Shown: in pieces, positions 1 through 51,707 of the stretch | Position numbering within the stretch: position 1 is the first letter of the stretch | How the letters are laid out: every line of letters starts with the position of its first letter | From: Candidatus Nanopelagicales bacterium | Lineage (GTDB): Bacteria; Actinomycetota; Actinomycetes; S36-B12 | DNA: 51,707 nucleotides | Direction of reading: 5' to 3' | Assembly (NCBI GenBank): GCA_030827125.1 | Contig: JAURFD010000015.1 | Span: 1 to 51,707, forward strand | The notes under the pieces: generated by a model | What the model was told of the DNA's origin: nothing | The model's input: only the letters and a program-made list of their open reading frames with translations | Database searches by the model: none | Program-made: the position numbers and the translations under genes

Positions 1-761
1 TGCCGGAAGAGATTCTCCGCGACATTGTTCTCACTCACCCGCAGCATCCACTCGATGGCCTCGGAGAGCTTGCCGCCGCGGATCGCGGCAATCTGTGGAG
101 CGTCGTCGGGAGCGAGCGCACGGCCGGAATCCCGCACCGTGATGCCCTTGCCGCGCAATCCGGAGAGGAAGGCGGAGCGGACGGCCACTGTCGTATCACT
201 GGAGTAGTCGCCGGCAAAGCCCAGCGCACGAACTGCCGAGGCATACGTGGGTGAATCCCCAGGCGCCCAGCCGGGAGCGTCACTGGGCGACGGGAAGAGG
301 TAGTCGTCGACGGCGACCGAGACCGACGTCGTCCCCTGCTTCTTCAGCGCCTTGGCCGTCTTGTTCGCGAGCTTGCTGATGTCACCGCGCGAGAGAAGCG
401 GATCACCCCCGCCGACGAGGATGATCTCCTCGGGCGAGTCACCCTGGGCCACGATGGTCGGGAAACGCGTCTGAACACCGAGCACCGTGAGGGACGTGGC
501 CGCCGTCACGACCTTCATCGTGGACGCCGGGACCTGCTTCTCGTCGCCGTCGTACTCGTAAATCAGTTGGCCATCGACCGACACGGCCACGGTCACGTCG
601 CGTCCAAGCGCGGCGGACGTCACCACCTGGTCGATTCGCGTGCTGAGGCCCGAGCCGGGAGCCGCGTTCGCGGGCATCGTGACGGTCCCCACGAAGGTGA
701 CGACAAGACCAACCCCAGCAGCCAGGCGCATCGTTCGACCTGACGAGTGACCATTCACCAC
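1..761 (-). CDS. dacB: D-alanyl-D-alanine carboxypeptidase/endopeptidase (PBP4/DacB family), 3' end outside window
   Basis: Penicillin-binding protein 4 type peptidase that trims or cleaves peptidoglycan cross-links outside the membrane. Reading the minus strand from 761 gives a short N-terminus, a hydrophobic signal segment (MRLAAGVGLVVTFVGTV) ending near PANAAPG, then the active-site SxxK box as PASTMKVVTA and, near the left edge, an SxN box as SENN. The KTG box should lie beyond base 1, so the gene is cut by the window and not necessarily truncated in the genome. I chose GTG 761 because a TAACGT -10 element sits 7 nt upstream with no Shine-Dalgarno sequence (leaderless). An internal ATG at 731 is the alternative. 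It is transcribed away from the FN3 protein gene at 901. Confidence 0.85.
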   Translation of the reverse strand, partial: MVNGHSSGRTMRLAAGVGLVVTFVGTVTMPANAAPGSGLSTRIDQVVTSAALGRDVTVAVSVDGQLIYEYDGDEKQVPASTMKVVTAATSLTVLGVQTRFPTIVAQGDSPEEIILVGGGDPLLSRGDISKLANKTAKALKKQGTTSVSVAVDDYLFPSPSDAPGWAPGDSPTYASAVRALGFAGDYSSDTTVAVRSAFLSGLRGKGITVRDSGRALAPDDAPQIAAIRGGKLSEAIEWMLRVSENNVAENLFR

Positions 762-768
762 GCCGACC

Positions 769-774
769 ACGTTA
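769..774 (-). promoter_or_regulatory. -10 element of a leaderless promoter for dacB
   Basis: TAACGT on the minus strand is followed by 7 nt and then GTG at 761. It has the same geometry as eight other genes in this window. No clear -35 was recognised. Confidence 0.45.
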
Positions 775-870
775 GCCCGAATGGTCCTCGATGGGCGTGA
801 TCACGGCACTCACCTGCCGAGAATCAGTCGGGAAACAGTAGTCCGGGGGCCACCCGCTCACTGGCTGACG

Positions 871-876
871 TAGGGT
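871..876 (+). promoter_or_regulatory. Putative -10 element for the FN3/Ig-repeat protein
   Basis: TAGGGT lies about 25 nt before the ATG at 901. The implied short leader carries a strong AAGGGGG ribosome binding site, so this gene appears leadered. Confidence 0.35.
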
Positions 877-900
877 GAGACGAGCCTTGAAGGGGGTCAC

Positions 901-3900
901 ATGTCCGCCGTCACGACCCGCTGGAGCGCCGCCGCCGCTGCGGCCGCCGTTGTCGCGTCCGGCCTCATCGCGCCGAGTGTCGCCCAGGCCGCCACGGCCG
1001 ATTTCACGGTCACTGCTACTGCCGCCGGATTCAGCCCCAACACCATCACCCTCACCAAGGCGTCGGGCAACACCATCGAGTTTCAGAACCAGAGCGGTGA
1101 TCCGATCCAGATCTGGGGGGGAGACGACCCCCAGCCCGCGAACTCCCCCTGGGCGGTGGTGGTTAATGCCCCTGGTTCAGTCTTCCCCTGCGATAAGGCC
1201 AATCCGTGTATCGAACCGACTGGATCAGGAACCCTAACGGTCGAGGTCAAGCGCCCAGGGTGGCTCAACGTCTCGCTGGGTTCGTCCGCTGCCAAGGTCA
1301 TGCCGCTCTACTACAAACCGACAAAGGCGCGGAACGTCGTGGCCGCTACGCGAAACCAGTCCCTCACAGTCACGTGGCAGGCACCTGCCGAAACCTACGG
1401 CTGGCCCGTCACGCTGTACGACGTGCTCGCGGAGCCCAGCAAGCAACGGTGCACGGCGCTACCACCGGCGCTCACCTGCACATTGACCGGGCTCCCCAAC
1501 GGGGTCACTCAAACGGTCTTCGTGACGGCGAATACCGCCGGTGGCGTTTCTGATCCCGAGTTCGCTGTGGGTACCCCGGCCAGCAGACCCGGAGCACCGA
1601 AGAGCGTCACCGCCGCAGCCGGAGATGCCAGCGCCACCGTGAGCTGGTCCGCCCCCGACGACACCGGCGGAGCCCCCATCACGGGCTACACGGTGCAGGC
1701 CATCGCGAACGGCTCACAAAGCCCCCAGAGTTGCTCCACCCAAGGCGCCACCTCCTGCACCGTGAGCGGACTCACCAACGGTACGTCGTACTCATTCGCC
1801 GTGTTCGCGACCAACGCCGGCGGCACCGGGAACGGCGGCGTGTCTAACGCGGTGACCCCGGTGGGCAGCCTGCTGGCCCCGACGCCAACCAGCTCGTGGG
1901 ACGCAAGTGCCGGCGAGCTCACAGTGACGTGGTCGCCATACAACTGGGCAGGCAACACGCCGCAGTCCTTCGAGGTCGAGCGCAGCGTGAACGGCCAGCC
2001 CTGGTCCCCGGTGAAAACGGCCACCCCCTTGGCCGAGAGCGTCGTCGTCTACACGCTCAACGCAGGATGGTCGGTTGAGTACCGCGTTCGTGCCCTCAGC
2101 GGAGCGCTGACAAGTCCGTGGGGCGCGACCACAGCAAATATTCCCAATCCCAATATTCCGCTGACCGTGACGAGCGGCGATGCCAGGGCCACGTGGTCCT
2201 GGAGTCCAGTCACCGGCGCAGACCACTACAAAGTGACCTGGTACTCGAAGACTGACCCGTACGACACCGCGACGCTCAACTGCTCTGCGGCACCCTGCAC
2301 CTTCAGCGCAACTGGTCTAGTCAACGGAGAGTCCTACGTCACCTGGGTCGACGCGATCGCCAGCACCGGTCGGGTGATGGCAGAGACGCGGCCCGATGTT
2401 CGATTCACCCCCGCAGCCCCGGCTCCTGTGGCACTGCCCACCCCCTCCGTCGCAGTGTCGTTGACCGGCACCACCGCCCGGCTCGACTGGGCGCCCTACA
2501 ACTGGGGCACCTACACCAAGGACCGATTCCAGGTCCGCTGGACGAATGATGGCGGAGTTACCTGGGTGCCGGTCAACACTTCTGTGAGCCCCCTCGCGAC
2601 CAGCGCAACCATCAGCGGACTGACCCCCGGCTCAACCACGCGCTTCGAAGTACGTGCCGTACCGGCAACTGGCAGCGCGAGCGCGTGGGGTGGAGTCAGC
2701 GCGGTGATTCCGACACCGCCTGTGCCCTTCTCGCTTTCTGCCGCGGCAGGCGATGGTCGGGCCGTGTTGACGTGGAACGTACTGCCGACCGCCGGGCTCA
2801 GCTACAAGATTGTGGACTTTACCGGCAGCGCGCCGACACCTCCCATTGATACCCCCTGCGCAGGCACCACTGGCACCTGCACGTTCACGTTGACGGGGCT
2901 CACCAACGGCACGACGTATCTTTACGCTGTCGAGGCTTTCACCAACGGTGGCAACACGGCCATCACCAATACGGTGTCCGTCACGCCGGTGGCCCCGACG
3001 GCTCCGCTGGATGTGGTGTATCCGGTGCAGACCAACCTGCAGGTGGGCAAGCCGATTGCGATCTCGCCCGACGCTCAGTACTCCTCGGGCAATCCGACGA
3101 GCTTCACCGAGGGCAGTACGCCGTTGCCGTCGGGCCTTAATCTCGATGGCAAGACCGGCGACATCACCGGCACTCCGCTGAGGGCCGTGGATGGACTGTT
3201 CCCGATCAAGGTGGCCAACGCTCAGGGCCAGACCCTCACGGTGCCCCTGCGGCTCATCATCGCCCCCCACACGGTGTCACTGTCCTACCCAGATGTATCC
3301 GGGCACGTGGGGACGCCGCTGACGCTCACACCGAGCTCAAGTCATGTCATCGGCACGATGCGGGACTACCTCATCACGCAGGGAACCCTGCCTGCCGGTA
3401 TGTCGCTCGATGGCACTACAGGCGTGATCAGTGGGACGCCCACCGCGGCGACCACGGGGCCCGTGGCGCTTACCGTGACTGCCCGGGATGACTTTGCCAC
3501 GGCGGCGGCAAACTTCACAATCACGGTCGACTCAGGCGCCGCCACGTTGCAGTTGGCCTACCCGAACGCGGTTGCGCACGTCGGCAAGGCCCAGGGCATC
3601 ACGCCCACGGTGTCCGGTGCACAAGGCACCCTCGCCTTCAGCCTCACGTCCGGCACGCTTCCGGTCGGGCTCTCGCTCAACGCCACGACCGGTGTCATCT
3701 CGGGCACGCCGACCACCGCGCAAGGGGCAACGCCGGTGACAGTGCAGGTCACCGACGGCTCTGCCACCGACGATGTCACCTTCACCATTGAGGTCTTGGC
3801 GCATACCCTCTCGCTGGCCTACCCGAGTTCCACGCGCGACATCGGCGTCCCGGCACAACTCTCACCGGTGATCTCCCACGTCGAAGGGACCGTGACCTAC

Positions 3901-4584
3901 CGACTCACCAAGGGCGCCCTGCCCGCCGGGCTCACGTTGAACACGACAACCGGCAAGATCACCGGAACGCCCACTGCGGTGACCTCCGGGCCTATTGCGC
4001 TGGAGATCACCGCGACGGACGCCTACGCCTCAGCAACCGCAGCATTCACTCTGCAGGTCACTGATCCGACCCCGGCGGTCCCGGTCGTCACCGGAACCCT
4101 CACCCGAGATGTCGAGCGACTTAACGTCATCGGATCGGTGGCTAACGCGAACCCCGGCGACACGGTTACTCCGATGTTCAAACTCACCGGCCAAGACACC
4201 TTCACCGCCGGCGTCCCGGTCATCCTCGACGCCAATAACGCGTTCACCTGGACGCGACTGGTGAGCATCACGAAGTCCGCACAGGTCTACTTCATGGTGC
4301 AGTCGTCCTCATCACCCATCCTGCGCGCCGAACGACCCGCAGTCACCACCACCGGGAGCCGCACCGCCACCACGGTGACCGTGATCGGCGCCGCACGCAA
4401 CATCCGGGCCGGTTCGGTTGTGCACCCGTGGATCAAGGTCAACGGCGGCAAGGCCATCAAGGGCACTCCCCTCGCCGTCGGCACGGACGGATCATTCACC
4501 TGGACCTACGCCGCCGCCAAGGGTGACAGCGTGCGGGTGAAGTTCAACGTGCGCGGCATCAAGTCCGACCCGATTGTGCTGTAG
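901..4584 (+). CDS. Secreted fibronectin type III / putative-Ig (He_PIG) repeat protein, 1227 aa
   Basis: Large secreted protein, probably on or outside the cell surface. The start is ATG 901 with AAGGGGG just upstream. Residues 1-30 are an Ala-rich signal peptide ending near SVAQA. Residues 31-140 have a beta-rich segment (AAGFSPNTITL) that may be cupredoxin-like. From about 143 to 690 there are several FN3-type repeats (TVTWQAP, ATVSWSAPDD, two copies of a W-x-PYNW module). From about 700 to 1060 follow four Ig-like He_PIG repeats with the signature LPxGLSLNxTTGVISGTPT. The last 160 residues hold two related C-terminal repeats (VTGTLTRDVERLNVIGS and ATTVTVIGAARNIRAGS). No catalytic domain, sortase motif or membrane anchor was seen. 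Adhesion or matrix binding is an inference from domain type only. Confidence 0.85.
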   Translation: MSAVTTRWSAAAAAAAVVASGLIAPSVAQAATADFTVTATAAGFSPNTITLTKASGNTIEFQNQSGDPIQIWGGDDPQPANSPWAVVVNAPGSVFPCDKANPCIEPTGSGTLTVEVKRPGWLNVSLGSSAAKVMPLYYKPTKARNVVAATRNQSLTVTWQAPAETYGWPVTLYDVLAEPSKQRCTALPPALTCTLTGLPNGVTQTVFVTANTAGGVSDPEFAVGTPASRPGAPKSVTAAAGDASATVSWSAPDDTGGAPITGYTVQAIANGSQSPQSCSTQGATSCTVSGLTNGTSYSFAVFATNAGGTGNGGVSNAVTPVGSLLAPTPTSSWDASAGELTVTWSPYNWAGNTPQSFEVERSVNGQPWSPVKTATPLAESVVVYTLNAGWSVEYRVRALSGALTSPWGATTANIPNPNIPLTVTSGDARATWSWSPVTGADHYKVTWYSKTDPYDTATLNCSAAPCTFSATGLVNGESYVTWVDAIASTGRVMAETRPDVRFTPAAPAPVALPTPSVAVSLTGTTARLDWAPYNWGTYTKDRFQVRWTNDGGVTWVPVNTSVSPLATSATISGLTPGSTTRFEVRAVPATGSASAWGGVSAVIPTPPVPFSLSAAAGDGRAVLTWNVLPTAGLSYKIVDFTGSAPTPPIDTPCAGTTGTCTFTLTGLTNGTTYLYAVEAFTNGGNTAITNTVSVTPVAPTAPLDVVYPVQTNLQVGKPIAISPDAQYSSGNPTSFTEGSTPLPSGLNLDGKTGDITGTPLRAVDGLFPIKVANAQGQTLTVPLRLIIAPHTVSLSYPDVSGHVGTPLTLTPSSSHVIGTMRDYLITQGTLPAGMSLDGTTGVISGTPTAATTGPVALTVTARDDFATAAANFTITVDSGAATLQLAYPNAVAHVGKAQGITPTVSGAQGTLAFSLTSGTLPVGLSLNATTGVISGTPTTAQGATPVTVQVTDGSATDDVTFTIEVLAHTLSLAYPSSTRDIGVPAQLSPVISHVEGTVTYRLTKGALPAGLTLNTTTGKITGTPTAVTSGPIALEITATDAYASATAAFTLQVTDPTPAVPVVTGTLTRDVERLNVIGSVANANPGDTVTPMFKLTGQDTFTAGVPVILDANNAFTWTRLVSITKSAQVYFMVQSSSSPILRAERPAVTTTGSRTATTVTVIGAARNIRAGSVVHPWIKVNGGKAIKGTPLAVGTDGSFTWTYAAAKGDSVRVKFNVRGIKSDPIVL

Positions 4585-4606
4585 ACCTAGGTGAGTTTCG
4601 CCACAC

Positions 4607-4641
4607 GGGTGGCCCGTTTCCCTCACGGAAGCGGGCCACCC
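4607..4641. terminator. Strong hairpin after the FN3/Ig protein gene
   Basis: GGGTGGCCCGTTTCC pairs with GGAAGCGGGCCACCC across a 5-nt loop. The 15-bp stem has a single G-T wobble. It starts about 22 nt after the stop codon. There is no T-tract, as is common in high-GC actinobacteria. Confidence 0.65.
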
Positions 4642-4716
4642 GGCGTTTCCGGCTTCGCGATCCCGTTCGCAGTCCGGGTAATCTGGAGGCCTAGTTCAGA
4701 AACGGAAGTGATCCTC

Positions 4717-4842
4717 ATGCGGTACATCGCCGCAGCTATCGCCCAAGGCGACATTCTCACCCCCCATTCGATGCAGGCCTCGGGCAATCCTGAGTCCGCC
4801 AGGCCACGCCGGAGTTTCCTCTCCCGCCTCGTTGGTCGCTGA
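4717..4842 (+). CDS. Possible 41-aa small protein
   Basis: Small ORF starting MRYIAAAIAQGDILTPH and ending RRSFLSRLVGR. It lies just beyond the terminator hairpin. A TAATCT -10-like element is at 4678-4683 and a weak purine-rich site (GGAAGTGA) precedes ATG 4717, so it may have its own promoter. The product is basic at the C-terminus with no membrane helix. No family is recognised. It ends 1 nt before the convergent SDR gene stop. It may be spurious. Confidence 0.35.
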   Translation: MRYIAAAIAQGDILTPHSMQASGNPESARPRRSFLSRLVGR

Positions 4843-4843
4843 C

Positions 4844-5677
4844 CTACAGCCTGGCCTTCAGTCGCATCAATTCCTCGAAGATCCGCGTGGATGCCGCGGG
4901 CGCTAGTCGCGCCACCGCGTCGCCCACATAGGTCTCCGGGCCAATCAAGACACGTGCCTTGCGCCGGATCGTCCCTGCGACGATCCGGCGTGCGGCCGTG
5001 CTCGGCTCGATGACGAGGAACTTCTCGAACATCGCCTGCCCGAAATCCCATTCGGCATCGCTCACCCCGGTACCGCGGCGGGAGTTCTTCGCGATGGCCG
5101 TGCGGATCCCCCCGGGAAAGACGGCTGTCACGCCCACCTGCCGCGGCGTTAGCTCAGCCCGCAGCACCTGACTGAATCCGCGCACGCCGAACTTGCTCGC
5201 CGAGTACGCCGCATTGCCCACCGGGCCGATCAGCCCGAACAGCGACGAGACGTTGGTGATGTGCGCGCCCGGACCCAGGTGCGGCAGGAAGGCCGAGGTC
5301 ACGGCCATCGTCGCGCGCAGGTTGATGTCGAGCAGCCAATCCACTTCGTCCATGGACACCTGCGCGAACATCCCGGCTAGACCCACACCCGCGTTGTTGA
5401 CGATGAGGGTCGCGCGCCCGTGATCGGCGATGACGCTCTCAGATAGAGCCGCAGCGGCGGCCTTTTCCGATAGATCCATCGCGTAGGTCGTCACCCGGAC
5501 CCCGGCTCGCGCCGCTTCTTCGGCGGTGTTCGTCAGGCCATCCACATTGCGGTCGACTAGTGCGAGGTCACTGCCAAGCGCGGCGAGCTGGATGGCGACC
5601 TGCTCCCCCATACCGCTTGCTGCTCCAGTGACCAGGGCGACACCGCCGGCGGGTCGAAACGGTTCACGCCGATTCAT
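4844..5677 (-). CDS. Short-chain dehydrogenase/reductase (SDR), 277 aa
   Basis: NAD(P)-dependent oxidoreductase of the classical SDR superfamily. The N-terminal Rossmann motif is TGAASGMG, the NNAG motif follows, and the catalytic Tyr-Lys pair is in YSASKFG with an upstream Ser in NVSS. I chose ATG 5677 (MNRREPF), which has GGAGGGAAG about 8 nt upstream, over an in-frame ATG at 5710. With this start it overlaps the end of the upstream monooxygenase gene by 14 nt, so the two are probably co-transcribed and translationally coupled. The pairing suggests alcohol/ketone interconversion followed by or preceding oxygenation. The actual substrate cannot be read from the sequence. Confidence 0.85.
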   Translation of the reverse strand: MNRREPFRPAGGVALVTGAASGMGEQVAIQLAALGSDLALVDRNVDGLTNTAEEAARAGVRVTTYAMDLSEKAAAAALSESVIADHGRATLIVNNAGVGLAGMFAQVSMDEVDWLLDINLRATMAVTSAFLPHLGPGAHITNVSSLFGLIGPVGNAAYSASKFGVRGFSQVLRAELTPRQVGVTAVFPGGIRTAIAKNSRRGTGVSDAEWDFGQAMFEKFLVIEPSTAARRIVAGTIRRKARVLIGPETYVGDAVARLAPAASTRIFEELMRLKARL

Positions 5678-7130
5678 GGACGTCTTCCCTCCGTCGAACG
5701 ACATAGGCATCGGTGTCTGGACGCCGCATCATGCGCGCGAATCCGTGGGTGCTTTCCGGCCACAGGGCGATGTTTCGGCCGTGTCCGTCCTGATACCAGG
5801 ACCGACATCCGCCCTCCTGCCACACCGTTGTGGCAAGGCGCCGATCAATTTCATCGACATACGCCGTCTGCGCCGATTCGCGGACCTCAATGACCACGTC
5901 CGCCGCAACCGCGGGCACGAGGTAGTCAATCTGTGCCTCACTCATGAGAACCACCGAGGAGTGCCCGAGCCCCGTGTTGGGACCCTGCAGGATGAACAGG
6001 TTGGGGAACCCGGCAACCGTCGTCCCCCGATAGGCGGCCATGTGACTGCGGGCGAAGGTCTCGGCCAGGGTGAGCCCGGTGCGCCCCACGACGCGATCGG
6101 CGAGGGGTGGGTCCATGACCTTGAACCCGGTGGCCCAGACGATGACGTCCACGGGATGCTCGGCTCCGGCCGCGTCGACGATTCCGGTCGGCGTGATGCG
6201 GTCTAGGGCCGGTGCAACTGTGACGTTGCTGCGGGTGAGGGCGGGGTAGTAGTCGTCACTGAGGAGGATCCGCTTGCAGCCCATGTCGTAGTGAGGGGTG
6301 ACGGCCTCGCGGAGCGGCCCGGCCGGGACCTGTGCCTGCAGATGGCGACGAGCCATGCGCTCGCCCATCCGGCGGAACGCTCCCTGTCGGGCGAAGGACA
6401 GCAGTTGCACCTCACGGGCCCACGACGACAACCCTCGCGCGGCCTGCTGAATCGGTGGCACAGCGGCGAGGAGTGACTGATACCAGGAGGGGACTGCCCG
6501 GTCGCGCCTCGGCAAGATCCACGGCGGCGTGCGCTGCAGCACCACGAGTTCCTTGACCTCCGGGGCAATCGCCGGGACGACCTGGATCGCGGAAGCCCCC
6601 GTTCCCACCACCGCAACACGCTTCCCGGTGAGGTCGACGGAGTGATCCCACTGCGCGGTGTGCATCTGGACGCCGGCGAATTGCGCTGAACCGGGGACCA
6701 ATGGCGTGAACGGCTCAGTGAGGCCGCCACATGCACTGATGAGGACGTCGCATTCCAGGTCACCCGCGGAGGTCGTGACCAACCAGGTGAGACTGCCCTC
6801 ATCCCATCGAGCCTGGCGCATCTCGGTGTTGACGCGAAGATGCGGCTCAAGACCGAAGATCTGGACGGCGTTCTCCAGGTAGCCGCGGATTTCCTGCTGC
6901 CCGGCGAACTTGCGGCTCCACTGCGGCCAGGGCGCCACATTCAACTCATAGAGGCGACTTTGCACATCACAGGCGCACCCTGGATAGGTGTTGGCGCGCC
7001 AGGCTCCACCGACGCGGTCCGCTCGCTCGAGGATCACCAGGTCATTGACTCCCGCTCGGCGGAGCTCGATGGCCGCGGCGATTCCGGAGAAGCCGGCTCC
7101 CACGATGCACACCCGCACCCGATCGCCCAC
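5664..7130 (-). CDS. FAD-dependent monooxygenase (FMO / Baeyer-Villiger type), 488 aa
   Basis: Flavoprotein monooxygenase using NADPH and O2. The FAD-binding GxGxxG is near the N-terminus (VGAGFSG) and the second, NADPH-binding Rossmann motif is VAVVGTGASAIQ. Between them is FAGVQMHTAQWD, which fits the Baeyer-Villiger fingerprint FxGxxxHxxxW(P/D). Length is typical for the family. It is the first gene of a two-gene unit with the SDR. The start GTG 7130 follows a TAGGGT -10 element by 6 nt, consistent with a leaderless transcript. It is divergent from the heliorhodopsin gene with only 75 nt between starts, so the two could share regulation. Substrate unknown. Confidence 0.85.
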   Translation of the reverse strand: MGDRVRVCIVGAGFSGIAAAIELRRAGVNDLVILERADRVGGAWRANTYPGCACDVQSRLYELNVAPWPQWSRKFAGQQEIRGYLENAVQIFGLEPHLRVNTEMRQARWDEGSLTWLVTTSAGDLECDVLISACGGLTEPFTPLVPGSAQFAGVQMHTAQWDHSVDLTGKRVAVVGTGASAIQVVPAIAPEVKELVVLQRTPPWILPRRDRAVPSWYQSLLAAVPPIQQAARGLSSWAREVQLLSFARQGAFRRMGERMARRHLQAQVPAGPLREAVTPHYDMGCKRILLSDDYYPALTRSNVTVAPALDRITPTGIVDAAGAEHPVDVIVWATGFKVMDPPLADRVVGRTGLTLAETFARSHMAAYRGTTVAGFPNLFILQGPNTGLGHSSVVLMSEAQIDYLVPAVAADVVIEVRESAQTAYVDEIDRRLATTVWQEGGCRSWYQDGHGRNIALWPESTHGFARMMRRPDTDAYVVRRREDVHESA

Positions 7131-7136
7131 ACACCC

Positions 7137-7142
7137 ACCCTA
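7137..7142 (-). promoter_or_regulatory. -10 element of a leaderless promoter for the monooxygenase
   Basis: TAGGGT on the minus strand is followed by 6 nt and GTG 7130, with no Shine-Dalgarno sequence between. Confidence 0.5.
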
Positions 7143-7180
7143 GGTGTCGCAAAGCAGATGCGCTGGGATCCTGGGCCCTC

Positions 7181-7186
7181 TACGGT
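7181..7186 (+). promoter_or_regulatory. Putative -10 element for heliorhodopsin
   Basis: TACGGT lies 19 nt upstream of ATG 7206. The implied leader of about 13 nt contains GAAGGGGG, a good ribosome binding site. Confidence 0.4.
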
Positions 7187-7205
7187 GGAGGCCGAAGGGG
7201 GTTCC

Positions 7206-7991
7206 ATGGCAACCGACGCTCCGATCAACATCACCGCGCAGCAGCAGTCCAGCCTGAGACGCTGGAACATCATTGCGGGGTTCGCCCACGCCACGCAGGC
7301 GGTCCTGATCCTCGTGCTGTCCTCGGACTTCAGCCTGCCGGTGACGTCGACCTACATCCTCGGCCCGCCCGGGACGACCGCCTCAGAGACGGTCACCCTC
7401 TTCAACTCCCCCATTGCCCTGGGCGTGGCGCTGTTCTTCGCGCTCAGCGCCTTCTTCCACTTCTTCGTCGCCACGATCGGCTTCCGGCGATACATCGGCG
7501 GCCTGAGCGAGCAACGCAACATCGCACGCTGGGTCGAGTACTCCATCTCCTCGTCAATCATGATCGTTCTCATCCTGCAGATCACCGGCATCACCGATGC
7601 TTGGGCGCTCCTTGCGGTCTTCGGCGTCAACGCCTCGATGATCCTCTTCGGCTGGCTGCAGGAAAAATACGAGGTTCCGGGCAAGGGCGGCTGGCTGCCC
7701 TTCATCTTCGGCTGTATCGCCGGCATCGTGCCCTGGATCATCGTCGTCTTCCAGTTGATCCGCCCTGGCGCTACCGGGCAGGCGGAGGTGCCCGCATTTG
7801 TCTGGGGCATCGTGATCAGCCTGTTCATCTTCTTCAACATCTTCGCCCTCAACCAATGGCTGCAGTACAAGCGCGTCGGACGCTGGAGCAACTACCTGTA
7901 CGGCGAGAAGTGGTACATCATCCTCAGCCTCGTGGCCAAGTCACTGCTCGCCTGGCAGGTCTTCGCCGGGACACTGGTGCCGCCGGCCTGA
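7206..7991 (+). CDS. Heliorhodopsin, 261 aa
   Basis: Seven-helix retinal photoreceptor of the heliorhodopsin family, which sits inverted in the membrane relative to type-1 rhodopsins and for which ion pumping has not been shown in most members. Diagnostic features seen: LGPPGTT after helix A, RWVEYSISSSIMIVL with the counterion Glu at residue 111, the stretch FGVNASMILFGWLQEKYE, FGCIAGIVPWI, and the Schiff-base Lys at residue 245 in SLVAKSLLAW. His28 and His85 correspond to the two conserved intracellular-side histidines of the reference protein 48C12. ATG 7206 is preceded by GAAGGGGG. It is divergent from the FMO gene and its end is 3 nt from the convergent DUF4190 gene. No carotenoid or retinal biosynthesis gene (e.g. 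blh) is in the window. Confidence 0.95.
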   Translation: MATDAPINITAQQQSSLRRWNIIAGFAHATQAVLILVLSSDFSLPVTSTYILGPPGTTASETVTLFNSPIALGVALFFALSAFFHFFVATIGFRRYIGGLSEQRNIARWVEYSISSSIMIVLILQITGITDAWALLAVFGVNASMILFGWLQEKYEVPGKGGWLPFIFGCIAGIVPWIIVVFQLIRPGATGQAEVPAFVWGIVISLFIFFNIFALNQWLQYKRVGRWSNYLYGEKWYIILSLVAKSLLAWQVFAGTLVPPA

Positions 7992-7994
7992 CGA

Positions 7995-8705
7995 CTAGCG
8001 CACGTCGAGGATGCGGGCGGTGCCTCCGGTGACCGAGAAGTAGACCAGGCTGGTGTTGGTGCCGAGGCTGCACTCGGCTCCGACGCCGTACACCGTGGTG
8101 TCCTTCACCAGGTCCTCCTTCATGGTGTAGACCGGCCCGGAGAATGTGCACTCGTTGTTGATGACCAGCGAGGCATTGGACTCCATGACGTACTCACCGT
8201 CGGCAAGGCCCGTCTGAGTGTTCGTGACGGGATCGACGGTGCTTGCCACCTGAGCGAAGATCCCGATTCCGAGCGCCGCGATGATGGCGAAGACGACACC
8301 GACCACGATGTAGACGCCGATGTTGATCCAGGCGATGATCCGCGTCGCGGTGTTCATGCCGGCACCACCGATGGCGCCACCGGAAGCCTCGATCTCCTTG
8401 CTTGACGAGCGAGCAAAGAACAGGGCGGCGACCGCCGCGATAATCGGGCAGATGAACCACGATCCAATGGCGAGGACGAGACCGACGATCGCGTTATTCG
8501 ACGTCGGCGGCTGGGCACCGGGCATGGGGGCCGGCGGAGGCGAGCCGACGGGAGACGGGGCGGAGGGCGCGGCCGCGGGCGATGGGCCTTGCGGTGGTGG
8601 CGTCGCGGCCGACCAGGTCGTGCCGTCCCAGTAGCGCTGCTGGCCCGGGTTCTGCGGATCGGGATACCAGCCTGGGGCTGCGGATCCTGGCGTCTGATCA
8701 CTCAC
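7995..8705 (-). CDS. DUF2510 + DUF4190 membrane protein, 236 aa
   Basis: Actinobacterial membrane protein of unknown function. The N-terminus carries the Trp-rich DUF2510 motif (GWYPDPQNPGQQRYWDGTTW, about residues 11-30), followed by a Pro/Ala-rich linker. Two DUF4190-type hydrophobic helices flank a basic/acidic loop (FFARSSSKEIEASGG). About 80 extracytoplasmic residues follow, including two Cys (NNECTFSG and AECSLGTN) that could form a disulfide. GTG 8705 was chosen because GAGGAGG lies 6 nt upstream; longer in-frame starts lack this. It is convergent with heliorhodopsin. Confidence 0.75.
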   Translation of the reverse strand: MSDQTPGSAAPGWYPDPQNPGQQRYWDGTTWSAATPPPQGPSPAAAPSAPSPVGSPPPAPMPGAQPPTSNNAIVGLVLAIGSWFICPIIAAVAALFFARSSSKEIEASGGAIGGAGMNTATRIIAWINIGVYIVVGVVFAIIAALGIGIFAQVASTVDPVTNTQTGLADGEYVMESNASLVINNECTFSGPVYTMKEDLVKDTTVYGVGAECSLGTNTSLVYFSVTGGTARILDVR

Positions 8706-8776
8706 GGCGACCTCCTCAGTCAGTGCGCCCTCCCGCCTTGTCCGGGGCGCCATCTCCACCCTAACCCTGGCAGTCC

Positions 8777-9218
8777 GTGGCTGTGGGGGGCACAAAGTCC
8801 CGGGATCCCAACAGTGGTGCCAGTGATTCGACCGTCCGCAGCAAGGTCGCCGTATGGCAGGGCATTGCGGAGATCACCTGCGTCGTTGCTGGCGGCATCG
8901 GTGAATTCTCCGGTGCGGAGCCGCACGTCACGGCCGACATCGTGGAGGAGGCCCTCTGCAACACAGTTCGGCTCGGCAATGCGGACGCCATTCACCGTCA
9001 GGTCACCCACGAGGTCAACGAAGGCCGCCTCTGCGTACATGTCCGGGTCGAAGATCACGGAACCGGGATTAGCGGGATGCGCCCTGGACTGGGAACCGCC
9101 TACCTCGACCGGTCCTGCGCTGACCGCTGGCGACGCACAATTCCCACAGGTGGAGGATGTCGACTCGACGCCTTCGTGCCGATATCTACGCCCTCGTCAC
9201 GACCCAGATTCGGACTAG
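8777..9218 (+). pseudogene. Degenerate histidine-kinase-like ATPase (HATPase) fragment
   Basis: The reading frame from GTG 8777 resembles the C-terminal ATPase end of actinobacterial sensor kinases. There is a preceding helix (VWQGIAEITCVVAGG), an N-box-like VEEALCNTVRLGNAD, a G1-like DHGTGI, a G2-like GLGTAYLDRSCADRW, and a final GGGCRLDAFV strand. The usual N-box Asn is preserved, but there is no sensor, dimerisation His or full-length kinase. After about 9180 the frame loses similarity and runs on antisense into the lipoprotein gene, while a TAG in the +1 frame at 9216-9218 would give a natural stop. That fits a frameshifted remnant. It could instead be a short stand-alone ATPase. Confidence 0.4.
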
Positions 9219-9532
9219 TTGGGCTCCTCCGCCACCAGGATGGAGAACTTGACGTTGGTGCCCTCCACCGCGGTTACCGTGACATCCACGTCATAGACGT
9301 CGACGCCATCGGTCAAGAGGCATGTCATCGTTGTGTCCACGACACCCACGAGTTCGCCTGGACAGGTCACCTCCGGGATCTGGTCAGCCTCGACCCCGAA
9401 CTGAGCCGCCAATTGCTGCGTGATCTCCCGGGCTACCTGGTCGGCCGGGAGGGTAGCGGTGCTCGAGCAGGCCGCCAGCGCCCACGCGGCCAGGAGGGTC
9501 GCGCCGATCCCCCAACATGAGTTTCTCGACAT
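9215..9532 (-). CDS. DUF4333 lipoprotein, 105 aa
   Basis: Small secreted lipoprotein. The signal peptide MSRNSCWGIGATLLAAWALAAC ends in a lipobox (LAAC). The mature part matches the DUF4333 pattern: a helix (VAREITQQLAAQFGVEADQI), then VTCPGELVGVVDTTMTCLLTDG with two Cys likely to be disulfide-bonded, then strands ending in VKFSILVAEE. ATG 9532 is preceded by GAGAAGGAG. Function of the family is unknown. A longer in-frame extension exists upstream but lacks a ribosome binding site and would bury the signal peptide. Confidence 0.8.
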   Translation of the reverse strand: MSRNSCWGIGATLLAAWALAACSSTATLPADQVAREITQQLAAQFGVEADQIPEVTCPGELVGVVDTTMTCLLTDGVDVYDVDVTVTAVEGTNVKFSILVAEEPN

Positions 9533-9678
9533 CGCTCGTGCTCCTTCTCTCAGCGCCGCGGAGGCTGCTCCTCGCGGATGCCTGACGCTGACAGACGAGC
9601 AGACATTTGAAGCACAAACAGGCCAAACAGTGGTACTGGCACCACGCCTCACACATACCCGTGACCGGCACCGGCGCA

Positions 9679-10194
9679 CTAGTGGCCGACGAGCGACTTC
9701 ACGGCCAGGACACCGCTCACGACCACGACCACCACAGCAACGTACGCAAGCGAACGAAGCCGACTGTGGGGCGCTGAGCGCGCTACCCGATAGCCAACGA
9801 ACATGACGAACAGTAGGAGCAGCGCCCCTGACCACAGGTAGGCCTCCGGGCCAAAAATGAGGATCGGCAGCACAGCGAGCAAGGTGACAGCGGCCCCACC
9901 GACCACCTGTGCCGAGATCACCTTGGAGACCAAAGGCTCCAGCTTGCTCCCCGGCGTCACGAGTCGCGATGACATCCCGAACGCGACCTCGTGGGCCAAA
10001 ACCAGGCCGAGAGCGGTCAGCGCAATGGTCAATGCCAGCCCGGAGTTCGCCTCGATTTCCTCCGACGGTATCGCCGCCATGACCGCGAGGAGAGAAAGGC
10101 TGATGTACAGCGCCATCGTCAGGCCTTCTCGCCAGACCTCTCTGCGCTCATGCTGCATCTCTTCCGCTGGCTCAGGCGCGCTCGATTCCGTCAC
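9679..10194 (-). CDS. Multi-pass membrane protein, 171 aa, unknown function
   Basis: The N-terminus is charged (VTESSAPEPAEEMQHERREVWREG) and is followed by about five hydrophobic helices (ALYISLSLLAVMAAI, LALTIALTALGLVLAHEV, AQVVGGAAVTLLAVLPILIFG, LWSGALLLLFVMFVGYRV, LAYVAVVVVVVSGVLAV). GTG 10194 has AGGGAAGGGAA upstream. No family was recognised with confidence. The roughly 145 nt between this stop and the lipoprotein start contain a short GTGGT/ACCAC inverted repeat and nothing else of note. Confidence 0.6.
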   Translation of the reverse strand: MTESSAPEPAEEMQHERREVWREGLTMALYISLSLLAVMAAIPSEEIEANSGLALTIALTALGLVLAHEVAFGMSSRLVTPGSKLEPLVSKVISAQVVGGAAVTLLAVLPILIFGPEAYLWSGALLLLFVMFVGYRVARSAPHSRLRSLAYVAVVVVVVSGVLAVKSLVGH

Positions 10195-10272
10195 TTGGCG
10201 TTCCCTTCCCTGAGTGGCCGTCGGTGAGGACCACCCAGAGATCCTTGCCCATCGCATTCCTGACAAAGTCGG

Positions 10273-10302
10273 TGGGCCCGACCTCAGAAGAGATCGGGCC
10301 CA
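10273..10302 (-). terminator. Hairpin downstream of nrdJ
   Basis: TGGGCCCGA and TCGGGCCCA form a perfect 9-bp stem around a 12-nt loop, about 80 nt beyond the nrdJ stop. No T-tract. Confidence 0.5.
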
Positions 10303-10381
10303 ACAACTTTCTGCGCCTTCACAGGTGTTCACTCGTGCTCGCCGTCTGGCTGAGCGGGCGCAAGTGGCGAAGCGCTGAGGT

Positions 10382-13204
10382 TCAGCTGCAGCCGGAGGTG
10401 CTCCCGCAGCCTTCGCACACGTAGCACGAGCCCGATGGACGCATCTTCACGCCGCAGGTCATGCACAGCGGCGCATCGGATGCGGTGCCGGTGATCGCCT
10501 CGAGCAACTCCGCGGAAGAGTGCACGTTGGAGGGCATCTCCTTGGGCGCGGCGGCTTCGTCGACGACCGCCTCGACCTCGTCGCCGTCGACATCCTCGGT
10601 CTCAACCGTCTCGACGACCGCTCCCCCGCCATAGGTGTTGGCGACGGTAGCTGCGCGCTCCTCGGCGGTGAAGATGCCGAGCTCGGCGCGCTTCTCCGCG
10701 GGGAGGTAATCCAGGGCCAGACGACGGAAGACGTAGTCCATGATCGACTGCGACATCCGGATGTCGGGATCGTCGGTCAGGCCGGCCGGCTCGAACTTCA
10801 TGTTGACGAACTTCGAGACGAACGCCTCCAGCGGGACGCCGTACTGCAGGGCGATCGAGATCGCGATGGAGAAGGCATCCATGACACCGGCGAGCGTCGA
10901 ACCCTGCTTGCCGAGCTTGAGGAAGACCTCACCGAGGCCATCATCGGGGTAGGAACCGGCCGTCATGTAGCCCTCGGCACCGGCAACGCTGAACGACGTG
11001 GTGCGCGATGGACGCGACTTGGGCAGACGCTTGCGCACCGGGCGGTGCTCGACGACGACGTTGTCGGCGGGCGCCTCGGCGGTCTTGGCCTTGGCATCGG
11101 ACAGCGGCTGGCCGACCTTGCAGTTGTCGCGGTAGATCGCGAGTGCCTTCAGACCCATCTTCCAGCCCTGGAAGTAGATCTCCTCAACCTCTTCGATGGT
11201 CGCGGTCTCGGGCATGTTGACCGTCTTGGAGATCGCACCGGACAGGAACGGCTGCACCGCGGCCATCATCCGTACGTGACCCATCGGGGTGATCGCGCGC
11301 TGGCCCATCGCGGTATCGAAGATCGCGTAGTGCTCGGTCTTGAGACCGGGCGCGTCAACGACGTGGCCGTTCTCGCTGATGTACTCCACGATCGCTTCGA
11401 TGGTCTCGTCGGTGTAGTTCAGGCGCTTCAGGGCCATCGGGATGGTCTGGTTGACGATCTGCATCGAGCCGCCACCGACGAGCTTCTTGAACTTCACCAG
11501 GGAGAAGTCCGGCTCCACGCCGGTGGTGTCGCAGTCCATCATGAAGCCGATGGTGCCGGTCGGCGCGAGGACGGACGCCTGCGCGTTGCGCCAGCCATTG
11601 GCCTCACCGATCCGCAGGCACTCGGCCCATTCCTTCTCCGCCACCCGCAGGACATCGCTGTCCAGGCTGCTCACCGTGCGCACCGCATCGGTGGCCGCAG
11701 CGTGCTTGCGCATGACGCGCTTGTGCGGCTCCTCGTTGCGGGCGTAGCCCTCGTAGGGGCCCACGACGCCGGCGAGTTCGGCCGAGCGACGGTACGACGT
11801 CCCGGTCATCAGCGAGGTGATCGACGCTGCGAGTGCGCGGCCACCGTCGGAGTCGTAGGGCAGGCCCACGGCCATGAGCAGCGCGCCGAGGTTGGCATAG
11901 CCGATGCCGAGCTGACGGTAGGCGCGGGTGGTCTCGCCGATGGGCTCGGTCGGGAAGTCCGCAAAGCAAATGGAGATGTCCATCGCGGTGATGACGAACT
12001 CCACCGCGCGACGGAAGGTCTCGGCGTCGAAGCTGCCGTCCTCCTTGAGGAACTTGAGCAGGTTCAGCGACGCGAGGTTGCAGGAGGAGTTGTCGAGGCT
12101 CATGTACTCCGAGCACGGGTTGGACGCGGTGATGCGGCCAGTCTCGGGGTTGGTGTGCCAGTCGTTGATGGTGTCGTCGTACTGGATGCCTGGATCGGCG
12201 CAGGCCCACGCGGCCTCGCTCATCCGGCGGAAGAGCCCCTTGGCGTCGACGGACTCGATAACCTCGCCGGTCTTGCGGCCACGCAGACCGAATTCGGTGT
12301 CCTCCTCGACCGCGCGCATGAACTCGTCGGAGACACGCACGGAGTTATTGGCGTTTTGGTACTGGACGCTGGTGATGTCGGAGCCGCCGAGGTCCATGTC
12401 GTAGCCGGCATCGCGCAGGACCCGGATCTTGTCCTCCTCGCGCACCTTGGTCTCGATGAACTCCTCGATATCCGGGTGATCAACGTCGAGCACGACCATC
12501 TTGGCCGCGCGGCGGGTGGCGCCACCGGACTTGATGGTGCCGGCGGAGGCATCCGCACCGCGCATGAAGGAGACGGGACCGGAGGCGGTGCCGCCGGAGG
12601 ACAGAAGTTCCTTCGAGGAGCGAATCCGGGAGAGGTTCAGGCCCGCACCCGAACCGCCCTTGAAGATCAGGCCCTCCTCGCGGTACCAGTTCAGGATCGA
12701 GTCCATGGTGTCGTCGACAGCGAGGATGAAGCAGGCCGACACCTGCTGCGGGGACGGGGTGCCGACGTTGAACCACACGGGCGAGTTGAAGCTGAACACC
12801 TGGTGCAGCAGCATCCAGGTGAGCTCGTGCTCGAAGATCTGCGCGTCCTCCTCGGTGGCGAAGTAACCGAACTCACGGCCCGCCTTGGTGTAGGTAAGGA
12901 CTACGCGATCGAGCAACTGCTTCAGGCTGCGCTCGCGGGTATCGCTGCCGACCGCACCACGGAAGTACTTGGTCGTGACGATCGTCGAAGCGTTGACACT
13001 CCAGAAGTCAGGGAACTCGACCCCGCGCTGCTCGAAGACCACGTCACCGGTCTTCCAGTTGGTCTGCACGACGTCTCGGTGCTCCCACGTCACCTCGTCG
13101 TACGGGTGAACACCCGGTGTCGTGAACAGGCGCTGCATGGTGAGCCCAGTGCGGGCGCCTTGCTCAGCCTGGGCCGACGCGTGGTCGTTGCTGATCTCGG
13201 TCAT
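10382..13204 (-). CDS. nrdJ: Vitamin B12-dependent (class II) ribonucleoside-diphosphate reductase, 940 aa
   Basis: Makes deoxyribonucleotides from ribonucleotides using adenosylcobalamin, so no oxygen is needed for radical generation. Seen: the substrate-binding region VSACFILAVDDTMDSI with an active-site Cys, GGSGAGLNLSRIRS, and the central NPCSEYMSLDNSSCNLASLN with catalytic Asn-Cys-Glu. The C-terminal Cys-rich tail (CMTCGVKMRPSGSCYVCEGC) supplies the redox-shuttling thiols of this family. The full length is typical. ATG 13204 has AAGGGAG upstream. It lies 35 nt after nrdR and is surely in its operon. No cobalamin riboswitch was recognised ahead of it. Confidence 0.95.
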   Translation of the reverse strand: MTEISNDHASAQAEQGARTGLTMQRLFTTPGVHPYDEVTWEHRDVVQTNWKTGDVVFEQRGVEFPDFWSVNASTIVTTKYFRGAVGSDTRERSLKQLLDRVVLTYTKAGREFGYFATEEDAQIFEHELTWMLLHQVFSFNSPVWFNVGTPSPQQVSACFILAVDDTMDSILNWYREEGLIFKGGSGAGLNLSRIRSSKELLSSGGTASGPVSFMRGADASAGTIKSGGATRRAAKMVVLDVDHPDIEEFIETKVREEDKIRVLRDAGYDMDLGGSDITSVQYQNANNSVRVSDEFMRAVEEDTEFGLRGRKTGEVIESVDAKGLFRRMSEAAWACADPGIQYDDTINDWHTNPETGRITASNPCSEYMSLDNSSCNLASLNLLKFLKEDGSFDAETFRRAVEFVITAMDISICFADFPTEPIGETTRAYRQLGIGYANLGALLMAVGLPYDSDGGRALAASITSLMTGTSYRRSAELAGVVGPYEGYARNEEPHKRVMRKHAAATDAVRTVSSLDSDVLRVAEKEWAECLRIGEANGWRNAQASVLAPTGTIGFMMDCDTTGVEPDFSLVKFKKLVGGGSMQIVNQTIPMALKRLNYTDETIEAIVEYISENGHVVDAPGLKTEHYAIFDTAMGQRAITPMGHVRMMAAVQPFLSGAISKTVNMPETATIEEVEEIYFQGWKMGLKALAIYRDNCKVGQPLSDAKAKTAEAPADNVVVEHRPVRKRLPKSRPSRTTSFSVAGAEGYMTAGSYPDDGLGEVFLKLGKQGSTLAGVMDAFSIAISIALQYGVPLEAFVSKFVNMKFEPAGLTDDPDIRMSQSIMDYVFRRLALDYLPAEKRAELGIFTAEERAATVANTYGGGAVVETVETEDVDGDEVEAVVDEAAAPKEMPSNVHSSAELLEAITGTASDAPLCMTCGVKMRPSGSCYVCEGCGSTSGCS

Positions 13205-13239
13205 GCGGGTGTCTCCCTTGTGGTGTTGTCGGGTGGTGC

Positions 13240-13779
13240 TTACGCGTCGACGTCGGCCGATGCGGAGTCTTTGGCGGTTGCGAAGTCGGAAGTGGAGTCG
13301 GGATCGGGTGAGGTGGAGTCGGTAGCGGCCAGCGATGCCTCGGTGCGCAGCAGGGCGATCTCGGCCTCGAAATCCTCCAGGGAGTCAAAGGATCGGTAGA
13401 CCGAGGCGAACCGCAGGTAGGCGACCTCATCGAGGTCACGCAGGGGTCCGAGGATGGCTACGCCCACCTCACCTGCGGGGACCTCAGCGGCGCCGGTCGC
13501 GCGTACAGCGTCCTCGACCCGCTGGGCCAGGAGGGCCAGGTCGTCATCGGAGACCGGGCGACCCTGGCAGGCCTTGCGCACGCCGTTGATGACCTTGGCC
13601 CGGCTGAAGGGCTCGGATACGCCGGATCGCTTGGTCACCGACAGGACCGCGGTCTCGGCGGTGGTGAAGCGGCGACCGCAGGACTGGCACTCGCGCCGGC
13701 GGCGGATCGCGGCGCCTTCGTCGGCCGTCCGCGAGTCCAGCACGCGGGAGTCGTCCTCGCGACAGTACGGACAACGCAT
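13240..13779 (-). CDS. nrdR: Transcriptional repressor NrdR, 179 aa
   Basis: ATP/dATP-sensing repressor of ribonucleotide reductase genes. It begins MRCPYC. The N-terminal zinc ribbon has CPYC near the start and CQSCGRRF about 28 residues later. The ATP-cone domain follows ([20 protein letters not shown] through [19 protein letters not shown]). A 30-residue Asp/Ser-rich tail extends beyond the usual ~150-aa length. ATG 13779 was chosen for the conserved MRCPYC start and an AAAGGGGG site. First gene of the nrdR-nrdJ operon, with a NrdR-box palindrome upstream. Confidence 0.95.
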
Positions 13780-13814
13780 GAGATAGACCCCCTTTCGGCG
13801 CGTCGAGGGCCATC

Positions 13815-13878
13815 TGTGGATAGCCCTGCGGATGATCTGGGGACAACCTGTGCACTTCACACCACAACCTGTGGATGA
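13815..13878 (-). promoter_or_regulatory. Cluster of three DnaA-box-like sites upstream of nrdR
   Basis: On the minus strand: CTATCCACA (13815-13823), TTGTCCCCA (13838-13846) and TCATCCACA (13870-13878). Each is an 8/9 match to TTATCCACA or TTGTCCACA, all in the same orientation. They lie between nrdR and its NrdR-box. Possible coupling to DnaA is an inference. Confidence 0.4.
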
Positions 13879-13891
13879 ATTACACCGGTGT

Positions 13892-13909
13892 CACTACTAG
13901 ATGTAGTGG
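13892..13909. promoter_or_regulatory. NrdR-box palindrome
   Basis: CACTAC-TAGAT-GTAGTG is a perfect inverted repeat. The 16-mer CTACTAGATGTAGTGG fits the NrdR-box consensus ACACWATATATWGTGT at most conserved positions. A weaker candidate partner (ACACCACAACCTGTGG, 13859-13874) lies 35 bp away centre to centre, slightly more than the usual three helical turns. Confidence 0.6.
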
Positions 13910-13970
13910 CACCTTAGACGGGCTTGCCCCCGAGCGCAAGAGCCAATTCAGGGCGTGTCGCCCCGTTGCG

Positions 13971-14037
13971 TTCGTTGACTGGCGAGTTGTTGACGCTTTT
14001 GCGGCCCAAAACCGTCAACAACGCGCCACTCAACGAA
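13971..14037. repeat. Long palindromic element, family 2 copy 1 (intergenic)
   Basis: Two 30-bp arms (13971-14000 and 14008-14037) separated by the 7-nt loop GCGGCCC pair at 27 of 30 positions. The 5' arm starts TTCGTTGACTGGCGAG and ends TTGACGCTTTT. The 3' arm starts AAAACCGTCAACAAC. It is clearly related to the palindrome inside lhr (40499-40559). It lies between the nrdR control region and the end of the LysM gene. Apart from this element and the sites above, 13780-14058 holds no gene. Confidence 0.8.
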
Positions 14038-14058
14038 GGAGAGCCGAGAAGTGGCCGG

Positions 14059-14430
14059 TCAGCTCGCGGGGATGGCGAGCACCTGGCCGGGGGTGATCGA
14101 CGAACTCGACAGAGCGTTGGCCTGCTTGATCTGCGCCACCACCACACGAGGATCACCGGCCGGGTCAACCCGCTCGGCGAGGGTCCACAACGTGTCACCC
14201 GGCTGCACCATCACCGTCGACCAACCCTGAGGGGCCGCCCCCTCGGGTGCCGAGGCGATCGCCCGCCACGGACCGAGGACCACCACGGCCGCCGCGACCA
14301 CAAGCAGGACCAGAAGTCGGGCACGCCGCGTCAGCCGGACACCGCCTTCTCCCCCATGGCGACGGCACGGCCGAGCCGAACGCGTTACCGATGTCGTGGC
14401 GCCCATGGGGGCGGCGTACGCAGTGGCCAT
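14059..14430 (-). CDS. LysM-domain membrane-anchored protein, 123 aa
   Basis: The N-terminus is basic, followed by a single transmembrane segment (LLVLLVVAAAVVVLGPW). The C-terminal LysM domain (VMVQPGDTLWTLAERV through ITPGQVLAIP) binds peptidoglycan. In many actinobacteria a gene of this type sits next to lexA, like the SOS-induced division inhibitor yneA of Firmicutes. The two SOS boxes in the intergenic region to lexA support DNA-damage induction here. ATG 14430 follows GGAAGGGAG. The division-inhibitor role is inferred from position and control, not shown by sequence. Confidence 0.8.
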   Translation of the reverse strand: MATAYAAPMGATTSVTRSARPCRRHGGEGGVRLTRRARLLVLLVVAAAVVVLGPWRAIASAPEGAAPQGWSTVMVQPGDTLWTLAERVDPAGDPRVVVAQIKQANALSSSSITPGQVLAIPAS

Positions 14431-14481
14431 GGCCCTACTCCCTTCCAGTCCACCGGATCGCCCCCTGTGCCGGGGTCTATT

Positions 14482-14511
14482 CGAACCGGTGTTCGATCGA
14501 ACGTATGTCCC
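14482..14511. promoter_or_regulatory. Tandem LexA (SOS) boxes upstream of the LysM gene
   Basis: CGAACCGGTGTTCG (14482-14495) is a perfect match to CGAAC-N4-GTTCG. CGAACGTATGTCCC (14498-14511) directly follows with 8 of the 10 specified bases. They are about 52-80 nt upstream of the LysM gene start. Confidence 0.85.
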
Positions 14512-14549
14512 ATTGGTACCACACGTCACACGACACGTCCAGGATTTTT

Positions 14550-14563
14550 CGAACAGGTGTTTG
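14550..14563. promoter_or_regulatory. LexA (SOS) box of lexA
   Basis: CGAACAGGTGTTTG matches the SOS consensus at all but one specified base. It is about 125 nt before the lexA start, consistent with autoregulation. The leader between also contains a perfect ATGGGAG/CTCCCAT hairpin at 14597-14616. Confidence 0.8.
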
Positions 14564-14688
14564 ATCTGTGTCGCTTCCGTCGCTAACGTCGTGGCCATGG
14601 GAGGAGGTTCTCCCATCGGTCTGACAGTGAGACCGGGCCACCGTTGGTCCGCCTCGACCGCCAGGCCGCCTGACTCCCCGGAGGTGCC

Positions 14689-15429
14689 ATGGCTCGCCGC
14701 CCCGCCCCAGACGCTGATCTGCCCGCCGTCACGCCGGCTCCCGACGACGCCACCGCCGGCACCGCAGCCGAAGCGGACTTCGCGGACGGCCTCACCCCGC
14801 GCCAGCGCGACATCCTCGATGTCATCCGCCGCACGGTTGAGGATCGCGGCTATCCCCCGAGTGTTCGCGAGATCGGTGAGGCGGTGGGCCTGGCCTCACC
14901 GTCGAGCGTGGCGCACCAGCTCGGCGTCCTTGAGCGCAAGGGCATGCTGCGACGCGACGCCAACCGCCCCCGCGCCGTGGTCGTCTCCGACCCGGACGTC
15001 AGCACTGCACCTGACGAGGTCGTCGATCCAACCGGCAGTGGCGACGCCATGCCCACGGCCGCCTTCGTGCCGGTGCTTGGTCGCATCGCCGCCGGTGGCC
15101 CGATCCTGGCGGAGGAAGCCGTGGAGACCATCTTCCCGCTCCCCCGCGAGGTGGTCGGTGATGGCGAACTGTTTCTCCTCAAGGTGGTCGGCGACTCGAT
15201 GGTCGATGCGGCGATCTGTGACGGCGACTGGGTCGTCGTACGTCGTCAGCCCACCGCCGAAAACGGCGAGATCGTGGCCGCGCTGCTGGATGACGAGGCG
15301 ACCGTCAAGACGCTGCAGCGTCGCGATGGTCACACGTGGCTGATGCCGCACAACCCGGCGTACTCACCGATCGATGGCGACCACGCGAGCATTCTCGGCC
15401 GCGTCGTGACGGTCATCCGCCGCGTCTGA
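14689..15429 (+). CDS. lexA: SOS-response repressor LexA, 246 aa
   Basis: Repressor of the DNA-damage regulon; RecA filaments trigger its self-cleavage. The N-terminus has about 40 extra residues, then the winged-helix DNA-binding domain ([34 protein letters not shown]). The cleavage site Ala-Gly is in [11 protein letters not shown], the catalytic Ser is in VVGDSMVDA and the catalytic Lys is in EATVKTLQ. The start ATG 14689 is preceded by GGAGGTG. Divergent from the LysM gene with SOS boxes between. All key residues are present. Confidence 0.97.
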
Positions 15430-15447
15430 CCCTCTCGGCAAGCCGAG

Positions 15448-17379
15448 TTAGTACGTCGAGGCGAGGCGTTCGAGGGCGCCGACGACCTTGGCCCGATCGG
15501 TGCTGAACCACAGCGGTGGCAGCGACTCGCGCAGCGCGCGCGAATAGCCCGCGGTCGCGAGCCGAGGGTCGAGCACGGCCACGACCCCACGATCCTCGGG
15601 CGAGCGAATCAGCCGTCCGGTGCCCTGGGCGAGCAGCAGAGCGGCCTTTGGCACCGACACCGCACGGAAACCACTGCCGCCTTGGGCGTCGACGGCTTCC
15701 TGCCGGGCCGACACCAGTGGGTCATCGGGTCGCGGGAACGGGATGCGATCGATGATCACCAGCGAGCACGTCGACCCCGGCACATCCACGCCCTGCCACA
15801 GCGACAACGTGCCCACCAGACTTGCCGACTCCTCCGCGCTGAACTTCGCCACGAGGGGTGCGGCGGTCTCACCCTTCTTCTGAACGATCACCGGCGTCTT
15901 GACCCGGACGCGCAGGTACTCGCCGACACGTTCCACGGCGCGCCAGGACGAGCACAGGATGAGGGACCGCCCACCGGACGCTGTGACGAGGTCACCGATC
16001 TCGTCGAGGGCCTCTTCGGGGATGCCGTCTCGGCCCGGTGGCGGCAGGTGGCTCGCGACGTACAAGATGCCCTGGGCGGAGTAGTCGAATGGACTTCCCA
16101 CATCGAGCCCGGTCCACGCCCGATCTTCCAGACCGGACTGCGCGCCGAGCCCTACCTGTGACGCCATCGCGTCGAGGCCACCACCCAGACTCAAGGTCGC
16201 GCTGGTGAGCACGACGGATCGCTGTGCGAAGAGCGCATCACCAAGGAGCGCCGACACCGACAGCGGCGCCATGCGCACCACCCCGCTGTCGACCCAGGCC
16301 ACATCGTTGGAGGCCAGGGTGAGTAGTCGGCCGGCCACCTCGAACACCTCATCAAGTGCCCCTCGAGCGCGCTGTCGTGCGGCCATGGTGTCCACGTCGG
16401 TGTCGGAGGCGATCTGCGCATTGGCCGCGCGCGCCGCATCACGCACCGACGTCAGCGCCAAGGTGAGGTCCCGACCGGGGTCGCGCACCCGCCCACTGAT
16501 CGCCGACAGGGAGGCATCGAGGGCACTAGCGGCATCGACGAGGTCGGCGTACGCCTCATCGGTAGTGGACGATCGCGCGCGCGTGGCGGCCACTTCGACG
16601 GCGCGACCGGAGAGTTCGCGGGTGAGGGCCTGTGTCGTACGGTCGACGAGTTCATGCGCCTCATCGATGACAATGGCGCCGTGCTCGGGCAGCAGCGGGA
16701 TGCCCTCGAGCACATCGATGGCGAGCATCGCGTGGTTGGTCACGACGAGGTCGGCTCGCTGCGCCACTTCCCGGCGTCGCACGGTGAAGCATTCGGTGCC
16801 ATACGGACACTTCGACTCCCCTACGCACTCACGTCGTGACACCGAAAATCCCCGCCACACGCGCGGGTCGATCGAATCACCGAAGTCGTCTCGGTCGCCG
16901 GTCTCGGTCTCCAGCGCCCACTCACGCACCGCGAGTGCCTGCTGTGCGAGTGCTGACCGCGGGACGGCGAGCAGCGCGTCGGCCTCGTCGTCTTCGCCTG
17001 GCTCACTGCGATGCAAGCGCTCGAGGCAGACGTAGTTGTGCCGACCCTTGAGAACGGCGTACGTGACCTCGCGACCGAGCAGCGGCTCCAGCGCCGCCGC
17101 GACGACAGGGAGGTCGCGATCCACGAGTTGCTTCTGCAGGGCGAGCGTCGCGGTGGCAACGATGACGGACTCCCCGGTCTGCGCTGCGTGCAACGCCGAC
17201 GGCACGAGGTAGGCGAGGGACTTCCCGGTGCCGGTGCCCGCCTGCACGAGGAGTCGCGGTGGCGCGCCGTCACCATCGAGGGCGTCGGCTACCGCCTGGG
17301 CCATCTCGAGCTGTCCGGACCGAGGCTCGCTGCCCAACGCCGCCGTGGCAAGCGACAGCGCTTCCGCCAGGTCACTCAC
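15448..17379 (-). CDS. dinG: DinG/XPD-type ATP-dependent DNA helicase, 643 aa
   Basis: Superfamily 2 helicase with an iron-sulfur cluster, acting 5'-3' on branched DNA or R-loops. Walker A is in LLVQAGTGTGKSLAYLVP and the DEAH box is in VIDEAHELVDRTTQ. Four Cys that could hold the 4Fe-4S cluster are seen in YVCLERLH and CVGESKCPYGTECF. Motif VI-like sequence is QGTGRLIRSPEDRGVV. Start GTG 17379 overlaps the hflX stop by 4 nt (GTGA), so it is translationally coupled to hflX. No separate promoter was seen. Confidence 0.9.
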   Translation of the reverse strand: MSDLAEALSLATAALGSEPRSGQLEMAQAVADALDGDGAPPRLLVQAGTGTGKSLAYLVPSALHAAQTGESVIVATATLALQKQLVDRDLPVVAAALEPLLGREVTYAVLKGRHNYVCLERLHRSEPGEDDEADALLAVPRSALAQQALAVREWALETETGDRDDFGDSIDPRVWRGFSVSRRECVGESKCPYGTECFTVRRREVAQRADLVVTNHAMLAIDVLEGIPLLPEHGAIVIDEAHELVDRTTQALTRELSGRAVEVAATRARSSTTDEAYADLVDAASALDASLSAISGRVRDPGRDLTLALTSVRDAARAANAQIASDTDVDTMAARQRARGALDEVFEVAGRLLTLASNDVAWVDSGVVRMAPLSVSALLGDALFAQRSVVLTSATLSLGGGLDAMASQVGLGAQSGLEDRAWTGLDVGSPFDYSAQGILYVASHLPPPGRDGIPEEALDEIGDLVTASGGRSLILCSSWRAVERVGEYLRVRVKTPVIVQKKGETAAPLVAKFSAEESASLVGTLSLWQGVDVPGSTCSLVIIDRIPFPRPDDPLVSARQEAVDAQGGSGFRAVSVPKAALLLAQGTGRLIRSPEDRGVVAVLDPRLATAGYSRALRESLPPLWFSTDRAKVVGALERLASTY

Positions 17380-18800
17380 GACGTGGGGTCAGCGCTCGGC
17401 GCGTCAGTGAAGGGAGCCAGCCGTGCGGCAAGGTCGGCGCGCACGCGGGCGCGTAGTCGGGTGCCCTCTGGGCCGTGCTCGGCCTCGAGCACTTCACCGT
17501 GCTCATGCACGAGCGCGACGAGATCACCCCGGTCATACGGGATCAGTGCGTCGACTTCCACCTCCGGCCGCGGCACCCGGGCATCAAGCGCGGCCAGCAA
17601 CTCGTCGATGCCCTCACCCGTGTGTGCGCTCACGACGATGGCGTCGGGTTCCATCCGTCGCAGGCGCGCGAGGTCGAGCGGATCGGCGATGTCGGCCTTG
17701 TTGATGACGATGAGTTCGGGCAGATTGCCCGCGCCGATCTCGGCAAGCACCGATCGGACCGCGGCCATCTGCTCCTCGGGTTCAGGATCTGAACCGTCCA
17801 CCACGTGCAGAACCAGGTCGGCGTCCGTCACCTCCTCGAGTGTGGAGCGGAAGGCTTCGACGAGGTGGTGGGGCAGGTGGCGAACGAAGCCGACCGTGTC
17901 GGCCAGCGTGCATTCGCGTCCGCTCGGCAACTCCAGTCGCCGCACCGTCGGATCCAGCGTGGCGAACAAGGCGTCCTCGACAAGCACTCCGGCACCGGTG
18001 AGGTGATTGAGCAGGCTCGACTTGCCGGCATTGGTGTAGCCGGCAAGTGCGACGCCGGGAGTCCCGGCGCGTTCGCGTGCTCCACGCTGGGTGCGACGTA
18101 CGCGCTCCATGTCCTTGAGTTGCCGTCGCAACACGGTCATCTGATCGCGGATGCGGCGGCGGTCGGTCTCGATCTTGGTCTCACCGGGTCCGCGGGTGCC
18201 GACGCCGCCGGTGGCGCCACCGGCCCGGCCGCCCGCCTGACGGCTGAGCGACTCGCCCCAGCCGCGCAGCCGTGGCAGGAGGTATTCCATCTGGGCCAGG
18301 GAGACCTGGGCGCGTCCGGCCTTGCTGCTGGCGTGCTGGGCGAAGATGTCGAGAATCAACCAGGTGCGGTCGACGACCTTGACCTTGACGACGTCCTCGA
18401 GATGACGCAACTGGCCGGGGCTCAGTTCTCCATCGCAGATGACGGTGTCGGCGCCGGTCGCCACGACAATGTCGCGGAGCTCGCGCGCCTTGCCCGAACC
18501 GATGTACGTCGCCGGATCAGGGCGATCTCGACGCTGGATGAGACCTTCGAGCACCACGGCGCCGGCGGTCTCGGCGAGTGCAGCGAGTTCGCGCAGGCTG
18601 CGCTCGGCGTGCCAGGCCGTGCCCTCAGTCCACACGCCGACGAGCACGACCTGCTCCAGGCGAATCTGGCGGTATTCGACCTCGGTGATGTCCTCGAGTT
18701 CGGTCGACAGTCCCACGACGCGGCGGAGCGCATGGCGCTCCTCCAGGTCGAGCGTGCCTCCGGTGACCTGATCGTCGTCTAGAGCCACGCGGCAACCCAT
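17376..18800 (-). CDS. hflX: Ribosome-associated GTPase HflX, 474 aa
   Basis: GTPase that binds and splits stalled 70S or 50S particles. The N-terminal HflX domain includes RPDPATYIGSGKARELRD and LSPGQLRHLEDV. A coiled-coil linker (ETDRRRIRDQMTVLRRQLKDM) is followed by the G domain: G1 GYTNAGKSSL, G3 DTVGF, G4 NKAD. The frame opens at ATG 18800, overlapping the end of dapF by 22 nt. GTG 18788 is an alternative and the ribosome binding site is weak for either, as expected for coupled genes. Middle gene of dapF-hflX-dinG. Confidence 0.93.
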   Translation of the reverse strand: MGCRVALDDDQVTGGTLDLEERHALRRVVGLSTELEDITEVEYRQIRLEQVVLVGVWTEGTAWHAERSLRELAALAETAGAVVLEGLIQRRDRPDPATYIGSGKARELRDIVVATGADTVICDGELSPGQLRHLEDVVKVKVVDRTWLILDIFAQHASSKAGRAQVSLAQMEYLLPRLRGWGESLSRQAGGRAGGATGGVGTRGPGETKIETDRRRIRDQMTVLRRQLKDMERVRRTQRGARERAGTPGVALAGYTNAGKSSLLNHLTGAGVLVEDALFATLDPTVRRLELPSGRECTLADTVGFVRHLPHHLVEAFRSTLEEVTDADLVLHVVDGSDPEPEEQMAAVRSVLAEIGAGNLPELIVINKADIADPLDLARLRRMEPDAIVVSAHTGEGIDELLAALDARVPRPEVEVDALIPYDRGDLVALVHEHGEVLEAEHGPEGTRLRARVRADLAARLAPFTDAPSADPTS

Positions 18801-19621
18801 CCGGCATCGAGCACACCGTCGGCGACGAGGACCGCGGGGCCGATGAGTTCGAACTCACCCGCGACCTCGCGCACGTGCAGCGTGCCGCCAGGCACGTCGA
18901 CGCGATAGGTGTCGACCTCGCTGGCACCGGGACGACGTCGAGCCGCCCAGGCGGCCGCGCACGCACCGGTGCCGCAGGACCACGTCTCCCCTACGCCGCG
19001 TTCGTGCACGCGCATCTCAATGTGACCGGCGCCCACCTCGACGACGAACTCGACGTTCACCCCCTCGGGGAACATGTGCTCGGGCGACACCTCCGGGGCG
19101 TAGAGCAGGGGGCCCGCAGCGTCGAGGGAACCAACGAACGCCACCGCATGCGGGTTGGGCATGTGGACGCCGACCGCCGGGTAGGACCGGTTGCCGACCA
19201 TGACCGAGGCGAATCCCCCCACCTCCTGTGCGGTGCCCATGCCCACGGCGTACTCGCCGTTGTCCAACCGGCGCACGTGCCGCACGCCTCCACGGGTCGC
19301 GATCTCCATGCCGGCCGGATCGGCGAGTCCTTCCTCGACCAGGAAGCGCGCGAAGACGCGGATGCCGTTGCCGCACATCTGGGCCAGCGAACCATCGGCA
19401 TTGCGGTAGTCCAAGAAGAACTCGGCGCCCTGCGCCTCCGGGTCATCACACCGGGCCGAGCGCACCACGCGGAGCAGACCGTCGCCGCCGACCCCGAACC
19501 GACGGTCGCACAGGCTCGCCACCATCTCCGGCGTGATGTCGAGCGCGCCGTCGAGGTCAGGCACGATGACGAAGTCATTGCCCGTCCCGTGCCCCTTGAG
19601 CACCCGGATGCGATCGGTCAC
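18779..19621 (-). CDS. dapF: Diaminopimelate epimerase, 280 aa
   Basis: Converts LL- to meso-diaminopimelate for lysine and peptidoglycan. The two catalytic Cys are present: MCGNGIRVFARF and WSCGTGACAAAWAA. Other family marks are KGHGTGNDFV at the N-terminus and VGGDGLL. GTG 19621 is preceded by TAGGCT with a 6-nt gap and no ribosome binding site, indicating a leaderless transcript. First gene of the dapF-hflX-dinG unit. Confidence 0.95.
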   Translation of the reverse strand: MTDRIRVLKGHGTGNDFVIVPDLDGALDITPEMVASLCDRRFGVGGDGLLRVVRSARCDDPEAQGAEFFLDYRNADGSLAQMCGNGIRVFARFLVEEGLADPAGMEIATRGGVRHVRRLDNGEYAVGMGTAQEVGGFASVMVGNRSYPAVGVHMPNPHAVAFVGSLDAAGPLLYAPEVSPEHMFPEGVNVEFVVEVGAGHIEMRVHERGVGETWSCGTGACAAAWAARRRPGASEVDTYRVDVPGGTLHVREVAGEFELIGPAVLVADGVLDAGWVAAWL

Positions 19622-19627
19622 GGGCTC

Positions 19628-19633
19628 AGCCTA
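19628..19633 (-). promoter_or_regulatory. -10 element of a leaderless promoter for dapF
   Basis: TAGGCT, then 6 nt (GAGCCC), then GTG 19621 on the minus strand. Confidence 0.5.
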
Positions 19634-19672
19634 AGCGGTGGCCGCGATCGAGTTGCCCCGCGACCACAGCAC

Positions 19673-19729
19673 CCGGTTCTTTCGTCAGATCCCAGGGCTT
19701 GGCCCGGCAATGTGCCCAAAGAACGCCGG
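19673..19729. terminator. Interrupted hairpin between the GT4 gene and dapF
   Basis: CCGGTTCTTT (19673-19682) pairs with AAAGAAC-G-CCGG (19718-19729) with one bulge. Inside lies a small GGGC/GCCC stem. It immediately follows the minus-strand glycosyltransferase stop and may end that transcript. Confidence 0.4.
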
Positions 19730-20836
19730 TCAGGTGGCGCCGGCCCGCTCGTACAGTTCATGGGCCCGGCGGATCACCGACGGCCAGGTCTGCTCCGGCT
19801 CATGCTCCCGGTTGTACGTCGCCATCCCGGTCAGCAGCGCCCGGTCGTCTCCGAGGCGCGCCACGGCTGCCGCAAGTGTGTCGTCGTCGGGGGCCAGCAA
19901 TCCATTGACCCCATCGGTGACGAATTCCCCGGTGCCGGCTTGGCTTCGGGCGACGACCGGCAGTCCGTAGGTGCGCGCCTCCAGTGCGGCGATGCCGAAC
20001 GACTCCCGCACCGAGGCCTGGACAAAGAGATCCGCCGCCGCGAACTCCGCGCGGATCCCCTCACGCGGCAACCGTCCGGCGAATCGCACATCGAGGCCCA
20101 GCCGCTCGGCGAGCCGTTGGGCACGACCGCGCTCCGGCCCGTCGCCGATGATCACCGGGTGGACGCTTGTGTGCGGCCCGAGCAGCACCTGCGCCCGCGC
20201 CAGGCTGCGCAACAGCGCACCAACGCGCTTGCGTGGCGCCAGCCGCAACACCGACACCGGATGTAGTACCCCGGGGGCGGCGGCGTACGGCGAAGTCGCC
20301 CGCCACAGACTCGGATCGATGCCGTTGGGAAGCACCGCAACCTCGACACCGAGGGAGGCCTCGATGCGATCGGCGGCCATCCGGCTCACGGCACTCATCA
20401 CGGTGCGTCGCCAGTCCAGGAGCGGCAACGCAGCCTTGAAGCCGGGGCGTGCGAGGGGCCCCCACACGCTGTGCACGGTGACGACCGTCGGTAGGCCCAA
20501 CTCGCGGGCCGCCCGAAGCGCTCCCCAGGCGAAGGGCGAAATCACCCCGGCATGGATATGCATGACATCGACAGCGTTGTCGCGCAGCGTCTCAACCACG
20601 GACGCCCTCGTCCGTGGATGCACGGGAATCTCGCCCGGCAGGTCCACCGCAAGGCGATGCACGGGGAGGCCATCGACCTCATCGAGTCCGGATCGCACCC
20701 GTTCATGCCCCGGCGTGGCCGTGATGATCTGTACGTCGGACCCAGCATCGCGCTGAGCCAGCGCGAGCGAGCGCACCTGGGTCTCAATGCCACCGGTGCG
20801 AGGCAGGTAGCAGTCCGAGACATGGGCGATGCGCAC
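19730..20836 (-). CDS. Glycosyltransferase family 4, 368 aa
   Basis: Retaining GT-B glycosyltransferase of the GT4 family, probably adding hexose or mannose to a lipid or polysaccharide at the cytoplasmic membrane face. The N-terminus shows the acceptor-site loop (YLPRTGGIETQVRSLA). The donor-site EX7E motif is ESFGIAALE, followed by RTYGLPVVA. The fold resembles PimA-like enzymes, but the substrate is undetermined and this is not the usual pimA locus. GTG 20836 follows TAGCGT by 6 nt (leaderless). Divergent from the PIG-L gene. Confidence 0.85.
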   Translation of the reverse strand: MRIAHVSDCYLPRTGGIETQVRSLALAQRDAGSDVQIITATPGHERVRSGLDEVDGLPVHRLAVDLPGEIPVHPRTRASVVETLRDNAVDVMHIHAGVISPFAWGALRAARELGLPTVVTVHSVWGPLARPGFKAALPLLDWRRTVMSAVSRMAADRIEASLGVEVAVLPNGIDPSLWRATSPYAAAPGVLHPVSVLRLAPRKRVGALLRSLARAQVLLGPHTSVHPVIIGDGPERGRAQRLAERLGLDVRFAGRLPREGIRAEFAAADLFVQASVRESFGIAALEARTYGLPVVARSQAGTGEFVTDGVNGLLAPDDDTLAAAVARLGDDRALLTGMATYNREHEPEQTWPSVIRRAHELYERAGAT

Positions 20837-20842
20837 AGCGTG

Positions 20843-20848
20843 ACGCTA
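20843..20848 (-). promoter_or_regulatory. -10 element of a leaderless promoter for the GT4 gene
   Basis: TAGCGT, then 6 nt (CACGCT), then GTG 20836. Confidence 0.5.
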
Positions 20849-20955
20849 CCGGGCCACCACGCGAAGGCAGCATTGCCCGGGCCGAGCCGGTCTACGAGTG
20901 GCCGGGATTGCCCTCACCCGAGGGCGCGCCACGCTGCTAGGGCAGACTGGCCGGC

Positions 20956-21759
20956 ATGGCCACCCTCGTCTTCGTGCATGCCCATCCCGACGACGAGGCC
21001 CTGCTGACCGCGGGGACCATGGCACGTGCCTCCGCCGAAGGTCACCGGGTTGTCCTCGTGTCAGCTACCGATGGGGCTGCCGGACTCACCTCGGCCGAAT
21101 TCTCCGACGACCTCGCGGCCACACGGGCCGCAGAACTCGAACACTCGGCCGGGCTGCTCGGCACCGCACGTCTCATCAACTGGGCGTACGCCGACTCCGG
21201 ACTCGATGGACAGCGGGAGGGGGGTTTCGCGACCGGTGCCCTGGCTGCGCAGGTGCAGCGGCTGGTGGATCTGCTGGATGAGGAGGAGGCCGACGTCCTC
21301 GTGGGTTACGACCCCTCCGGCGGCTACGGCCACCCCGATCACCTGCGCGTTCACGCGGTCGTGCGAGGGGCAGCGGCAGTCGTCCGTGGACGCGCGGCGC
21401 CCCCCGAAGCGGAGAGTGGATCCGACGATGGCTCTGCCCCCATGAAGCGGCTCCGCGTCTTCGAGGCCACGTTGCCGCGTGAACCCATTGCCCGGGCTGT
21501 GCATACAGCGAGCCGACTTCACCTCACACCGTCTGACTTCGACCCATCCGAGTTCGATCGCGCGTGGACCCCGCGCGACCAGATCACCCATCGGGTCGAC
21601 GTACGACGACAGTTGGCCGCCAAGCGGGGCAGCATGTCCGCCCACGCGAGCCAGGCCGCCGCCGATGACTCTGTGCGCACGTTGGCTGTGCTCACCAAAC
21701 TCCCGGGGCCCGTCTATTCGCGCCTCCTCGGCACCGAATACTTCGTCGAGGTCCCCTGA
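20956..21759 (+). CDS. PIG-L family zinc deacetylase, 267 aa
   Basis: Metal-dependent de-N-acetylase of the PIG-L/LmbE superfamily. This group includes the mycothiol enzymes MshB and Mca. Zinc-binding motif AHPDDE is at residues 9-14 and the second motif GYGHPDHLRVH is present. Length is close to MshB/Mca (about 290-300 aa). Residues 140-165 form a low-complexity linker (PPEAESGSDDGSAPMKR). Whether the substrate is a mycothiol precursor, a conjugate or another N-acetylglucosaminide cannot be decided here. ATG 20956. Divergent from the glycosyltransferase, which might act in the same pathway. Confidence 0.85.
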   Translation: MATLVFVHAHPDDEALLTAGTMARASAEGHRVVLVSATDGAAGLTSAEFSDDLAATRAAELEHSAGLLGTARLINWAYADSGLDGQREGGFATGALAAQVQRLVDLLDEEEADVLVGYDPSGGYGHPDHLRVHAVVRGAAAVVRGRAAPPEAESGSDDGSAPMKRLRVFEATLPREPIARAVHTASRLHLTPSDFDPSEFDRAWTPRDQITHRVDVRRQLAAKRGSMSAHASQAAADDSVRTLAVLTKLPGPVYSRLLGTEYFVEVP

Positions 21760-21764
21760 CCCCA

Positions 21765-21820
21765 CGTCGTCTCACTGCATACCGTTTGTGGGCGTCGAAA
21801 CGGGATGCGGCGAGACGACG
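21765..21820. repeat. Palindromic element, family 1 copy A (between convergent genes)
   Basis: 23-bp arms (21765-21787, 21798-21820) around a 10-nt loop pair at 20 of 23 positions. Core motifs are GTCTCACTGCATACCGTTT on one arm and AAACGGGATGCGGCGAGAC on the other. A second copy is at 31063-31112. Located between the PIG-L stop and the miaA stop. Confidence 0.8.
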
Positions 21821-21830
21821 CGCCGAGAGG

Positions 21831-22727
21831 TCAGGACATGAAGTCGAGTACGTCGGCCACGGATGAACCGGCCGGAACCCACTGCACGCGATCATCTTGG
21901 CGGAATCGACGCTCTTGACGACGCGCAAACTTGCGCGTCCCCTCGACCGTCGCCTGGCGCGCACGGATAAGCCGGTCGTCCCCAGCAACCGGATCATCGC
22001 CGGCATCTTCCAGCGCCTCGAGCACCTGCTTGTAGCCCAACGCTCCGCGCGCGGTCCTACCAAGACGCGGTGACAGGCCCTGCACCTCGTCGACGAGGCC
22101 GGCAGCCCACATGTGATCCACGCGGTGGGTGATGCGCGCATCAAGGACGAGGCGATCACAGGTCAATCCGATCCACTGGGCCGACCGCCACGGGCGCGGC
22201 TCAGGAAGCCGCGCGGTGAACGATCCCTGGAGTTGGACGACCTCCAGCGCCCGCACGATACGCCGACCGTTGGTGGGCAGGATGGCCGCGGCCGCTGATG
22301 GATCGAGGGCGGCCAACCGCGCGTGCAGCGCCTGCGGACCTAGCGCCACCAGCTCATCCTCAAGAGCCGCGCGGACCTCCGGATCCGTCCCGGGGAAGTC
22401 CAACTCGTCCAGAATTGCCTGCACGTAAAGCCAACTGCCGCCCACGACCACCGCCGATCGCCCACGACCCTCGATGTCAAGGACATGCTCACGGGCACGA
22501 TCGCGGAACTCCACGACACTCACCTCGTGATCGGGCTGCCAGACATCGATCATGTGGTGGGCGACACCACCGCGCTCCGATTCGGGCACCTTGGCCGTAC
22601 CAATGTCCATACCTACGTAGACCTGCATGGAGTCCGCGCTCACGATCTCCGCGTCGATCTGCTGTGCAAGCGCGATGGCAAGGTCGGATTTGCCGACCGC
22701 GGTCGGACCGACGATCGCGATGATCAT
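21831..22727 (-). CDS. miaA: tRNA dimethylallyltransferase MiaA, 298 aa
   Basis: Adds the dimethylallyl group to A37 of tRNAs reading UNN codons, the substrate for MiaB. P-loop VGPTAVGKSDLA is at the N-terminus, followed by SADSMQVYVGMDIGTAK and the conserved HHMIDV. WLYVQAILDELDFPG and LGYKQVLEALE are further family motifs. ATG 22727 gives the standard N-terminus MIIAIVGPT; GTG 22733 is an alternative. It follows miaB after 73 nt, so the two modification genes form an operon. Confidence 0.95.
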   Translation of the reverse strand: MIIAIVGPTAVGKSDLAIALAQQIDAEIVSADSMQVYVGMDIGTAKVPESERGGVAHHMIDVWQPDHEVSVVEFRDRAREHVLDIEGRGRSAVVVGGSWLYVQAILDELDFPGTDPEVRAALEDELVALGPQALHARLAALDPSAAAAILPTNGRRIVRALEVVQLQGSFTARLPEPRPWRSAQWIGLTCDRLVLDARITHRVDHMWAAGLVDEVQGLSPRLGRTARGALGYKQVLEALEDAGDDPVAGDDRLIRARQATVEGTRKFARRQERRFRQDDRVQWVPAGSSVADVLDFMS

Positions 22728-22800
22728 CGCCACACACCCATCCCTCGTGGCCGCTCCAGGCGACCATACGGCAGGAGTGCGGGAGTCCGGGTGCGCACAC

Positions 22801-24237
22801 TCATCGCACAGGGATGGTGGGCATCGGCAACGCAACACCGGGCGTCTCGACGATCTGGGTACGCGCCTCCCAGGCATCCCCGGCCCGGGTATGACGCACG
22901 TCGATCATCAGGTCAGCGACCAGATGATGCGGCGCGGCGTAGGTGACCTCGGCGATCACGAGATCGCCGGGGCGGGGTGACGACAACGTCGGATCGGGCG
23001 TGACATGGACGAGGCGGTTGTCGGCGGCTCGACCGGAGATGCGCGCGGTGGCGCCATCCTTGCGCCCCTCCCCCTCGGCAACCAACACCTCGACCGTCCG
23101 ACCCTCCCAGCGCTTGTTCTCCGCCCAGGCGATCTCCTCGACGACCGCGATGAGTCGGTTGTAGCGATCCTGGACGACGGCCTTGGGGATCTGATCGGCC
23201 ATCGTGGCTGCCGGAGTGCCGGGCCGCGGGGAGTACTGGAAGGTGAAGGCACTGGTGAAGCGGGAGGCTCGTACGACGTCGAGCGTGCCCTGGAAGTCCT
23301 CCTCGGTCTCGCCGGGGAAGCCGACGATGATGTCGGTCGTGATCGCCGCGTCGGGCATCGCGGCGCGCACGCGGTCGATGATCCCGAGGTAGCGGTCCGC
23401 ACGGTAGGAGCGACGCATCGCGTGCAGGATGCGATCGGAGCCGGACTGCAGCGGCATGTGCAACTGGGGCATGACATTCGGCGTCTCGGCCATCGCCGCA
23501 ATCACATCGTCGGTGAAGTCACGCGGATGCGGACTGGTGAAGCGGACGCGCTCCAGCCCGTCGACCTCGCCGCACGCGCGCAGGAGGTCCGCGAAGGCAC
23601 CACGATCTCCAAACTCCACGCCATACGCATTGACGTTTTGCCCGAGCAGGGTGATCTCGATAACGCCCTCCGCCACCAGCGCCTCAATCTCGGCGAGGAT
23701 GTCACCGGGTCGCCGGTCCTTCTCCTTGCCACGCAGCGACGGCACGATGCAGAACGTGCAGGTGTTGTTGCACCCGACACTGACGGACACCCACGCCGCG
23801 TACGCCGATTCGCGGCGCGTGGGCAGGGTCGAGGGGAAGACCTCGAGACTCTCGAGAATCTCGACCTGAGCCTCGTCGGCGATGCGGGCGCGCTCCAGCA
23901 GTGCGGGCAGAGAGCCGAGGTTGTGGGTGCCGAAGACGACATCCACCCACGGCGCCCGGCGGACCACTTCGCCGCGATCCTTCTGCGCCATGCAGCCGCC
24001 CACGGCGATCTGCATTCCCGGGTGCTCGGCCTTGATGGGCACGAGGTGGCCGAGGTTGCCGTAGAGGCGGTTGTCGGCGTTCTCGCGGACAGCACAGGTG
24101 TTGAAGACGACGACGTCAGCCTGCTCACCCTCGGCGGCCGCAACGTAGCCCGCGGCCTCGAGGACTCCGGAGATGCGTTCGGAGTCGTGCGCATTCATCT
24201 GACACCCGTAGGTGCGCACCTGGAACGTCCGAGTCAC
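22801..24237 (-). CDS. miaB: tRNA-2-methylthio-N6-dimethylallyladenosine synthase MiaB, 478 aa
   Basis: Radical-SAM methylthiotransferase that converts i6A37 to ms2i6A37. The N-terminal UPF0004 domain holds the auxiliary cluster Cys ([31 protein letters not shown]). The radical-SAM CxxxCxxC is in [21 protein letters not shown]-like C-terminal domain begins near [16 protein letters not shown] 24237 follows TACCCT by 6 nt with no ribosome binding site (leaderless). Operon with miaA. Confidence 0.96.
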
Positions 24238-24243
24238 CGGTCC

Positions 24244-24249
24244 AGGGTA
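24244..24249 (-). promoter_or_regulatory. -10 element of a leaderless promoter for miaB
   Basis: TACCCT, then 6 nt (GGACCG), then GTG 24237 on the minus strand. Confidence 0.5.
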
Positions 24250-24267
24250 GTCAACGGCGGGCCTGCG

Positions 24268-25311
24268 TCACTGAAGCGGGCGGTAGTCGTGATCGGATAC
24301 CTGGGTGATGGTGTAGATGACCGACGGGATCTGGGGGCCCAACCCCGGGCCCGGCACCTCCGCGAGCAGGCTGGCGCCCTGCGGTGCCGTCCACATGATC
24401 GCGACCGAGTCATCAGCGTCGAGTGGCACATAGAAGTTCCAGGCAGCCACGATCTTCTCGGCTTTGGATTGCAGGTAGACGCCAGTGTTGCTCCAGGGCA
24501 CGTCCACGGAGTTCCAGCGAAGCCAGAAGTACGCGGTGTTGTCATTGGTCGTGCCGTTTTGCACCTGAATGGAAAACTCAACGTTGAACCATCCTGACGA
24601 TGCCCCCGGGGCGAGTGAGAGTGCCGAACTGTCGTCGCTCCAGACGAACCCATCGTTGACAACGACGTCGCGTACGCGCACCGACTGTGGGACACCCGCG
24701 CTGGCGAGCGTTTGCGTGGCGAAGTCGCCGAAGGCACCGAAGGCGCCGTACCCCGACGGTCCCACGGGTCCGACAGGTCCGGTCGGGCCAGTAGGGCCCC
24801 GCGACCCGGTCACGCCTTGCGGGCCCGTCACTCCCTGCGGCCCCACGAGGCTGGTTCCGGACGGCCACGTGTCGTCAGTGCGTGGTCCCCACATCGTCCA
24901 GTCGGTGAGGTCGATATAGAAGTCGCCGGCCTTGCCGACGGTCATCGTCGGTACGCCGTCACCGCTGAGGACGGTGGCACCGTCCGGTGGGCCCACCGGT
25001 CCGGGGGGGCCTTCGGGTCCCACAGGGCCTTCCGGACCGACCCTGCCGGTCCGGCCGCGGTTGCCCTTCTCCCCCGGTGGCCCGACGACGTTCCACGCGA
25101 CCAGGGCCTCGCCCTTGTCACATGTGCCCGAGATCAACAAGCGCATTCGCCCGTTGGACGTCTTCACGCAGGCATACATCATCGACGCGGACAGCCCGGT
25201 GGATCCGTCGTCGGCAGGTGGCTTGGCCTGAGAGGCACCGGCGGTCACGGCGAGCAGCAGCGCCGCGGCAAGGCCCGCCGCGTACCAGGCTCGCGCACCT
25301 GCTGCCCCCAT
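24268..25311 (-). CDS. Secreted collagen-like triple-helix repeat protein, 347 aa
   Basis: Signal peptide ([24 protein letters not shown]) followed by a short Cys-containing domain ([19 protein letters not shown]). Two Gly-X-Y stretches are then split by a 50-residue non-collagenous insert ([13 protein letters not shown]). The first runs [20 protein letters not shown] onward, the second [20 protein letters not shown] onward. The C-terminal 150 residues are beta-rich and might be a trimeric C1q/TNF-like head, which is an inference. ATG 25311 was chosen because GGTGATC, complementary to the 16S 3' end, lies just upstream; GTG 25320 is possible. Probably surface exposed or released; no anchor seen. 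Confidence 0.8.
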
Positions 25312-25372
25312 GGTGATCACCGCCTACGCGTCACTTCGACGGTAGGCCGCGCCACACTCAGCGGACTACGGC

Positions 25373-25409
25373 CCCAGGGCCTTCACGGGTGGGCCTTATG
25401 GCCCTTGGG
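25373..25409 (-). terminator. Hairpin downstream of the MMPL gene
   Basis: CCCAGGGCC and GGCCCTTGGG pair with one bulge, and a nested perfect GGGCC-TTAT-GGCCC hairpin lies inside. It begins 7 nt beyond the MMPL stop codon on the minus strand. Confidence 0.55.
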
Positions 25410-25415
25410 TAACAG

Positions 25416-27770
25416 CTAGACGCTGACGGTCTCGCGTTCACCCACGGCATCGGGCTCATCGTCGCCGACCTCGTCCTCGGTGCCCTCGACGTTGATCGTG
25501 GGCAGGATCCGGTCAAGCCAACCCGGCAGCCACCAGTTCACCTTGCCCAGCATCGTCATGAGCGACGGCACCAGGATCAGACGCACGATGAAGGCATCGA
25601 TGAGCACCGCCGACGCCAGCGCCAACCCGAAGAGTTTGATCGTGGAGTTGGTGCTCGGCACGAACGCGAGGAAGACGCTCGACATGATCGCCGCCGCGAT
25701 GACGACGACGCGTCCGGAACCCGCGAGGCCACGGCGCACGGCGGCCCTGTTGTCTCCGGTGCGCGCCCACTCCTCCTGCATGCGGGACACGAGGAAGACC
25801 TGGTAGTCCATCGACAGGCCGAAGAGGATCGCGAAGACCATGATCGGCAGGAACGGGAAGATCGGACCGGTGGACACAACACCGAGCGGACCGGCCAGCC
25901 AGCCCCACTGGAACACCGCCACCGTGATGCCCATCGCCGCGGCGAAGGACAGCAGGCTGGTGATCGCCGCGGTCAGCGGCACCACGAGCGAGTGGAAGAG
26001 CAAGACCAGGGCAAGGAAGCCCAGGCCGATGACGATGAGCAGGAAGATCGGCAGCGCATCACCGAGGACGGTGGTGAAGTCGCTGGTGATCGCCTGGGTG
26101 CCGCCGACGTAGAGCTTGACGCCGGTGGCCTCCTCGATGGCCGGATCAGTCTCGGTGCGCAGGCGCTCGAGCAGTTCACTGGTCGCTTCGTCCTGCGGTG
26201 CACTGTCGGGGTAGACGGCGATGGCTTGGATGGTCTGCTGTTCGCCGCCTTGACCGCCGGCCTGAGCGAGCTTGGCCAGGATGGGCAGCGACTCCAGGCT
26301 CGGGGACGTGCCCACCACGCCTTCGGTCTGTGCGAGCCCGGCGATGACCTGGCCGTAGGCGTCGGGGCTGGTGGCCTCGGAGAGGTCAGCGACAACGAGG
26401 AACGGACCATTGACACCCGGACCGAAGCCCTCGGCGCGCAGGTCATAGGCGATGCGTGCCGACGAACCCTCCGGCTTGCCGGAGTCATCGGCGAAGCCCT
26501 GGCGCAGTCCAAACATGGGGAGGGCGAGGACGATGACGACGCCAAGTGCGAGGAGGGCCGGGATGATCGGACGCTTCTGCAGGAAGCGGCCATAGTGCGC
26601 CCAGCGACGACCTTCCGGATGCCCGGTGAGGGCACCGGGCTTCTTGCCCCACGGCAACCGCAGAGCAAGGGCCTTCGTGCCGAGCAGGCTGAGTACGGCG
26701 GGCAGCATGATGAGCGCGGACAGCATGACCGCGAGCACGGTGACGGCCGCAGCGACGGCAAGCCCGTTGAAGAAGTTGATGCGGAGCACGAAGAGACCGA
26801 GCAGCGCGATGATGACGGTCGTTCCTGCGAAGAGAACCGCCCGACCGGCTGTCGCCACGGCCTCGTAGGCCGCGTCCTTGGCTTCGTGACCGTGCAGAAG
26901 CGCCTGGCGGTAGCGGTTGACCACGAAGAGCGCATAGTCGATACCGACGCCCAGGCCGATCATGGCGGCCAGAGTGGGGGCAAACGTCGCCACGTCCAGG
27001 AACAGTGCGGCGATAAGGACGCCTGCCTGACCCATGGCGAGACCGATGATCGCCGTGATGATCGGCAGACCCGCAGCCACGATGGCACCGAAGGCGACGA
27101 GCAGAATGATGATGGCGACGAGCAGACCGATGGCCTCGCTGCTCGGCGGCTCCTGGCCGGCGAATTCCAACACCTGGCCCTGAGCTCCAGCGCGCAATCC
27201 GTCGGTGTTCAGCGTCTTGACCGAATCAAGAATGGCCTTGGCGTCGTCGGTGGACACCTCAAGAGAGCCGTCCGGGCCGGTTGCGAAGGACACGGTTGCA
27301 TAGGCCACGCGACCATCGGGGCTCACGGAGGAGAACTGCGCGGCGAGGATCTGCGCTTCCTCCGGCGTGAGTGCCTGCAGGGCTGCCGGATCGAGGCCGC
27401 CACCCTCCGGGCAGTCGCGGCCGATCGAGGCGCCCTGCGGATCCAGCGGGTTGGTCACACAGGTGACGGAGTCGAGGGCGGCGATCTCGGTGAGGACCGG
27501 CACCACGCGCTCAGCGACCGCGGGGTCCACCGCGGGTCCGGCCTCCGGCGACCACACGATGGTGGCGCCGCCGTCAACCCGACTGGTGTCGGTGCCGCTG
27601 GCAATGAGCAGGTCGGTCGCGATCTTGGACTCGGTGTCCGGCAATTCGAAGGAGTCGTTGAGGTCACCGCCGAAGCGGAAGCCGATACCGACAACGGCAA
27701 TGAGGGCAATGAACCAGGCCACGAGGGCCCAGACCGGCCGGCGTACTGCCCAGCGCGAAAGCGCTCCCAT
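25416..27770 (-). CDS. MMPL/RND-family transporter, 784 aa
   Basis: Proton-driven membrane transporter of the MMPL family, which exports lipids or hydrophobic drugs in actinobacteria. There are twelve predicted helices in two halves, each with a large extracytoplasmic loop. The two conserved Asp-Tyr motifs are GVGIDYALFVVNRYRQ and FGLSMDYQVFLVSRMQEEW. The C-terminus is acidic (VEGTEDEVGDDEPDAVGE). ATG 27770 has GAAGGAG upstream. It is divergent from a MarR regulator with 54 nt between the starts, so that regulator most likely controls it. No lipid-synthesis genes are adjacent, making drug or fatty-acid efflux the simpler guess. Confidence 0.9.
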   Translation of the reverse strand: MGALSRWAVRRPVWALVAWFIALIAVVGIGFRFGGDLNDSFELPDTESKIATDLLIASGTDTSRVDGGATIVWSPEAGPAVDPAVAERVVPVLTEIAALDSVTCVTNPLDPQGASIGRDCPEGGGLDPAALQALTPEEAQILAAQFSSVSPDGRVAYATVSFATGPDGSLEVSTDDAKAILDSVKTLNTDGLRAGAQGQVLEFAGQEPPSSEAIGLLVAIIILLVAFGAIVAAGLPIITAIIGLAMGQAGVLIAALFLDVATFAPTLAAMIGLGVGIDYALFVVNRYRQALLHGHEAKDAAYEAVATAGRAVLFAGTTVIIALLGLFVLRINFFNGLAVAAAVTVLAVMLSALIMLPAVLSLLGTKALALRLPWGKKPGALTGHPEGRRWAHYGRFLQKRPIIPALLALGVVIVLALPMFGLRQGFADDSGKPEGSSARIAYDLRAEGFGPGVNGPFLVVADLSEATSPDAYGQVIAGLAQTEGVVGTSPSLESLPILAKLAQAGGQGGEQQTIQAIAVYPDSAPQDEATSELLERLRTETDPAIEEATGVKLYVGGTQAITSDFTTVLGDALPIFLLIVIGLGFLALVLLFHSLVVPLTAAITSLLSFAAAMGITVAVFQWGWLAGPLGVVSTGPIFPFLPIMVFAILFGLSMDYQVFLVSRMQEEWARTGDNRAAVRRGLAGSGRVVVIAAAIMSSVFLAFVPSTNSTIKLFGLALASAVLIDAFIVRLILVPSLMTMLGKVNWWLPGWLDRILPTINVEGTEDEVGDDEPDAVGERETVSV

Positions 27771-27783
27771 GAGGGTCTCCTTC

Positions 27784-27804
27784 GAGATTCTGCAAACGGA
27801 TCTC
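27784..27804. promoter_or_regulatory. Candidate MarR operator between the MMPL and marR genes
   Basis: GAGAT (27784-27788) and ATCTC (27800-27804) form a 21-bp inverted repeat in the MMPL leader, just downstream of its putative -10 (TAGCGT). The short 5-bp arms make this tentative. Confidence 0.35.
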
Positions 27805-27812
27805 CATCACGC

Positions 27813-27818
27813 TACGGT
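27813..27818 (+). promoter_or_regulatory. -10 element of a leaderless promoter for the MarR gene
   Basis: TACGGT, then 6 nt, then GTG 27825. The sequence CTACGGTAG is itself a small palindrome and overlaps the putative divergent -10 for the MMPL gene. Confidence 0.45.
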
Positions 27819-27824
27819 AGTTGT

Positions 27825-28337
27825 GTGGCACACGCAAACGAGGCGGGTCGAGCCGTTCAGGTGGCGGGACTTGATCACGCGATGGCCGAGATGCGGCGGG
27901 TGGTCTTGCGCCCCCCGACCTCCTCGGTGCCCATGCCGGCGCTGGGGCGCCCCGTCGATCTGTCCAAGGTCCTTGCGTGTGAGGCGCTGCGCGAATTGGA
28001 GCGCGCCGGCCAGGTCACCATTACCGAGCTCGCCACCACCATGCATCTGGAGCGCTCCACGGTCAGCCGCTTGGTCCACGAGGCCGAGGAGGAGGGACTG
28101 GTCGAGCGGGGTTCGGATCCCGAGGACCGCCGCCGGGTTACCGTCCACCTCACACCCCTGGGCTCCCAGGTGGTGGACTTCGTTCAGGGGCTTCGCATCG
28201 GCTTCCTCACCCACGCCACCGACGTCTTTGACCTCGATGAACTCGCCACGCTGTCCAGTCTGTTGGGACGGTTGGCCAACTCCATGACGAAGTCGCTCGG
28301 TCCCTGGCTTGATGAGGCTGTCCGCCAGAGCCACTGA
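27825..28337 (+). CDS. MarR-family transcriptional regulator, 170 aa
   Basis: Winged-helix dimeric regulator. The N-terminal dimerisation helix starts around LDHAMAEMRRVVLRPP. The winged helix runs from VTITELATTMHLERSTVSRLVHEAEEEGLV to the wing GSDPEDRRRVTVHLTPLG. The C-terminal helix ends SMTKSLGPWLDEAV. I chose GTG 27825 because it keeps the full dimerisation helix and follows a TACGGT -10 by 6 nt; ATG 27882 would remove part of the helix. Divergent from the MMPL exporter, its probable target. Confidence 0.85.
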   Translation: MAHANEAGRAVQVAGLDHAMAEMRRVVLRPPTSSVPMPALGRPVDLSKVLACEALRELERAGQVTITELATTMHLERSTVSRLVHEAEEEGLVERGSDPEDRRRVTVHLTPLGSQVVDFVQGLRIGFLTHATDVFDLDELATLSSLLGRLANSMTKSLGPWLDEAVRQSH

Positions 28338-28349
28338 TCTAGCGGCCAG

Positions 28350-28883
28350 CTAGTGCGGCGCTTGGTCGTGCTCGGCCTCCGCGATGACGTCACGAACAAC
28401 ACACGAGGCGACACCCACGTCGTAGCCTCGCCGGGTGAGCGCTCCCATGAGGCGGCGGACCTGAGTCGGATAGGGCAACCCGACGACCTGTGGGTAGCGA
28501 CCCTCCGCTAACTCCCGCGCTCGAGCGCGCTCCATATCCTCATCGATGGGATCGAGTGCTTCGGCGATGATGTCTTCGGCAACGCCCTTGCGGCGTAACT
28601 CTTGCGCAACGGCGCGGCGGCCAAGGCCGCGTGAACCGTGGCGTGAACGCACCCAGCCCTCGGCATAGGCTCGGTCATCGATCAGACCCACCTCGGTGAA
28701 TCGATCGAGCACCTTGGCGGTGACCTCCTCGGGAATGCCCTTGGTGGCCAGATAGCGCTCAAGCTCCACCCGCGTGCGCGGTTGGACGTCGAGCCGGCGA
28801 AGAACGATCAGGCGAGCAACGTTCTCCGGATCGGACTCAACGTCGTCTGGGCCAGCGGGTGGAGCATCGAATGCGGTACTCAT
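28350..28883 (-). CDS. recX: RecA regulator RecX, 177 aa
   Basis: Modulates RecA filament assembly. It is all-helical, with three-helix repeats typical of RecX: RLIVLRRLDVQPRTRVELERYL, VGLIDDRAYAEGWVRSRHGSRGLGRRAVAQELRRKGV, and the C-terminal VRRLMGALTRRGYD. It follows recA after 37 nt in the same direction, as in most actinobacteria, and is therefore SOS co-regulated. Confidence 0.93.
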   Translation of the reverse strand: MSTAFDAPPAGPDDVESDPENVARLIVLRRLDVQPRTRVELERYLATKGIPEEVTAKVLDRFTEVGLIDDRAYAEGWVRSRHGSRGLGRRAVAQELRRKGVAEDIIAEALDPIDEDMERARARELAEGRYPQVVGLPYPTQVRRLMGALTRRGYDVGVASCVVRDVIAEAEHDQAPH

Positions 28884-28920
28884 AAGTCAGTCGCTAGGAC
28901 GATTCGGCAGACCGTCCGCG

Positions 28921-30000
<1,080 letters not shown>

Positions 30001-30133
30001 GGCCACTCCTTCGTTCACTGCCGGGATCCGGCGCTGACTGGTCTGTTGTGAAGTGACCGTAGGACGGGGGTCCGACAGTGACTTCGAGCGCCGGTGGATC
30101 TGTGGAGAGTGACGCTGTGCCCACAACTTAGAA

Positions 30134-30147
30134 CGAACAGGTGTTCG
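30134..30147. promoter_or_regulatory. LexA (SOS) box of recA
   Basis: CGAACAGGTGTTCG is a perfect match to CGAAC-N4-GTTCG, upstream of recA on the minus strand. Confidence 0.9.
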
Positions 30148-30173
30148 AAGGCGAGCGACACGCCGAGAAGAGT

Positions 30174-30186
30174 ATTGTCTGACAAT
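30174..30186. promoter_or_regulatory. GntR/FadR-type operator overlapping the SDR promoter
   Basis: ATTGTC-T-GACAAT is a perfect 13-bp palindrome. Its core TTGTCTGACAA fits TNGTNNNACNA, the half-site pattern of FadR-subfamily GntR regulators. It overlaps a TATTGT -10-like element (30173-30178) 20 nt before the SDR start, a position suited to repression. No GntR gene is in the window. Confidence 0.65.
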
Positions 30187-30205
30187 CTGATCGTAGGGAG
30201 GCGAT

Positions 30206-30961
30206 ATGAATAGGTTTGACGGCAAGACCGTGGTGGTGACCGGTGCCGGTGGCGGGATCGGCAGCGCGATGGCCGCTCGCTTCGCCCACGAGGGTGCTCA
30301 CGCGATCGTCTGCGACGCGAACGCCGAACTCGCCGCAGCGACGCTCGAGTCGATCGTCGCAGCCGGTCACGCAGCAAGCAATGCGGTATTTGACGTGTCT
30401 GATCCTGATCAGGTTCGCGAATTCGCGCACGACACGATTGCCACCCACGGCCGGATCGACGTATTGATCAACAACGCCGGCATCATACGCCGCGGCGCAC
30501 TACTTGACCTCGCAGTTGAAGACTGGCACGACACCATGCGCGTCAATCTCGATTCGATGTACTACATGTGCCGGGCATTCCTGCCGCACATGGTCGAGAC
30601 CGGTGGCGGTGCCATTGTGAATACGGGTTCGCAGTGGGGCCTCTCCCCCGCACCGGGGCACATCGCCTACAACGTGTCGAAGGCCGCGGTGATCGCGTTC
30701 TCGCAGAATCTCGCGCGGGACTACGCGCCACACAATGTGCGCGTCAATGTCATCTGCCCCGGCGAGATCCTGACTCCCATGGTCGAAAAGGGCTTGGTCG
30801 CCAAGGGCGTAGATATCGCCGGATTGGCGGCGAAGGTGCCCTTCGGTCGGCTGGGCAAACCTGAAGAAGTCGCGGCCCTCGCGGCATTCCTGGCCTCCGA
30901 CGAGGCGGCGTACATGTGCGGGTCGGTCGTCGAGATCACCGGTGCCCAACCGGTGTGTTGA
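30206..30961 (+). CDS. SDR-family oxidoreductase, 251 aa
   Basis: Classical SDR, NAD(P)-dependent. Motifs: TGAGGGIG near the N-terminus, NNAG as [15 protein letters not shown], catalytic Ser in NTGSQWG, YxxxK as YNVSKAA, and PGEILTPM after strand 6. Length is typical. ATG 30206 has GGGAGG 7 nt upstream. The asparagine/aspartate-rich first strand end (VCDANAELA) suggests NAD preference, an inference. The GntR/FadR-type operator suggests control by a sugar acid or similar carboxylate, so a role in sugar-acid catabolism is plausible but unproven. Confidence 0.88.
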
Positions 30962-31244
30962 CTCCTCCGTCGCCCGCTATCCCTCGTCGACGGTCATCCA
31001 CGGATCGGTGAGGTCCATGCCCAGCCCGTCGAGCTCTCGCCCGTTGCGCGTGGCGCGCCAATTCGTCTCAGTGCATACCGTTTGGCACCCGGGAAACGGG
31101 ACGCAGTGAGACGCGACACCCTGAACAGCGTCGGATAGCCAAATCCTTGTCAGCCGCGGTTGCTTAAGTCGCACGAAAAGGCAGAGAGCAGGAGGCGAGC
31201 AACGTCGACCACTTGGTCCGCCAAGCCGGCAAGACGGAAAGCAG
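30962..31244. other. Intergenic region with palindrome and possible decayed gene end
   Basis: Between convergent genes. It contains palindrome copy B (31063-31112). On the minus strand, 30977 to about 31062 reads as a plausible protein C-terminus (NWRATRNGRELDGLGM, then DLTDPWMTVDEG, then stop) that begins where the palindrome ends and has no start codon of its own. It may be the tail of a lost gene, or chance. Confidence 0.35.
31063..31112. repeat. Palindromic element, family 1 copy B (between convergent genes)
   Basis: 20-bp arms (31063-31082, 31093-31112) with a 10-nt loop pair at 17 of 20 positions. CGTCTCAGTGCATACCGTTT and AAACGGGACGCAGTGAGACG closely match copy A at 21765, while the loops differ in sequence but not length. 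Confidence 0.8.
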
Positions 31245-34200
31245 CTACCCCAGGGCGATGACGTCCTGATGCACCAACCGCAGTCCCGTCGTGCCGCGTG
31301 ACGTGATCCCACCGTCGGTGCGCCACTGCTCGTACTGCTCGATGACCAAGCGATGCCGACCACCGCCGACGCTACTGCCCAGGTTGATCTTGCCTGTCCA
31401 TCGACCCTCACCGCTGCGGTAGGTGCCCGAGATCTCGGTGCGCGAGACCTCCTGCCACAGCACGGCATCGGGCCCAGGGGTGTCGTCGTCGCTCAGCCGC
31501 TCATGGACCAGATACGTCTTGCCTGGGCCGGCACCGAGTTCATTGCGCTGGTATGACGGCCCGGTCAAGGTGACGTCAGCCTGGTACCCCACACGAGCCG
31601 CCTTGCGCAGGGCCACGGTGGCCGTACGCGCCGGGTCGAGCTGCACGACGTCGAGCAATGTCACCGGTGACAGCCGCAGGTCCGCAGGTGCGCCCGACTG
31701 GTAGCGAGCCAACGCGAGCCGGATGAAGGGGCGGTAGGCAGCATCGATATCAATATCGAGATCGACGTACCACTGATCGCGCTCGGCATCCCAGCCGATC
31801 AGTGAACCATCGGCCGCCTCACGCCCCACTCGGTAGGTCACAACCGCGACCTTCTTCGAACGATCCTCGGCGAGCCGCACTCCCTCGATTGCCAGATCAC
31901 GGTTGGTGAACTGCGGCGCCTTGGGCCACGAAGCCGGCAGATTGCCGCCACCGGTGACCGCCGGATCTCCACCCCAGCGACTGACATAGTCGGTCACGGC
32001 TCCCGCGCCTGAACGCGGCCGCACGAGCACCGCCAGGTCCTCATCGATGCCTGAGGTGAACCACGGGCGCTCCAGATAGACGCGGAGCGAGGCACTCGAC
32101 CGTGTCGACGTGACGCGGCTGCTCGTCGTTGCGGTGCTGGCGGGATTCCAGGTGAAGGCGGGGATGACCGCTGCCACATCCGGTGCCTGCGGCCGCGCAC
32201 TGGCTGGCAGGGTGAAGGGCACCGCGGGGTTGCCGATCGTGGAGTCGCTCGTCGACAAAGTAACCGGGTCGGTGATCGCAGACAAGACGATGGTCCCGGT
32301 CGGGATGGAGCCAGTAGCCGTCGGCGTGATTGATCCGGCTGCCGCATTCTCGGTGAAGTCGACACCGACCGTGCCCGTGACGACCTCCCCGCCACTGCTC
32401 CACTGCACTCGCGCACTGCCCGGCACGAGTTGCTGCGCTGCACCCGTCGAGTCGGGCAGGACGATGATCGCCGTTGTCGAGCCCGCGGTGTGCGTGGTCT
32501 CGCGCAACTGCCGGAAGTATTCGGCGTATCGGGAGTACGCGGTACCGACAAGGTCGAGGTCATAGCGCCGCGTGTCCGGCAGCTGGACTGTGGCCTCCAT
32601 CGCATACGACGTACTGCCGGTCGGGCCACCGGGCGCAGGGTTGGCGACGTTGACCGTGCCGATGTCCCCAACCGAGTTGCGCTGGATCTGCGGCGCCGCT
32701 GCCCCCGGACCGCCATCCACACCGGTGGTCAACGTGCCCGTGAGCGAGACCGACTCGGTGGACGGCTCGTCGATGTGCATGGTGCCGGAAATGGCGCACT
32801 GGATCTCGCCGGGATCGCGCGACCCACTCCACGTATCGAGGCCGCCGAAGTACGGCGCGCTGACCGGGCGCTTCGTCGCGTGCACGACGGTGATCTCGCG
32901 GTAGGGGCTGAGTTGCCAGTAGGCGCCCTTGGCCGCATCGGCCGCCGACGCCGTCGACTTCACCCGCTCCCACAGGTCGAGTAGCGACAGGTCACCGCTC
33001 GGGATCGAAGACGACGTACGCAGTAGCTGCGTGCGGCCGGGAGCAACCTGCAGATCGATGGTCTGACCAGAGACCGTCGCACCCGGTGTGCCGGTGCCGC
33101 CCACACTCAACTCCAGCGGAACGAGCGACGGCCATGTCCCGCCGAAGGTGGCGCTCGCCTCGGTGACTCCCCCACTCGCGGTGGGCACACCACGCAGCAG
33201 GACACCAGAGGTGATCGGATCGGGGTAAAACGCCGTCGTGCCGTCCGCGGGAGTGGACCAGTCGAACCCGACGACGTCGCCGTACGCGACATAGCCCGGG
33301 GTCGACGTCCCATAGAACGACGCATCGCGGGTGGCGATCTGCGAGTACTTCGCCGGATCGGGCTTGCCGCTCGCGTCGTCAAGCAGTCCGTGCTGCTCGA
33401 CGAGCCACGGACTGACGCGCGTCGGCGTCAGCCAACGGATCGCCGTTTGGCTCGGCTCGACAGCGGCACCGCCACCGAGGCTGCGCACGACCGCGATTTC
33501 GGAGGACTGCATCCAGGCGACGGGATAGCCATCCTCGCCACCGAGGTTGACGATCTCACCCTTGATGTCCCCAAGCTCGACGATCTCGCCCTTGATGTCG
33601 CCGAGATAGACCACCGGGCTCATCACCGGCTCATGGCGCAGATATGTCTTCTCTAGGCGGGCGCTGCGTGGCTCGACATCGGTGAGCTTGCGGGACTGTC
33701 CGCCGAGGAAGACCTGGCGCAGGCGCAATTGGTACGTCGTACCGAACCGCAAGGTCGGCAGTTGCGCACCACCAGGAGGGGCGACGTAGTCGATGGTGGC
33801 ACCGAATCCAGGCGGCGGAGGCGACAGTGGATTGATCGCGGCTGCCTCGCTGTCGGGATCGATCGACTTGCCCGGCCGCTCGATGGACTGGCTCCACCCA
33901 GTCCAGGCACTGACCACCGGCATATAGCGGTACTCATTGGCCGTGCTGCCCGTGGCTGACGCGCCGCCTGGCTCGGTCCATCCCTCATCGGGGCCGAGGT
34001 CAATCGTGCCGGCTCCGTAGGTGTCCGGATCGGGTCGCCAGATGCCGTTGCGCAGATTGAGGCTCAGCCAACCGCCCAGACCGCTGGGGCGCACGTCGAG
34101 CTTGTAGCCGACGACGATGTCCTCGGCGTTCGCAATCTGGATTGTGCGAGCCGTCGGGTCGACCGACTTCGCGATATTCCACTGCCGGTCAAGTTCACCG

Positions 34201-35378
34201 TGGGTGCGCCTCGCGAATTCCGGTTGCACCAGTGACATGCCCACGCTTGACCTCGCGGGCGTGCCCGCACGCTTGGGACTTGCTGGTGTGCGAAGGCCTT
34301 CGACCTCGGCTCGCTGAGCGCCTGTCGCGAGCGTGGCGGTCGCCACCGTCTCGGTGCCGATCTCGCTGGTGACGACGGCCCACTCCTTGCCGTCGAGGTT
34401 GATGTCGACGAACCCCACCTGAGTCGGCCCGGTGCCGGAGAAGCGGGGCTGAAACAACGGAGTCGACTTGTCGAGTGTCGCGACCGCCCCCTGCGGAATG
34501 TCGGTCGTGGAAGGATCCGGTGAATAGAACGGGTTGATCCGGATCTCGACGGCACCGCCGGTACCCGTGGGGATCGGCGCCGGGTTGCCACTCTTGTCGC
34601 GCATGTCCGCGGGGTCGATCTCGAGATCGACGATAAAGCCGATCTTGCGCAGCAGAAGCGGGTGGCTATCCAGCACGGAGAACTTCTCGTGGAACTCCCA
34701 TTGCGGCCAGGGCACGACGTAGCCGGGATCGAGCATTCCGGGGACGTTGGCTTCGGTGTCGAGCGGCTCGACCATCTGACGCATCATGACGATGGCGGTC
34801 TGCACGCCATTCGGAGTGGTGGTGTCAGGGTTGGTCGTGTACTTCTGGGTGGATAGGTCGTCATCGATCTGCCGGCTGATCTGCTCGTATGTCGATTCGT
34901 TGACGTCGTAGCCGGCGAGTGGGCCGGCGAGCAGAGCGGAGATCTCCGGACGGACGGCACGCGACCCACCGAAGACCTGTTCCTGCAGCCGATCCATCGC
35001 CGCCGAAAGCCCCGCGACGTCGGCTGAGCGGATCTTGGACTTCGAGTAGTCGTCGGCGACGTACGACCGGACCGTCGTTGAGTCCGGGAACATGGTCTGG
35101 AAGACCTTGGCATCCGGGTCCGCCGAGACGCGCTTGGCCGGTCCCTCTACGCGACCCCCCGGCGACCCCGGCACCTCGAGAGCCGCCCCGAAGTTCATGC
35201 CCGTGACGATCGAGCACCACTTGCCCCCGGCAAGGTCCGGGACGCTGGAGAGTTTGTCCTCGCCACCGGATCCTCCGGACGACACCTGCGGCGTGATGAC
35301 GAGCGTCACGCTCAACATTCCGCGCGGGGTCACGCCACTGGCGACCGGGGTCCAGATGAACGTCGTACTCGTGCTCAT
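31245..35378 (-). CDS. Giant uncharacterised protein, 1377 aa, partner of the Tat protein
   Basis: No family recognised with confidence. It begins MSTSTTFIWTPVASG followed by MLSVTLVITPQVS, without a signal peptide. The sequence is beta-rich with few Cys and long Ser/Thr/Gly/Pro linkers. Recurrent features are YLRHEPVMSPVVYLG, the tandem LGDIKGEIVELGDIKGEIVN, and C-terminal strands (TVALRKAARVGYQADVTLTG, RHRLVIEQYEQWRTDG). No transmembrane helix or enzyme motif was seen. ATG 35378 was chosen over 35393 because it overlaps the upstream stop as ATGA. That overlap implies fixed stoichiometric production with the 1071-aa protein. How a protein without a signal would reach a Tat-exported partner is unclear; hitchhiking through the Tat system is one speculative route. 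Confidence 0.8.
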   Translation of the reverse strand: MSTSTTFIWTPVASGVTPRGMLSVTLVITPQVSSGGSGGEDKLSSVPDLAGGKWCSIVTGMNFGAALEVPGSPGGRVEGPAKRVSADPDAKVFQTMFPDSTTVRSYVADDYSKSKIRSADVAGLSAAMDRLQEQVFGGSRAVRPEISALLAGPLAGYDVNESTYEQISRQIDDDLSTQKYTTNPDTTTPNGVQTAIVMMRQMVEPLDTEANVPGMLDPGYVVPWPQWEFHEKFSVLDSHPLLLRKIGFIVDLEIDPADMRDKSGNPAPIPTGTGGAVEIRINPFYSPDPSTTDIPQGAVATLDKSTPLFQPRFSGTGPTQVGFVDINLDGKEWAVVTSEIGTETVATATLATGAQRAEVEGLRTPASPKRAGTPARSSVGMSLVQPEFARRTHGELDRQWNIAKSVDPTARTIQIANAEDIVVGYKLDVRPSGLGGWLSLNLRNGIWRPDPDTYGAGTIDLGPDEGWTEPGGASATGSTANEYRYMPVVSAWTGWSQSIERPGKSIDPDSEAAAINPLSPPPPGFGATIDYVAPPGGAQLPTLRFGTTYQLRLRQVFLGGQSRKLTDVEPRSARLEKTYLRHEPVMSPVVYLGDIKGEIVELGDIKGEIVNLGGEDGYPVAWMQSSEIAVVRSLGGGAAVEPSQTAIRWLTPTRVSPWLVEQHGLLDDASGKPDPAKYSQIATRDASFYGTSTPGYVAYGDVVGFDWSTPADGTTAFYPDPITSGVLLRGVPTASGGVTEASATFGGTWPSLVPLELSVGGTGTPGATVSGQTIDLQVAPGRTQLLRTSSSIPSGDLSLLDLWERVKSTASAADAAKGAYWQLSPYREITVVHATKRPVSAPYFGGLDTWSGSRDPGEIQCAISGTMHIDEPSTESVSLTGTLTTGVDGGPGAAAPQIQRNSVGDIGTVNVANPAPGGPTGSTSYAMEATVQLPDTRRYDLDLVGTAYSRYAEYFRQLRETTHTAGSTTAIIVLPDSTGAAQQLVPGSARVQWSSGGEVVTGTVGVDFTENAAAGSITPTATGSIPTGTIVLSAITDPVTLSTSDSTIGNPAVPFTLPASARPQAPDVAAVIPAFTWNPASTATTSSRVTSTRSSASLRVYLERPWFTSGIDEDLAVLVRPRSGAGAVTDYVSRWGGDPAVTGGGNLPASWPKAPQFTNRDLAIEGVRLAEDRSKKVAVVTYRVGREAADGSLIGWDAERDQWYVDLDIDIDAAYRPFIRLALARYQSGAPADLRLSPVTLLDVVQLDPARTATVALRKAARVGYQADVTLTGPSYQRNELGAGPGKTYLVHERLSDDDTPGPDAVLWQEVSRTEISGTYRSGEGRWTGKINLGSSVGGGRHRLVIEQYEQWRTDGGITSRGTTGLRLVHQDVIALG

Positions 35379-38300
35379 GCGAACGCTCCACACCAGTCGG
35401 TCCAGTCGGCTTGATCCATGACGTCAGCAAACGTGATGGGCGTCGGCTCGGGCTCGAGCGCGGGCTCGACGGCCGCACGTGCCTGCCCGCGGCGTGCGCT
35501 CGGCACGGTCGGCTTGGGACTGCCAGTGATCGTGCGGCGCATCGTGATGCTGACCGACTTCTTAATGCCACACACCTTGACCTTGACCGTGCAGGCGGCC
35601 TGGCCCACGAGTTTGACCGGATCACCTGGACTGCTCGGTATCTGCAGCGTCATGCCGAGACACAGTTCGATCGCGAGAGTGACGATGCCCAGAACCTCAA
35701 CCCGACCCTTGATGCAGACGAACGCCGTGAGCGCCATCTCCGTCGTACTGCCGCGGCCACTGATCTCATACTGCAAGCCGACCGTGCAACTGACACCACC
35801 GGAGGCGACGCCGAGATCGATCTCCAGCGCGGCCTTGATGGCGACGCCGATGTTCATGTACTCGACGCCATCGAGGCCAATGTCGAGGCCGAACCAACCG
35901 CCACCGCCGATGCCCATCACCGTGACGGCGAAGGGGTCGTCAGGTGCGGAGAAGCCGAGCTCGAACCGGACCGGGTCTTCACCGAAGGGCAGGTTGATCG
36001 CGACTCGCGTAGCCAGACCGCTCAGGGTCATGGCGCCCAGGCCAATGCTCGGCACCTCGAGGCTGAAGCCGGTCGTGATGGACCGTGCATCGATGTTGAG
36101 GATGGGTCCGTTCCCGCTGCCGAAGGCGAGGAAGCGCGCCATCTTCTCCAGGAAGGCAAGCGCGTCTCCGAAGACGATCTCGCCGATCTCCACCTGCATG
36201 TCGCTGGCTCGCCCGGAGCCAGCGCTGAAGCCGATGCGGTCGAGGATGACGTAGGCGAAGGCCTTGGAGCCGAAGAAGACGATCTTCAGATTGGTAAGCG
36301 CACCCTCGGCCTTCCAATAGGCCTCCGCGTTGGTCGCGCTGGCCTTGGCCTCGACAAGGATGTAGAAGTCGGCGCGGTTGGCCTCGGGGAGGAGCGGATT
36401 AAGTGGCCTGAGCTCCGGGCGCCACTCGTAGTGGACGAAGACCTCCGTGGGGATATCCGGCAGGTCGCCGTTGAATGACCGATCTGTGGCAAAGGCCGGT
36501 GCCTTCGGATTGGGCTCATAGGCGCCGGTCGACGGATTGCGCTGCAACATGTCGATGGGATCAGGCAAAAGATCGGCGAGCGAGATCCCCCCAAAAAGGG
36601 TGAAGCCGCGCAACATGCTCGCTGGGTTGATCTTGGGAGTCGCTACCGACAGCGACGGCAGGTCGCCGGGCACTCCGGGCAGCGCGCCGGTGACACGGCC
36701 GAAGCCGGAGACACCCATGCTCGGCGCGCTGATGCCACCACCGCGCTGTGCATCCGCGCCGACGCTCTGGCTGCCGATGCCTTCGAGGTAGATGCCGAGG
36801 TCAGTGCTACCGATGCCGCTGGAGAGATAGACGGAGGGGAAACTCACATTGACGCTCTGCGAATTGCCCGCCATTGCGGACGGGCCATCGGCGTTGACGC
36901 TGGCCCGCTCCATCTTGGGGAAGGAGTACGGGCGTCGCTCGCGTGCGAGGTCGCTGGCCGATCCGCTCGGGGTGCCGAGTTCGAGATACCAGTCGAGACT
37001 CACGGTCGGCATCGACGTCGAGCCGTCGACTCCCCCATCATCCGCAAAGGCGATGTAGACACCGCGCATCTGTGCCCGACGCTGGTTCTCGGGTAGGCCG
37101 TTGAAGTAGTTGCGAAGGGCCTGAGCACCCGTGCGAGTGAAGTTGGCCCGCTTGCGGTTGACTGCCTTGTCCTCGGCGAAGAGGACGGGAGTGTCGAATG
37201 TGATAGCGCGCCCCGCGCGGTCGATTCCGGTCACGGTGAAGGTGAAAGGGTCGCCGGACGCGGCTTGTGGCACGAACACTGTGCAGCCCCTCCACTGTCC
37301 GCCGAGCGGGGTGGCCGCACCGGTGACCGCAGGCGAGGCCAGGGTTCGGAACCGAATACGACGGAACGGCGTACCGCGGCCGCTGGACGGAACACCACTG
37401 GCCGCATCGAGATCAATGCTCGGCGTGTTGATGATGATGCGCTGCGTGAGCCGTTCGAAGGCACGGACCGTCCCTGATCGGTCCGCGAGGAATTCGCGCG
37501 TCACCTCCTCGACCAGTGTTGCGGGAACGGCGAAGGGATAGACGAAGCCGACGCGTGTCGTACGGATGTAGGTGTCGCGGCCGTCCCAGCTGCGTTGCTG
37601 CCATGAGGTGAGCGAAGCGACGCCGGGCTCGTTCCATTCGCCGAGCGCCCGCATCGTGCCGCCGAGGGCGGACAGGGTGAGGTCGACGTCGACGGGATCG
37701 GCCAGGCCGCCCTTGACCGCTGCGGTGCCGGCAGCGTTGGAGGTCATGCCGGTGAGGCGTGCGATGTCGGAGCGGTCCTGCGGGTTGGGCCGCATCTCGA
37801 ACGGATAGTTGGGCAGGCCTGGCTTCTTCACGATGTTGGGCGGAGTGGTGCGCAGCATCTTGGCGGCATTGCGATCGCGGAGCCAGATGACGCGCACGGT
37901 GTCACCGGAGTGGTCGTAGCCGGTGGGATCACCCTTGCTATCGAACGTGCGAGTGGCCAGTCGGGTCTGCCACACCTCGGTGCGGCCGTCGTGCGTGGTG
38001 CCGACGAGCGGGTGTTCCCAGCCCGACTCGTCGCTGGGGGCCATCACCATGAACCACGGAATCTCGATGGCGGTCGACGTCGATGCCGGGTTGCGGTAGA
38101 CGACGTCGGTTGACGGGATGCGTTCGTCTTGCGGATACGCCGCCAGGGATCCGACGCGAGGTTCGCACTCCAGCCAGGTCAGCAGACCCTCGCGCGTGGC
38201 AGGCAAACCGGCCGACGGCAGCGTGAAGGCCAAGCGACTGGCCTGCGCCAGACGTGCGCCGACCGGCGTGGATTGCCGGGTCGTCGTACTGATCTGCTCG

Positions 38301-38590
38301 ATGAGGTGCTGGGGGCCGAGGTCGACCACCATGATCGCCGGGGTACGGCCGTCGGCCACGATGCGGCCACCGCTGATGCGCGCGTTGGTGAAGGAGACCG
38401 TGAGGCGCTGCATGCTCTCGCGGTCGCGGATAGCGAAGTCCAAGGTGCCTGCACGGGCGCTGATCGCCCGAAGTGCGGCCTCGGCGCTCCCCGGGACAGC
38501 AAGGGCCGCCGCGACGAGTCCTGCGCCGCCGAGGATCGCGCGACGACTGACCTGGATGGGTCCGTCGGTGGTCGACTCCTCATCGGCCAT
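35375..38590 (-). CDS. Giant Tat-signal protein of unknown function, 1071 aa
   Basis: Twin-arginine signal: SRRAILGGAGLVAAALAVPG at residues 15-34 with a likely cut after SAEA. The middle part is beta-rich. The C-terminal third is a Gly-rich repetitive beta region (GNGPILNIDARSITTGFSLE, FAVTVMGIGGGGWFGLDIGL, IDLGVASGGVSCTVGLQYEI) that resembles, from memory, the ends of other large uncharacterised bacterial proteins. It finishes with a charged, Trp-containing tail (FADVMDQADWTDWCGAFA). ATG 38590 has GGAAGGGGAG upstream. Tat export suggests folding in the cytoplasm, perhaps with a cofactor or with its operon partner. No enzyme motif was seen. Confidence 0.8.
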   Translation of the reverse strand: MADEESTTDGPIQVSRRAILGGAGLVAAALAVPGSAEAALRAISARAGTLDFAIRDRESMQRLTVSFTNARISGGRIVADGRTPAIMVVDLGPQHLIEQISTTTRQSTPVGARLAQASRLAFTLPSAGLPATREGLLTWLECEPRVGSLAAYPQDERIPSTDVVYRNPASTSTAIEIPWFMVMAPSDESGWEHPLVGTTHDGRTEVWQTRLATRTFDSKGDPTGYDHSGDTVRVIWLRDRNAAKMLRTTPPNIVKKPGLPNYPFEMRPNPQDRSDIARLTGMTSNAAGTAAVKGGLADPVDVDLTLSALGGTMRALGEWNEPGVASLTSWQQRSWDGRDTYIRTTRVGFVYPFAVPATLVEEVTREFLADRSGTVRAFERLTQRIIINTPSIDLDAASGVPSSGRGTPFRRIRFRTLASPAVTGAATPLGGQWRGCTVFVPQAASGDPFTFTVTGIDRAGRAITFDTPVLFAEDKAVNRKRANFTRTGAQALRNYFNGLPENQRRAQMRGVYIAFADDGGVDGSTSMPTVSLDWYLELGTPSGSASDLARERRPYSFPKMERASVNADGPSAMAGNSQSVNVSFPSVYLSSGIGSTDLGIYLEGIGSQSVGADAQRGGGISAPSMGVSGFGRVTGALPGVPGDLPSLSVATPKINPASMLRGFTLFGGISLADLLPDPIDMLQRNPSTGAYEPNPKAPAFATDRSFNGDLPDIPTEVFVHYEWRPELRPLNPLLPEANRADFYILVEAKASATNAEAYWKAEGALTNLKIVFFGSKAFAYVILDRIGFSAGSGRASDMQVEIGEIVFGDALAFLEKMARFLAFGSGNGPILNIDARSITTGFSLEVPSIGLGAMTLSGLATRVAINLPFGEDPVRFELGFSAPDDPFAVTVMGIGGGGWFGLDIGLDGVEYMNIGVAIKAALEIDLGVASGGVSCTVGLQYEISGRGSTTEMALTAFVCIKGRVEVLGIVTLAIELCLGMTLQIPSSPGDPVKLVGQAACTVKVKVCGIKKSVSITMRRTITGSPKPTVPSARRGQARAAVEPALEPEPTPITFADVMDQADWTDWCGAFA

Positions 38591-38701
38591 ATAGGCACTC
38601 CCCTTCCGGCACGCTCGGGCCCGCGCTCGAGAGGGAACATAGCGAAGGACGGCGAACGAAAACCCTGATTTCGCCGGAAAGGGGTATTAGCCCCCCTTCC
38701 G

Positions 38702-38750
38702 CGAGTGCGGACGGGTTTTGCCCGATTTGGGCGTGCACACGTGCGCACTC
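38702..38750. repeat. Complex hairpin between the MFS and Tat-protein genes
   Basis: Outer CGAGTGCG/CGCACTCG arms enclose GCCC-GATTT-GGGC and a GCAC-AC-GTGC palindrome. It lies 14-62 nt beyond the MFS stop and may terminate that transcript. GACGGGTTTT in it recalls the family 2 palindromes, but the similarity is weak. 38591-38701 upstream of the Tat gene contains an imperfect inverted ACCCCTTT / AGGGTTTT motif and no gene. Confidence 0.45.
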
Positions 38751-38763
38751 GGCGAGGGGGAGG

Positions 38764-40032
38764 TCAGTGGGGGGTGGCGGCCTTCTTGGCCAACATGGGC
38801 GCGAGCACGAGGAGTGCGAGCACCGGGATGGCCGCGACGGCGCACAGGACTCCGTACGACGAGAACGCGACGATGACGCCAGCGATCGCTCCGCCGATGG
38901 CCCCGGCGCCGTTCATCACCAGGTCGGACAGGCCCTGGACCGACGGGCGCTCCACCGGACCCACGTCATCGACGAGGAGTGTGGAACCGGAGATCAGGGT
39001 GCAGGACCAGCCGAGGCCGAGGAGGAAGAGTCCGATGCCGAGGGACATCACATTGTTCGCCGGCGACAGACCAGCGACGACGCAGGATGCCAGCAAGATG
39101 GCGATGCCCGCATAGACCACCTGCATACGACCGAAGCGGTCGACACTCCAGCCGACGACCGGCGACAGCGCGTACATACCCGCGACGTGCACGCTGATGA
39201 CAAGGCCGATGAGGGTGAGGGTGACGTCGACGTGCGCCATATAAATAGGAGTCATCACCATCACCATGACCATGGCGACGTGACCGATCGCGATGACGAT
39301 CATCCCGAGAAGCGCCCCGGGGTTGGTCTTGAGATGGCCGATGCCGTCGCGCAGCCGCGGCTTGGCCAGTTCGGCCTTCGCCGTGGTGTCGACCGCTGCA
39401 CGCAGTTTCGCGGCCAGGAGGTACGGATCGGGGCGCAGGAACAGCAGTAGAACCGCCACCGCGGCCGTCAGCGTGATCGCGGTGACGATGTAGGGACCGG
39501 CCAGTTGCGGGAAGCCGAGGGCGGATCCGAGCAGGCCGGCGGGCTCCAGCAGATTCGGGCCGAGGACAGCGCCGATGGTGGCGGCCCACACGACATAGGA
39601 CAGTTGACGCCCGCGCTTGTCATCGGCGGCGAGGTCCACCGCGGCGTACCGCGCCTGGTAGCCCGAGGCTGACGCGACGCCGACGAAGAGGCAGCCGAGC
39701 AGGACCAGGACGATCGAACTCCACAGGGCACCCGCGATGACCACGAGGGCACCGACCGCGCCGAGGCCATAGCCGAGGGCGAGGGAGGCACGGCGTCCGC
39801 GAGAAAGGGCGATGCGCGCCAAGGGAAGGGCGAAGATCGCCGCTCCAAGGACACCGAAGGTTTGCGCGAGCCCCGCCACACCCTCGGAGCCGGACACCGA
39901 GGCGGCGATCAGGGAGCCAGCCGCAACCGATCCAGCGACCGCGATACCGCCGAGCACCTGACTCCCCGCGAGGACCCCGACGGTACGCCGTTGGATCTGT
40001 GGGACGTCGACGTCGGGGATGGTGTCCGTCAC
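38764..40032 (-). CDS. MFS transporter, 422 aa
   Basis: Major facilitator superfamily permease with about 12 hydrophobic helices in two halves. The cytoplasmic loop after helix 2 shows LARIALSRGRRASLALGYGLG, and the central loop is basic (AAKLRAAVDTTAKAELAKPRLRDGIGHLKTN). The sequence SVDRFGRMQVVYAG fits the second-half loop signature. Substrate unknown; drug efflux is the usual default for this type. GTG 40032 follows TAGCGT by 7 nt (leaderless). Confidence 0.88.
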   Translation of the reverse strand: MTDTIPDVDVPQIQRRTVGVLAGSQVLGGIAVAGSVAAGSLIAASVSGSEGVAGLAQTFGVLGAAIFALPLARIALSRGRRASLALGYGLGAVGALVVIAGALWSSIVLVLLGCLFVGVASASGYQARYAAVDLAADDKRGRQLSYVVWAATIGAVLGPNLLEPAGLLGSALGFPQLAGPYIVTAITLTAAVAVLLLFLRPDPYLLAAKLRAAVDTTAKAELAKPRLRDGIGHLKTNPGALLGMIVIAIGHVAMVMVMVMTPIYMAHVDVTLTLIGLVISVHVAGMYALSPVVGWSVDRFGRMQVVYAGIAILLASCVVAGLSPANNVMSLGIGLFLLGLGWSCTLISGSTLLVDDVGPVERPSVQGLSDLVMNGAGAIGGAIAGVIVAFSSYGVLCAVAAIPVLALLVLAPMLAKKAATPH

Positions 40033-40039
40033 GAGGCGG

Positions 40040-40045
40040 ACGCTA
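40040..40045 (-). promoter_or_regulatory. -10 element of a leaderless promoter for the MFS gene
   Basis: TAGCGT, then 7 nt (CCGCCTC), then GTG 40032. Confidence 0.5.
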
Positions 40046-40057
40046 GCGCAGCAGCGC

Positions 40058-40252
40058 CTAGCGAATGAGGGAGGGCACCTCGACGACCTGGCAGACCGCC
40101 TCCCAGATCTCGCGGGTCTCGAAGCCCGCGTCTATGGCCTCCATGACGGTGCGGCCATCCAGCGGCGACAGGGAGTAGTCGCGCGCCCAGGACTTGGCAT
40201 ACGCCGGGCCGAAGACCGCGTCCATCCGTTCCCAGAAGTCAGTGAGCCGCAC
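40058..40252 (-). CDS. DUF3046 protein, 64 aa
   Basis: Small cytoplasmic protein of the actinobacterial DUF3046 family, function unknown. It starts VRLTDFWERMDAVFGPAYAK, with the family motif FWERM and the terminal DTREIWEAVCxxLEVP-like segment (here FETREIWEAVCQVVEVP). GTG 40252 gives the usual length; ATG 40270 would add six residues. Related genes commonly sit near recA/recX; here it is divergent from lhr. Confidence 0.85.
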   Translation of the reverse strand: MRLTDFWERMDAVFGPAYAKSWARDYSLSPLDGRTVMEAIDAGFETREIWEAVCQVVEVPSLIR

Positions 40253-40315
40253 GGGCCCAGTCTTGCCCATGCCCCGCCGTTCGCCACGGGGCGCCCCGGA
40301 CGCAAGGATGGGGCG

Positions 40316-43300
40316 GTGCCGGACTTCTCCCCTGCGACCGCAGCGTGGTTCGCCGCTGCCTTCGCGGGCCCGACTCCCGCGCAGGAGGGGGCATGGCAGG
40401 CCATCGGCGAGGGTCGCGACGCCCTCGTTATCGCCCCTACCGGATCCGGCAAGACCCTGGCCGCCTTCCTCTGGGCCCTCGACCAGCTCGCCTCTTCCGT
40501 TGAGTGGCGGGTTGTGGACGGTTTTTCTGCGAAAAACCGTCCACAACCCGCCACTCAACAAGGGGGGGTCCGGGTGCTCTACATCTCCCCGCTCAAGGCG
40601 CTCGCCGTCGATGTCGAGCGCAACCTGCGCTCACCCCTGACCGGTATCCGTCGCGAGGCCGCCCGCCTCGGCCTCGACGTGCCCGATATCTCCGTCGGTG
40701 TACGCACGGGCGACACCGCACCGGACGAACGACGCCGCATGGTGAAGAACCCGCCGGACATCCTCATCACGACACCGGAGTCGCTCTTCCTGCTGCTCAC
40801 CTCCCAGGCACGGGAGATCCTGCGCACCGTCGACACCGTCATCGTCGACGAAATTCATGCGCTCGCCGGGACCAAGCGCGGCGCGCACCTCGCCCTGAGC
40901 CTGGAGCGGCTGGACGCCCTGACGGAGTCACCTCCGCAGCGCATCGGCCTGTCCGCCACCGTGCGCCCCGTCGACGAGGTCGCGCGCTATCTGCGGCCAG
41001 GCGGTGACGTCGCCATCGTCGATCCCCCTGCCGAGAAGGCATGGGATCTCTCCGTCGTCGTACCCGTGCCGGACATGTCGGCGCTGGGTGCTGAATTGGA
41101 GCCTGACGGCTCGGCCGCCGCCGATCCCCGGCGTACATCGATCTGGCCCCATGTGGAGGAGCGCATCGTCGACCTGGTGGCCGATCAGCGTTCGACCTTG
41201 GTGTTCGCAAACTCCCGCGGACTGGCCGAGCGCCTCACCGGGCGACTGAACGAGGTCGGCGAGGAACGCGAACTCACGAGTCCGTTGGCGCGGGCACATC
41301 ACGGATCCGTGAGTCGCGAGCAGCGCGCCATGATCGAGGACGACCTCAAGACCGGTCGACTGCCCGCCGTCGTTGCCACCTCCAGCCTCGAACTCGGCAT
41401 CGACATGGGTGCGGTGGATCTCGTCGTCCAGGTCGAGTCCCCGCCCAGTGTCGCGAGCGGCCTGCAGCGGGTGGGTCGCGCAGGCCACCAGGTGGGGGCG
41501 GTGAGCCGTGGGGTGGTTTTCCCGAAGTTCCGGGGTGACCTGCTGCAGTCGGCCATCGTTATCGAACGCATGCGATCGGGTCAGATCGAGGCGCTCGCCC
41601 TGCCCCGCAACCCGCTCGACGTCCTCGCACAGCAGATCGTCGCCATGGTCGCGATGGACGACTGGCAGGTGGACGACCTGCTGACGGTCGTCACCCGCGC
41701 CGCGCCGTTCCGCGATCTTGCGCCAGTCGTCTTCCACGCCGTCCTCGACATGCTGGCTGGCAAGTACCCCAGCGATGACTTCGCCGAATTGCGACCGCGC
41801 ATCGTCTGGGACCGGACGACCGACACGCTCACCGCGCGACCGGGCGCGCAGCGACTTGCCGTGACCAGCGGCGGCACGATCCCGGATCGGGGCCTCTACC
41901 CGGTCGTCCTCATCGGCGCCGACACCCGCGTCGGCGAACTCGATGAGGAGATGGTCTACGAGTCACGCGTCGGCGACGTTTTCGCCCTCGGCGCCACCTC
42001 CTGGCGAATCGAGGAGATCACCCCCGATCGCGTGCTCGTCTCCCCCGCTCCCGGGCAGGCAGCACGCCTGCCCTTCTGGCACGGCGATGCGATCGGGCGA
42101 CCCGTCGAGCTCGGCCGGGCCCTCGGTGAATTCCTTCGCACCAGCAAGGACACCTCGGCTCTGCGCGAGCGCCTCGCGCGGGCAGGGCTCGATGAGTGGG
42201 CGCAGGACAATCTCGTGGCCTACCTCACCGAACAGCAGTCGGCCACCGGGCGCCTGCCCGACGATCGGACGATCATCGTCGAGCGCTTCCGCGATGAACT
42301 AGGCGACTGGCGCATCGCCATCCATACGCCGTACGGCGCGCGCGTCCACGCCCCCTGGGCACTGGCCCTCGGCGCGCGCATCGAAGCGGAATACGGCGTA
42401 TCCCCCCAGGTGATGCACTCTGACGACGGAATCGTGCTGCGCCTCCCCGAGACGATGGATGACTCCGCGGCGGCGGCCGTCGTTGACCTTGTCGTCTTCG
42501 AACCCGAGGAGATCACCGCCATCGTGGAGCGCCAGATTGGCGGGTCGGCGCTGTTTGCCGGACGCTTCCGCGAGTGTGCCGCGCGATCACTACTGCTGCC
42601 GCGGCGCCGGCCGGGTCGGCGTAGCCCCCTATGGCAGCAGCGGCAGAAGTCAGCTCATCTGCTCGAGGTGGCCGCGCGATATCCCGACTTCCCGATCGTG
42701 CTCGAGGCCGTCCGGGAGTGTCTGCAGGACGTGTTCGACATGCCTGCCCTGCGCGAACTCTTCGAACAGATGCGCAGTGGCCGCATCCGCGTCGTCGATG
42801 TCGAGACCGAGCGACCGTCGCCCTTCGCGCAGTCCCTTGTCTTCGGTTATGTCGCGGCCTTCCTCTACGAGGGTGACTCGCCGCTCGCCGAGCGTCGTGC
42901 CGCCGCGCTCAGCCTGGACGCGGATCTGCTCAGTCAGTTGCTCGGCCCCACCGAGTTGCGCGACATCCTGGACACCGATGCCATCACCGCGACCGAGCGA
43001 CAGGTCGGGCGGTGGGATTTCGACATTGCCGACACCGAGGGGCTGCTCGATCTGCTGCGGCTGATCGGCCCGCTCGATGCCGATGCACGCACTGCCCGCG
43101 CCATCGGCGAGGAACTTGTCATCGATGCCCTCGCACAGCGCCGCGCCATCACGGTCCGCCTCGGCGGTCGCGATCACCTTGTCGCCATCGAAGATGCCGG
43201 ACGCCTGCGCGATGCGCTCGGTGCCGCACTGCCTCCGGGGATTCCGGATGCCTACCTGGAGATCGTCGCCGATCCCGTCGGGGATCTCGTGGCACGCTAT

Positions 43301-44728
43301 GCCCGCACGCACGGCCCCTTCACTGCCGACGACGTCGCGATGGCACTCGGATTGGGCGTGGCGGTGGTGCAGTCCACCCTGGATCGACTCGCGGAGCGCG
43401 GACGTGTCGTCTCGGGTGGTTTTCGCCCCGATCACCGTGGGACCGAGTACTGCGAGGCCGGCGTACTGCGACAGATCCGGCGACGCACGGTCGCGGCGCT
43501 GCGGCAGGAGATCGAGCCGGTGCCCGCGCACACCCTGGCAGCCTTCCTCCCGCGGTGGCAGGGACTCACCGACCGAGCGAACGGTGCGGACGGCCTGTTC
43601 ACCGCGATCGAACAGATCGCGGGCGCGCCGCTCCCCGCATCACAACTGGAATCACTCGTTCTGCCCGCGCGTGTCCGGGACTACTCGCCGTCCATGCTCG
43701 ATGAACTGCTGGCGACCGGTGAAGTCGTCTGGTGGGGTGCGGGTGCGTTGCCCGGCAAGGATGGCTGGTTGTGCTTGGCCCCGGCGGATCTGGCTCCCCT
43801 CCTGATCGGAGCCGTCGAGCCCGTGGACGACCCGCTGGCGCTTCGCATCCTGGCGGCTCTCCAGGGTCGCGCGCTCTTCGCACGGGATATCGCTGCGGAA
43901 CTCTCCGCCGAAGCGCTGGTCCCTGAGAACGACGTGCGCGCGGCGCTGAACGATCTGCTGTGGTCGGGCCAGGTCACCAACGACACCTTCATCCCGGTCC
44001 GGACGCATCTCGGCGGCCGGGTGCGATCGGCCAGGCCGGTACGTCGTACTCGGCGGCGCGGGCTGCCACGGCCGCCGGCCACATCCGCCGATGGCCGCTG
44101 GTCCCTGTCTCCGGCCGCAGCCGGCGAGGTCACCACGCGGGCGGTGGCGCTCAGTGAGTCACTGCTGGACCGTTTCGGCATCGTCACCCGCGAGAGCGTG
44201 CAGTCGGCGGGAGTGGCCGGCGGGTTCGCGGCGACGTACCGGGTCCTGCGCTCCCTCGAGGACGCGGGACGGTGCCGTCGCGCCTATGTCCTCGAGGGAC
44301 AGGGGGCCGCGCAGTTTGCGCTGCCCGGAGCGATCGACATGGCGCGCGCGTGCGCCGCCGAGACCGATGTCGCACCCCGGACACTGGCGGCCGCCGATCC
44401 CGCGCAGCCGTTTGGTGCCGCGCTCCCGTGGCCGGCAGCCGGCACGCGACCGAGTCGCTCGGCCGGTGCAGTGGTCACCCTCGGTCCTGCGGCCGGTGCA
44501 GTGGGCCCGGTGCTGTACCTGGCCCGGGGACATCGATCATTGACGACATGGGCCTGTGATGACCTGTCGGCAGCGGCCTCGTCTTTGGTGGGGGCGCTGC
44601 GCGGCCGATCGGTGAATCTGCAGCGCATCGATGGTGCCGACATTGCCGCTGCCGAACCGGACGTTGTCGCGGCGCTGGTGGGGGCCGGCTTCGCGCACAC
44701 CCCGAGCGGCCTGCGCCTGCGCGCCTAA
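40316..44728 (+). CDS. lhr: Large ATP-dependent helicase Lhr, 1470 aa
   Basis: Superfamily 2 helicase of the Lhr family, which translocates 3'-5' on DNA and unwinds RNA:DNA hybrids. Motif I APTGSGKT (residues 40-47), motif II VDEIH, motif III GLSATV, motif VI RVGRAGHQ. The C-terminal half has the Lhr-specific domains, including winged-helix repeats. GTG 40316 gives the family N-terminus (PDFSPATAAWFAAAF, GPTPAQEGAW); the frame is open further upstream but not Lhr-like. Residues about 62-82 between motifs I and Ia are encoded by a palindromic element and do not look like Lhr sequence. Confidence 0.93.
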   Translation: MPDFSPATAAWFAAAFAGPTPAQEGAWQAIGEGRDALVIAPTGSGKTLAAFLWALDQLASSVEWRVVDGFSAKNRPQPATQQGGVRVLYISPLKALAVDVERNLRSPLTGIRREAARLGLDVPDISVGVRTGDTAPDERRRMVKNPPDILITTPESLFLLLTSQAREILRTVDTVIVDEIHALAGTKRGAHLALSLERLDALTESPPQRIGLSATVRPVDEVARYLRPGGDVAIVDPPAEKAWDLSVVVPVPDMSALGAELEPDGSAAADPRRTSIWPHVEERIVDLVADQRSTLVFANSRGLAERLTGRLNEVGEERELTSPLARAHHGSVSREQRAMIEDDLKTGRLPAVVATSSLELGIDMGAVDLVVQVESPPSVASGLQRVGRAGHQVGAVSRGVVFPKFRGDLLQSAIVIERMRSGQIEALALPRNPLDVLAQQIVAMVAMDDWQVDDLLTVVTRAAPFRDLAPVVFHAVLDMLAGKYPSDDFAELRPRIVWDRTTDTLTARPGAQRLAVTSGGTIPDRGLYPVVLIGADTRVGELDEEMVYESRVGDVFALGATSWRIEEITPDRVLVSPAPGQAARLPFWHGDAIGRPVELGRALGEFLRTSKDTSALRERLARAGLDEWAQDNLVAYLTEQQSATGRLPDDRTIIVERFRDELGDWRIAIHTPYGARVHAPWALALGARIEAEYGVSPQVMHSDDGIVLRLPETMDDSAAAAVVDLVVFEPEEITAIVERQIGGSALFAGRFRECAARSLLLPRRRPGRRSPLWQQRQKSAHLLEVAARYPDFPIVLEAVRECLQDVFDMPALRELFEQMRSGRIRVVDVETERPSPFAQSLVFGYVAAFLYEGDSPLAERRAAALSLDADLLSQLLGPTELRDILDTDAITATERQVGRWDFDIADTEGLLDLLRLIGPLDADARTARAIGEELVIDALAQRRAITVRLGGRDHLVAIEDAGRLRDALGAALPPGIPDAYLEIVADPVGDLVARYARTHGPFTADDVAMALGLGVAVVQSTLDRLAERGRVVSGGFRPDHRGTEYCEAGVLRQIRRRTVAALRQEIEPVPAHTLAAFLPRWQGLTDRANGADGLFTAIEQIAGAPLPASQLESLVLPARVRDYSPSMLDELLATGEVVWWGAGALPGKDGWLCLAPADLAPLLIGAVEPVDDPLALRILAALQGRALFARDIAAELSAEALVPENDVRAALNDLLWSGQVTNDTFIPVRTHLGGRVRSARPVRRTRRRGLPRPPATSADGRWSLSPAAAGEVTTRAVALSESLLDRFGIVTRESVQSAGVAGGFAATYRVLRSLEDAGRCRRAYVLEGQGAAQFALPGAIDMARACAAETDVAPRTLAAADPAQPFGAALPWPAAGTRPSRSAGAVVTLGPAAGAVGPVLYLARGHRSLTTWACDDLSAAASSLVGALRGRSVNLQRIDGADIAAAEPDVVAALVGAGFAHTPSGLRLRA
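40499..40559. repeat. Long perfect palindrome inside lhr, family 2 copy 2
   Basis: Two perfectly complementary 28-bp arms (40499-40526 and 40532-40559) around the 5-nt loop CTGCG. The 5' arm starts GTTGAGTGGCGGGTTGTGG, the 3' arm starts AAAAACCGTCCACAACCCG. It shares arm sequence and layout with the intergenic copy at 13971-14037. It is translated in frame, giving roughly VEWRVVDGFSAKNRPQPATQ, in the loop after motif I of Lhr. Confidence 0.92.
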
Positions 44729-44740
44729 CCCCTTCCGGTT

Positions 44741-44792
44741 TCCGACCGTTGGGGTGGGTTTCCGGCGGGCGCAAGCAACCACAACGGTCGGA
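44741..44792. terminator. Hairpin after lhr
   Basis: TCCGACCGTTG and CAACGGTCGGA are perfect 11-bp arms 30 nt apart, with further partial pairing (TGGGTT with AACCA) inside. It starts 13 nt after the lhr stop. No T-tract. Confidence 0.55.
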
Positions 44793-44876
44793 CTTGGCAG
44801 GGACGGGTGCGGATGCGCGTGTGACTACAGGTGCGGCTTCGTCCTGGCAAGGGCGCGGCGAAATTGGCGCCTGCCC

Positions 44877-44980
44877 GTCCACAGACCAGGCGACTTCGTG
44901 CGGGCAACCTTGCCGGGGCCGTCCACAGACCAGGCGATTTCCAGCGGGCAACCTCGCCGGAGGTTTCCACAGGCCGGTCT
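44877..44980. repeat. 44-bp tandem repeat upstream of the Rrf2 gene
   Basis: Two adjacent 44-bp units (44877-44920 and 44921-44964), both beginning GTCCACAGACCAGGCGA and containing GCGGGCAACCT, with a decayed third start (TTCCACAGGCCGGTC) at 44965. The 334-nt gap between lhr and the Rrf2 gene contains only this repeat, the lhr hairpin and the Rrf2 promoter. Confidence 0.8.
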
Positions 44981-45050
44981 ATGGACGCATGCGGGCTGCG
45001 TGACCCTCGACTCAGGGACCGTACGCCGACCCCTCGCGGTCTCGCGCCGA

Positions 45051-45056
45051 TATCGT
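45051..45056 (+). promoter_or_regulatory. -10 element of a leaderless promoter for the Rrf2 gene
   Basis: TATCGT, then 6 nt (GGCGTC), then ATG 45063. Confidence 0.5.
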
Positions 45057-45062
45057 GGCGTC

Positions 45063-45512
45063 ATGAGACTCCCGGCTCGCACCGACTATGCGCTGCGCGC
45101 CGCACTGGAACTCGCCGACTCCCCGGACTCCCCACTCACCACCGACGAGATCGCCCGACGCCAGGACATCCCCACCTCCTACCTCGGATCGATCCTCGCC
45201 GAATTGCGGCGCGCCACCCTCGTGCGCGCCCGACGCGGCCCCGAGGGCGGCTGGAGCCTTGCACGGCCCGCCACCGATATCCGACTGGCCGACGTAATCC
45301 GAGCCGTCGATGGAGCCCTGGCCGATATCGCGGGCACCCGGCCGGAGAACCTCAACTACACCGGCCCTGCCGAGGGTCTCCAGCCTGTCCTCGTAGCCCT
45401 GCGGGCTGCCGAACGACAGATCCTCGACGCGGTCACGTTGGCCGACGTCATTTCCGGACGCCTTCCCTCACGGGTTCGCAAGCTCCTCGACGACCCACAC
45501 GCCTGGGAGTAG
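45063..45512 (+). CDS. Rrf2-family transcriptional regulator, 149 aa
   Basis: Winged-helix regulator. MRLPARTDYALRAALELA, DEIARRQDIPTSYLGSILAELRRATLV and the wing RRGPEGGWSLARPA are diagnostic. The three cluster-binding Cys of IscR/NsrR-type members are absent, so it is more like CymR-type regulators that do not carry Fe-S. It precedes a TauE/SafE permease gene in the same direction. Two palindromes in that permease promoter are candidate operators, suggesting a role in sulfur metabolism (inference). Confidence 0.9.
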   Translation: MRLPARTDYALRAALELADSPDSPLTTDEIARRQDIPTSYLGSILAELRRATLVRARRGPEGGWSLARPATDIRLADVIRAVDGALADIAGTRPENLNYTGPAEGLQPVLVALRAAERQILDAVTLADVISGRLPSRVRKLLDDPHAWE

Positions 45513-45571
45513 TCCCCCACTCCAGGAAACGAGCCCGGCGCCAGAACCACCACCCCGATACAGGGAATCGA

Positions 45572-45623
45572 CACCAACTGGTGGTATTGTCACCTTTGAC
45601 AGTCGGGAATACCTGGATATGTG
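45572..45623 (+). promoter_or_regulatory. Promoter and candidate Rrf2 operators of the TauE/SafE gene
   Basis: -35 TTGACA (45596-45601) and -10-like TATGTG (45618-45623) with a 16-bp spacer. CACCA-AC-TGGTG (45572-45583) is a perfect palindrome. TGTCA-CCTT-TGACA (45588-45601) is an inverted repeat covering the -35 box. Confidence 0.5.
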
Positions 45624-45650
45624 GCGCAGGTCACAGTCGGGAGAAAAGTC

Positions 45651-46538
45651 GTGCAAGCCCTGCTCCTCGTCGCACTCGCGGGCCTCGGCGCGCAGTTCGT
45701 CGACGGCGCCCTCGGGATGGGGTACGGCGTCACCTCGTCGACCCTGCTCATCGCCATGGGGCTCTCCCCCGCCATCGCCTCGGCCTCGGTCCAGATGTCG
45801 AAGATCGGCACCGCCGCCATTTCTGGGGCCGCTCATCACCGCTTCGGCAACGTCGATTGGCCTACCGTCCGCCGCATTGCCATCCCCGGCGCAATCGGGT
45901 CCTTCATCGGCGCCCTCTTCCTGTCTTCCCTGAGCACCGAGGCAGCCCGCCCCATCGCTGCCGGACTGCTCTTCTGCCTCGGCCTCTACGTGCTGCTGCG
46001 CTTCCTGCTCGGGCGAACCCCGCGCAGGCGTCCCGGCACACCCGGCCTGCGCATGCTCGCGCCGCTTGGCTTCACCGGAGGGTTCATCGACGCCACCGGC
46101 GGTGGTGGCTGGGGACCGGTCACGACTCCCACCTTGCTCGCCGATGGGCGACTGTCACCAGCCCGCGTCATTGGCACCGTGAGCACCGCCGAATTCGTCG
46201 TTGCCACCTCCGCCACCCTCGGCTTCTTCCTCGGCCTCGGCATCAACGGCGTCGAGATCGGCTATGTCATCGCCCTCCTCGTCGGGGGTGCCATCGCTGC
46301 ACCGTTCGCCGCCGCAGCCGTTCGCCACATGAATCCGCGCGTACTCGGCGTGGTCATCGGCGGCGTCATCGTCCTATTGAACGCGCGCATTCTGCTCGGC
46401 GCCATGAGCGCGCCACCTGCCGTGTGGTGGACCGTGTATGCCGTCCTGCTGTCCACCTGGCTGGTCGGCCTCGCCCTTGTCCTGCGGGTCGTCGTGCGCG
46501 AACGACACCAAGTCCCGGCAGAATCGGTGCATGCCTGA
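45651..46538 (+). CDS. TauE/SafE-family membrane permease, 295 aa
   Basis: Anion exporter family linked to sulfite, sulfoacetate or taurine-derived products. Eight or so hydrophobic helices in two repeats. Conserved segments are GAQFVDGALGMGYGVTSSTL in the first half and GGFIDATGGGGWGPVTTPTL in the second. GTG 45651 (with GGGAG upstream) is preferred because the putative -10 element lies across the alternative GTG 45621. The family assignment is firm; the substrate is not. The upstream Rrf2 gene and the palindromes suggest regulation. Confidence 0.88.
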   Translation: MQALLLVALAGLGAQFVDGALGMGYGVTSSTLLIAMGLSPAIASASVQMSKIGTAAISGAAHHRFGNVDWPTVRRIAIPGAIGSFIGALFLSSLSTEAARPIAAGLLFCLGLYVLLRFLLGRTPRRRPGTPGLRMLAPLGFTGGFIDATGGGGWGPVTTPTLLADGRLSPARVIGTVSTAEFVVATSATLGFFLGLGINGVEIGYVIALLVGGAIAAPFAAAAVRHMNPRVLGVVIGGVIVLLNARILLGAMSAPPAVWWTVYAVLLSTWLVGLALVLRVVVRERHQVPAESVHA

Positions 46539-47310
46539 AGGTGACACGGTGTGGTTGGCGGCCCGCCGCCTCGATGACGCGATGAGCGGTCATCACCTGA
46601 CCGCGTCGGACTTCCGAATTCCCTCCCTCGCCACCGTGGATCTCGCTGGCCGCCGCGTGTCCCAGGTGCGCTCCTACGGCAAGCACCTCCTCTTCCGCCT
46701 CGAGGATGACCTGACGTTGCACACGCATTTCCGGATGCAGGGGACCTGGCATCTCTATAGGCCCGGCCGTCCGTGGCATGGGGGGCCCGAGTGGGAGATC
46801 AGGGCAGTGCTCAGCACCGCCGACTGGCAGGCGGTGGGCTACCGCATTCCCGTCATCGAACTGATCCCGACCGCCGAGGAGTCCTCCGTCGTGGGACACC
46901 TAGGGCCGGACATTCTCGAGCCGGACGTCGATATCGACGACGTCGTACGCCGCCTCGAGCAGGAGTCCGACCGTGCGATTGGCGACGCGATGCTGGATCA
47001 GACCATCGTGGCCGGCTTCGGCCTGATCTACGTGTCCGAGGGGCTCTTCCTCCACGGCGTATCGCCCCGGACGCCGGTGCGCGACGTACCCAACCTGACG
47101 CGCCTCGTTGACCGGACCCGTCGGCTGATGGCCGCGAACCGCGAACGCGGCGCGCAGACGTCCACCGGCAGCCTGCGCGAGCAGCACTATGTCTATGGAC
47201 GGGCCAAGCGGCCGTGTCGGAGATGTGGCACCTCGATCAGGTTCGGTCGACAGCGCAGCGGACGCTACGAGCGCGACGCCTACTGGTGTCCCCACTGCCA
47301 ACCCGGCTAG
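46531..47310 (+). CDS. Formamidopyrimidine/endonuclease VIII-type DNA glycosylase (Nei2-like), 259 aa
   Basis: Base-excision repair glycosylase/AP lyase of the Fpg/Nei family. Mature N-terminus PEGDTVW has the catalytic Pro2 and Glu3, which with the following GDTV fits actinobacterial Nei2. Lys in SYGKHLLF matches the conserved beta-hairpin Lys. The C-terminal zinc finger has CRRCG and CPHC. ATG 46531 overlaps the permease stop by 8 nt, so the two are co-transcribed, though a functional link is not obvious. Confidence 0.9.
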   Translation: MPEGDTVWLAARRLDDAMSGHHLTASDFRIPSLATVDLAGRRVSQVRSYGKHLLFRLEDDLTLHTHFRMQGTWHLYRPGRPWHGGPEWEIRAVLSTADWQAVGYRIPVIELIPTAEESSVVGHLGPDILEPDVDIDDVVRRLEQESDRAIGDAMLDQTIVAGFGLIYVSEGLFLHGVSPRTPVRDVPNLTRLVDRTRRLMAANRERGAQTSTGSLREQHYVYGRAKRPCRRCGTSIRFGRQRSGRYERDAYWCPHCQPG

Positions 47311-47328
47311 CCCCCGTCGAGGGAGGGG

Positions 47329-47598
47329 TTAGGCGGCGATGCTGATGCGGGCGGGCTCGAGCTCGGCCACCCGAACCGCGAGCGCAGCCAACAACTGCGA
47401 TAGCGGCAGGTCGAGCGCGGTGCAGATCGACATGAGCAACTCAGAGGAGGCTTCCTTCTCGCCGCGCTCAACCTCGGAGAGGTAGCCCAGCGACACCGAC
47501 GCTGCAGCGGACACATCCCGCAGCGTGCGACCCTGGGCCAGCCGGCGTTGCCGTAACTCGGCACCCAGGATTTCGCGCATCATGATCACGGACGTCAC
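47329..47598 (-). CDS. clgR: XRE-family regulator, ClgR-like, 89 aa
   Basis: Single helix-turn-helix regulator. The stretch [20 protein letters not shown] followed by [20 protein letters not shown] is characteristic of ClgR, activator of clp protease genes in actinobacteria. It is shorter than typical ClgR (about 110-130 aa) because the C-terminal tail stops soon after [23 protein letters not shown] 47598 has GGAGG closely upstream; ATG 47583 is an alternative. Its place after cinA in the rimO-pgsA-cinA unit is typical. Confidence 0.8.
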
Positions 47599-47642
47599 GT
47601 TACCTCCACCTGGCGACACTTGCCCGTCGCGGGACCGGCGCG

Positions 47643-48152
47643 TCAGATTGCGAGTTCGGCGGCCAGCAGGCGCAGGGCAGCCTGAACCGCGGCCAGGCGC
47701 ACCATCTCCCGGCCGCGAGGCTCCACCGCGAAGCCCTGCACGGCCTCGGCCCGCGGGCCCGCGACCGCGACAAATCCGCGACCCGGGGCTACCGGAGCGG
47801 ACTGCTCCCCACCCGGTGCCGGATCCGGACCGGCGGCCCCCGTGGTCGCCACCCCGTACGTCGCCCCGAGCAGCCGCTGGACCCCCTGCGCCATGGCCAC
47901 CGCCACCGCCGGATCCACAGCCCCGACCCGTGCGAGCAGACCCGGGTCCACGCCGAGGACCTCCGCCTTCACGGTGACGGCATACGACACGACTCCTCCG
48001 AGAACGACGGCCGACGCACCGGGCACTTCCGTGAGGGCCGCGCAGACGAGGCCGCCGGTCAAACTCTCCGCCGTCGCGACACTGTGGTTCCGGTCCGTCA
48101 GCGTCGCGATGATCTCTCCGGCCAGTGTCGGCACATCGCGCGTCTCAGCCAC
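47643..48152 (-). CDS. CinA C-terminal-type nicotinamide-nucleotide amidohydrolase, 169 aa
   Basis: Deamidates nicotinamide mononucleotide (PncC activity). The catalytic Ser is in [11 protein letters not shown], and the conserved [14 protein letters not shown] and [15 protein letters not shown] follow. Only the C-terminal domain is present, as usual in actinobacteria. GTG 48152 overlaps the pgsA stop by 8 nt. Proline/Gly-rich insert near [12 protein letters not shown]. Confidence 0.9.
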
Positions 48153-48774
48153 GATCGCTCTCCCGGGCCAGACGTCGGGCTCGGACGGCGTAGTCGACCC
48201 CGGTGACCAGGGTGAGCACCACGGCAATCGCCATCGTCGCGATGCGCAAGGGATCCCACACGTCACTGAGCGGGGCGACGTACAACGCGATCGCGATGAT
48301 CTGCGCCACCGTCTTCGCCTTGCCACCGCGCGACGCCGGGATGACTCCGTGGCGAATCACGACGAAGCGCAGGACGGTCACGGCGACCTCGCGCCCCAGG
48401 ATGACGATCGTGACCCACCAGGGCAGTTGCGCGATGATCGACAACCCGATCAGCGCGACTCCGGTGATCGCCTTGTCCGCGATGGGATCCGCGATCTTGC
48501 CGAGCGTCGTGACGGTTCCGCTGCGACGCGCCAGCGCGCCATCGATGAGATCAGTGAGTGCCGCGCCAGCGAATACCACCGTGGCCCACCAGCGCAGCTC
48601 GCTCTCGGCCCCACCGTCAGCGAGCAGGAGCACCCCGAGCACCGGCACCAGCAGCAGGCGCAGCAACGTCAACAGGTTGGGGATAGTCACGATGCGGCTG
48701 GTGCCCACCGGGTCCCCCGCGTGATCGGGCACCGCGGGCGGCAGTGAGGCGTGCCGCGGGACTTCCTCACTCAC
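48145..48774 (-). CDS. pgsA: CDP-diacylglycerol-glycerol-3-phosphate 3-phosphatidyltransferase, 209 aa
   Basis: Membrane enzyme making phosphatidylglycerophosphate. The CDP-alcohol phosphotransferase motif DG-x2-AR-x8-G-x3-D-x3-D is present as [19 protein letters not shown] followed by [24 protein letters not shown] forms the first helix, and several more follow. The N-terminal 27 residues are variable and hydrophilic. GTG 48774 overlaps the rimO stop by 4 nt (GTGA). Confidence 0.93.
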
Positions 48775-50132
48775 GCGAGTTCACCGACGAGGTCGATGCC
48801 GTCAAGCCCGACGACCGTCGCGGAGAGGACGTCTCCGACCTCCGCCGCGACTCCCGGGAGAACGACGCCGGCGTCATCCATCCCCTGGTGGGCCGCGCGG
48901 CCGAAAGCCTGACCGTCCTCAACCTCTTCGACGATGACCTCGATGCGTTCACCGACGCGCCCTTCGGCACGTTCGAGCGCGATCTCGTCGACGAGGCGTG
49001 CGACGAGTTCCACACGGCGTTCGATCTCGGCCTCGTCGATGTGGCCATCGAGGGCGACAGCGGCGGTCCCCTCCTCGTCGGAGTAGCCAAAGACACCCAC
49101 GGCATCGAGCCGGGCACTCTCGAGGAAGTCCATCAAGATCGTGAGATCCTCCTCGGTCTCACCGGGGAAACCCACAATGACGTTGGTGCGGATACCGGCC
49201 TGAGGCGCACGCGCGCGAATCGTCTCGACCAACGCGAGGAAGTCCTCTGCCCCACCGAAGCGTCGCATCCGGCGCAGCACGGCGGGACTCGCATGCTGGA
49301 AGGACAGGTCGAAGTACGGCGCCACTCCGGGCGTGGCGGCGATCACGTCCACGAGGCCCGGACGCATCTCCGCCGGCTGCAGGTAGTTGACCCGCACACG
49401 CACAACACCGGGCAGCTTGCCCAATGTCGGCAGCAACCGCTCGAGCATGCGAATGTCACCGAGATCCTTGCCATACGACGTGGAGTTCTCGCTCACGAGG
49501 ACCATCTCGCGCACGCCAGCCTCCGCCAGATCCACGACCTCACCGATGAGGTCCTCGGGCGGACGACTGACGAAGGATCCACGGAAGGCGGGAATGGCGC
49601 AGAAGGTGCAGCGCCGATCGCATCCCGAGGCGAGTTTGACCGGCATGACCGGACCGGTGGGTGTGCGCGCCAGCCGAGCATGACCGGGTGCACCCTCACC
49701 GCTGCGCTCGACGGGTGAGATCGGCAGCAACTGCCGTCGGTCCTGCGGGCTGTGTGCCGGCAGGCTTTCGCCGGCGGCGACACGACGCACGCGATCGGCG
49801 ATCTCGGGATAGTCATCAAAGCTCAAGATTGCGGCAGCTTCGGGCAGCGCCTCGGCGAGTTCCTCGCCGTACCGCTCAGCAAGGCAACCGGCCGCGACCA
49901 CCTTGGCGCCGGAATCGGCAGCGGCCAGCAACGTGTCGATGGAGTCCTTCTTGGCCGTCGCGATGAAGCCGCAGGTGTTGACCACGACCACGTCGGCGTC
50001 CGCGGGATCTTCGAGAAGAGCAACCCCGTCCGCGGTGAGCCGGGCGCCAATCTCGTCGGCATCAACGTCGTTGCGGGCGCACCCAAGTCGGACGATCGCG
50101 ACCCGTGGTGCCGATGCCGGGGACGCTGCCAT
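48771..50132 (-). CDS. rimO: Ribosomal protein S12 methylthiotransferase RimO, 453 aa
   Basis: Radical-SAM enzyme methylthiolating an Asp of ribosomal protein S12. The N-terminal UPF0004 domain contains [25 protein letters not shown] and [13 protein letters not shown], the three auxiliary-cluster Cys. The radical-SAM motif is [21 protein letters not shown] domain closes the protein. I chose ATG 50132 (MAASPAS) because a TAGGGT -10 element lies 7 nt upstream (leaderless); the longer start at 50141 would overlap that element. Followed by pgsA with a 4-nt overlap. Confidence 0.95.
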
Positions 50133-50139
50133 ATCCACC

Positions 50140-50145
50140 ACCCTA
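50140..50145 (-). promoter_or_regulatory. -10 element of a leaderless promoter for rimO
   Basis: TAGGGT on the minus strand, then 7 nt, then ATG 50132. Confidence 0.5.
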
Positions 50146-50237
50146 GGACGCCGATCCCCTCCGCACCGTTGCGGGTTGTGGTCGATATCCGAGCGAGTGA
50201 TCGACCCGGATCCACACGGGGGCGAGGAGAGGTGAGA

Positions 50238-51707
50238 TCAGCCGCCGCGTACGTCGAGAAGGAAGCCGGGCAGATCATCAGCCTTGAGGAGCACGTCGCG
50301 GGCCTTGGAACCCTCGCTCGGGCCGACCACACCTCGAGACTCCAGCAGATCCATGAGCCGACCAGCCTTTGCGAAGCCCACCCGGAGTTTGCGCTGCAGC
50401 ATCGAGGTGGACCCGAACTGCGTGGTGACGACGAGTTCCGCCGCCTGGCACAGCAAGTCCAGGTCATCACCGATGTCCTCATCGATCTGCTTGCCCGAGT
50501 GGACCGGTGCGGTCACGTCGTCGCGGTAGTCCGGATCGGCCTGCTCACGGGTGTAGCGCACCAACGCGCGGATCTCAGATTCGGAGACGAAGGCGCCCTG
50601 AATGCGAACCGCCTTGCTGGCCCCCATCGGCAGGAACAGCCCGTCGCCCTGCCCGACAAGTTTCTCGGCACCCGGCTGGTCCAGGATGACGCGACTGTCA
50701 GCCAGCGATGAGGTCGCGAACGCCAGACGGCTGGGCACATTGGCCTTGATGATGCCGGTCACGACATCGGCCCGCGGTGTCTGCGTCGCCACGATCATGT
50801 GGATGCCCGCCGCGCGCGCCATCTGCGTGATCCGTGCGATCGCGCTCTCGACATCCGCCGGGGCGGTCTGCATGAGGTCGGCCAACTCGTCCACGATCAC
50901 AAGGAGGTAGGGATACGGCTTGAGCACACGTTCGCTGCCAAGCGGCGGCGTGAGCTTGCCGGAGCGGACCGCCTTGTTGAAGTCATCGATATGCCGGAAG
51001 CCGAACTGCGCAAGATCGTCGTAGCGCGTATCCATCTCCTTGACGACCCACTGCAGGGCGTCGGCGGCCTTCTTGGGGTTGGTGATGATCGGCGTGATGA
51101 GGTGGGGAATCCCTTCGTACGCCGTCAATTCCACGCGTTTGGGGTCGACGAGAATCATCCGGACCTCGTCCGGTGTGGCGCGTAGGAGGACCGACGTGAT
51201 GAGGGAGTTGATGCAACTGGACTTGCCTGCTCCGGTGGCGCCGGCCACGAGCAGGTGCGGCATCTTGGCGAGGTTGGCGACCACGAATCCGCCCTCGACG
51301 TCCTTGCCGAGTCCGACCACCATCGGATGCGACTCGTCGGTGGCGACTGGCGCACGCAGCACATCGCCAAGGCTCACCAACTCCCGGTCGGCGTTGGGGA
51401 TCTCGATACCGATCGCACTCTTGCCCGGAATCGGGCTGAGGATGCGGACCTCCGGACTTGCGACGGCGTAGGAGATGTTGCGGCTGAGCGCGGTGACCCG
51501 CTCCACCTTGACGCTCGGACCGAGTTCGATCTCGTATCGGGTGACCGTTGGGCCACGGGTGAATCCCGTGACGCGTGCATCGATGTTGAACTGCTCGAGG
51601 ACCTCGGTGAGCGCATCGACGACCGTGTCGTTGGCCTTGGTGCGCGCCCGTGGGACGGGTCCAGTCTTGAGGATCTTCTTGTCCGGCAGGGTGTAGGGCA
51701 GCGCACG
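50238..51707 (-). CDS. ftsK: DNA translocase FtsK/SpoIIIE, 5' end outside window
   Basis: Septal motor that pumps chromosomal DNA during division. Only the C-terminal 489 codons are in the window; the frame is open at the right edge. Walker A is [19 protein letters not shown], Walker [13 protein letters not shown], followed by [20 protein letters not shown]. The C-terminal gamma winged helix is present ([20 protein letters not shown]). Upstream of residue V in [10 protein letters not shown] the frame continues ([16 protein letters not shown]), so GTG 51506 is not the start. Confidence 0.96.

Follow-up and report, generated by a model that had tools for sequence, protein, structure and literature searches.

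A conserved pair of giant genes, with a twin-arginine signal on the first, in Actinomycetota and on proteobacterial plasmids

Export through the Tat translocase by hitchhiking, in which a subunit without a signal leaves with a partner that carries one, has precedents in HybOC and PaoABC of E. coli, described in PMC4273604 as combining one Tat-signal subunit with a signal-less partner. The gene pair presented here, A and B, has the same layout. Unlike HybOC and PaoABC, however, it contains no redox cofactor or enzyme domain that we could find, it is far larger, and it belongs to unrelated sequence families. Moreover, its cassette stands twice beside a TatA gene of its own, and many A relatives have no signal. 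We place A-B with the Tat hitchhikers for its mode of export only. Two classes of surface protein also invite comparison. Cell-wall-anchored proteins with CWB2 (PF04122) repeats usually carry their own signal; their likeness to the pair lies in three CWB2 stretches that end the B protein of one relative (G286, locus L089), whereas the B studied here has neither CWB2 nor a signal. Large extracellular proteins with Ig/fn3-type repeats come to mind because the C-terminal part of B resembles tandem beta-sandwiches. However, no Pfam fn3 or Ig match was found in this B or listed for 21 relatives, A-B has a constant partner in A, and the structural Z values given below reflect a common arrangement only.

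The pair lies in a window (the whole stretch of DNA analysed) of 51,707 nucleotides, and its features are collected in Table 1. The gap from A to B is -4, the arrangement of translationally coupled genes. Taking the first in-frame start, the B open reading frame would span 31245-35393 (-) and begin at a GTG five codons 5' of the ATG, whereas profile comparison of loci places the conserved start at the ATG. GC3 of A and B is 0.81-0.82, and proteins at the same locus in sister genomes are 60-93% identical to A and B. By the Nei-Gojobori method, dN/dS values were 0.086/0.64 (G004), 0.178/1.02 (G003) and 0.179/0.98 (G005) for A, and 0.247/1.13 (G005) and 0.034/0.69 (G004, first 541 codons only) for B, giving ratios of about 0.05-0.22. 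A and B are under purifying selection. This selection, together with the GC3 and the sister-genome identity, argues that both are real genes and not chance open reading frames. Furthermore, the reading frames, translations and start conservation all agree with what an earlier note, made from the sequence alone, had claimed of the lengths, the twin-arginine start of A and the ATGA overlap.

Table 1. Position of the gene pair and its parts in the window
Feature	Position	Strand	Description
Gene A	35375..38590	-	1071 aa, 113.6 kDa; upstream member; stop codon counted in
Gene B	31245..35378	-	1377 aa, 145.5 kDa; no signal peptide; stop codon counted in
ATGA overlap	35375..35378	-	Bases common to the TGA of A and the ATG of B; translational coupling
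Twin-arginine signal peptide of A	38477..38590	-	Residues 1-38, SRRAIL ... AEA; cleavage site by inspection
Gly-rich C-terminal region of A	35522..36082	-	Residues 837-1023; long predicted beta strands (alignment; low-confidence model)
C-terminal part of B	31248..32513	-	Residues 956-1377; beta-rich; sole part modelled with some confidence

The window pair has recA-like and SDR-like genes to one side of it and MFS- and Lhr-like genes to the other, all named by eye. Some of these neighbours stay beside it in G003, G004, G005 and G010. Since they are kept in sister genomes, this is an old chromosomal locus and not a fresh insertion. The genome assembly is 2.6 Mb in size. It also holds a second, diverged pair at C9:7802-15204, again with an ATGA overlap, whose A is 35% and whose B is 36-41% identical to those of the window. 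Four genes lie 3' of this second pair. They encode an fn3 protein that matches SGNH weakly (Pfam E 0.064, under the cut-off, with motifs read by eye), an fn3/TIG protein, a small protein with a Tat signal whose weak match to a barrel is also under the cut-off (E 0.082), and an Hcp-like protein that matches PF05638 (E 2.6e-13); signal peptides were judged by eye. Counterparts of all four, linked by blastp, trail the pair in G007 in the same order, and that of the Hcp-like gene also matches PF05638.

Neither A nor B matched anything in Pfam, NCBIfam or PHROGs (E up to 10) or among PDB sequences (E up to 1), and PADLOC returned nothing for A, B, their paralogues or the four linked proteins (E up to 1). 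Family profiles of 21 rows each matched no PDB sequence at E up to 5, and A and B showed no relation to each other by hhalign. Pfam, NCBIfam, PHROGs and PDB yielded no enzyme or cofactor domain for the window pair, and none stood out in the scanned relatives, 21 of A and 21 of B. A match of the pair to a characterised family, which had been named as what would count against it, did not appear in Pfam, NCBIfam, PHROGs, PADLOC or PDB. Scanning of the relatives gave scattered matches: CWB2 at E 1.8e-46 on one of the 21 B proteins (that of G286), PG_binding_1 on a single relative (L088; E 0.00017, below its cut-off), a weak LEA_2 match on a single relative among the 21 A and 21 B, and an apolipoprotein helix model on 2 of the 21 A (best E 5.3e-05). 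The 21 B relatives matched 12 PHROG families with one member each (best E 2.6e-22), several of them named endolysin and one a major tail protein with an Ig-like domain (E 3.5e-06); we take these matches of single relatives to be wall-binding additions. Among the papers listed by searches of the open-access literature without preprints, no title or abstract opening describes the A-B pair, and a search for the protein accessions of six relatives returned none. To judge from sequence, the A and B families have no known relative in anything searched.

We sought relatives of the pair in genomes, plasmids and viruses. Among 40 genomes (own included, 11 of them of the window's genus), A was present in 6 and B in 7, all of that genus. 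Among 396 genomes of the phylum (own included), the A profile (A7) matched 14 and the B profile (A8) 15, some rows of A3 and A4 being left out of these profiles. Strong matches numbered 12 for each and fell in identical genomes, G131 was a weak, divergent case carrying both, and weak one-sided matches occurred in G306 (A only) and in G193 and G315 (B only). Plasmid records with B relatives numbered 10, 11 and 15 with the window, Cupriavidus and Sinorhizobium B as query, respectively, and came from Streptomyces, Rhizobium, Sinorhizobium, Ensifer, Bradyrhizobium, Agrobacterium, Ruegeria, Cupriavidus and Diaphorobacter. Phage records held no relative of B, and viral contigs held none by the A or the B profile; a viral origin was rejected on these grounds.

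The two genes are kept together. The adjacency set comprised 31 loci, in three of which (L087, L092, L146) the start of B fell outside the profile match and in one of which (L143) nothing matched B; fragments of B lying at contig ends (L017, L040, L045, L100) were not counted. At all 27 loci with the B start covered, A lies directly 5' of B on the same strand, with gaps of -4 to +42 bp and the -4 gap at 10 of them. The annotated gap at L087 is 15 bp, and at L146 the start of A is fused to the end of B in a deletion-like manner. Five further alphaproteobacterial loci (L153-L156, L158) have A followed by B, to judge from profile matches and from the ends of annotated genes or ORFs, with B split in two at L155, while at L157 the B profile did not recognise the gene after A. 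Truncated B genes without an A match were found in Ensifer (L159), Bradyrhizobium (L163) and Rhizobium Pop5 (L164). To judge from these comparisons, the distant A-B relatives are one conserved cassette of Actinomycetota and of alpha- and betaproteobacterial plasmids. Homologues routinely found apart had been named as the other observation that would speak against the pair; instead, A was upstream at 27 of 27 loci, the 12 genomes with strong B matches were the same 12 with strong A matches, and adjacency was preserved in Actinomycetota and Proteobacteria with the three truncated B genes as the exceptions.

The translation of the window A carries VSRRAILGGAGLVAAALAVPGSAEA near its N-terminus and passes a simple Tat rule (RR motif, hydrophobic stretch and AxA-type site), and the genome encodes TatC and two TatA/B/E proteins. 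Across the family, 16 of 31 A entries passed the rule versus 15 of the 270 other ORFs at these loci, and these signals occur in both phyla; the window's genus supplies 8 of the 16. The entries include an ORF at L157 (7633-11223) that the A profile did not recognise. A of Rhizobium WYJ-E13 is a doubtful pass, via an upstream ORF extension only, while A of L091 and L155 look Tat-like by eye and missed the rule. Outside the 31, A of S. meliloti LMB1 has a Tat-like start in a segment with ITRRDFLGAAAAAP. The remaining 15 of 31 entries missed the rule, and the A starts of S. xanthophaeus, R. ruizarguesonis TP23, Diaphorobacter and Cupriavidus have no Tat signal. Therefore, Tat export is not universal in the family and, since about half of the relatives examined are without a Tat signal, the cassette may also act inside cells.

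The Tat signals cluster on the B tree. On a tree of 26 B proteins (13 Tat, 12 no-Tat and one unlabelled, G269, whose A is in two pieces) the Tat label needed 2 changes compared with a mean of 8.8 after shuffling, and 0 of 500 shuffles were as low. LMB1 was labelled Tat by eye and WYJ-E13 no-Tat, since the motif is absent from L084, the near twin of WYJ-E13. Left out of the tree were split, partial or truncated B (L091, L092, L100, L101, L155, L159, L163, L164), weak or remnant loci (L143, L146, L157) and further rows of the window's own genus or order (L017, L037, L039-L054), two of them, L041 and L045, being complete or almost complete. Rows with Tat are found on several deep branches in each phylum; those without it fall into two clades. 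Such a pattern would suit an old Tat signal lost twice, on a tree that is unrooted, has several long branches and contains near-copies that aid clustering; alternatively, the signal may have been gained later.

B itself shows no signal-like stretch in its first 70 residues at the 27 loci with the start covered (maximum 17-residue hydropathy 1.58). Nevertheless, the B that ends in CWB2 stretches, the only one of the 21 scanned, is paired with an A that has a Tat signal. On plasmid pC of S. meliloti LMB1, B is followed at 49 bp by a TatA gene, and another follows the truncated B of Ensifer adhaerens, where the A gene is missing. Searching 72,556 plasmid records with this TatA as query gave 9 matches at E 1e-3, including LMB1 and Ensifer; the other 7 are not among the B-positive plasmid records. 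The suggestion of the earlier note that the two proteins may be exported together thus gains indirect support from CWB2 on a signal-less B, from TatA beside B and from Tat signals in two phyla, but Tat export is not a trait of every member of the family, 15 of 31 A entries missing the rule.

Structure prediction of the single proteins, which had been proposed as a check, gave a useless AlphaFold model for A (mean pLDDT 33.7) and some confidence only for the last 420 residues of B. The model of B residues 183-1377 has a mean pLDDT of 44.5, and its C-terminal part reaches about 85 in places and is low elsewhere; the alignments behind the A and B models, drawn from the window's own proteins and from related loci, comprised 7 and 12 sequences, respectively. 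Residues 1084-1377 of B resemble tandem beta-sandwich domains. VIA placed a sandwich domain of GH2 first (Z 8.7, rmsd 2.8, 99 residues aligned) and also matched retromer VPS26, arrestins and the A chains of two Tc toxins (Z 7.5 and 6.7; 102 and 109 residues). Foldseek returned IL-17RA, ClfB, arrestin and others, with query TM of at most 0.10 among the 50 matches listed. We read these matches as a common beta-sandwich arrangement and not as a sign of kinship. The predicted fold of B would suit a structural or binding role.

The combined mass of A and B is 259 kDa in the window, rises to 345 kDa in R. phaseoli and reaches 527 kDa in R. ruizarguesonis NZLR24, while mature A alone is about 110 kDa in the window and one Rhizobium A is 334 kDa by itself. 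One review (PMC6708511) quotes an upper limit of about 150 kDa for Tat cargo, which co-export of A and B at 259-527 kDa would exceed. Tat co-export at such a size would be new.

Several neighbours of the cassette resemble secreted hydrolases. One is the gene with a weak SGNH likeness after the second pair. In R. phaseoli, a zinc-metallopeptidase-like gene overlaps the end of B (HELLHLLGVDH, by eye), and in Ensifer a matrixin-like gene follows TatA (HEFGHCLGLGD, by eye). Further candidates, which may or may not be secreted, are an M35 endopeptidase and a phospholipase C near the pair in Ruegeria, an M23 gene 3' of the truncated B of Bradyrhizobium, and a patatin near the pair in R. ruizarguesonis TP23. 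The hydrolase neighbours vary from lineage to lineage, and the recurrence of putative secreted hydrolase-like genes near the pair is no more than a lead.

The explanation we prefer, to which we would give nearly an even chance, is that A and B are two subunits of an undescribed giant beta-rich complex that leaves the cell folded by Tat, with B hitchhiking, to form a scaffold. The overlapping genes would allow A and B to be made side by side, and the two would fold and associate in the cytoplasm. The twin-arginine signal of A would then take the complex, already folded, through the Tat translocase, and the signal-less B would leave as a hitchhiker. Outside, the complex might be a non-enzymatic surface or secreted scaffold or a binding assembly, which the co-encoded secreted hydrolases may serve in several lineages. 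Where A has no signal, the clade would either have lost it secondarily or put the same complex to use inside the cell. The proposal that the pair is undescribed and possibly co-exported withstood both of the observations named in advance against it, and the mechanism past the Tat signal of A is what we infer. A larger claim, which is possible but rather doubtful, is that of a giant two-component substrate and folded Tat export at 250-530 kDa, far above the accepted limit, with a dedicated TatA in some lineages that enlarges or specialises the translocase, and a new extracellular assembly in Actinomycetota and Proteobacteria.

The main rival, export of A only, with B as a cytoplasmic folding or quality-control partner that holds the giant A until Tat accepts it and then remains inside, seems to us unlikely. 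It would explain why B has no signal of its own, a dedicated chaperone would suit the strict coupling and adjacency, and the mature A of the window is below the 150 kDa limit (PMC6708511). However, one B has cell-wall-binding CWB2 repeats, and the C-terminal part of B resembles beta-sandwiches common in extracellular proteins; B is here the larger of the two, and the 334 kDa Rhizobium A is over that limit without any partner. Moreover, known Tat chaperones are small and B is unlike them. Lower still we rate a Tat-exported cofactor enzyme of ordinary kind with a small and a large subunit, which is very unlikely: a Tat route with a signal-less partner is typical of redox enzymes (PMC4273604), but the domain searches above turned up neither an enzyme nor a cofactor domain, Cys occurs only twice in B, and the predicted folds, of low confidence, are beta-rich.

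The pair could instead have originated as a cytoplasmic conflict or defence-type plasmid module, with Tat export as a side branch. Its sporadic presence (14-15 of 396 genomes), its location on plasmids, the two clades without a signal on A, and the dpdE-H, N-6 DNA methylase and nuclease/helicase neighbours in some alphaproteobacteria would all agree with this, although such neighbours are usual on plasmids. PADLOC, which matched none of the window pair, the paralogues and the four linked proteins, also matched none of three B genes or pieces from distant loci, a piece of A, the unrecognised ORF that lies 5' of this piece, and 3 of 4 neighbours; its sole match, to the small fourth neighbour in one relative, was weak (E 0.0084). 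In the window's genus the pair sits amid housekeeping genes (recA-like, MFS/Lhr-like) and is kept in sister genomes, and the Tat-bearing members stand on several deep branches of the tree, so that we consider a defence origin quite improbable, more so than the export of A only and less so than a cofactor enzyme. Least credible of all, and in our view very nearly negligible, is a role for the pair in a contractile injection or type VI-like apparatus. It is brought to mind by the Hcp-like gene after the second pair, with its counterpart in G007, and by matches of single B relatives to the PHROG tail families phrog_807 (E 3.5e-06) and phrog_31 (E 0.039). However, Hcp-like genes occur in 4 of 11 genomes of the genus (own included) and not at the window pair, the phage-type sheath model PF04984, as distinct from the T6SS VipA/VipB models, has no match in the genome, and neither phages (for B) nor viral contigs (for A or B) hold a relative.

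If the preferred reading of a co-exported A-B complex is true, a widespread exported complex without a named family has been overlooked, and it would offer a natural test of the maximal size of folded cargo for the Tat translocase. TatA beside B on two rhizobial replicons would then be a natural example of cargo accompanied by an export component of its own. Moreover, the 3-10 kb "hypothetical" genes on plasmids of Streptomyces, Rhizobium, Diaphorobacter and Ruegeria would gain a testable role.

A second, diverged pair of A (the twin-arginine protein) and B (its coupled partner) is encoded in the same genome as the window. Its downstream genes encode an fn3 protein with weak SGNH similarity, an fn3/TIG protein, a small protein with a Tat signal and an Hcp-like protein; genes linked to this set are found in identical order in another genome (G007, locus L041).

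Some relatives of A exceed 1300 aa (e.g. at loci L085, L086, L095, L096 and L098), with parts falling outside the profile match, and 2/21 A proteins scanned matched an apolipoprotein helix model (best E 5.3e-05). Two loci where A carries no twin-arginine signal, by a simple motif rule or by eye, share a gene 3′ of B whose product has a cysteine-rich end that looks zinc-ribbon-like by eye. On an Agrobacterium vitis plasmid, a 3039-aa A and a split B are followed by genes annotated as dpdE-H. Lastly, the remnant in G247 joins A's start directly to B's end, the arrangement that a single internal deletion would leave.

Coordinates of features at loci with relatives of A and/or B
Feature	Locus	Position
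Second A-B pair, span including downstream genes	L033 (G000:C9)	7802-18626
TatA gene directly 3′ of B, Sinorhizobium meliloti plasmid	L087	13265-13432
TatA gene directly 3′ of truncated B, Ensifer adhaerens replicon	L159	15428-15565
B homologue, CWB2 cell-wall-binding repeats (PF04122) in C-terminal part	L089	9436-14988
Shared gene 3′ of B	L090	12245-13198
Shared gene 3′ of B	L097	12782-13681
A-B fusion remnant	L146	8042-9260
A. vitis plasmid locus	L155	6189-28900
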